Source: Deltaproteobacteria bacterium (GTDB taxonomy: Bacteria > Myxococcota > B64-G9). From it: a stretch of DNA of 32,071 bases. How positions within the stretch are numbered: the first letter of the stretch is position 1; the number at the start of each line of letters is the position of its first letter. Location of the stretch: assembly GCA_030591445.1 (NCBI GenBank), contig JAUVBB010000017.1, forward strand, positions 1 through 32,071. The letters are read 5' to 3'. The position numbers and the translations under genes were made by a program. Below the pieces are notes generated by a model. That model saw nothing but the letters and a program-made list of their open reading frames with translations, did not search any database and was not told the origin of the DNA. Shown in pieces: positions 1 through 32,071 of this stretch.

Positions 1-115
1 CCCCCCCCGCGCTTTCTCCACCCCCAACCCCACCACATCTTACATCTTACACCCAAACAACCCCCCCACACCCAAAACCTCCTCCCGCACCCGCCCCCCC
101 CGCCCCGCCCCTACG
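1..115. repeat. C-rich low-complexity tract
   Basis: The plus strand is strongly C-biased and nearly free of G, with several runs of seven or eight C, ending in C-runs separated by single G at about 88-113. On the complementary strand this gives closely spaced G-runs with G-quadruplex potential. No ORF or RNA gene can be supported. It could be a natural strand-asymmetric intergenic tract or a poorly assembled stretch, because it sits exactly at the window edge. Confidence 0.6.
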
Positions 116-180
116 GAATTGTGACCCGTGACATTCATGTTTGTGTGAAAATATCAACCGACCATTGCCGCATAGGCCGA

Positions 181-197
181 CTGGGGAGGGGTTTGCT
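181..197 (+). promoter_or_regulatory. Weak sigma-54-like -24/-12 candidate upstream of the first kinase
   Basis: The sequence CTGGGGAGGGGTTTGCT has GG at 183-184 and GC at 195-196, which is the correct sigma-54 spacing, with an intact TTGC -12 element. The -24 element has CTGG followed by GGAG instead of CACG. It lies about 85 bases before the TTG start of the kinase. The GG-N10-GC pattern is common by chance in GC-rich DNA, so this is a candidate only. Confidence 0.25.
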
Positions 198-283
198 TCT
201 AGAACTGCTTCGTGCTAATCCTCCGGAGATTGTAAGGTAGTGTAATGGTTAGGAATTGAAGCACAAAGGGGGCCTGGGGTTTC

Positions 284-3200
284 TTGAGCGATGATACCTT
301 AGATACGGGAAAAGACACCTTTCCCTGCAGCTACTCCGCTGTTGAGCCAAAGACCAAGTCGGAGCGCTTGGCCCGGGGGGTCAGCGTTGGCCGCTATGTG
401 GTGATCGATTTCATGGATGCCGGGGGCATGGGGGCGGTGTATCAGGCTTTTGATCCAGAGCTCAATCGCCCGGTGGCGCTGAAAATACTTGCTATCAAGA
501 AAAAGAGATCGCGCAAGCAAGACCGGGGCGAAATTGACAAACATCGCATGCTCAGAGAGGCGCAAGCGCTGGCCCAACTGACCCATCCCAACGTGGTTAC
601 GGTCTACGACGTGGGCGTGTTTCAGGATGCCATCTTTATTGCCATGGAGTTTGTCGAAGGTCATACCCTGGGCGACTGGTTGGAGAATAACAACGCTTCT
701 TGGCAGGAAGTGCTGGCCAAAATGCTTGCAGCTGGGCGCGGATTGTCGGCCGCGCACAAGGCGGGCATCATTCACCGGGATTTCAAACCAGGAAACATGA
801 TGATCGGAGATGATGGGCGGGTGCTGGTACTGGATTTTGGGCTGGCCCGGGCGACCGAGAGCGCGGGCTTAGATGCCATCGAGCATCCGGAAAAGTCAGC
901 AGCACGGGAAAAAGCCCTGAAACTGGCGAGCACCGACAGCAAGTCGGCCATGGATTCTTCGGTGAACCTGCTTTCGGAAAATCTGACCCAGGCGGGTTCG
1001 GTCTTGGACACCATGGTTTACATGGCGCCGGAGCAGATGGCCAAAAAGGTGGTGGATGAACGATCGGATCAGTTTAGTTTCTGTGTGACTCTGTACGAAG
1101 CCTTGTTCGGTTGCCGGCCTTTTTCGGGCAAAAAGGCGAAAAGCCTTTACCGAAACATGAAGAGTCAGAAGTTTGCCAAGATCAAAGGAGTAAAGATCCC
1201 CAAGTGGCTCGAAGATGTCATCGATCGCGGCCTGGCCTTCGATGGCGAGGCGCGCTTCGAATCGATGGATCAGCTGCTTGAGGCATTGGCAAACGACCCG
1301 ACCGTCGTTCACCGAGAGCTTCGCGCCAAGCGCAGACGCATGGCCGCGATTGCGGGCTCGATTTCACTCTCCCTCTTGCTGGCCGGCTTTGGCATTTGGA
1401 ACCTAAGCAGCAAGGGCAGCCGCTTTTGCCAAGGGGCGCAAGACAAACTGGTCGGTATTTGGGACCAAGAGGTCAAGCAAGATCTGAGCCGGGCTTTTCT
1501 CCAAACCCAGAGAGCTAACGCGGAACTCACCTTTGCCCGCACCGAGGCCATCCTGGATGAACGCGCCGCTCAATGGACCGCTATCCGTACCGAGGCATGT
1601 GAAGCGACCCATGTCCATGGCGAGCAATCGGAGCAGATGCTGGATTTGAGAATGCAGTGTCTGGACAAAGCCCTGGTGGAAATGCAGGTGATGATTGAGA
1701 TTCTTACCACCCATGCCGACCCAGAAGTTTTGGACAAGGCGGTGCTGGCGGTATCGAACCTTTCCTTGCTTTCGTATTGCAGCAACCAAAAAGCTCTTAC
1801 CGCAAAGATTCCCTTGCCCAAGGATCCGGAGACCCAATCCCGGGTAAGAGTCTTGCGGGAAAAACTGGCCCGGGCACAAGCCTTGTATGAAGCCGGCCGT
1901 TACCCGGACAGTCTTTCGCTGTGCATGGAAGTCGTGCCCCGGGCGAAAGAGCTTGGCTATTTGCCCCTGGTGGCCGAAGCCACCCTTATGCTGGGCAAGG
2001 CGCAGGACGAACTTTCTGATTACGAAAAAGCCGTGACCAGCTTGCAGGAATCGGCCTGGACGGCCGACACGGCCGGTTACGACGAGCTTCGACTAGAGGC
2101 CTACAACCAGCTGATTTGGGTGCTGGCAACCCGGCTGCAGCGATTGGAACGAGTGGAAGTGGCCATCGGTGCCGCCGAGTCGGTCCTGTCCCGCATCGAG
2201 GAGACCGGAGATCTCAAGGCCCAGTGGCACAACAGCCTGGGCGCAGTCTTTTCGGAAAAAGCGGATTACCAGAAGGCTCTATATCACCATACCCAGGCTT
2301 TGCGGATATGGGAAAAGACGCTGGGCCCGGAGCATCCGAACGTGGCCAATGCCCTCAACAACCTGGGCTTGACCCATTTTGATTTGGGCAATTACGACCA
2401 AGCCATCAAGTACCACAAACGATCGCTGGCCAAGAAGATCAAGGTGCTGGGTCCCTCGCATCCGGACGTCTCTTTTTCATATAACAACTTGGGAGTCGTG
2501 TACTGGAAGAAGGGAGATCTGTCCCAGTCATTAGCGCATTATGCCAGTGCCTTGAAGATAGCCGAGCAAGTATGGGGACCGCTACATCCTACCGTTGCGC
2601 GAACCTTGAACAATCTGGGCATCGTCTATCGTCACCTGGGTGATTTTGACCAGTCACTAAAATACTACCGCCGGAGCCTGGAGATAAGAGAGAAAGTCCT
2701 GGGACCGGATCATCCAATTGTGGCGAAGGTTCTGAGTAACTTGGGGGGATTGTACGTAGACAACGGCCGCTACCAAGAGGCGCGGGCAGTCTACGCTCGG
2801 GCTTCGGCCATCTGCAAAAAGACGCTGGGACCCGCGCATCCTCAAATGGCGATTATTCTCAACGGCCTGGCGCTTTTGCATTACCATACCGGCGATCTGG
2901 AACAGGCGCGGAAAGATGCCAGTCGCACCCTGCAGATCTGGGAACAAATAGGGGGAGTCGAGCATCCCAATCTCTGGTTGGTACTCGACATTCTTGGGTT
3001 TATCTCCCTGGCTCAAGGAGACTACCCGCAGGCCAGAAAGCACCTGGAGCGGGCGCTGAAAATCTCCCTGCAATCGTTTGGTTCCGAGCACAAGTTGTTG
3101 GTCTGGGCCCACAGTGGATTGGCCGGGCTGAATACCCAAACCGGTAAAACCCAAGCAGCCATTTCTCATTTTGAAAAAGCACTTTCTGTTTGTGGCCCCA

Positions 3201-3409
3201 AAAAATGCAGCAGCAAAGAAAGAGGGCCTCACTCGAAAGCGCTATTTGGCCTGGCCCAAATACTCTGGAAAACCGGCCAGGATAACAAAAGGGCCATACA
3301 GCTTGCCCAAAATGCCCGGGAGCTGTTTGCAAAACTGCATTCCGTACAGTCCAAGCAACACCTGAAAGATGCCGAGACCTGGCTAAAAGAACACCAGATC
3401 TCCGGATAG
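284..3409 (+). CDS. Eukaryotic-like Ser/Thr protein kinase with one TM segment and extracytoplasmic TPR domain
   Basis: Likely a receptor kinase that phosphorylates Ser/Thr on cytoplasmic partners in response to a signal or protein bound by its TPR region. Kinase domain is about residues 37-335: glycine loop DAGGMGAVY at 45-53, ATP-binding Lys67 in VALK, catalytic loop HRDFKPGN at 164-171, DFG at 184-186, APE at 248-250. The segment from DFG to APE is about 60 residues, longer than usual. A basic stretch precedes a TM helix at about 353-373. Beyond it come scattered cysteines, the conserved GEQSEQMLDLRM block, and about ten 42-residue TPRs of the LGPEHPxVA (kinesin-light-chain-like) type. The start is TTG with AAAGGGGG upstream; no better in-frame ATG precedes the kinase domain. 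It is the tandem paralog of the next gene, 96 bases downstream. Two oddities: Asp replaces the first glycine of the loop, and the usual G-T before the APE motif is D-T here. Family assignment is secure; the substrate is unknown. Confidence 0.95.
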   Translation: MSDDTLDTGKDTFPCSYSAVEPKTKSERLARGVSVGRYVVIDFMDAGGMGAVYQAFDPELNRPVALKILAIKKKRSRKQDRGEIDKHRMLREAQALAQLTHPNVVTVYDVGVFQDAIFIAMEFVEGHTLGDWLENNNASWQEVLAKMLAAGRGLSAAHKAGIIHRDFKPGNMMIGDDGRVLVLDFGLARATESAGLDAIEHPEKSAAREKALKLASTDSKSAMDSSVNLLSENLTQAGSVLDTMVYMAPEQMAKKVVDERSDQFSFCVTLYEALFGCRPFSGKKAKSLYRNMKSQKFAKIKGVKIPKWLEDVIDRGLAFDGEARFESMDQLLEALANDPTVVHRELRAKRRRMAAIAGSISLSLLLAGFGIWNLSSKGSRFCQGAQDKLVGIWDQEVKQDLSRAFLQTQRANAELTFARTEAILDERAAQWTAIRTEACEATHVHGEQSEQMLDLRMQCLDKALVEMQVMIEILTTHADPEVLDKAVLAVSNLSLLSYCSNQKALTAKIPLPKDPETQSRVRVLREKLARAQALYEAGRYPDSLSLCMEVVPRAKELGYLPLVAEATLMLGKAQDELSDYEKAVTSLQESAWTADTAGYDELRLEAYNQLIWVLATRLQRLERVEVAIGAAESVLSRIEETGDLKAQWHNSLGAVFSEKADYQKALYHHTQALRIWEKTLGPEHPNVANALNNLGLTHFDLGNYDQAIKYHKRSLAKKIKVLGPSHPDVSFSYNNLGVVYWKKGDLSQSLAHYASALKIAEQVWGPLHPTVARTLNNLGIVYRHLGDFDQSLKYYRRSLEIREKVLGPDHPIVAKVLSNLGGLYVDNGRYQEARAVYARASAICKKTLGPAHPQMAIILNGLALLHYHTGDLEQARKDASRTLQIWEQIGGVEHPNLWLVLDILGFISLAQGDYPQARKHLERALKISLQSFGSEHKLLVWAHSGLAGLNTQTGKTQAAISHFEKALSVCGPKKCSSKERGPHSKALFGLAQILWKTGQDNKRAIQLAQNARELFAKLHSVQSKQHLKDAETWLKEHQISG

Positions 3410-3505
3410 CGTGACCCGGGGCCAAAGGAGTGGCGATTTCTTTGGGCTGCCCTTGAAGTTCCCAATTGATTCTGCCAAAATTTCAAGAGAAAGGAGTCGC
3501 TCCTT

Positions 3506-6370
3506 TTGGCCATAGACGACACGGAATTCGAATCAAGCTCTGACGCTAACACTATCCCAGAATCAGGGCAATCGGGAGAGGCACCCGCGGCAAAAGATGT
3601 GCCTCGGTTGGAGCGAGGCACCAGCGTCGGTCGCTATGTGGTGATTGATTTTATCGACGCCGGGGGCATGGGCGCGATTTATCAGGCTTTCGATCCAGAG
3701 CTAAACCGTCCGGTGGCTATCAAGATTCTTTCGGTTAGAAAAGAAAATAGCCAGGGGTCACTGGAAGCAGACAGAGCCAAAACCCGGATGCTCAGAGAGG
3801 CCCAAGCGCTGGCCCAACTGACCCACCCCAACGTGGTGACCGTCTACGATGTGGGCGAGTATGAAGATTCGATCTTTATTGCCATGGAGTTTGTAGAGGG
3901 CAATGACCTTAATGTTTGGCGACAGAAGCACCAGCCGTCTCGGGACGAAATGCTGGCCAAGGTGATTGACGCCGGCCGGGGTTTGTCGGCGGCCCATAAG
4001 GCCGGTATTGTGCATCGGGATTTCAAGCCGGCCAACGTGATTGTGGGCAAAGACGGTCGGGTCCGGGTATTGGATTTTGGTCTGGCCCGGGCCACGGTCA
4101 GTTCCGCAAAGAATGACGCTATTCGAGAAGCTACCGATAGTACTTCAACCAGCAGTAGGTCGCTTACCGAATCGAATAAAGACCTGCTGACCAGTTCCCT
4201 CACCCAGGCCGGTTCGGTGGTAGGCACCACTAACTATATGGCACCGGAGCAGATGGTTGGACAAGCGGTTGACGAACGTTCCGACCAGTTCAGTTTCTGT
4301 GTGACTTTGTACGAATCTTTGTACGGTTGCAGACCCTTTGCCGGCGTCAGTGTGCGTCATTTGTCCAAATGTATAAAAAAAGCGACTTTGCAGCGGCCGC
4401 GAAACAAAAAAATCCCCAAATGGCTCGATGACCTGATTCTACGCGGGCTTTCCTTCCAGAGCGCCGATCGCTTTGCCGCCATGGACGATCTACTCGAGGC
4501 TTTGCAAAATGACCCGGCGGTCATTCACCAGGAGCTTCGCAGCAAACGCAAGAGACTGTTTACTGCCATCGGTACCATTTCATTGTCATTGCTCATCGCT
4601 GGTTTTGGCATATGGTATGCGACCTCCAAAGCCAGCCGTCTTTGTAAGGGGGCAGAAGATAAGCTGCTGGGCGTATGGGACCCGGCGGTAAAGGAAAAAG
4701 TGAAGAAGGCTTTCTTGGGAACCAAAATATATTACGCCGCCAATTCCTTCGATCGGGTCGCCAAGATTCTTGATGATCGGGTTTCAAAATGGACCGTCTT
4801 GCGTACCGATGCTTGTATGGCTACCCACGATCGAGGGGAGCAATCAGAGCAGATGTTGGATTTGAGAATGAGATGTTTGAACCGGAAGCTTTCAGAAATG
4901 AACGCTCTGGTGAATCTATTTGCCACCAAAACCGATGCCAAAGTTCTGGAGAAGGCGGTGCAAGCAACGTTTGACCTCAGCCCGCTTGACCAGTGCGCGA
5001 ATGAAGAATTCCTTACCGCCGAGATGCCGCCACCCGAAGATGCAGGGCAGGAGGCGAAGGTCGAAGCGCTAAGAAAAGAACTGGATACGGTCATGGCCTT
5101 GGAGAAGTCCGGCAAATACCAAGAAGGCATGGAGCTGGCCTTGCAGTCTTTAGAGATTGCCCGAACGATCGACTACCCACCAGTGGAGGTCGAGGCCCTG
5201 TACCTGGTAGGCTCCCTGCAAGAAAGCATCGGCAAATACGAGCAAGCAGTAAAAACCCTGGTGCAGTGTAGAATCCTTGCCGATAAAACCAAGCACGATA
5301 AAATCAGGGCCAAGGCAAACAACCAACTTATTTTTGTCATCGGCTATGATCTCATTCATCTTGACCAAGTAGATCCCGTGATAGAGCGCGCGGAAGCGGT
5401 ACTGGGCCGACTTGGTGACCAGGGAGAAATCAAGGCCAGATGGCACCACAATACGGGGCTGGTGTTCCACAACAAGGGCAAGTACGACCGGGCGCTGGCC
5501 CATCTGGAGCAGGCACTCAAGATAAGGGAAAAGGTCTTGGGCGCCGAGCATCCGGGGGTGGCAAATTCGCACAACAGCATCGGGATTGTGTTTGACCAAA
5601 AGGGCGATTACAATCGGGCGCTTGCGCATTTGGAGAAGGCACAGAAGATTAGAGAAATAGCCTTGGGCCCCGCGCATCCGGATGTAGCAATTTCTCACAA
5701 CAACATTGGCATTGTGTTCTACGAAAAGGGCGAGTACCAAAGGGCGCTTTTGCATCACCAGCAGGCCATGCAGATCTGGGAAAAAGCCTTAGGTCCCGAG
5801 CATCCGGATGTGGCTGTGTCTTACAACAACATGGGCATGGTGTTAGGTCATATGGGCGAGTACGATCGGGCGCTTCAGCACAATGAAAAGGCCTTGGAGA
5901 TCTGGGAAAAAGCCTTGGGTTCCGAGCACTCGGATTTGGCCATGCCGCACAACAACAATGGGCTGGTGTACTACGATCAGGGCGAGTACGACCGGTCGCT
6001 TCTGCACTATGAGCAGGCACTGAAGATCCAGGAAAAGACCTTGGGCCCAAAGCATCCGGATGTGGCCTATCCTCTCAGCGGCATCGGTTGGATAAAAACC
6101 AAAAGAAAAAAATACCAAGAGGCAAAGAACATCTTCGAACGCGTGCTTGTCACCTGCGGCGCTGACAAATGCCAGGGAGAAGAAAAAGGACCGCTGGCCC
6201 ACGCCCAGTTCGGTCTGGCCCAGGTGCTGTTAAAGACCGGCGGAAGCCCTAAGCGGGCGATCACACTCGCCCAACAAGCCCAGGAATTTTTCCAGACCGA
6301 CAAATCCGTCCACGGTCAGAAGCTTCTAAAGGAAGCAGACGCTTGGCTGAAGAAGAACCGGGTCCAGTAG
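3506..6370 (+). CDS. Eukaryotic-like Ser/Thr protein kinase with TM and TPR domain, tandem paralog
   Basis: Same architecture and probable role as the preceding kinase. The kinase domain has glycine loop DAGGMGAIY near residues 51-59, Lys73 (VAIK), HRDFKPAN starting at His170, DFG at 190-192 and a canonical GTTNYMAPE before the C-lobe. The DFG-APE insert is Ser/Thr-rich (DSTSTSSRS) and so could be an autophosphorylation segment (inference). TM helix at about 351-371. The extracytoplasmic part keeps conserved cysteines, the GEQSEQMLDLRM block and, from about residue 658, five very regular 42-residue TPRs, then a CGADKC pair that matches CGPKKC in the first kinase. Conserved cysteines on the outer side suggest disulfides. 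Start is TTG with AAGGAG nine bases upstream, which mirrors the first gene. A T-run follows the stop, but I see no convincing terminator stem. Confidence 0.95.
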   Translation: MAIDDTEFESSSDANTIPESGQSGEAPAAKDVPRLERGTSVGRYVVIDFIDAGGMGAIYQAFDPELNRPVAIKILSVRKENSQGSLEADRAKTRMLREAQALAQLTHPNVVTVYDVGEYEDSIFIAMEFVEGNDLNVWRQKHQPSRDEMLAKVIDAGRGLSAAHKAGIVHRDFKPANVIVGKDGRVRVLDFGLARATVSSAKNDAIREATDSTSTSSRSLTESNKDLLTSSLTQAGSVVGTTNYMAPEQMVGQAVDERSDQFSFCVTLYESLYGCRPFAGVSVRHLSKCIKKATLQRPRNKKIPKWLDDLILRGLSFQSADRFAAMDDLLEALQNDPAVIHQELRSKRKRLFTAIGTISLSLLIAGFGIWYATSKASRLCKGAEDKLLGVWDPAVKEKVKKAFLGTKIYYAANSFDRVAKILDDRVSKWTVLRTDACMATHDRGEQSEQMLDLRMRCLNRKLSEMNALVNLFATKTDAKVLEKAVQATFDLSPLDQCANEEFLTAEMPPPEDAGQEAKVEALRKELDTVMALEKSGKYQEGMELALQSLEIARTIDYPPVEVEALYLVGSLQESIGKYEQAVKTLVQCRILADKTKHDKIRAKANNQLIFVIGYDLIHLDQVDPVIERAEAVLGRLGDQGEIKARWHHNTGLVFHNKGKYDRALAHLEQALKIREKVLGAEHPGVANSHNSIGIVFDQKGDYNRALAHLEKAQKIREIALGPAHPDVAISHNNIGIVFYEKGEYQRALLHHQQAMQIWEKALGPEHPDVAVSYNNMGMVLGHMGEYDRALQHNEKALEIWEKALGSEHSDLAMPHNNNGLVYYDQGEYDRSLLHYEQALKIQEKTLGPKHPDVAYPLSGIGWIKTKRKKYQEAKNIFERVLVTCGADKCQGEEKGPLAHAQFGLAQVLLKTGGSPKRAITLAQQAQEFFQTDKSVHGQKLLKEADAWLKKNRVQ
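5477..6106 (+). repeat. Five tandem 126-bp TPR-coding units
   Basis: Inside the second kinase, five in-frame 126-bp units begin at 5477, 5603, 5729, 5855 and 5981. Each encodes one 42-residue TPR of the form G-(E/D/K)-Y-x-R-(A/S)-L followed by LGxxH. The exact period shows growth by unit duplication, and the array is open to copy-number change. A degenerate sixth unit (KKYQEA) starts at 6107. Confidence 0.85.
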
Positions 6371-6426
6371 TCCGTTTTTTTCCGTTTCCATTTGTATCCA
6401 AGACCAGTCTGTGCTGTTGATGCCGC

Positions 6427-6442
6427 GGGCACGGTAAGCGCC
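6427..6442 (+). promoter_or_regulatory. Possible sigma-54 promoter upstream of the VWA gene
   Basis: The sequence GGGCACGGTAAGCGCC contains a full GGCACG -24 core (6428-6433) and GC at 6440-6441, with the exact 12-base GG-to-GC spacing. The -12 element is GCGC instead of TTGC. It lies about 85 bases before the likely start at 6529. Weaker than the site at 8012 but of the same geometry. Confidence 0.3.
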
Positions 6443-6528
6443 ATGGAATAATTGTGCCCTTGGTAGCGTTTGTAGGTTAGTGTCGGGCAGACCTAGCGCT
6501 GGGCTTGGTGGCGAGGAGAAGATTTCTG

Positions 6529-7761
6529 TTGGGCAAGGAGAGCATCAAAAGGAACCGTGTTTTCCGTTGGCGGCGCTTGAGTTGGCCCTTGGCCGCGGCG
6601 GTGGCCTTGCATTTGGCCATCTGTTTCTACCCGGTGGACTGGTCGACGCCGGCGGTGCCGATACAGCCCAAGGAGCCGATCGCGTTCGAATTCATTCGCC
6701 TGCCCAAGCCAAGTACTGCCGTTGCGCCCAAGGCTCCGGTCAAAGCCAAACCCAAAAAATCGATACGGCAGCAGAAGAGCTCCGAAAAGAACTCCTTTAG
6801 AACCCGTACCGACAGTCCGGTACCGAGAATGAGGCTCGAGAGACCCAAGACCATGGGCGAGATGTTCGGTTCCTGGCGGCCGAAGCCTGCTCCCCGGGCG
6901 CCGCCGGCAAAACGCAGAGATCGCGCCGGCCAGTTTGTCGAATACCAGGATGGTTCGGTCACCCTGCGCAATGCCGAACTGGCTCGTTCTGCCCATCGAC
7001 CCGCCGCCGAAGCCGGAGTCCAGGTCGACGAGAGCATCTCGGTAGATGACCAGGGCCGGGTTCACGATGGCAGTGAAACGGTGGCGACCATGGAAAAGAA
7101 GCTGCTGGCCCAAATACCGCGCCTGGGGGCGCATTCTCCCGCTGGTCTGGATCTGGGCCGTTTCGACTGGTATGCCAAAACCCTGGGTGCCTCCTGCGGC
7201 ATCTATCGCGACGGCCAGGTCAAAGGCAGCCCCGATGGCGTGACCCTGGTTATCGACTCTTCAGGCAGCATGACCAAGAACCGCTACACTTCACCGGCGA
7301 CCACCTGTGGTTACACGGTAGCCTTGTCGGCCATCGAATCCAACCAAAGCACCGGGGTGGGCGTAATCAACTTCTCTTCTCTGGATCACGTGGTGGCCGA
7401 AACCCGCGACCTGGGCCTCATCGCCGACGGCATCACCAAGGCCTCCGGCGGCGGAACCTTTTTGCCTGGCCTCCAACTCAAGAACTACATCAAGAGCAAG
7501 GGCCGCCGGGATATCGTGGTCATCACCGACTCCCACATCCAGAACTACCGCAGCGCCCTGCCGCATTTCCGCGAAGCTCTGGCCCGCGATCCGCGCAACC
7601 AGGGAGTTCTGATTGTGATCGGAGACCGGAGTTTTACCAACGACGCCGCCATCCGCCAATTCATCTGGGCCGGCTTCAAGGTGCAATATCACGCCCGCCT
7701 CGACCGCGACAAAATCCCCGACTCACGGCCGATACCGCGCCCCTATCGATCGACCCTGTGA
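6529..7761 (+). CDS. Membrane-anchored protein with TonB-like N-terminus and VWA (MIDAS) domain
   Basis: Residues are numbered from TTG at 6529, chosen because GAGGAGAAG sits about 8 bases upstream; TTG 6505 or GTG 6508 are possible in frame but lack a good ribosome binding site. A basic N-terminus (KRNRVFRWRR) precedes one TM helix at about 19-34, then a Pro/Lys/Arg-rich periplasmic linker resembling TonB/TolA-type proteins. The C-terminal half is a von Willebrand factor A domain with a complete metal site: DSSGS at 243-247, Thr310 in GGGTFLPG and Asp334 in VVITDSH. VWA domains bind protein partners through a divalent metal. No TonB C-terminal fold is visible, so energy transduction is not claimed. 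It follows the kinase pair in the same direction after a gap of about 160 bases, so co-expression is possible but unproven. Confidence 0.85.
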   Translation: MGKESIKRNRVFRWRRLSWPLAAAVALHLAICFYPVDWSTPAVPIQPKEPIAFEFIRLPKPSTAVAPKAPVKAKPKKSIRQQKSSEKNSFRTRTDSPVPRMRLERPKTMGEMFGSWRPKPAPRAPPAKRRDRAGQFVEYQDGSVTLRNAELARSAHRPAAEAGVQVDESISVDDQGRVHDGSETVATMEKKLLAQIPRLGAHSPAGLDLGRFDWYAKTLGASCGIYRDGQVKGSPDGVTLVIDSSGSMTKNRYTSPATTCGYTVALSAIESNQSTGVGVINFSSLDHVVAETRDLGLIADGITKASGGGTFLPGLQLKNYIKSKGRRDIVVITDSHIQNYRSALPHFREALARDPRNQGVLIVIGDRSFTNDAAIRQFIWAGFKVQYHARLDRDKIPDSRPIPRPYRSTL

Positions 7762-7853
7762 AAGAGGGTGTGAAATGAGTAAGATGATTTCCTGAAGCGA
7801 TACCCTCCTTGGGATGGTCACAGCAGTGTTCATTTTGGCGCAGGATCCTCTCC

Positions 7854-7880
7854 TTGTAAAATATTGAAATAACTTTACAA
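7854..7880 (+). promoter_or_regulatory. Inverted repeat TTGTAAA/TTTACAA
   Basis: A perfect 7-bp inverted repeat (7854-7860 and 7874-7880) is separated by 13 AT-rich bases. It lies about 150 bases upstream of the sigma-54 promoter at 8012, in the position range used by enhancer-binding activators. A weak terminator for the VWA gene is an alternative, but there is no following T-run. Confidence 0.35.
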
Positions 7881-7920
7881 TTTATCAAGTCGGTCTAGTC
7901 AGGCCTTTTTTCTGGGACAT

Positions 7921-7933
7921 CTTGTCACACAAG
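7921..7933 (+). promoter_or_regulatory. Inverted repeat CTTGT-CAC-ACAAG
   Basis: A perfect 5-bp inverted repeat with a 3-base centre lies about 90 bases upstream of the -24 element at 8014. Dyads at this distance are typical upstream activator sites for sigma-54-dependent transcription. Apart from the two dyads, the sigma-54 site and the ribosome binding site, I see no gene or other structure in 7762-8092. Confidence 0.35.
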
Positions 7934-8011
7934 CTCTATGGGGGTCTTGACTAGGTTTATTATTGTCTCCTTTTTTCCGGGGATTACAGCAGCAAACAAA
8001 AAGCCGGTAAA

Positions 8012-8027
8012 TTGGCAAGCTTCTTGC
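8012..8027 (+). promoter_or_regulatory. Sigma-54 (RpoN) promoter of the lipoprotein gene
   Basis: TTGGCAAGCTTCTTGC matches the consensus TTGGCACG-N4-TTGC at every defined position except the A at 8018. GG is at 8014-8015 and GC at 8026-8027, the exact -24/-12 spacing. Predicted transcription starts near 8039, leaving a leader of about 50 bases with GGAAAGGAG before the ATG. Two dyads upstream would suit an enhancer-binding activator. Confidence 0.65.
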
Positions 8028-8092
8028 GATGTATCGCTCCCGGAGGTTCTCCTTATGATTAGTCAAAAGGAGAAAAGGGAAAGGAGCAAAGC

Positions 8093-8947
8093 ATGATGAG
8101 GAAAAAACATTTTATAATTATGTTGTTAGCACTAGCGGTCGCTTGTCTTACCATGGGCTGTGGCGATGAACTTGGCGATTCCCCCGCAGTTGGTTATCCC
8201 GGTGCCGGCGACTCTGAGCCCTTGCTGGGGGCCGAGTTGAGCTGCTTTTACAGCAGCCAATCAAGCGCCCTGAAGCCCGGTCGTCCCGCGGCAACTGTAG
8301 AACACCTAGTTGAGGTCATTAAGAATGATGAAGTTGTGCACATCCGGCTGACTCTCGACCCGAATTTCGTAGACAACACTTACGGCGCAAATTCCATCGG
8401 CTGGGAAGACGACAAGAAAGGAATTCACGAGTTTGAAAAGCTGGTTGGCAGTGATCATGCCCAGATCGTACTAACCAACAAAAATGGCAATACCATCTTT
8501 GACTTCAAGATTGACTACCTCTCCCAGGATGTAACTGCCCCCACTGGATATAGTAGTCTGGGAGTTGCCGAGAAAGATGGCGAGGTCATCATTGGCGATC
8601 AGTCCGCCATCAAGAAGACCGCAACCTCCCTGGACCGTAACCTCAACGAGCGCGGCTATGGCGCCTACTTGTCGGATTCACCCCAGACCGATGCCAGCTA
8701 CGCCGTAAATCAAAACGCGCCGGACTGGGACTATCGAGTGGTCTACGAAGTCTGGGTATTGTCTTCGGCCTTCGAACCAGCCGGTTTTGGTGCCGCCAGT
8801 ATCGAATATATCCATGCCTCGCCATCCAAGGTCGGCGAAAATTCAGTCTTTGTGGAAACCGGTGATTGTCCCGATGATTGGGACGATACCTGCAGTTCAC
8901 AAGACGATTCGGACGACACTACTGGAGACGATGCCCCGCCTCGCTAA
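8093..8947 (+). CDS. Predicted lipoprotein of unknown function with acidic C-terminal tail
   Basis: I do not recognise a domain. The N-terminus is a lipoprotein signal: MMRKK, a hydrophobic core, then LTMGC with the lipid-modified cysteine at residue 23 and acidic residues after it. The mature protein of about 260 residues is soluble-looking and beta-rich by composition, with aromatic blocks such as DYRVVYEVWVLSS near 206-220. It ends in an Asp/Thr-rich tail (DDWDDTCSSQDDSDDTTGDD), a type of tail often seen in surface lipoproteins of myxobacteria-like organisms. The ATG pair at 8093/8096 follows GGAAAGGAG closely. The gene has its own sigma-54 promoter, so it is probably expressed under a specific stimulus. 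It converges on the DUF4395-like gene with only 14 bases between the stops. Confidence 0.8.
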   Translation: MMRKKHFIIMLLALAVACLTMGCGDELGDSPAVGYPGAGDSEPLLGAELSCFYSSQSSALKPGRPAATVEHLVEVIKNDEVVHIRLTLDPNFVDNTYGANSIGWEDDKKGIHEFEKLVGSDHAQIVLTNKNGNTIFDFKIDYLSQDVTAPTGYSSLGVAEKDGEVIIGDQSAIKKTATSLDRNLNERGYGAYLSDSPQTDASYAVNQNAPDWDYRVVYEVWVLSSAFEPAGFGAASIEYIHASPSKVGENSVFVETGDCPDDWDDTCSSQDDSDDTTGDDAPPR

Positions 8948-8961
8948 TTGGTTGCCCGCCG

Positions 8962-9495
8962 CTAGATTTCGCAGGAGTTGCCCATACAGTTGGGCCGGAC
9001 TTTCGGTTCGGGGATGAGTTTCAACTTTAGCCCTAGATAATACGTTTGGCATCCAACACATATGCCAAAAGCAGTTTCAAGATACAGCAAAAGTATGCAG
9101 GTCAGGCACAGGATACAGACCGAACCGAACCAGGAGGCATCGTTCAGTAGAAAAAGGGACATGACGAAAATCGAGCTGGAAAGTCCCAAGCCCAAACTCC
9201 AAGCAAATTTTTTCTGAATGGCCCCAATCGGCAAAAAATTCTGCTTCCAAACAAAAAGCCTGGCGATAAATACCGTGGGTGAAAACTTAGGATTGATGAC
9301 CAATCCGATCAGGAAGTTCAAAACCAAAAAGCCGACGATATAGGGGATGACAATGTATTCTTTAAGGATAAATCCATTGATGGAAGCGATGATGGCCAGC
9401 AGCAGCATGATTCCAGCACTGCCCCTCATGGCCCGTTCATCAAGAACCTTGTAAGCGCTTTCCTCGTGGTATTCACCAAAACTGAAAATCGACAT
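8962..9495 (-). CDS. DUF4395-like integral membrane protein
   Basis: A 177-residue protein with four predicted TM helices at about 27-45, 47-68, 99-118 and 122-142. The cysteine-containing motif GICVGCQTYYLG (about 144-155) and the terminal PNCMGNSC resemble the DUF4395 family, whose biochemical role is not established; some members occur near thiol/sulfur-related genes. The start at 9495 was chosen over ATG 9510 because GAAAGGAG lies six bases before it and none precedes 9510. The cysteine pairs could take part in thiol chemistry or metal binding (inference). It is convergent with the lipoprotein and divergent from the first giant lipoprotein, with a 221-bp shared upstream region. Confidence 0.75.
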   Translation of the reverse strand: MSIFSFGEYHEESAYKVLDERAMRGSAGIMLLLAIIASINGFILKEYIVIPYIVGFLVLNFLIGLVINPKFSPTVFIARLFVWKQNFLPIGAIQKKFAWSLGLGLSSSIFVMSLFLLNDASWFGSVCILCLTCILLLYLETAFGICVGCQTYYLGLKLKLIPEPKVRPNCMGNSCEI

Positions 9496-9591
9496 TTGCA
9501 CTCCTTTCACCGGGCAGTGTTCCCCCGTCTACCCGGAACGTGCCGCCGCTCATAGTAGCACCTTAATGAGTCCGGGGGGAGACCGGTTTGG

Positions 9592-9620
9592 TTGACCCGG
9601 GGGAGACATTCACATAAAGT
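9592..9620 (+). promoter_or_regulatory. Sigma-70-type promoter for the giant lipoprotein
   Basis: TTGACC (9592-9597) is followed after exactly 17 bases by TAAAGT (9615-9620), giving good -35 and fair -10 matches. The predicted leader is about 90 bases. Two copies of GGGGGAGAC (9575-9583 and 9599-9607), 24 bases apart, bracket the -35 and could bind a regulator. Confidence 0.45.
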
Positions 9621-9716
9621 TTAGGTTATCTGAAGCACTATGGCTGTTTGTTGGTGGCGTCAACCCGGGTGAGCTGGGAGCAATCCGGCTTCATTCATTT
9701 GACTGGGGACATTGTT

Positions 9717-12700
9717 ATGAATCGTACTTGCTGGGGTCTGGTTTGGCTGTCCGGTCTGGTTTTTTTGCTCACGCTGGGGAGTGGGGGATGTAATTCCGGC
9801 GTTAACCCGTCGAATCCTTACGATCCGGATACCTCGGCTGAAAAACAGGCCGATGCCCAGATTACCGGCATCATTATGGGCTTGGATTCCATCACTGCCT
9901 TGCCGGTGCCCTTGACCGGTGTCGAGATAAGCTACGTCAGTACGGCTGAAGTTTTGGGCCAGTCAATGACCACGGATGACAGCGGGGCGTTTGAGTTTGC
10001 CGATGTCAGACCGAGCCGCTTGTCGATTGAGATTTTCCACGCTCAGCATATTCGCCAATTTCGGGAAATTACTTTGGGTGCGGGAGAAGAACGGGTGCTT
10101 GCTATCACCATGGATCGGCTGCCCGATGTGGCCACCGATACCGTGGGCCAGGTCAGTGGCATTGCCCAAAAAAGTGGCGAGCTCAGTCTCGAGGAGGCCT
10201 TGCAAGACCACTCGGGAATCGTGGTGGAAGTGGAAGACGCGGGGGTCAGAACGGTGACCAACGCCCTGGGGGAATTCGATCTCTTCTTGAATGCCGGCAC
10301 TTACAACCTGGTTTTTTCCGCGCCCCACTACAATCTAGCCCGGCGTAACGACGTGGAAGTACTGGCGGCCGAGGCCATTGTGGTGCCGGATAGCCCGGTG
10401 GTCCTCGACCCCAACCCTGGTTTCGTGGCCGGCATGGTGGTCTTGGAGGGCATGGACGTAGACCAACACGGCGGGATTCTGCTGAGTTTGTTGGGGGGGG
10501 CCACCGGAACCACCGCCGCCAATGGCAGCTTCCGTCTGACCAATGTTGCCGCCGGCACCTATACCATGACCGCGGCCAAGGACGGTTTCGATACCCATAC
10601 CAGTACCGGGATTGTGGTCTACGGCGGTCGCGAAACCCAGGTGCCTGACATTGATTTGCCCATCTCCCGGGGCTCGGTCGCCGGTCGGGTGATGCTGGCC
10701 GGGCAAGCGGAACACGGCGGTACCATCGTCGAATTGACCGGAACGGTTCACACCGCCCAGACCAACACCCAGGGCGCTTACGAGATTAACGATATCCCGG
10801 TGGGAACCTACGAACTGGCCGCGCGCCACGAGGGATTCGCCCGGGGCGTGGTGGGCTCGGTGCTGGTCGCGGCCGGTGAAAGCACCGCGGTCGAAGAACT
10901 GAACCTGGCGCTACGCAAGGGGGATTTTGACATCAACGGCGGAGCTCCCTATACCAACGACCCCCAGGTGACCTTGACCTTGACCAGCGACGACGCGGTC
11001 CAAATGCAAATCAGTGAATTGTCTGATTTCTCGGACGCGAGCTATGTGGCCTTTGAAGTGTCCCCGAGCTTTTTATTGAGTAACGGCGACCAAGCCAAGA
11101 CGGTGTATGTGCAATACCTGGACAGCAACGCCACCCCCAGCCAGGTGTTCTCGTCCAGCATTACCTTAGACACCCAGCCTCCCGACAGTGCCAATGTGTC
11201 GATTAATGCCGGCGCGCTCTACTCCAACAACGCCGATGGCTTGGTGAACATCACCTTTTCGGCCAGCGATGCTACTTCGGGCGTCGAAAAAACCAAGATT
11301 TCCAACGACGGTGTTTTCGATAGCGAAGTTTGGCAAGACTACGTCAACGCCAAAACCCACACTTTAGATACTCCCCTGGATGATGGACTCAAGACGGTTT
11401 ATGTTTTGTACAAGGACTTTGCCGGCAATGAAACTGCCCAGGCCGTCGAAGCCAGTATCACCCTCGACCGCATATTGCCCACGCTCAATGGCTTTGTCAT
11501 CGATTGCAACGGACAATCCGATGCCGCCCAATGCAACAGCTCGGTGGTTGAGTTGGCAATTGACGCCAGCGGCGCCAGTCGCATGGCTCTGTCCAACGAC
11601 GCCGGTTTTGCCGCTGAGATCTTCGAACCCATCGCCAGCCAGCGGGCCTGGTACTTGACTCCCGGTGATGGCGACAAGTTGGTTTGGATCAAATTGTTGG
11701 ACGAGGCCGGCAACAAAACCGATGCCGCCTTCGATGGCATCTATCTGGATCAAACGGTTCCCCAAAGCCCGACCTTGATCCTGGCCGGAGGCGCCGCCTA
11801 CGTGGCCGGGCCTCTCGATGTCCAAGCGAGCTTGACCACCGCCGATGCCGACATCGACCAGATGCGCTTTGCCGTAGATGGCACCTTGGACAGCGAAGCC
11901 TGGCAGAACTATGTCGCCGCCTTTGGGGTCGATCTGCCCGAGAGCAACGGCGAGAACCGCGTGTTTGCGCAGCTTCAGGACCAGGCCGGCAATCTCTCTC
12001 CCGTGGTGGAGGCACGTATTGTGGTGGATACCACCGCGCCGCAATTGTTCCATTTCGAAGTTGGTAACGGTTCCGGCTGGGTAAACTCCGCCGATGGCTC
12101 CACCCAGGTCAGTATCAATTGTGCCGACAACCTGGTTCTTGATGCGGAAATGAATTTGCTGGTGGAAGACGAAGGCGCGCAGGTGCTGTACCAAGGCACT
12201 TATGCCGATGTGGTTCCCATAGTGTTGGGGGCGGGCGAAGTGGCCAAAACCGTTACTGCTAGTTGTAGCGATCCGGTGGGCAACCTTACCGCCTCTGCTC
12301 CGGTTGCGGTTTCGGTCGATCATAGCCCGCCTAGCATCAACTCGTTTACCCTCAACGGGGGGGCTGCCAACGAGCCACTCAGTAGTCAATCCATCACCAT
12401 TCACCTGCTAGACATCAGCGATAACTTTTCGGGAGTATTGGCCACGGCACTGTCTGATGCCAGCTTCGACTGCGCGACGGCCAACTACGCGTATCCTGGT
12501 GCCGGTGACATCGGCTACACTTTTTCCTCCGGGGAAGGCGCGCGCACCATATATCTGTGTGCCATGGATACCGCCGGCAACCGGACCAGCTCCCCGGTGG
12601 CGGCCAACAATACGGTCATGTTAGACACCGTGCCTCCCGAGATGCCTTCTTTGGTCTTGGCCGGCGGGGCGGCCTATGTGAATACCCATCTTACCCTTTC

Positions 12701-15700
12701 GGTCTCCCTGCTCTCTGCCGATGCCGCCTTCATGCGCTTTGCCGTAGACGGCACTCTGGACGACGAAGCTTGGGTGCCCTACAACGCAGCCAGCACCTTG
12801 GACCTGCCGGTAGGCGACGGGGCCAAGACCGTGTTGGCCCAGGTGCTTGATGCCGGCAACAATGTGTCTCCCATTGCCCAAGCCCAAATCACCGTGGATG
12901 GCACGGCCCCGCAGATAAGCAGCATCAGCGTGGGCGATGACTCTGGTTGGGTTACCACTGCCGATGGCTCTACCCAACTTCACCTCAGTTGCAGTGATGC
13001 CCTGGTTCCGGATTCCGAACTCAGCCTGGTGGTGGTGGATAATTTGGCCAATACCCTTTTTAGCGGTGACTACCTCGACGTGGTTCCCATTGTCTTGGGG
13101 GCGGGCGAAGTGGCCAAAACCGTCACTGCCAGCTGCAGCGATCCCATGGGCAATAGCATTAGCTCGGCGGCGATTGCGGTCTCGGTCGACCACAGTGCGC
13201 CTACCATCAACTCATTTAGCTTGAATGGGGGCGGGGCCGACGAGCCGACCAACAACCCGGCCATTACCCTGCATTTGCTCGACATCACCGACAACTTCTC
13301 CGGGGTTATGGCCACTGCCCTGGCCGAGACTTCTTTTGATTGCGAGACGGCCAACTATGCCTATCCCACCTCTGGCGATGTCGGCTACAGCTTGTCCGCC
13401 GGCGAGGGCAGCCGCCGACTGTACCTGTGTGCCATCGATCTGGCCGGCAACGTCAGCGCGGCGGCGGTGGCCTCGGACAATACCGTCTTTCTTGATACCG
13501 TGGTTCCCGATATGCCGGTGCTGGAACTGGCCGGTGGGGCGGCCTATGTCGATACCCATCTCACCCTTTCGGTCTCCCTGCTCTCTGCCGATGCGGCCTT
13601 CATGCGTTTTGCCACTGACGGCACCCTGGACGACGAAACTTGGGTGCCCTACAACGCAGCCGGCACGCTGGACCTGCCGGTAGGCGACGGGGCCAAGACC
13701 GTACTGGCCCAGGTGCTGGATGCCGGCTCCAATGTATCTCCCATTGCCCAAGCCCAGATCACCGTGGATGGCACGGCCCCGCAGATGAGCAGCATCAGCG
13801 TGGGCGATGACTCCGGTTGGGTCACCACAGCTGATGGCTCTACCCAACTTCACATCAATTGCAGTGATGCCCTGGTTCCGGACTCAGAACTCAGCCTGGT
13901 GGTGGTGGATAATTTGGCCAGTACCCTTTTTAGCGGTGACTACCTGGACGTGGTTCCCATTGTCTTGGGAGCGGGCGAAGAAGCCAAAACCGTCACCGCC
14001 ACCTGCAGCGATCCCATGGGCAATAGCATAAGCTCGGCGGCGATTGCGGTCTCGGTCGACCACAGTGCGCCTTCCATTAACTCGTTTAGCCTGAATGGGG
14101 GCGGGGCCGACGATCCTACCAACAACCCGGCCATTACCGTGCATTTGCTCAACATCACCGACAACTTCTCCGGGGTCATGGCCACCGCCTTGGCCGAGAC
14201 CTCCTTTGATTGCGCGACCGCCAACTATGCCCATCCCACCAGTGGCGATGTCGGCTACAGCTTGTCCGCCGGCGAGGGCAGCCGCCGACTGTACCTGTGT
14301 GCCATCGATCTGGCCGGCAATGTCAGCGCGGCGGCGGTGGCCTCCGACAATACCGTCTTTCTTGATACCGTAGTCCCCGATATGCCGGTGCTGGAACTGG
14401 CCGGTGGGGCGGCTTATGTCGATACCCATCTCACCCTTTCGATCTCCCTGCTGTCTGCCGACGCAAGCTTTATGCGCTTTGCCATAGACGGCACCCTGGA
14501 CGACGAAGCTTGGGTACCGTACAACGCGGCCGGCACGTTGGACTTATCCGCAGGTGACGGGGCCAAGACCGTACTGGCCCAGGTGCTGGATGCCGGCTCC
14601 AATGTATCTCCCATTGCCCAAGCCCAGATCATCGTGGATGGCACGGCCCCGCAGATGAGCAGCATCAGCGTGGGCGATGACTCCGGCTGGGTCACCACTG
14701 CCGATGGCTCTACCCAACTTCACATTAGTTGCAGTGATGCGCTGGCCTTGAATGCAGAGATCAACCTGACCATCATCGATGGAGACATGGCGACTCTCTA
14801 CAGTGGAGACTATCTGGATGTGGTTCCCATCGTCTTGGGCGCGACCGAAGAAGCCAAAACTGTCACCGCCACTTGCAGCGATCCCATTGGCAATAGCGTC
14901 AGCTCGGCTGCCATTGCGGTATCGGTTGACCACACGGCGCCCAGTATCAATTCTTTCACCCTCAACGGGGGCGCGGCCAACGAGGCCACCGCCAGCCCCT
15001 CGGTCACCTTGCATTTGTTGGATGTGGATGACAATTTCTCCGGGGTCAGTGGCACGGCATTGGCAGAGACTTCTTTTGATTGCACCACCGCGACTTATTC
15101 CTACCCAAGCTCGGGGGATGTCGGCTTCACGCTCTCGGCCAGCGACGGTCAGCGCTATGTTTATTTGTGTGCCCGCGATGTGGCCGGCAATGTGACTGCC
15201 TCCGCGGTGGCTTCGGACAATGCCGTGGATTTGGATACCCAAACCCCGCTGGCGCCGACCGTTGTTTTGGCCGGCGGAACCGACATCACCCGGCTCACCA
15301 GCATTGGCCTGAGCATCACCCCACCCGAGGTCGGATTGACGCTAGAACTTTCTGGCGATATCGACGAAGTGGGCAGTTATTCGGCCGATGCGCCGCCGGC
15401 TACGGTAACGCTTGCCGGGGATGACGGCCAGTTGACGGTTTCGGCCATTGTAATTGATGCCGCCGGCAACCGCTCCAGCAGTGCCTCGGACTGGATTACC
15501 CTTGATACCGAAGCCCCCTATTTGTACGCGGTGGCTATCGACGACAACGAGCCTTTCGCCACCACCGCGGATGGCGAGGTCACCCTGACGCTGGCCGCCT
15601 CCGATGCCCTAAGCGGCGTCAATCGCATGCAGATATCAACCGATGGCGTCTGCGACACGGAACCGGTGGTGGATTTTGAGCAGGAGGTCACCTTCTATCT

Positions 15701-18695
15701 GGATGACCCGGCCAACCAGGGTCTGAAACATGTCTATGTGTGCTTCCTGGATATCGCCGGCAATGTCTCCGACCCGGCCCATGACCAGGTAAGCCTTGAT
15801 TATACTCCGCCCGTCATCAACAACTTTTCGCTCAATGGCGAAACCCCCGACGAGCCCACCAATTCGCGTGAAATCCTTGCCCGGGTCGCTGTCATCGATG
15901 GCATCGCCGGGCAGGCGGCGGTGGCCTTATCGGATGCCAGCTTTTCTTGCAGCGATGCCCAGTACACCTATCACCCCTTTCAGAATCATCCCTTCTTGCT
16001 CTCGGAGGGAGAGGGTCAGCGCTTCTTGTACCTGTGCGCCCAGGACGGCGCCGGCAACTACACGGCCTCGGCGGTGGAGTCGACCAACGCGGTGTGGCTC
16101 GATACCACCGCCCCCGAGACGCCCTCCATGCAAGTCGCCGACTTCGACGGCGACGGTTTTGCCCTCAGCGAGGAACAGGTGGAACTGCGCTGGAACTTCA
16201 CCGCCGAAACCAGTGGCTATTTGATCCGACGCTTCGTGGTTGACGTCGATAGTTCCACCCAACAAATTGCCGATCTCGATGCGTCGGTCCACGGATTGAT
16301 CGACGACGTTACGGCCACGGTGGGAAATACGCATCTGTATCAAATTCGTGCTTACGATGCGGTGGGCAACGTCTCAAACTGGTCTTCGGTGGTGGAGGCC
16401 AACCCCTTCGATCCCATCGATGGCGTATTCTGGATTCGCTCCATCGACCTGTTGAAATTCACCTTTACCCCCAATACGGGCACTTTCTGGCAACAGGCCA
16501 CCTATTGGTGGAGCAACGTCTTATACAGCTCGTATTACCAGGTGCTGGGCAGCAATATTTTGCAGTGGGAAAGACCAGAACCTCCCGAGCGCCAGGTGAA
16601 CGAACGGTTGATGTTCAGAACCGCCAACCAGGACAACTCGCTGGTGTATGACACCTCGGTCTCCCTGCGCATCAATCAAACCAGAACCCTCGACAGCGAT
16701 GGCGACCCCGGAAAATTTACCTCCCTCGCCGTCGGTTCCGATCGAGTTGTGCACATCAGTCACTTTGATGATGATACCGACGATCTCAAATACACCACCA
16801 ACAAGCCCGGCTATTGGGTGACCTACACGGTTGACTCCCTCAATGACACCGGCACCTCGACCTCCCTGGCCCTAGACAGCAATAACAATGTGCACATCAG
16901 TTATCACTACAATACCGATAACGATTTGCGCTATGCCACCAACGCTTCCGGTGCCTGGGTGGTAACCACCGACATTGACACCGCTGCCAACGTAGGCGAT
17001 TTCTCCAGTATTGCGGTGGATAGCCAAGATTATATCCATATCGGCTACTACGATGTCACCAATACCAATCTCAAATATGCCACCAACGCGCCCGCCGGCA
17101 CTTGGTCCACCACCACCGCGGTCAATACCGGAGACTCACAAGGCCGATTCTGCTCGCTGGTGCTCGACAGCAACGACAATGCCTACATCGCCCATTTGAA
17201 TACCACCACCAAGAATATGGAACTGGCGACCAATGAATCCGGCGCGTGGGCCAGCCCAACGATCTACGGGCCCATCACTGCCACGGTCAACATATCCATG
17301 GCCATTGATCTGGCCGATAAGTTGCACATCAGCTTCTCCCCGTCACCTGGTTCTCTGTACTATGGAACCAACGCCAGCGGTGGCTGGGCGTTCGAAGAAG
17401 CCGATGGCCCCATGTCGGGTTACGGTGGCACCTCCATCGCGGTCGATGCCCAAAGCAAGGTGCACATCAGCCACCGCGAAGCCGATCATACCGAGCTGCG
17501 CTATACCACCAACCTGTCCGGGATCTGGGAATCCATCACCGTCGATAACGCAGGAGATTTGGGCCTGTTTTCTTCCCTAGCGGTAGACAACCTGGGCATC
17601 GTACATATCAGTTACAACAACACAGTGGATAAGCAGCTTCGCTATGCCAACGTGTTCACCTATCCCTGGCGAACCGAGACCCCCGACACCAGCGGAAACA
17701 AAAATTTCTCTCCCGCGGTGGCAGTCGACTCCAAGGGACATACCCACATCAGCTACATGGATACCATCGATGGTTACTTGACCTATGCCACCAACCAGGA
17801 CGGCAGCTGGCAAATCAGCGACATTGATAAGAGCGCAGTCGTGGGATTTTCTTCCTCTATTGCTATCGACGGCAAGGACTTCATCCATATCAGTTATTAT
17901 GATCAGACCGACAGCGCCCTGAAGTACATCAACAACACCGAAGGTGTTTGGACGGCCACCACCTTGGATTCGGAAGGCATCGTCGGCCAACTGACTTCTC
18001 TGGCCATCGACAGCAATGGCAAAATCCATATTGCCTACCGGGACAACACCAACCAGCGAGTGAAATATATCAACAATGTCAAAGGTTCCTGGGTGGAAAC
18101 GGCCATCTATGCCACCGACAACACCACCCTGGTTGGCATCTCCCTGGACATAGACAGCAAAGACAATATCCACATCGTCCATTATCACAACCACAACCTG
18201 TATTATTCCACCAACGCCGGCGGCTCTTGGGCCACCATAGCCGTCGATACGCCGGTACTGCCGGCTTATACCGGTATCGATCCGGCCCTGGCCATAGACA
18301 GCAACGATTTTATCCATATCAGTTACCGAGATGGCAATAACATGACCTACCTTACCAACGCATCGGGCTCACTGAAAAAAACAGAAATTGAAGTGGCGGG
18401 CGTATCCGGAAATGACTCCGATATTGCCATTGATGAAAACGACAACGTTCATATCATCTACTCCAATACCGACCTGCAGGACCTGCACTACGCCACCAAC
18501 ACCGCTGGCTATTGGCGAGTGAGCGAAATCGATGTGGTAGGCTCGGTCGGCACCAACCCCGCCGTCACCATCGACGATTTTGGCAGAATCCACACCGTCT
18601 ATCAGGACACTGACAATGCCAACATTGTCTATTCCTACGGCAAATTCGAAGGCTTCATCCCCGCCTCCTCCGACACCTTGACCTCACCCTTCTAG
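9717..18695 (+). CDS. Giant modular lipoprotein: regulatory-like domains, Ig-like array, Fn3 and double beta-propeller
   Basis: About 2992 residues. Start ATG 9717 was chosen over the upstream in-frame codon at 9648 because it gives a clean lipoprotein signal (lipobox SGGC, Cys25) with GGGGA seven bases upstream. After the lipid cysteine comes NPYDP, then about four carboxypeptidase-regulatory-like beta-sandwiches (about 45-400), a long Ig-like region (about 400-2128) with motifs such as FDINGGAPYTND and DTxPP linkers, one Fn3-like domain (about 2135-2232) and 14 propeller repeats of about 47 residues (about 2325-2982) with the pattern SLAxDSNxxxHISYxDxxxxxLxYATNxSGxW. Probably surface-exposed or periplasmic and binding glycans or proteins; no enzyme active site was seen. 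Residues about 680-1841 hold four copies of one module. The paralog at 23022-29426 has the same order with one module. Confidence 0.93.
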   Translation: MNRTCWGLVWLSGLVFLLTLGSGGCNSGVNPSNPYDPDTSAEKQADAQITGIIMGLDSITALPVPLTGVEISYVSTAEVLGQSMTTDDSGAFEFADVRPSRLSIEIFHAQHIRQFREITLGAGEERVLAITMDRLPDVATDTVGQVSGIAQKSGELSLEEALQDHSGIVVEVEDAGVRTVTNALGEFDLFLNAGTYNLVFSAPHYNLARRNDVEVLAAEAIVVPDSPVVLDPNPGFVAGMVVLEGMDVDQHGGILLSLLGGATGTTAANGSFRLTNVAAGTYTMTAAKDGFDTHTSTGIVVYGGRETQVPDIDLPISRGSVAGRVMLAGQAEHGGTIVELTGTVHTAQTNTQGAYEINDIPVGTYELAARHEGFARGVVGSVLVAAGESTAVEELNLALRKGDFDINGGAPYTNDPQVTLTLTSDDAVQMQISELSDFSDASYVAFEVSPSFLLSNGDQAKTVYVQYLDSNATPSQVFSSSITLDTQPPDSANVSINAGALYSNNADGLVNITFSASDATSGVEKTKISNDGVFDSEVWQDYVNAKTHTLDTPLDDGLKTVYVLYKDFAGNETAQAVEASITLDRILPTLNGFVIDCNGQSDAAQCNSSVVELAIDASGASRMALSNDAGFAAEIFEPIASQRAWYLTPGDGDKLVWIKLLDEAGNKTDAAFDGIYLDQTVPQSPTLILAGGAAYVAGPLDVQASLTTADADIDQMRFAVDGTLDSEAWQNYVAAFGVDLPESNGENRVFAQLQDQAGNLSPVVEARIVVDTTAPQLFHFEVGNGSGWVNSADGSTQVSINCADNLVLDAEMNLLVEDEGAQVLYQGTYADVVPIVLGAGEVAKTVTASCSDPVGNLTASAPVAVSVDHSPPSINSFTLNGGAANEPLSSQSITIHLLDISDNFSGVLATALSDASFDCATANYAYPGAGDIGYTFSSGEGARTIYLCAMDTAGNRTSSPVAANNTVMLDTVPPEMPSLVLAGGAAYVNTHLTLSVSLLSADAAFMRFAVDGTLDDEAWVPYNAASTLDLPVGDGAKTVLAQVLDAGNNVSPIAQAQITVDGTAPQISSISVGDDSGWVTTADGSTQLHLSCSDALVPDSELSLVVVDNLANTLFSGDYLDVVPIVLGAGEVAKTVTASCSDPMGNSISSAAIAVSVDHSAPTINSFSLNGGGADEPTNNPAITLHLLDITDNFSGVMATALAETSFDCETANYAYPTSGDVGYSLSAGEGSRRLYLCAIDLAGNVSAAAVASDNTVFLDTVVPDMPVLELAGGAAYVDTHLTLSVSLLSADAAFMRFATDGTLDDETWVPYNAAGTLDLPVGDGAKTVLAQVLDAGSNVSPIAQAQITVDGTAPQMSSISVGDDSGWVTTADGSTQLHINCSDALVPDSELSLVVVDNLASTLFSGDYLDVVPIVLGAGEEAKTVTATCSDPMGNSISSAAIAVSVDHSAPSINSFSLNGGGADDPTNNPAITVHLLNITDNFSGVMATALAETSFDCATANYAHPTSGDVGYSLSAGEGSRRLYLCAIDLAGNVSAAAVASDNTVFLDTVVPDMPVLELAGGAAYVDTHLTLSISLLSADASFMRFAIDGTLDDEAWVPYNAAGTLDLSAGDGAKTVLAQVLDAGSNVSPIAQAQIIVDGTAPQMSSISVGDDSGWVTTADGSTQLHISCSDALALNAEINLTIIDGDMATLYSGDYLDVVPIVLGATEEAKTVTATCSDPIGNSVSSAAIAVSVDHTAPSINSFTLNGGAANEATASPSVTLHLLDVDDNFSGVSGTALAETSFDCTTATYSYPSSGDVGFTLSASDGQRYVYLCARDVAGNVTASAVASDNAVDLDTQTPLAPTVVLAGGTDITRLTSIGLSITPPEVGLTLELSGDIDEVGSYSADAPPATVTLAGDDGQLTVSAIVIDAAGNRSSSASDWITLDTEAPYLYAVAIDDNEPFATTADGEVTLTLAASDALSGVNRMQISTDGVCDTEPVVDFEQEVTFYLDDPANQGLKHVYVCFLDIAGNVSDPAHDQVSLDYTPPVINNFSLNGETPDEPTNSREILARVAVIDGIAGQAAVALSDASFSCSDAQYTYHPFQNHPFLLSEGEGQRFLYLCAQDGAGNYTASAVESTNAVWLDTTAPETPSMQVADFDGDGFALSEEQVELRWNFTAETSGYLIRRFVVDVDSSTQQIADLDASVHGLIDDVTATVGNTHLYQIRAYDAVGNVSNWSSVVEANPFDPIDGVFWIRSIDLLKFTFTPNTGTFWQQATYWWSNVLYSSYYQVLGSNILQWERPEPPERQVNERLMFRTANQDNSLVYDTSVSLRINQTRTLDSDGDPGKFTSLAVGSDRVVHISHFDDDTDDLKYTTNKPGYWVTYTVDSLNDTGTSTSLALDSNNNVHISYHYNTDNDLRYATNASGAWVVTTDIDTAANVGDFSSIAVDSQDYIHIGYYDVTNTNLKYATNAPAGTWSTTTAVNTGDSQGRFCSLVLDSNDNAYIAHLNTTTKNMELATNESGAWASPTIYGPITATVNISMAIDLADKLHISFSPSPGSLYYGTNASGGWAFEEADGPMSGYGGTSIAVDAQSKVHISHREADHTELRYTTNLSGIWESITVDNAGDLGLFSSLAVDNLGIVHISYNNTVDKQLRYANVFTYPWRTETPDTSGNKNFSPAVAVDSKGHTHISYMDTIDGYLTYATNQDGSWQISDIDKSAVVGFSSSIAIDGKDFIHISYYDQTDSALKYINNTEGVWTATTLDSEGIVGQLTSLAIDSNGKIHIAYRDNTNQRVKYINNVKGSWVETAIYATDNTTLVGISLDIDSKDNIHIVHYHNHNLYYSTNAGGSWATIAVDTPVLPAYTGIDPALAIDSNDFIHISYRDGNNMTYLTNASGSLKKTEIEVAGVSGNDSDIAIDENDNVHIIYSNTDLQDLHYATNTAGYWRVSEIDVVGSVGTNPAVTIDDFGRIHTVYQDTDNANIVYSYGKFEGFIPASSDTLTSPF
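11755..15240 (+). repeat. Four tandem copies of a 290-residue Ig-like module
   Basis: In-frame units run 11755-12630 (876 bp, most divergent), 12631-13500, 13501-14370 and 14371-15240 (each exactly 870 bp). Each encodes LAGGAAYV, the D-G-T-L-D-(D/S)-E-x-W segment, a GWVTTADGSTQ segment, the DVVPIVLGA segment and an FSLNGG/FTLNGG domain with paired cysteines. The second to fourth copies are nearly identical over long stretches: 13741-13800 and 14611-14670 differ at one base of 60. This points to recent duplication or gene conversion and to a region at risk of assembly collapse. Confidence 0.92.
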
Positions 18696-18870
18696 CCCCA
18701 AACCCGTAAAACAAGCCGAGCATTTGTGGGTAAATATTGAGATAACTTGGGAGTTTTGAATAATTTTCTTTATGAATAATTAACTTGGTCTTTCTTACAA
18801 ACCGGTATGGGTCAGATGGGTGATTGCGTTTAGCTTTTCGCCCACCAGTGCTTTTAAGGAGCGTTCGGAC

Positions 18871-19479
18871 GTGTCAAAGAAAATCAAAAAGGGAAAGAGA
18901 AAGCAGGCAGATCCCCGGACTCGAAAGCGTAAACAAGGCGACCATCGAAAGCACAGGCCAGGATCTTCCTCCCAGGGTGCTGCCAAGAAAACAGGGGATC
19001 TTTATCACGTGCATTCGCAGGCTGGCCTGAACTCACTACTGGCATCAGGGAGACCGACTCTGGTGGATTTCTGGGCGCCCTGGTGTCAGCCATGTCTCAG
19101 GATGGGGCCAATTTTTGAGAGGATCGCGGCTAGATATGGTGATCGGATCAACTTCGCCAAGGTCGACACACAGTCTCTGCCGAAAGTTGGTTCACGTTAT
19201 GGAGTGAAGAGTATTCCAACGATAATCGCGTTTGCTGGAAGGCAAGAGGCAAAACGAGAAGTTGGTTTGATGAATGAGCAAAAAATGAAACGTTTTGCCG
19301 AGCGCTTTTTGCCGGAAGAGGAAGAAGAAGAGATTGAAAGTGATTCGGAGGAAATTTCTCCAGCTGGTTACACCGACATCGAGCCTCCAGAAGTCAATTC
19401 TCATAATCCCAAACCCAAACCAAATTCTGGGGGATTTGCAGAGCGGATAAAGCGTTTCCTTGGCGGCAAGAAAAGCTAG
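18871..19479 (+). CDS. Thioredoxin-fold protein with basic N-terminal and acidic C-terminal tails
   Basis: A 202-residue thiol-disulfide oxidoreductase of the thioredoxin superfamily, probably cytoplasmic because no signal peptide or TM is seen. The thioredoxin core is about residues 43-147: VDFWAPWCQPC with Cys72 and Cys75, and the cis-proline loop KSIPT at about 113-117. Around it are unusual tails: a Lys/Arg-rich N-terminus (SKKIKKGKRKQADPRTRKRK) and an acidic run (about 149-161) followed by a Pro/Asn-rich segment and a basic end. GTG 18871 was chosen because AAGGAG lies nine bases upstream; GTG 18820 is in frame but lacks a site. The basic tail could bind nucleic acid or an acidic partner (inference). 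The redox function is supported by the complete CxPC motif. Confidence 0.88.
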   Translation: MSKKIKKGKRKQADPRTRKRKQGDHRKHRPGSSSQGAAKKTGDLYHVHSQAGLNSLLASGRPTLVDFWAPWCQPCLRMGPIFERIAARYGDRINFAKVDTQSLPKVGSRYGVKSIPTIIAFAGRQEAKREVGLMNEQKMKRFAERFLPEEEEEEIESDSEEISPAGYTDIEPPEVNSHNPKPKPNSGGFAERIKRFLGGKKS

Positions 19480-19648
19480 CCCCGTGATCCTACACGACCG
19501 TGATTTTCCACCATGCCGAACTGGGCCTGGTGACCTTGTCAACCCGCAGTAGTGGTTCCAGTGCCAGAATAGCCAGTTAACTAGTTCCCATCCCAAAACC
19601 CAAAGACCTCTCGTCTAGTCGATTCCTAAATGCGTTAAAGAAATTTTC

Positions 19649-19748
19649 GTCATCCCCGAAATGTTTCTGTCGGGGACCCAGTTTTCTCTAACATCCTGTA
19701 TTAGCGGGTTATTCGCGAGATCCCCGACAGAAACATTTCGGGGATGAC
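19649..19748. repeat. REP/BIME-like inverted repeat pair followed by a T-run
   Basis: Arms 19649-19676 and 19721-19748 are perfect 28-bp reverse complements with a 44-base centre. Each arm is itself a small palindrome, TCCCCGA ... TCGGGGA, around ATGTTTCTG. Two head-to-head imperfect palindromes are the form of a REP pair (BIME). The right arm is followed by a run of T at 19752-19759, so the transcript would form a long stem able to end transcription after the thioredoxin gene. No REP-associated transposase is present in the window. Confidence 0.7.
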
Positions 19749-19859
19749 TTCTTTTTTTTGGACATAAAAAATTTTAAACGTCGAACTGTGCGGAAATGAA
19801 AAAACCGGGCTTTTGGGACGAGAACTAACTAACGATTTTTCGTGGTTTTTAGTGAAGAA

Positions 19860-20054
19860 AGTAATTTACTCAAGGGCTTTGTACGGTCGCGTGGACAAAA
19901 TGGCAGTCGATTCGTTGAGCGAATCATGACTGCGGCGGCAACCTGCCGCCAGCAAGATCGCAATGTCGTTGACTACATCCATGAGGCGTGTTTGGCTCAA
20001 CTCCATGGCCGGTCGGCACCTTATCTTTGCCCTGCATCAGCCCAGACCGGCTGA
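19860..20054 (+). pseudogene. IS66-family transposase C-terminal remnant
   Basis: The encoded segment SRFVERIMTAAATCRQQDRN, followed by VVDYIHEACLAQLHGRSAP, matches the C-terminal end of IS66-type (DDE_Tnp_IS66) transposases as I know the family (typical form RFVERxLTxxATCRQQxRNVLDYL). Full-length family members are about 450-550 residues; only about 60 are left here and no catalytic DDE residues remain. The start codon of the open frame (GTG 19842) is fortuitous. Sequence after the stop (CTGAACGGTTACC, 20050-20062) may be near the old IS end, but no inverted terminal repeat was confirmed. Confidence 0.65.
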
Positions 20055-20194
20055 ACGGTTACCTCGAAGATTACAAGCGCTTGAATATCTTGTGGCAAGA
20101 AAAGGAAAAGAATGGGACGCTCTTAACGGATTAACAGTTGGGCTTTTGGAAGTGACAGGGCTTGCTTTGATTACTATTTTCTGAGTGTCAAACC

Positions 20195-20249
20195 TGTTCG
20201 ACAAAATAAAATTGTCTATTACGATTGACAAAAAAGTTTTTGTCGAACA
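20195..20249. promoter_or_regulatory. Operator-like array with -35 box upstream of the AAA+ ATPase
   Basis: A perfect 12-bp inverted repeat, TGTTCGACAAAA (20195-20206) and TTTTGTCGAACA (20238-20249), encloses a second dyad TTGTC/GACAA (20212-20216, 20227-20231). Together they give four alternating half-sites of GACAA/TTGTC. A perfect TTGACA -35 (20225-20230) overlaps the third; 17 bases later comes CATGAT (20248-20253) as a weak -10. A repressor bound here would block the promoter. A cruciform or terminal repeat of a lost element is the alternative. Confidence 0.5.
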
Positions 20250-21442
20250 TGATGGACAGTATGGAAATCGATATTCTTGAAATAGCAAGTACTTGGAGTT
20301 TTTGGGACCGTCCAGTGCCCCCTTCCGTCCCTCGCCTAATCAAATCACCAGATACCCTAAGGGATTCTATTTGTTTGGGTATCCAGGGAGTTCGTCGCTG
20401 TGGCAAGTCTACTCTTCTGCAGCAACTGATAGGGCGATATGATCTTGACCCAGCTCAATGTGTTTTTCTTAACTTTGAAGATCCCCGATTGACCAAAGCC
20501 TTGTCCTTCGAGACCCTTGACCTGTTGGTTATGCAATTTAGAGCGCGCCATCCCAAGGCCGATCGCTTGTATTTCTTCCTCGACGAGATTCAATGGGTGG
20601 AAGGTTGGCAACGCTGGTTAGTGACTCAGCTCGAACGGCCCCGGGGAAACGTGTTTGTGACCACCGGATCCAATGCCCGTTTACTTTCTGGCGAATTATC
20701 CACCATGCTGACCGGTCGTCACCTGACCATGGAATTATATCCATTCGACTACCAGGAGCTGCTGTCGGCAGACCCCAACACCACTTGGAATGACTACCTG
20801 GATCATGGCGGTTTTCCAGAGCCTTTATCGATGTCTGATGGCGACAGCCTGCGTAGGCAATATTTTCTCGATATCGTCGAACGAGACATCCGAGAAAGAA
20901 TCCGAGCCCGCTCCAGCCTTCCCATTCGCCAGGTCATCCAGATGGCATACGAATCTGCCGGTTCAGAGCTGAGCCTGCGTCGCATTGCGGCCGCCACCGG
21001 CATTGCCGTCGATACCGCGGCCAGCTATCTTGAGGCAGCCGAGGCGGCCTATCTGTTGTTTGCTTGCCCCTTCTTCGCCTTTTCTGAACGCAAACGCGCC
21101 CGGCGCAACAAGAAGTACTATCCCATTGATACCGGCCTCAGGCGGGTGGTTATCAACAAAACGGGGAGTGATCGGGGCAAGGCACTCGAATCTTCGGTGT
21201 ACCTTAGCTTGCGTCGTCACTTCGATCAGGTTTGCTATTTCAGAGAAAACGGAGAAGTAGATTTTGTGGTATCCCCGGCCGGCAAACCAATCCCCATCCA
21301 GGTAAGCCTTGATCCCCCCAGCGAACGCCATTTCCGGGCATTGGATGGGTTTTACGAACGCTTTCCCAACGCTTCAGAAGCAGTTTTTATCACTGGCGAC
21401 AATCCTCAGGCCACCTTGTCGGACTTGATTCACAACCATTGA
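20249..21442 (+). CDS. AAA+ ATPase with DUF4143 domain
   Basis: About 397 residues from ATG 20249. The N-terminal ATPase has Walker A GVRRCGKST (about 47-55), Walker B LYFFLDE (about 107-113), a sensor-like TTGSN (about 138-142) and the family motif DHGGFPEP. The C-terminal DUF4143 part (about 215-375) contains GKALESSVYLSL and YFRENGEVDFVV, matching the PD-(D/E)xK-like fold proposed for this family; nuclease activity is not established. The exact role of these ATPases is unknown and many are laterally spread. No ribosome binding site is visible for ATG 20249, 20252 or 20261 or TTG 20225; with the predicted promoter, transcription could begin near 20260, so leaderless translation from ATG 20261 is possible. 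It stands alone beside a transposase remnant, which suggests acquisition by transfer (inference). Confidence 0.85.
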   Translation: MMDSMEIDILEIASTWSFWDRPVPPSVPRLIKSPDTLRDSICLGIQGVRRCGKSTLLQQLIGRYDLDPAQCVFLNFEDPRLTKALSFETLDLLVMQFRARHPKADRLYFFLDEIQWVEGWQRWLVTQLERPRGNVFVTTGSNARLLSGELSTMLTGRHLTMELYPFDYQELLSADPNTTWNDYLDHGGFPEPLSMSDGDSLRRQYFLDIVERDIRERIRARSSLPIRQVIQMAYESAGSELSLRRIAAATGIAVDTAASYLEAAEAAYLLFACPFFAFSERKRARRNKKYYPIDTGLRRVVINKTGSDRGKALESSVYLSLRRHFDQVCYFRENGEVDFVVSPAGKPIPIQVSLDPPSERHFRALDGFYERFPNASEAVFITGDNPQATLSDLIHNH

Positions 21443-21505
21443 TGGACGAGAAAACACTTTGCAAAGATTCTTTCAGCAGATGATCTAGTGAGCTAAACTC
21501 GTAGG

Positions 21506-21528
21506 TTCAGAAGGGTTCCACCTGCTCC
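21506..21528. repeat. 23-bp direct repeat, left copy
   Basis: An exact 23-bp copy of 23021-23043. The right copy is the 3' end of the second giant lipoprotein gene, including its stop codon; this left copy lies in the hydrolase leader and is a stranded fragment of that gene end. The two enclose 1492 bp holding only the alpha/beta hydrolase gene. Similarity stops at the repeat edge on the giant-gene side. Confidence 0.85.
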
Positions 21529-21556
21529 TGAGAGGGAGAATGAAGGAGCGCTTTAG

Positions 21557-23005
21557 ATGATGAGCAGGATAGATTTCATTAGGTCGATGGTTCATGCCGG
21601 TTGGGCCCTGCTCCTGACCGGCTTGCTGGCCAGTCAGTTTTCTTGCTTTGTCTTTACGGAGCAGGTTCGTGAGGAGCCCTTGTCCGAGGTGGATCTCACC
21701 ATCGATGAAGAAATCGCTGGGTTGCCGGGACTGGAAATCCGGGCCCTGCCAGACCCGGTTCACGGGGGTCAGATTCGCTGGCTGGAAGCCGGACAGTTCC
21801 AGGCGGGGGAGCCCCCGCTGCTGCTGGTGCACGGCTTGGGGTCTGCGGGCATGCGGGATTTCTATCCCCTGCTGGGGGAGCTGACAAAGAAACACCGGGT
21901 GCTGTTGCTGGATCTGCCCGGTTTTGCCCGCTCTGAAAAGGCCAACATGGTTTATACTCCTTCAAGTTATGCCGCGCTTTTGGCGCAACTGATTGAGACC
22001 CAGGTCCAGGGCCCGGTGGACCTGCTGGGACACTCCTTGGGAGGGGCCACGGTGGTGGAACTGGCGGGAAGCCGTCCCCAGTTGGTGCGCAGACTGGTCC
22101 TCCTGGACGTGGCGGTGATCTTGCATCGGGAGGCCCTGGTGGCCTCTTACATGTCCCAGGGCATGGCCGGCCTATCCAAAATCAATAAGGACCTGGGCCA
22201 TGTCAGCTATAGCATTGCCAGGACCCTGCTGGAGCCGGTTCGTGGCCTCGAACCGGATTTGGTCCAGCTCTTGACATCCGCCCGATCCAGAAAGCTGGCC
22301 CTGTCGAGCGATCCTATGCGCATCGCCACGCTGTCGTTCATATTGCACAATTTCGGCCCGGCCTTGTCCCGCATCGAGGCGCCCACCTTGATCCTGTGGG
22401 GCCGACAAGACACAATCGCACCCTTGCGAACCGCACACCTCTTGCACAGCCGTATTGCGAAGAGCAAGCTGATCATCATGGAGGGAGTCAAACACGAACC
22501 CCAGATCGAGGCCCCCGAAGCGGTTTTGCTTGAGCTGCAAAACCACCTGGAGAAAGAGGAGCTTGACTTGGGCCTTGAAAAAGCTCCGCCGGCCGGCCTG
22601 GCCAGCCGGGAGGCCCGCTGTGACCAGCAGTCGGATGTGGTGTTTGAGGGCGGCTATAGAGTCATCGAGATCAAAAACTGCGAGCGGGTGTTTCTAAACC
22701 GAGTATGGGCCAGCCGGATCTTGATCGAATCCAGCTCGGTGAAAATGCTGGACCCGACCCTGGTTGCGGATCCCACGGTGCCGGGACCGGCTTTACTGGT
22801 CAAGGACTCAAATCTGATAGTCACCGGGGGACGACTCGGGGGCCGGCCGGCCATGAAGTTGGAGCATAGCAATCTGGACATGGCTGGCACCCGGCTCTAC
22901 GCTGATCAAGATCCGGTGTGGCAGTCTGCAGACAGCCGAGCCCTGTTCTCGGTGACCGAGATGAAGACCCAAAATGCTGTTTTGCATTTGCACGCGGAGT
23001 ACTAG
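21557..23005 (+). CDS. Alpha/beta hydrolase with signal peptide and beta-helix-like C-terminal domain
   Basis: Probably an exported serine hydrolase (esterase/lipase-like; substrate unknown). N-terminal hydrophobic signal at about 12-29 ends at Cys30; the lipobox (QFSC) is poor, so lipidation is uncertain. The hydrolase core (about 70-330) has HGLGSAG oxyanion motif at His92, nucleophile elbow GHSLGG with Ser160, acid Asp285 in GRQDTIAP and His313 in VKHEP, so the triad looks complete. After about residue 340 comes a tail of about 140 residues with short strand-turn repeats (IKNCERVFLNR, LLVKDSNLIVTGG, MKLEHSNLDMAGT) that resembles a right-handed beta-helix. This fusion is unusual for the fold. 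ATG 21557 has AAGGAG eight bases upstream. The gene converges on the second giant lipoprotein with 16 bases between stops, and is bracketed by 23-bp direct repeats. Confidence 0.88.
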   Translation: MMSRIDFIRSMVHAGWALLLTGLLASQFSCFVFTEQVREEPLSEVDLTIDEEIAGLPGLEIRALPDPVHGGQIRWLEAGQFQAGEPPLLLVHGLGSAGMRDFYPLLGELTKKHRVLLLDLPGFARSEKANMVYTPSSYAALLAQLIETQVQGPVDLLGHSLGGATVVELAGSRPQLVRRLVLLDVAVILHREALVASYMSQGMAGLSKINKDLGHVSYSIARTLLEPVRGLEPDLVQLLTSARSRKLALSSDPMRIATLSFILHNFGPALSRIEAPTLILWGRQDTIAPLRTAHLLHSRIAKSKLIIMEGVKHEPQIEAPEAVLLELQNHLEKEELDLGLEKAPPAGLASREARCDQQSDVVFEGGYRVIEIKNCERVFLNRVWASRILIESSSVKMLDPTLVADPTVPGPALLVKDSNLIVTGGRLGGRPAMKLEHSNLDMAGTRLYADQDPVWQSADSRALFSVTEMKTQNAVLHLHAEY

Positions 23006-23020
23006 GACCCCGAGCTCAGC

Positions 23021-23043
23021 TTCAGAAGGGTTCCACCTGCTCC
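23021..23043. repeat. 23-bp direct repeat, right copy (3' end of the giant lipoprotein gene)
   Basis: Exact partner of 21506-21528, same orientation. Read on the minus strand it encodes the last residues EQVEPF and the stop of the second giant lipoprotein. Confidence 0.85.
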
Positions 23044-26000
23044 GGCGGGTGCGAGGTCAAGAGGCCCTGGAAGATTCCTTGGGTATAGGCCAGATCGGAT
23101 ACCCCGTTTTTTCGGTAGGCGATATGAACCCGATCCAGAGAGTCTAAGCCAATGCTGGTATAGCTGCGTTGCCCCAGACCCACGGTCGGGTCTAGCTCGG
23201 TGCTGCGCCAAGTGCCATGGGCATTGGTGGCATACATGAGATAGCCCCAATCGTCTTGCACATAACTGATGTGGACCTGATCCAGGCTGTCGATGGCAAT
23301 GGAGGTAAACCGGCCCACGCCAAAGGCCGAGGCCACGATGGTGACTTCCCAGCTACCCGAGGCGTTGGTGGCATAGCGCAGGTCGTTGTAGGTGTTGTCG
23401 TAGTAGGCAATGTGCACTTTGTCCGCCGAATCGATGGCCATGGAGACAAAGGAGCCCACATAACTGTCCGAATCGATGACCGTCTCCACAAAGGAACCCG
23501 ATCGGTTGGTCAGGTAGTGCACGCCTTCTTGGCTGCCCGCATCATAAACGATGTGCACGTAATCCTGGCTGTCGATGGCCAGGTCGTTGTGCACCTCGCC
23601 GGAAGACGATAGCGAGACCAGGTCCTGGATGATCCACGGCGCACCCGGTCCCGGTATGCGGTAGGCGTAACGCATTGCCGAAAACATGGCACTGAAGTAG
23701 GACAGGTGCACGAATCCCGCCGAATCCACGCCGATACCGCTGGGTACCTGGCCGGCGGTGAAAACCTGTTCCACTGTCTCCAGGGTCCAAGGCCCATAGG
23801 CATCGGTGGCATATTCGATGGCAGAAGTGGACTGGTTGCCGTAGCTGATATGGAGAAGATCGGACTGGTCGACAGTGATGGAAGCAAACAATCCCACCCA
23901 GTGGCCCATAAAGTCCCCGTCGTCCACGGTCTCGATGGTCCAGGCGCCCGAAGCGTTGTGGGCGTGCTCCAGGGTGACGGTGGTTTCATCAAAATAAGCC
24001 ACGTGCACCACATCGTTGCTGTCCAAGGCCAACGACGCATAAGAGCCAGTGCTGCCGGCCGAGTCGATGATCTCGTCCGACCAAAGGGGTTTGGCAACAA
24101 TCGCGTGCAACAGATCCTGGTATTCGGCCGAGTGGTAGGTGAGATGGGGGCGGCCGGTGCTGTCCAAGGCGATGGCGGCGAACTGTCCCACATCGCCGGT
24201 AACGTGCAGGTCCATGGTCTCCCAGGAGCCGCTCTCGTTGGTGGCATAGCGCAAATCGTTCAAGCTCCCCACCCCGTAACCGATGTGGGCCTTATCGTTT
24301 TCGTCCAGCACCAAAGAGGTGTAATAGCCGGCGGCGTCGGCGGCGTCGGCCACCTGGATCACCCAGGCTCCGGAGGCGTTGGTGGCGTAGTAGAGATCGT
24401 CAAGACGCAGGTAGGAGATGTGAACCTTTCCCTGGTGGTCTAAGGCCAGCGATGAGTAGCTGCCGGGACTGCCAACAGCGTTGTCCACGGTTTGGGTCAC
24501 CCACGCGCCGGAGGCATTGGTGGTGTACTCGAGACTGGTCGGCGCGCCCCAGTCCTTGTGACTGATGTGCACCTTGTCGGCGCTGTCTATGGCCAGCGAA
24601 GAATACTGGCCCGGCCAATCGGTATCGTCCGCTAGTTCGGTGACCCAGCTGCCCCCGGCGTTGTTGGCCACCTGCAGATCCCGGTCTATCTCCCCATAGA
24701 AGCTGATCCAGGCGGCGCCGGTGCTGTCGATACCGATGGAGGTGTCTCGGTAGCCCGGATCGCCCGTGTCCTCTACCAACTCGTTGGCCCAGGAACCGGA
24801 AGTGTTGGTGGCGTAGCGTATGTCACGGTTGGTGTAATCCTGGTAACAGATGTGCACGAAGCCGAGCGGATCCACGAAGATGTCGGTGGACCGGCCGGTG
24901 TCGCCCACGCTATCAACCGTGACCGCCACCCAGGTGCCCGAGGCGTTGGTGGCATATTTCAGGTCGGCGTTGGTCGCATCATAGTAGCTTACGTGCAAGG
25001 CGTCGTTGGCATCGATGACCATGGCGGAATACAGGCCCACGTCATCTACCGAATCCACCGTCAGCCGGGAATGGAAGCCCAAGGGCACCACGCTTTGGTA
25101 GACCAAGGAATTGTCCTGGTTTCGGGTCAAAAAAAGGAGTTCTTCGTTGAAGCGGGTAGGGTCCACGGCCGGCCCCGGGCGCAACCAGGAAAAGGTGTTG
25201 TCGATCATGGGGTCCCGGTTGGGCATCCCCAGCAGGTCTTCATTTTGATAAGTGATGCTCATGGTGAAGGTGCCCGGATTGGGTTTGAACGCATAGCGAA
25301 AATCGTCCTTGTCCCGGATCCAGAAGGCGTATTCCACCGGATCGAAAGTCAGCGCGTCTACCACCAGGGACCAGGGTGATTCGTTGCCCACTTCGTCAAT
25401 CGCCTTGATGCGGTAGTACAATCTCTTGCCCACCTGGGCGCTCACGTCGTCAGCCAGGTTGATTTGGGCCGGAAGAATGTTGCCGTCCCGCAGCACGAAG
25501 TCACCCTCTCCCTCCACGAAACGCTCCAACACCAGATGATCGGTGTCCGGGGGCACGCTCCAGGCCAGTTCCACCGTGTCGCGGGCCAAGGCGAAGCCGT
25601 CGCCGTCGATGTCCGCCACCTGCAGGGCGGGGATGGCCGGCGAGTTGGTGTCGAGTTCCACCGTGTTGGAGGCCAGCGCCGCGCTCAGCACGTTGCCGGC
25701 ATCGTCTTTGGCGCATAGGTACACTTGCCTCAGGCCGTCGCCGGGAGACAGAATGAACGGAATATCGGCCTGGGCCGGGTAGACGTATTGGGCGCTATCA
25801 CAATTGAACGAGGCATCGGCCAAAGCGCTGGCTACCCCCACCCGGTCGGACACCGCGTCGCGCAGGTCTACCCGCACCACCACGTCGCGCGAATTGGTGG
25901 GCGAGGCGGGCACCCCGTCGTTGAGTCGATAACCGACGATTTCAGGCGGGGTGTAGTCCAGGGTGATGGAATCTTCGGCCGCATTGGCCACCGTGGTGGC

Positions 26001-29000
26001 GTTGCCCGCCAGGTCGATGAATTGCACATACACGGTCTTGGATCCCTCGGTTCCTACGGCGGCCAGGGTGTGGGATCGTACCTGCTCGAAAGGGATGGGC
26101 GCTTCGTCGAACACGGTATCGTTGGAGATGCGCATGGAGTCCACCCCGCTGACCAGGTCGGTGGCCGACAGGGTCAGAGAGACCTCACCCAGGGACTCGG
26201 TGGCGTATTGCTGGCCCCCGTTGATCACCACCGTGGTGTTGTAGGGCGGCTGGGTGTCGAGCACGATGGACGCCGAGCTGGGCAGGGAACGGTTGCCCGC
26301 CGGGTCGATCACCAGGGCGGTGAGCGTCTTGGTCCCGTCGCTGCCATTCAAAGTCACGGTGGCCGGCGGATTGTCCGCCGCGTGGGTGCCCTGCTCGTCG
26401 ATGTCCCCGGATAGTTCCAGGCTGAGGCCAGTCTCGAACACGGTAACCGACAAGTTGGCATTTACATTGTTGGTCAGGTTGGCTCCGCCCGCCAAGCTTA
26501 GCTGGGGCGCCTGGGGGGCCGAGGTGTCCAGCCCCACTGCATTGTCCGAGCTGACCGACGTGCCGGTCACGTTGCCGGCAAGATCTTTAGCGCAAAGGTA
26601 CAGCCGTCTGTTGCCATCACCGGCGGTCAGGGTATAACCCACGTCGCCCGAAGCGGGATATACGTAATTGGCGGTCTGGCAGTCGAACACACCTTCGGAC
26701 AGGGCCGTGCTTTGCACTCCGGCAAAATTGTCGCTGATGTCGGCCAAGAGAACCGTGATGGAGCGGCTGTTGGTGGGCTCGTCGGGCGTGCCGCCGTTGA
26801 GGGTAAAGCTATTGATCTGTGGCGGCGTGTGATCCAACGAGACCAAAGCCGGTGCGGCCTGGTCCATGTTGCCGGCCGGGTCCGTGCAGGAGACGGTGAC
26901 GGTTTTTGGGATCTCATTGGCACCCAACACCACCGGCACCACGCTTTGGTAGGCCCCGCTGTACAAAACGTTGGCCAGTTCGTCCACGATGTTTAGGGCA
27001 AGCTGGGCATCCGGCGCCTGGGCGTCTGCGCACTGCACGCTTACGCTGGTCGAGCCATCGGGGCTGGTCACCCAGCCCGTGCCCGTCCCAAGCAGCACGG
27101 AGGCAAGCTGGGGAATGGTGCTATCCAAGGTGAGGGCAACGCTGGCCATGGGAGACAGGTTGAGCGCATTATCTCTCACCTGGACCAGCACCGTCTTGGG
27201 CCCGTCGCCGCCCGGCAAAGACCTTTGGAAAGACGACTGCAGCGCTTCCCAGGTCTCGCTGTCCAACACCCCGTCCATGGCCATCCGCATAGAGCCCGCA
27301 GCCGGTGCCACCAGGGTTATATCCACCAGGGGATCCGACACATAGGCCGCGCCTGCGGCTACCGTGAGCAGCGGCATGTCGGGCGGCGCGGAGTCGAGTT
27401 CAATGCCGTCGGCCACCGCAGTGGTCTTGTTGCCGGCCCGGTCCATCAGCTTGATCCACACCTCTTTGGGGCCGTCGCCCGGGCTAAGATACCAGGCTTT
27501 TGCCGGTGAGAAGGCCTCGTAGACCTCCACGGTGAATCCTGGATCATTGGACAAGGCCATGAAAGCCGCATCAGCATCCGCTTGGATGTCCAGCACCACC
27601 ACCGGGGAATTGCAGTGGGACGGGTCGTCAAGGCCGGCACAGTCGATGAAAAAACCGTTCAACTGGGGCAAGACCCGATCGAGCGTGATCTGCGCCTCGA
27701 CGGAATTTAGGGTCTCATTGCCGGCATAGTCCCGGTAATGCACGTACACGCTCTTTTGCTCATCCACCAGCGGGTCTAAAAGCGTATGGCTCATGGCCGG
27801 GACAAAGTTTTGCCAGGGCTCGGTGTCGAACTGCCCGTCGTTGGACAGGCGCATCTGCCAGATGCCGGTGCCGGGCAGCGGATCGGAAGCGCTGAAGGTC
27901 AAAGTCACCATGCCGTCGGGGTTGTTGGCAAACTGGGCCCCGGCGTTGATCTGCAGCAGGGCATTTTCGGGTGGGTGGGTGTCGAGCTTGATGGAGGAAA
28001 TCAATATCTCCGACAGGGTGTCATCGCTCATCCGAAACTGCACGTTGACCGTCTTGTCGCCGTCGCCGTCTGACAGGGTGAATGGCACATCGGCCTGAAA
28101 GGGTACCCAACTGGCATCGCTAAAAGTGGGATCTTCGCTGATGCGCATGTCGATGGCATCTTCGGCCGAAAGGGACAGAGACACCAAAGGATCGTTGGTG
28201 AACAGGGCGCCGCCGTTGATGTCGAAATCCCCCTGGCGCACCGCCAGGGTGGCCAAATTCACCGCTGACACGGTGTTGGCCTCGACCACCACCGTTCCCA
28301 GCTGGGCCGGTACGTAGCCTTGGTGCGAGGCATGTACCGTATACGATCCCACCGGTACGCCTGCCATGAGGTAGTCGCCAGCGCTGGTGGTGGTGTCGGA
28401 ATAGGGCGTGCCGCTCACCTCCACCGTGGTGCTGGAGTGCTCCTGGCTGCCGGCCAGCAATACCGTTCCCCGCACGGACCCCCGTGAAATGGCCAGCGGA
28501 ATCAAGTCTTCCACTGTGTCTTGCCCGCCGACCACCATCACCCCGCGTACGGTTTGGGTGTCAAAGCCCGTCTTGCTGGTGGTCAGGATATAGCTGCCGG
28601 CGGCCACCCCGGCTATCCGGAACGAACCGTCCGGCGCGCTGGTGGTGGTCTCGCTGCCCAACAGACTGAGGATCACATCCCCATGTCCGTTTTCGGCTGC
28701 CCCTTCCAGGAACACCACGCCCACCACCGCCCCCGGATTGGGATCCAGTACCACCGGGCTATCGGGAATCTCGGTATCCTCGCCCGCGCTGACCGCCACC
28801 GCGTTGCGCCGGGCAATGTTGTAATGCTTGACGGAAAACACAATGTTGTAGGTACCGGCGTTCAAGTACAGGTCGAAGCGCCCGGCCATGTTGGTCACCG
28901 TGCGCACGCCGGCGTCTTCCACCTCCACCACGATGCCCGAGTGGTCTTGCAAATCCAGTTCCTGGGCCAACTCACCGCTCTTGTGCGCCCAGCCGAACAG

Positions 29001-29426
29001 GTGGCCGGCCGTGTCGGTGGGCGTCTCGGGAATGGGATCCAGGGTGACGGTCAGGTCCAAGCTGTTACCAGGGAGAAAAAAGAGGCTTCTGATCTGACGC
29101 AGATGCCGCGGGTGGGTCACCTCGATGGTCGAGTTTCCCGGATGCAGATCGTTGAACTCGAATCGACCGTCAGCCCCGGTGACCGCACTAGCAGGCGATA
29201 CCAAGGCACCATTTTCCAGCGTAACGGTGGCGCCCTCTAAAAGCACCGGTTCACCGCCGTCTTGCCCGCTTTCGCCATAGACCACCCCCATCAACTGGGC
29301 TTTGGCCTGGTCTTCGGGAGGGGTATTCGGATCATACGGATTGTTCGAATCCAACGAAGTGTTACAGCCGACGACCAACAGAACGACGATGAGCGCAAAC
29401 TGGGCGCACAATCCTCTCACGTTCAT
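23022..29426 (-). CDS. Giant modular lipoprotein, shorter paralog
   Basis: A 2134-residue paralog of the protein at 9717-18695. ATG 29426 follows GGAAAGGGG. Lipoprotein signal with VVGC (Cys21), then the shared NPYDP motif, about four carboxypeptidase-regulatory-like domains (about 38-400), an Ig-like series (about 400-1260), an Fn3-like domain with ADIDGDGFAL, and 14 propeller repeats (about 1456-2123). It has only one copy of the 290-residue Ig module (about 26520-27390), against four in the larger paralog. Repeats 7 and 14 lack the TNxSG motif, which places a boundary between two seven-bladed propellers. Probably on the cell surface or in the periplasm and binding an unknown ligand. Two GH130 genes lie upstream on the same strand with a 121-bp gap, so a link to glycans is possible but unproven. 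Confidence 0.92.
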   Translation of the reverse strand: MNVRGLCAQFALIVVLLVVGCNTSLDSNNPYDPNTPPEDQAKAQLMGVVYGESGQDGGEPVLLEGATVTLENGALVSPASAVTGADGRFEFNDLHPGNSTIEVTHPRHLRQIRSLFFLPGNSLDLTVTLDPIPETPTDTAGHLFGWAHKSGELAQELDLQDHSGIVVEVEDAGVRTVTNMAGRFDLYLNAGTYNIVFSVKHYNIARRNAVAVSAGEDTEIPDSPVVLDPNPGAVVGVVFLEGAAENGHGDVILSLLGSETTTSAPDGSFRIAGVAAGSYILTTSKTGFDTQTVRGVMVVGGQDTVEDLIPLAISRGSVRGTVLLAGSQEHSSTTVEVSGTPYSDTTTSAGDYLMAGVPVGSYTVHASHQGYVPAQLGTVVVEANTVSAVNLATLAVRQGDFDINGGALFTNDPLVSLSLSAEDAIDMRISEDPTFSDASWVPFQADVPFTLSDGDGDKTVNVQFRMSDDTLSEILISSIKLDTHPPENALLQINAGAQFANNPDGMVTLTFSASDPLPGTGIWQMRLSNDGQFDTEPWQNFVPAMSHTLLDPLVDEQKSVYVHYRDYAGNETLNSVEAQITLDRVLPQLNGFFIDCAGLDDPSHCNSPVVVLDIQADADAAFMALSNDPGFTVEVYEAFSPAKAWYLSPGDGPKEVWIKLMDRAGNKTTAVADGIELDSAPPDMPLLTVAAGAAYVSDPLVDITLVAPAAGSMRMAMDGVLDSETWEALQSSFQRSLPGGDGPKTVLVQVRDNALNLSPMASVALTLDSTIPQLASVLLGTGTGWVTSPDGSTSVSVQCADAQAPDAQLALNIVDELANVLYSGAYQSVVPVVLGANEIPKTVTVSCTDPAGNMDQAAPALVSLDHTPPQINSFTLNGGTPDEPTNSRSITVLLADISDNFAGVQSTALSEGVFDCQTANYVYPASGDVGYTLTAGDGNRRLYLCAKDLAGNVTGTSVSSDNAVGLDTSAPQAPQLSLAGGANLTNNVNANLSVTVFETGLSLELSGDIDEQGTHAADNPPATVTLNGSDGTKTLTALVIDPAGNRSLPSSASIVLDTQPPYNTTVVINGGQQYATESLGEVSLTLSATDLVSGVDSMRISNDTVFDEAPIPFEQVRSHTLAAVGTEGSKTVYVQFIDLAGNATTVANAAEDSITLDYTPPEIVGYRLNDGVPASPTNSRDVVVRVDLRDAVSDRVGVASALADASFNCDSAQYVYPAQADIPFILSPGDGLRQVYLCAKDDAGNVLSAALASNTVELDTNSPAIPALQVADIDGDGFALARDTVELAWSVPPDTDHLVLERFVEGEGDFVLRDGNILPAQINLADDVSAQVGKRLYYRIKAIDEVGNESPWSLVVDALTFDPVEYAFWIRDKDDFRYAFKPNPGTFTMSITYQNEDLLGMPNRDPMIDNTFSWLRPGPAVDPTRFNEELLFLTRNQDNSLVYQSVVPLGFHSRLTVDSVDDVGLYSAMVIDANDALHVSYYDATNADLKYATNASGTWVAVTVDSVGDTGRSTDIFVDPLGFVHICYQDYTNRDIRYATNTSGSWANELVEDTGDPGYRDTSIGIDSTGAAWISFYGEIDRDLQVANNAGGSWVTELADDTDWPGQYSSLAIDSADKVHISHKDWGAPTSLEYTTNASGAWVTQTVDNAVGSPGSYSSLALDHQGKVHISYLRLDDLYYATNASGAWVIQVADAADAAGYYTSLVLDENDKAHIGYGVGSLNDLRYATNESGSWETMDLHVTGDVGQFAAIALDSTGRPHLTYHSAEYQDLLHAIVAKPLWSDEIIDSAGSTGSYASLALDSNDVVHVAYFDETTVTLEHAHNASGAWTIETVDDGDFMGHWVGLFASITVDQSDLLHISYGNQSTSAIEYATDAYGPWTLETVEQVFTAGQVPSGIGVDSAGFVHLSYFSAMFSAMRYAYRIPGPGAPWIIQDLVSLSSSGEVHNDLAIDSQDYVHIVYDAGSQEGVHYLTNRSGSFVETVIDSDSYVGSFVSMAIDSADKVHIAYYDNTYNDLRYATNASGSWEVTIVASAFGVGRFTSIAIDSLDQVHISYVQDDWGYLMYATNAHGTWRSTELDPTVGLGQRSYTSIGLDSLDRVHIAYRKNGVSDLAYTQGIFQGLLTSHPPEQVEPF

Positions 29427-29488
29427 GAAAGACCCCTTTCCGAGCCAGTGAAACGCAGTACCTTAGCCAATAGCGAAATTCTACCGAA

Positions 29489-29516
29489 CGTTTGCCCAAA
29501 CGCAACTCATATTATA
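29489..29516 (-). promoter_or_regulatory. Promoter -10 and operator-like dyad upstream of the shorter giant lipoprotein
   Basis: On the minus strand a perfect TATAAT (29516-29511) is followed by the dyad CGTTTGGGCAAACG (29502-29489, 6-bp arms), which would lie at the transcription start. The -35 region (CTTTCC) is poor, so an activator may be needed. The dyad position suits a repressor. Confidence 0.35.
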
Positions 29517-29547
29517 TTGGATTTTGTCCCCGGGAAAGCGGGACCGG

Positions 29548-30555
29548 TTAGATGGGAATGAGATCTTCCAATTTACATTCGGCGAGACAGGAAGTCTCGT
29601 CGCAGGCACTGTAGTATAGGTATAGATCTTCCTCATTTCTGAGAACCATGCCATTCAAGAACACTACGTTGGGAACAAAACCGTTTGTTTCATAATCTTT
29701 CTCGGGAACAAGTATCGGTTTTTCTCCTCGATAAATGACCTTGCTGGGATCATCCAGATCCAGGAGCAGGACCATTAAGGAATAGAAGTCCTTGCCGTCA
29801 ATCAAGGTCTTGCCGTGATAGACTTCTAGCCAGCCATGGGCCGTCTTTATGGGCGGCGCACCGCCACCGATTTTTTCGCTCTCCCACTGGTTATGCGCCG
29901 GTCGGATTAGGCAGCGGTGTTTCCCCCAATGGATGAGATCGGGTGACTCGGCAATCCAAATTGAACTTTTACCAAAATCGTGATTGTACGGTCTGTGCAA
30001 GGCAAAGTATTTGCCGTTTATTTTCTCGGGAAAAATGCAGACATCCTTGTTGGGCGCACTGAAAATCATTCCCAGGTACTCTAGGTCGACAAAATTCTTG
30101 GTTTTCAGCAGAGAAGTGCCATAGCTGTCCCTGGATACGGCCGTGTAATTGATGTAATAGCAGTCGTCGATCTGCACGATGCGGGCATCCTCCACGCCGA
30201 ATTCTTCCGAGCTATTTTGCGGCGTCAGGAATGGTTTCTCATCGACCGAGAAATGGACGCCGTCGGTGCTTCTCGCCAAGCGCAAATGGCTTATGGTAGA
30301 GACGTATTCTTGGCCTTGGTGAATGACCGCTCGGGTATCCTTACGGCAAAGCTCGGGGTCATCTTTTTTCAAATGCAATACTGTCAATGCCCCTTTTCCG
30401 TGTTCAAAATGATAGACAGGGACGGCGATTTCGTCTTTGGTTTCCGGGCAGCCTTCGGCGACTCTAAGCAACAATAGAATTTCGTTATTAAACTGTATGG
30501 CGCCCGGGTTCAGCGAGCCCTTGACCACCAAATCCTGATGGGACGGAGCGATCAT
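29548..30555 (-). CDS. GH130-family glycoside phosphorylase/hydrolase (short form), start uncertain
   Basis: Matches glycoside hydrolase family 130, five-bladed-propeller enzymes, many of which phosphorolyse beta-mannosides. Diagnostic motifs: GVEDARI with the likely catalytic Asp123, DVCIFPEKINGKYFALHRP, GGGAPPIKTAHGWL and GFVPNVVF. The first canonical ATG is 30555, but the frame stays open upstream and encodes NNPLITPA, the conserved N-terminus of the family, so translation very probably starts earlier. AAAAGGA lies six bases before an ATA at 30594; a non-canonical initiator or a sequence error (ATG to ATA) would explain this. The ribosome binding site overlaps the stop of the upstream GH130 gene, so the two are translationally coupled. 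Substrate and phosphorylase versus hydrolase mode cannot be decided by reading. Confidence 0.88.
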   Translation of the reverse strand: MIAPSHQDLVVKGSLNPGAIQFNNEILLLLRVAEGCPETKDEIAVPVYHFEHGKGALTVLHLKKDDPELCRKDTRAVIHQGQEYVSTISHLRLARSTDGVHFSVDEKPFLTPQNSSEEFGVEDARIVQIDDCYYINYTAVSRDSYGTSLLKTKNFVDLEYLGMIFSAPNKDVCIFPEKINGKYFALHRPYNHDFGKSSIWIAESPDLIHWGKHRCLIRPAHNQWESEKIGGGAPPIKTAHGWLEVYHGKTLIDGKDFYSLMVLLLDLDDPSKVIYRGEKPILVPEKDYETNGFVPNVVFLNGMVLRNEEDLYLYYSACDETSCLAECKLEDLIPI

Positions 30556-30606
30556 CGCCGGCGTGATCAGCGGGTTGTTGGCATGCTTGTTTATGGCGAT
30601 TCCTTT

Positions 30607-32058
30607 TTAACGCATAGATGTGAGTAACTCGGTCAAGTCCAGCAAGGCCACCCGAGACGCATAATCCGCCATGGCGTAAGGCAACACCAGTTGTCCGTTG
30701 TGAACCATGGATCCGCAAGAATAAACTACATTGGGAACATAGCCTTCTCTCTCATTCTCATTCGGCACCAGAAAGGGCTCCTTCGTTCTTCCAATCACCC
30801 GTGAGGGATCCGTTAGGTCCAGTAACACTGCGCCAATGGCATACCTCCTCATGGCGCCTACCCCGTGGGTGATCAGCAACCAGCCTTCATCCGTTTCAAT
30901 GGGAGAACCACAATTGCCTATCTGGTAGTACTCCCAAGGGTAGGCCGGTTTCACTATCAACTGAGCTTCTCTCCAGAACTGCACATGATTCGAGAACATC
31001 AGATAAATATTCTCATTGTCCAGTCGCGAAATCATTGCGTACTGGCCATCGATTTTTCGGGGGAACAGGGCCATCCCTTTGTTCTTGACCGACTCTCCAT
31101 TCAAGGTGCGCACCTTGAAGGTTAGAAAATCGCTGGTTTCAATGAGTTGGGAGAGAATGGTCTTGCCATCCCATGCGGTTGCCGTTCCGAAGTAACGGAA
31201 TGCCCCATCGTCATCGACAAATTTAACAAAGCGCGCGTCTTCGATTCCGTGCTCCTCCACCGGAGAATAAGGAAAAAGCGCTCGCCCGCCGATGGGGATA
31301 TCGGGCTCGAATTGTATGTCGTAATTGGCGCTGGCTATCCAGAAGAGGTTCTCTTTTGTGCTCTGGTTGGCAAAAGACAAGGCCGGCTCTTTGTTGTGCA
31401 GGTCTTTGACCATTGCCTGCAACTCTTGAAAAGTGAAAACGCTCGCTAACAACCCGAAAACCTTGTCGGAATACTCATTGTTGAAACCCAGATCCATGAA
31501 TTTCTGGGCGAGGGTTTTCTTGTCGAATTCCTTGTTCATGATCGGGTTTGGGGTTTCGACGAAGCGGGTAGGTTGGTCTATGTGCAGATCATTGTTGCGG
31601 TCAATGGTGCCTGAGCGAAACGCTACCGATGAGATGTGTCCTTCCCCGACCGCTCTCAAACTCATGACAAAACGAGTTGAGCCGGTGGGCAAATTCGTTT
31701 GATCTGGATGGGGCACCATGGATGGGTTGAAAAGCGCGGCGGATTCCAAGGAATATTCGCTGGTAAAGTAAGAACCAATCAGCAGTTTGCGTTGATGACT
31801 GGGCTCCAGATCAATGAATTGAAGGTGCTTGATGACTTCATATCTGCGCAAAAAGGTGTTTTCGACCTCGATGTGTCGGCTTGAAAAATCGGCAAGAATC
31901 TTGTCCAGATGCTCTTTCACGTCGGCGTCCGGCTGCGCGGCAATGCGAGCGAGAATTCTTACCACCCGCTCGGGACTGGGAATGAATGGCCTAATCAGAA
32001 CGCGCGAGGCATCCGGCTCGATTTTCACTTCGGTACGGTTGACCCTTAATTTACTCAT
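30607..32058 (-). CDS. GH130-family glycoside phosphorylase/hydrolase (long form)
   Basis: A 483-residue GH130 protein with an N-terminal helical extension of about 100 residues absent from the short form. Motifs: NPSMVPHP near 111, RFVMSLRAVGEGHISS, HGIEDARFV with likely catalytic Asp274, MALFPRKIDGQYAMISR, GNCGSPIETDEGWLLITHG and GYVPNVVYS. Long and short GH130 proteins often occur as pairs near glycosyltransferases (family knowledge); genes beyond 32071 would show whether that holds here. ATG 32058 was taken as the start. The frame stays open to the window edge and the ribosome binding site is weak, so a start further upstream cannot be excluded. It is the first gene of a probable two-gene operon with the short form. 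Confidence 0.88.
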   Translation of the reverse strand: MSKLRVNRTEVKIEPDASRVLIRPFIPSPERVVRILARIAAQPDADVKEHLDKILADFSSRHIEVENTFLRRYEVIKHLQFIDLEPSHQRKLLIGSYFTSEYSLESAALFNPSMVPHPDQTNLPTGSTRFVMSLRAVGEGHISSVAFRSGTIDRNNDLHIDQPTRFVETPNPIMNKEFDKKTLAQKFMDLGFNNEYSDKVFGLLASVFTFQELQAMVKDLHNKEPALSFANQSTKENLFWIASANYDIQFEPDIPIGGRALFPYSPVEEHGIEDARFVKFVDDDGAFRYFGTATAWDGKTILSQLIETSDFLTFKVRTLNGESVKNKGMALFPRKIDGQYAMISRLDNENIYLMFSNHVQFWREAQLIVKPAYPWEYYQIGNCGSPIETDEGWLLITHGVGAMRRYAIGAVLLDLTDPSRVIGRTKEPFLVPNENEREGYVPNVVYSCGSMVHNGQLVLPYAMADYASRVALLDLTELLTSMR

Positions 32059-32071
32059 GTGCTCACATTCC

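Follow-up and report, generated by a model that had tools for sequence, protein, structure and literature searches.

The window, that is, the whole stretch of 32,071 nucleotides analysed here, carries two giant paralogous genes, P1 and P2, on opposite strands. Both open with a signal-peptide-like and lipobox-like sequence in translation, and the features on which the following argument is based are listed below (u1 to u4, repeat units of P1; A, B, and C, the Ig-like domains of a unit).

9717-18695, + strand: P1, giant lipoprotein-like gene, 2992 aa counted from ATG 9717 (the ORF opens at TTG 9648)
9717-9791, + strand: signal-peptide-like stretch of P1 (from the translation), ending in a lipobox-like cysteine recognised by eye, an imperfect match to the consensus
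9813-9826, + strand: NPYDP motif of P1, downstream of the lipobox-like cysteine (motif match)
9855-10916, + strand: CarboxypepD_reg-like domains of P1, four matched stretches (Pfam PF13620, E 2e-30; outer limits approximate)
10917-11747, + strand: Ig-like N1-N2-N3 of P1, three single domains upstream of the array
11748-12623, + strand: u1, A-B-C, 292 aa, 876 bp
12624-13493, + strand: u2, A-B-C, 290 aa, 870 bp
13494-14363, + strand: u3, A-B-C, 290 aa, 870 bp, mosaic (5' part u4-like, about nt 1-361; 3' part u2-like)
14364-15233, + strand: u4, A-B-C, 290 aa, 870 bp
15234-16100, + strand: terminal diverged fifth unit of P1, D-E-C', 289 aa (profile A4, E 1.8e-53 over 1-290; separate clade, 100/100)
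16674-18641, + strand: C-terminal 47-residue blades of P1, 14 inferred from motif spacing and the P2 alignment and read as a pair of seven-bladed propellers with approximate limits
23022-29426, - strand: P2, paralog of P1, 2134 aa
27396-28235, - strand: Ig-like domains N1-N2-N3 of P2, upstream of the unit
26529-27395, - strand: single A-B-C unit of P2, 289 aa
25653-26528, - strand: terminal diverged unit of P2, 292 aa, counterpart of the P1 terminal unit (A4, E 1.1e-47)
23067-25034, - strand: two seven-bladed beta-propellers of P2 (model residues 207-523 and 520-862, Z up to 29.7)

The N-terminal part preceding the array is exactly 677 aa in P1 and in P2, the arrays are 1162 and 289 aa, respectively (+873), and the parts following the array differ by 15, which gives the P1 - P2 difference of 858 residues (873 in the array minus 15 in the C-terminal part, with the P1 start at ATG 9717). 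Between 11748 and 15233, P1 has four tandem 290-residue units, and P2 has one such unit. P1 is longer than P2 mainly through head-to-tail copying of a block of three different Ig domains; the original prediction that three extra modules lie behind the size difference is thus borne out by the array lengths and the unit alignments. The array, which had been placed at 11755-15240, was given its right length of 3486 bp but lies 7 bp off that position. Also, the proposed 290-residue Ig module does exist as a repeat, but it is not a single Ig module; each unit comprises three different Ig-like domains of 90-102 aa apiece.

Direct repeats in the P1 array are spaced by exactly 870 bp, far above chance, and the autocorrelation of the protein peaks at a lag of 290 with 801 matches. 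The exact 870-bp period had been ascribed to the last three units, where it is indeed seen, but all four units are in register. Neighbouring domains in P1 are 18-40% identical, and likeness appears only at every third domain. Near-identical stretches, also anticipated, are found between u2 and u3 (92.0% nt and 92.8% aa identity over 290 residues; dS 0.224, dN 0.044), but u4 and u1 share 77-80% and 60-64%, respectively, of their nucleotides with the other P1 units. In comparison with the 92.8% of u2/u3, the identity is 82.1% between the first two units of another paralog (contig C406), 79.7% between u3 and u4, and about 60% for u1. The diverged terminal unit is present in P1, P2, and the paralogs on contigs C460 and C268 and is absent from that on C407.

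A model of the A-B-C unit is mostly beta (pLDDT 79.7), and its top matches in Foldseek are the BIg domains of SiiE (PDB 2yn3 and 2yn5); in VIA-align, receptor and FN3 tandems score up to 10.6, ahead of SiiE (Z 9.4-9.6). The sequence identity in the structural alignments with SiiE is 15-18%, and a PDB sequence search with a threshold of E 0.1 gave the SiiE BIg domain as its sole match, at E 0.0016. As for the C-terminal part, the model of P2 classifies as a seven-bladed propeller fold at a low overall pLDDT of 66.1 and aligns with a PLL-type lectin over 296 residues (Z 29.7, rmsd 2.7, 9% identity), with propeller families other than PLL scoring nearly as high; the PDB contains no sequence match to this region at E 0.1. 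In terms of known families, P1 and P2 score 59.7 and 17.5 bits with the OmpL47 equivalog NF047441, below its whole-protein cut-off of 250 bits, and 80.2 and 43.5 bits (whole protein) with the OmpL47-type domain NF047446, above its cut-off of 40 bits; the best-scoring stretch for the latter is domain E of the terminal unit.

The same genome, a draft of 610 contigs, has further paralogs, and the number of blades in the tip is constant among them (14 inferred for each of the five C-termini). C406 and C268 each end within an array of the A-B-C unit and are probably pieces of one paralog gene, which has at least three copies of the unit. This paralog amplified the unit independently of P1; u2-u4 of P1 constitute one 100/100 clade and u1-u2 of C406 another. 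Most of the extra copies therefore postdate the split of the paralogs.

Among the P1 units, u3 is a mosaic. In its 5' part, u3 agrees with u4 at 31 sites and u2 with u3 at 20, and in its 3' part the corresponding counts are 12 and 129; the maximum chi-square of 58.9 was reached in none of 20,000 permutations, and likewise in none of 20,000 with third positions alone. The trees of the two parts disagree in the same sense as the site counts, with the grouping of u2 and u3 in the 3' tree supported at only 83/91 (DNA) and 73/71 (protein), and the ages of the two parts overlap (dS between u3 and u4 in the 5' part, 0.25 [0.14-0.39]; dS between u2 and u3 in the 3' part, 0.17 [0.09-0.26]). A 5' part like the downstream unit and a 3' part like the upstream unit fit unequal crossing-over that adds a unit. 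The earlier proposal that the unit number has changed by recombination is supported within this genome by this mosaic and by the amplification in C406/C268.

We consider it probable, at roughly three in four, that P1 and P2 are paralogs with an anchor, a stalk, and a tip and that the P1 stalk has grown by in-frame expansion of A-B-C with unequal crossover. Both proteins would be built on the same plan, namely a lipobox-type N-terminal anchor, CarboxypepD_reg domains, an Ig-like stalk, and two C-terminal seven-bladed propellers. P2 would keep a single A-B-C copy, and the four of P1 would have arisen by in-frame tandem expansion; in the last step, unequal crossing-over between units paired out of register would have produced u3 as a u4/u2 hybrid. 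The three added units would push the tip farther from the cell and leave the tip itself unchanged. P1 and P2 are predicted to be lipid-anchored and exposed at the surface; the stalk may be rod-like, the propeller tip is a putative glycan binder, and the stalk length presumably matters to the cell.

The likeness of u3 to both u2 and u4 might instead have come from gene conversion without crossing-over, the unit number being old and stable. Similarity along the units is patchy, sites within the 5' part of u3 are mixed (31 vs 20, as above), and the P1 units, with a u2/u3 dS of 0.17-0.30 that is not very recent, are less alike than expected for an array often changing its length; however, the order of the two parts of u3 is what unequal crossing-over adding a unit predicts, and C406 has amplified separately, so that we regard gene conversion alone as unlikely, though it is the strongest competitor. 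Less probable still is that the P1 array is the ancestral long form and that P2, C460, and C407 lost units through deletion. In its favour, u1 is very old, its distance to u2-u4 being about that of the units of other paralogs, and might go back to an ancestral array that already had several units; the trees neither establish nor reject a single clade of all four P1 units (p-AU 0.218), and the diverged terminal unit is an ancient second copy shared as described above. The separate clades of P1 u2-u4 and of the C406 units nevertheless argue against such an ancestral array. An assembly artefact, namely a chimeric or duplicated contig, is very improbable despite the fragmented draft, the ends of C406 and C268 within arrays of this unit, and the contig ends within four of ten arrays with recent repeats vs 10 of 51 others (not significant, p 0.22), because the four P1 units are distinct (8-40% different in DNA) and all in frame, dN is well under dS among u2, u3, and u4, the longest exact match shared by any two units is 78 bp, and u3 is 6-8% off its presumed parents over the relevant parts and hence not a simple u2/u4 chimera.

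Returning to the expansion of A-B-C in P1, we note that the unit itself was found at comparable score in no other genome among the 195 examined by profile search: the canonical units of this genome gave E values of 4e-131 to 1e-153, and the best match elsewhere gave 4e-32. The family sample consisted of nine genomes including this one, all of different genera. In a scan of named genomes, 33 stretches matched the pattern and three loci were kept, none of the three being a whole-unit match (L055 and L056 were read no further).

Related stalks in the phylum were surveyed at 67 loci plus the window, drawn from the listed matches of the three-domain profile A4, which yielded 61 arrays of at least five domains; 14 added loci gave five more, none with a pair of 60% identity or more, for a total of 66 (L097+8958 and L098+0 overlap and belong to the same gene). 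The best-matching domain pair reached at least 60% identity in ten of the 66, with this genome contributing two paralogs and genome G163 another two, and the separation was a multiple of three in nine of the ten; the array L107 has a period of five. In the comparison set of OmpL47-type arrays, the best pair lay at a multiple of three in 0 of 22. This set is unmatched (a single family supplies 30 of its 40 loci, several look like mutual orthologs, and the domains are shorter, about 86 residues), and the difference between the two sets may be due to lineage or to domain class. Arrays were treated as independent in the Fisher tests, which were run after the pattern had been noticed. A single-domain profile, A7, built from P1 and P2 domains, revealed by eye one contig new to the survey (G010:C98) among its best matches listed with frames of at least 1200 aa, which lessens but does not remove the bias of selection by A4. 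A faint three-domain period was not significant in arrays without recent repeats (25 of 39, p 0.11) or in the OmpL47 set (12 of 29, p 0.46); restricting the test to pairs below 60% in all arrays gave 39 of 59 (p 0.018). A lag scan covered 20 of 60 phylum loci with the best five lags of each. One ancestral A-B-C shared phylum-wide in cyclic order is unsupported, since forward and reverse orders were about equally frequent (77/91 at margin 3, 39/42 at margin 6, and 17/14 at margin 10), and assignments to type B were nearly confined to this genome.

These results suggest that related stalks in the phylum lengthen by the same three-domain step. We would propose, tentatively and with less confidence than we give to the history of P1, that one class of Ig stalk grows by fixed three-domain blocks and hardly ever singly, that this arose repeatedly across families and not from one A-B-C ancestor, and that it reflects a selected constraint; a repeated origin in different families would suggest interface matching or avoidance of misfolding. 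In the titles and abstract openings searched, we found no account of bacterial Ig stalks growing three domains at a time, which does not prove its absence from the literature. If true, the step would provide a simple, testable rule for the lengthening of one class of bacterial stalks, with the OmpL47-type arrays of the same phylum as a comparison class under another rule.

Stalks of variable length made of repeats are already known, and P1 is a variant with a three-domain super-repeat. Periscope Proteins (SasG, Rib, Sgo_0707, and CdrA) are described as long monomers with a stalk of tandem folded domains, a plan that P1 would share, and length change by recombination of similar repeats has been proposed for them; their adjacent domains are reported to be highly alike, against the usual rule of misfolding avoidance (PMC8201768, PMC9704523). 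In contrast, neighbours in P1 are dissimilar, and its array is known here from one genome. The stalk of SasG consists of "E-G5 repeat units" (PMC9704523). Its unit has more than one domain, as in P1, but it is a two-domain unit in a Gram-positive protein, whereas the P1 unit is made of three Ig-like domains and belongs to a lipoprotein-type protein. The domains of the E-G5 unit have folds other than Ig-like. SiiE, described as a type 1 secretion substrate, resembles P1 in its giant Ig-like stalk and in the structural matches noted above, but P1 has a lipoprotein-like N-terminus and a two-propeller tip. Acinetobacter BAP is likewise giant, its Ig-like modules falling into several types (A-D) with little similarity to one another and its size differing among strains, but the sections consulted do not mention a regular three-domain period (PMC4647330), and we liken it by description, not by sequence. 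Super-repeats of several domains are described for nebulin (PMC1553488) and titin, which are, however, eukaryotic muscle proteins, and IG domains are stated to expand mostly singly (PMC1553488), the opposite of the pattern in P1. Near-identical neighbours pose a puzzle, in that high DNA identity aids length variation but should favour misfolding; the copying of three-domain blocks, by which long DNA homology coexists with unlike neighbours, would meet both demands in a stalk such as that of P1.

The source genome is a draft of 6.86 Mb in 610 contigs, one of which (C36) is the window, with the following genes:

9717-18695, + strand: giant paralog P1, 2992 aa
23022-29426, - strand: giant paralog P2, 2134 aa
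20225-21442, + strand: AAA_14/DUF4143 ATPase gene, between P1 and P2
284-6370, + strand: pair of neighbouring Ser/Thr kinase genes whose products end in TPR tails (Pfam)
29548-32058, - strand: two adjacent GH130-type (mannooligosaccharide phosphorylase-like) genes

The second kinase gene contains a 126-bp tandem repeat (5456-6066, 4.8 copies, 73% matches). P1 and P2 each open with what, by eye, resembles a signal peptide and a lipobox cysteine; four CarboxypepD_reg stretches come next in each, then Ig-like domains and C-terminal 47-residue repeats (blades). Both proteins are inferred to be lipid-anchored, displayed on the surface and rod-shaped. We also noticed an NPYDP motif 3' of the lipobox-like cysteine (9813-9826, + strand; 29329-29342, - strand), which recurs on contigs C406, C407, C454 and C460. 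As all six matches to its exact DNA pattern in the source genome lie at the N-terminus of a protein of the P1/P2 family, NPYDP may serve as a sorting or export tag.

When P1 and P2 were cut at D-x-x-P boundaries, the pre-array part was 677 residues in each, the array was four units (u1-u4; 292, 290, 290 and 290 residues) in P1 and a single unit of 289 residues in P2, and the post-array part was 1153 versus 1168 residues. The size gap of 858 residues is hence fully accounted for by the array (873 residues) minus the post-array difference (15 residues), as the original prediction had held in ascribing it to extra modules. The proposed module length of 290 residues is also correct, but a module is not one Ig domain; each unit is built from three distinct domains. 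Domain A spans 90-94 aa and, in both paralogs, lacks cysteine; B spans 97 aa and C spans 100-102 aa, each with two cysteines in P1 and P2. In P1, adjacent domains are 18-40% identical, and domains three apart in units 1-4 are 53-94% identical. The unit profile furthermore matches P1 at 15234-16100 (289 residues) over its full length (E 1.8e-53) and the equivalent terminal stretch in P2 and in the paralogs on C460 and C268. These terminal units form their own clade (support 100/100) and therefore reflect an ancient duplication, older than the recent ones. Domain E of the terminal unit (15504-15797, + strand; 25959-26258, - strand) is scored as NCBIfam "OmpL47-type beta-barrel domain", yet in alignment it falls into register with the array's Ig-like domains; this name may be wrong for the fold of the family.

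The original prediction noted long near-identical stretches in the last three P1 units; near-identity is true of u2/u3 (92.0% DNA identity) but not of u3/u4 (79.8%), u2/u4 (77.0%) or u1 against the others (60-64%). Among u2, u3 and u4, dN is well under dS. The longest exact match between any P1 units spans 78 bp, in u2/u3, followed by 76 bp in u3/u4. Informative sites place a breakpoint in u3 near nt 361 of the unit: on its 5' side 31 sites unite u3 with u4 and 20 unite it with u2, and on its 3' side the counts are 12 and 129 (maximum chi-square 58.9; 0/20,000 permutations, and also 0/20,000 with third positions alone). Trees of the two parts conflict in the same direction, with (u3,u4) in the 5' part (99/95 protein, 94/89 DNA) and (u2,u3) in the 3' part (73/71 protein, 83/91 DNA). 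A 5' part from the downstream neighbour and a 3' part from the upstream one are expected of an unequal crossover adding one unit; misaligned units would then have recombined to leave u3 as a u4-like/u2-like hybrid. The ages of the two u3 junctions overlap (dS 0.25 for the 5' part, 0.17 for the 3' part). Gene conversion is a possible alternative source of the mosaic.

Array length differs among the other paralogs as well: C460 has one unit plus the terminal unit, C407 has a single A-B-C and nothing more of the array, and C406 has two full units, with the contig end inside a third. C268, which carries the remainder of a C406-like protein, starts inside a C domain resembling those of C406 (19 differences in 234 nt from the second C406 unit, 35 from the first). 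C406 ends in 105 bases and C268 opens with 80 that exactly repeat the second C406 unit, just where a short-read assembly would break; the two contigs, separate in the assembly, are probably parts of a single gene that has three units or more. The two full C406 units form a 100/100 clade separate from the P1 units; there have therefore been two independent amplifications of the A-B-C block. The tip, by contrast, does not vary: a predicted 14 blades are present in all five C-termini (P1, P2, C460, C268 and C407) when double motif spacing is taken as one missed motif. In the C-terminal part of the C460 protein, repeats are 60-72% identical at lags of 94, 141 and 188 residues, multiples of its 47-residue blade spacing, as if the blades had been recently amplified or homogenised with the count unchanged at 14.

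The predicted structure of u2 (pLDDT 79.7) is mainly beta; SiiE BIg domains rank first in Foldseek and reach Z 9.4-9.6 in VIA-align, below receptor and FN3 tandems (up to 10.6). The P2 C-terminal model (pLDDT 66.1) contains two propellers, each of which matches PLL-type lectins with seven blades as well as other propellers (the best hit has Z 29.7, with rmsd 2.7 over 296 residues); from the fold alone, we would guess that they may bind sugar.

A survey suggests that growth by three domains is not confined to the window. In 61 Ig arrays (67 loci plus the window) gathered across the phylum with the unit profile, domain pairs at least 60% identical numbered 1/678, 0/603, 28/531 and 0/470 at separations 1-4, 9/410, 10/354, 2/303 and 0/255 at separations 5-8, and 2/215, 2/187 and 3/140 at separations 9, 10 and 12. 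Eight of the nine at separation 5 come from one array, L107 (G165:C218), an exception with a clear five-domain period (lag 524; identity reaches 93% within a 90-residue window). A model-free lag scan (20/60 phylum loci) agrees with these counts, the best Ig-array lags being three domains or longer (e.g., 276, 305, 309, 524 and 564 residues). With five arrays added, 10 of 66 have a pair at least 60% identical, the best pair lying at separation 3 in seven and at 6, 12 and 5 in one each. For comparison, 37 arrays of a single-domain OmpL47-type family (40 loci, same phylum) have 60/342 such adjacent pairs, and the best pair in 22 of them is at separation 1 (12 arrays), 2 (8) or 4 (2). A best pair at a multiple of three was hence found in 9/10 Ig versus 0/22 OmpL47-type arrays (Fisher p 3.6e-7), in 16/20 versus 5/36 at 50% identity (p 1.4e-6) and in 6/7 versus 0/10 at 70% (p 6e-4). 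The ten Ig arrays come from eight genomes and eight families (by handle). The A, B and C types are not common to these ten; the three-domain step therefore seems to have arisen repeatedly. Three points weaken this pattern: a three-domain profile served to choose the first set, each array was counted as independent, and 30 of the 40 OmpL47-type loci belong to one family.

Periscope Proteins are described as varying their stalk length via highly identical repeats, breaking the rule that neighbouring domains are usually <50% identical (PMC8201768, PMC9704523). Bjorklund et al. found that domain repeats frequently grow by several domains per step and that IG domains expand mainly one by one, with avoidance of aggregation as a possible selective reason for larger steps (PMC1553488); a misfolding argument is also raised by the authors on Acinetobacter BAP, with its varied Ig modules (PMC4647330). 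Beside these systems, the general kind of growth is known, and the new element is the three-domain step of a bacterial Ig class.

Follow-up and report, generated by a model that had tools for sequence, protein, structure and literature searches.

A hydrolase gene between direct copies of a lipoprotein gene 3' end: a candidate single insertion with target duplication

The window, that is, the whole stretch of 32,071 nucleotides analyzed here, contains two paralogous genes for giant lipoproteins arranged tail to tail, giant gene 1 (9648-18695) and giant gene 2 (23022-29426). Genes for a thioredoxin, an ATPase, and a hydrolase, as well as a REPIN, are located between them. The features of the hydrolase locus are the following:

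20225-21442, plus strand: AAA_14/DUF4143 ATPase gene, the upstream neighbor; its best relatives are only 30-38% identical
21506-21528, plus strand: left copy of a 23-bp repeat, a duplicate of the giant gene 2 3' end, non-coding here
21529-21556, plus strand: 28-bp hydrolase leader, from the left repeat to the ATG, with AAGGAG at 21543-21548 as a plausible ribosome-binding site
21557-23005, plus strand: alpha/beta-hydrolase gene, 482 aa (Pfam: Abhydrolase_1, 3e-23; Abhydrolase_6, 2e-20)
23006-23020, no strand: 15-bp spacer from the hydrolase stop codon to the right repeat; no terminator was found here
23021-23043, minus strand: right copy of the 23-bp repeat, the native 3' end of giant gene 2, with the stop codon at 23022-23024
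23022-29426, minus strand: giant gene 2, encoding a lipoprotein of 2134 aa with CarboxypepD_reg-like domains and a C-terminal array of ~47-aa repeats

At 12200-15100, giant gene 1 contains a tandem array of long, nearly identical repeats with a period of 870 bp. The REPIN-like element, located at 19649-19748, is an inverted pair of the 28-bp repeat GTCATCCCCGAAATGTTTCTGTCGGGGA, for which 94 matches with at most 3 mismatches were found in this genome. The neighborhood of the hydrolase locus is not conserved in family members. No usable synteny was found in relatives for the hydrolase, the ATPase, the giant gene, or the host gene at L138, one of the additional loci described below.

The sequence TTCAGAAGGGTTCCACCTGCTCC at 21506-21528 is repeated at 23021-23043 with 23/23 identity, in the same orientation, and at a distance of 1515 bp. 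A chance origin was rejected, as the expectation for any exact 23-bp repeat in 32 kb is only ~7e-6 (arithmetically, ~n^2/2 x 4^-23). In 822 kb of this genome, scanned for exact direct repeats of at least 18 bp with copies 0.1-8 kb apart, this pair was the sole isolated one outside coding repeats and a CRISPR-like array. The right copy spans the last codons of giant gene 2, its stop codon, and one base past the stop. The protein encoded by giant gene 2 ends with PPEQVEPF, and three paralogues from the same genome terminate at the equivalent place, also with PF: giant gene 1 (SSDTLTSPF) and the copies in C268 (MTSQTTPF) and C460 (SIIRTTPF). By comparison with these paralogues, giant gene 2 ends natively in the right copy, which makes the left copy the additional one. 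The possibility that the left copy is part of a longer duplicated gene end, raised in the earlier note, was rejected, since similarity stops at 23 bp and the 100-bp flanks resemble each other no more than shuffled sequences do. The same note had suggested a search for the 23-bp site next to other cargo; no further copy of the site was found, either in the same genome with up to 3 mismatches allowed or, as an exact copy, in two public collections (genome_contigs and viral_contigs). No tRNA or known RNA was found at the repeat site. Folds at both repeats were no better than those of shuffled sequences, giving no hairpin or palindromic core, and no inverted repeats pairing the two ends of the interval, and no terminal inverted repeat, were found.

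The interval between the repeats contains one credible gene. The encoded hydrolase has the catalytic-type motifs GHSLGG, WGRQD, and GVKHEP and a hydrophobic N-terminus, and its nearest solved structures are lipase/esterase-type hydrolases. Its relatives are only distant, with the best ones showing ~30-34% identity over the core, and for its C-terminal extension of ~150 aa (22553-23002) one weak match was found among 146 genomes of the phylum. Plasmid and phage relatives are also distant, being less than 35% identical among the best matches listed; mobile kin of the hydrolase on plasmids or phages was rejected, with no close homologue that would show movement. Foreign codon usage was looked for and not seen: at the 53rd percentile for this genome, the gene is ordinary and carries no mark of foreign origin. 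No sigma-70-like promoter was found from 21400 to 23200; expression is thus probably by read-through from the co-directional upstream ATPase gene. No recombinase, integrase, or transposase was found inside the interval, and no integron integrase was found among the window genes scanned. The description in the earlier note, with identical repeats, the lipoprotein stop codon and last codons in the right copy, and a 1.5-kb interval holding one gene and no recombinase, was confirmed. Its proposal of a passively mobilized cassette is not supported: the searches gave no further 23-bp site, no inverted termini, and no close hydrolase homologue, and the codon usage is ordinary.

The reading that we prefer, with a probability of about 0.5, is that the hydrolase locus results from a single capture event with target duplication. 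The hydrolase gene would have entered the convergent gap between the ATPase gene and giant gene 2 by a single insertion, and this insertion would have duplicated 23 bp of the giant gene 3' end. Giant gene 2 would have been kept intact, terminating in the right copy, while the left copy would mark the other edge of the insert. The gene would have arrived with its ribosome-binding site and without a recognizable promoter, which makes read-through from the upstream gene probable. We infer both that the hydrolase is a newcomer and by which molecular route it came. The likely route would not involve a dedicated recombinase: a small DNA fragment would have been captured after circularizing, by crossover at a short sequence identical to that of the gene end, or else during the fill-in repair of a staggered break. 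In Escherichia coli, linear DNA circularizes and then undergoes a single crossover (PMC3240628), and in three species repeats, most of them shorter than 30 bp, flank 10-18% of variable segments (PMC2884548). A circle matching the gene end over a short length would account for the direct orientation, the downstream position of the second copy, and the loss of similarity shortly after the stop codon, at the point where donor and recipient would diverge. The single insertion is supported by the exact repeat with unrelated flanks, the native right copy, and the compact one-ORF insert. The average codon usage of the hydrolase counts against it, and no empty site was seen.

Gene-end repeats were also found elsewhere in this genome. 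Isolated direct repeats with copies 0.25-10 kb apart were searched for in 1.28 Mb (~19% of the genome), using simple longest-ORF gene calls and inspection of the candidates by eye. In total, 51 such repeats were found, including 39 inside coding repeats and 12 others. Seven of these 12, the window and six others, have one copy at a gene 3' end:

Window: 23 bp, 100% identity
C460: 52 bp, 94% identity
C128: 41 bp, 100% identity
C18: 55 bp, 94.5% identity
C46: 97 bp, 96% identity
C54: 71 bp, 94% identity
C52: 42 bp, 95% identity

Of the other five, two scored low, one is an intergenic pair in C54, one a REP-type repeat, and one consists of tandem paralogue starts. In six gene-end cases, including the window, the second copy lies downstream, contains no credible coding sequence, and is separated from the first by other DNA; the exception is C52, with the second copy upstream. 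Six of the repeats extend 1-7 bp beyond the stop codon, and that of C128 ends inside the last codons. The host gene in C18 was taken to be the plus-strand ORF 952-1566, preferred over a longer minus-strand ORF by its match to Pfam DUF427. Genes bracketed by direct repeats of gene 3' ends include one with a weak ExbD-like match (L068, 1516-2602), an ankyrin gene (L130, 12262-14409), and beta-lactamase-like and GH43 genes (L138, 4249-8202); at L136 (9417-13865), the repeats bracket the host gene itself. No gene-end cases were found in 0.4 Mb of a relative from the same family (G001), which is weak evidence given the small sample.

The two copies in the window have no differences. In five other cases, 16 differences between copies were found, 9 of them synonymous and 10 at third codon positions. 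In a dead copy decaying neutrally, fewer of the changes would be synonymous, so this excess, small as the numbers are, hints at divergence between donor and recipient or at a once-functional second copy. At the protein level, a screen of gene C-termini against N-termini and middles did not discriminate: non-coding hits on the same stretch numbered 3 each for the C-termini and the N-termini, with 3 and 2 for the two middle segments.

The scan for isolated repeats, run for the inverted orientation, gave no gene-end cases. The contrast of seven direct cases with zero inverted ones supports single insertion and disfavors orientation-blind copying. The position of the repeat ends just past the stop codon counts against single insertion, being unexplained by random target duplication. 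So does the difference of the other cases from the window: their repeats are 41-97 bp long and 94-100% identical, and two of them surround a Y1 transposase gene, so a different mechanism may apply to the window.

The main rival to single insertion, although itself unlikely, is a short templated copy, in which replication or repair copied 23 bp of the giant gene end upstream of a resident hydrolase gene that never moved. The shortness of the duplicate, its unrelated flanks, and the native-like codon usage are all consistent with such an event. It predicts equal frequencies of inverted and direct copies, at odds with the scan; a further argument against it is that the duplicate directly borders a compact interval holding one gene.

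A rather unlikely reading, which would take in the other gene-end cases as well, is an uncharacterized insertion route of this lineage with a preference for gene 3' ends, where the final 20-100 bp of the gene, to a point shortly beyond its stop codon, would be duplicated. Passenger genes would enter by this route with the host gene undamaged, the hydrolase would be one product, and Y1/REP elements may be the engine in some cases. If the pattern holds in closed genomes, it would represent gene-safe gain of single genes without a dedicated recombinase. If such a route is real, small gene acquisitions could be dated and counted by the sequence signature of their short duplicated gene tails, and the tie between Y1/REP elements and gene-end duplication would be testable.

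The earlier note had offered two alternative footprints, integration at the 3' end of a gene and insertion accompanied by target duplication; the latter fits best. Site-specific integration, improbable here, would require a recombinase that is no longer present; the 23 bp would then be the attachment core, and the element would have restored the gene end. The block of identity from the last codons to one base past the stop suits this mechanism and resembles known 3'-end integration sites such as trmE, the site of SGI1 (PMC8409611). No integrase was found in the window, no second 23-bp site was found in the searches described above, and the other gene-end cases have unrelated sequences. Equally improbable is the remnant of a tandem duplication, where a second giant gene, or its end together with the hydrolase gene, was formerly present on the left and has been lost by deletion, apart from its last 23 bp. 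The direct orientation would be expected, and at L138 weak protein-level similarity reaches beyond the DNA repeat; the proportion of synonymous differences in the five other cases also points this way. At the hydrolase locus, the complete identity and the abrupt end of the similarity on both sides argue against it.

The transposase genes in C460 and C128 are of the REP-associated tyrosine (Y1) type and belong to six similar copies in the genome (L120-L125). In C460 (L047, 4854-6219) the Y1 gene lies between 52-bp direct copies of a host gene 3' end, and in C128 (L125, 1221-2476) between 41-bp ones. All Y1 copies with a readable left flank (C460, C128, C404, and C172) are located at or just after the stop codon of a gene. 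On one edge of several copies there are short tandem repeats that combine host sequence with the end of the element, for example, AAACCAAGGGACGGA in C404. The hydrolase could be a non-autonomous relative of these insertions, a very improbable reading to which the preference of the family for gene ends and the gene-end repeats around two of its six copies give some support. The 9-mer CTGAGAGGG, which abuts the left repeat (21528) and is also present at the left edge of the C460 element, speaks for this reading too, but is a post hoc match and may be host sequence. The family end motif GGACGGAGG and its complement have no exact occurrence in the window, and no Y1 transposase gene was found in the hydrolase interval. 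As it lacks the ends of the family, the insert is not assigned to it here. An assembly artefact, conceivable in a fragmented metagenome bin of 610 contigs, is scarcely credible, as a join error is unlikely to place an intact 1.5-kb gene between two perfect copies and both neighboring genes are intact.

Single insertion with target duplication, the preferred reading, can be compared with several known systems. Integron cassettes are also compact genes without a recognizable promoter, whereas the repeats in the window are a host gene end and no integrase was found among the window genes scanned; no attC was seen, and folding gave nothing notable at either repeat. Known members of IS200/IS605 reportedly do not generate larger target duplications (PMC2817692). 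The Y1 family of this genome, located at gene ends and sometimes with gene-end duplications, provides a likeness to IS200/IS605 and REP-associated Y1 elements, from which the window insert differs in having neither a Y1 gene nor the family ends. SGI1 integrates at the 3' end of the protein gene trmE (PMC8409611). In islands of this type the direct repeats take in a gene 3' end and leave the gene intact, as in the window; unlike them, the window has no integrase or recurrent attachment site and holds one gene only. Long and variable target duplications at inserted genes were described in Helicobacter pylori (Nobusato et al., 2000, cited in PMC1643837 and PMC3031569). These insertions were reportedly recognized by comparison of strains with and without the insert and often involve restriction-modification genes. 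The window case differs in its 23-bp length, its hydrolase gene, its location at a gene 3' end, and in being known from one allele. The likeness lies in the arrangement: in H. pylori, extra genes reside between direct copies of host sequence that vary in length, and no dedicated transposase is involved; in the window, a gene is bracketed by direct repeats of host sequence with neither a transposase nor inverted termini inside.
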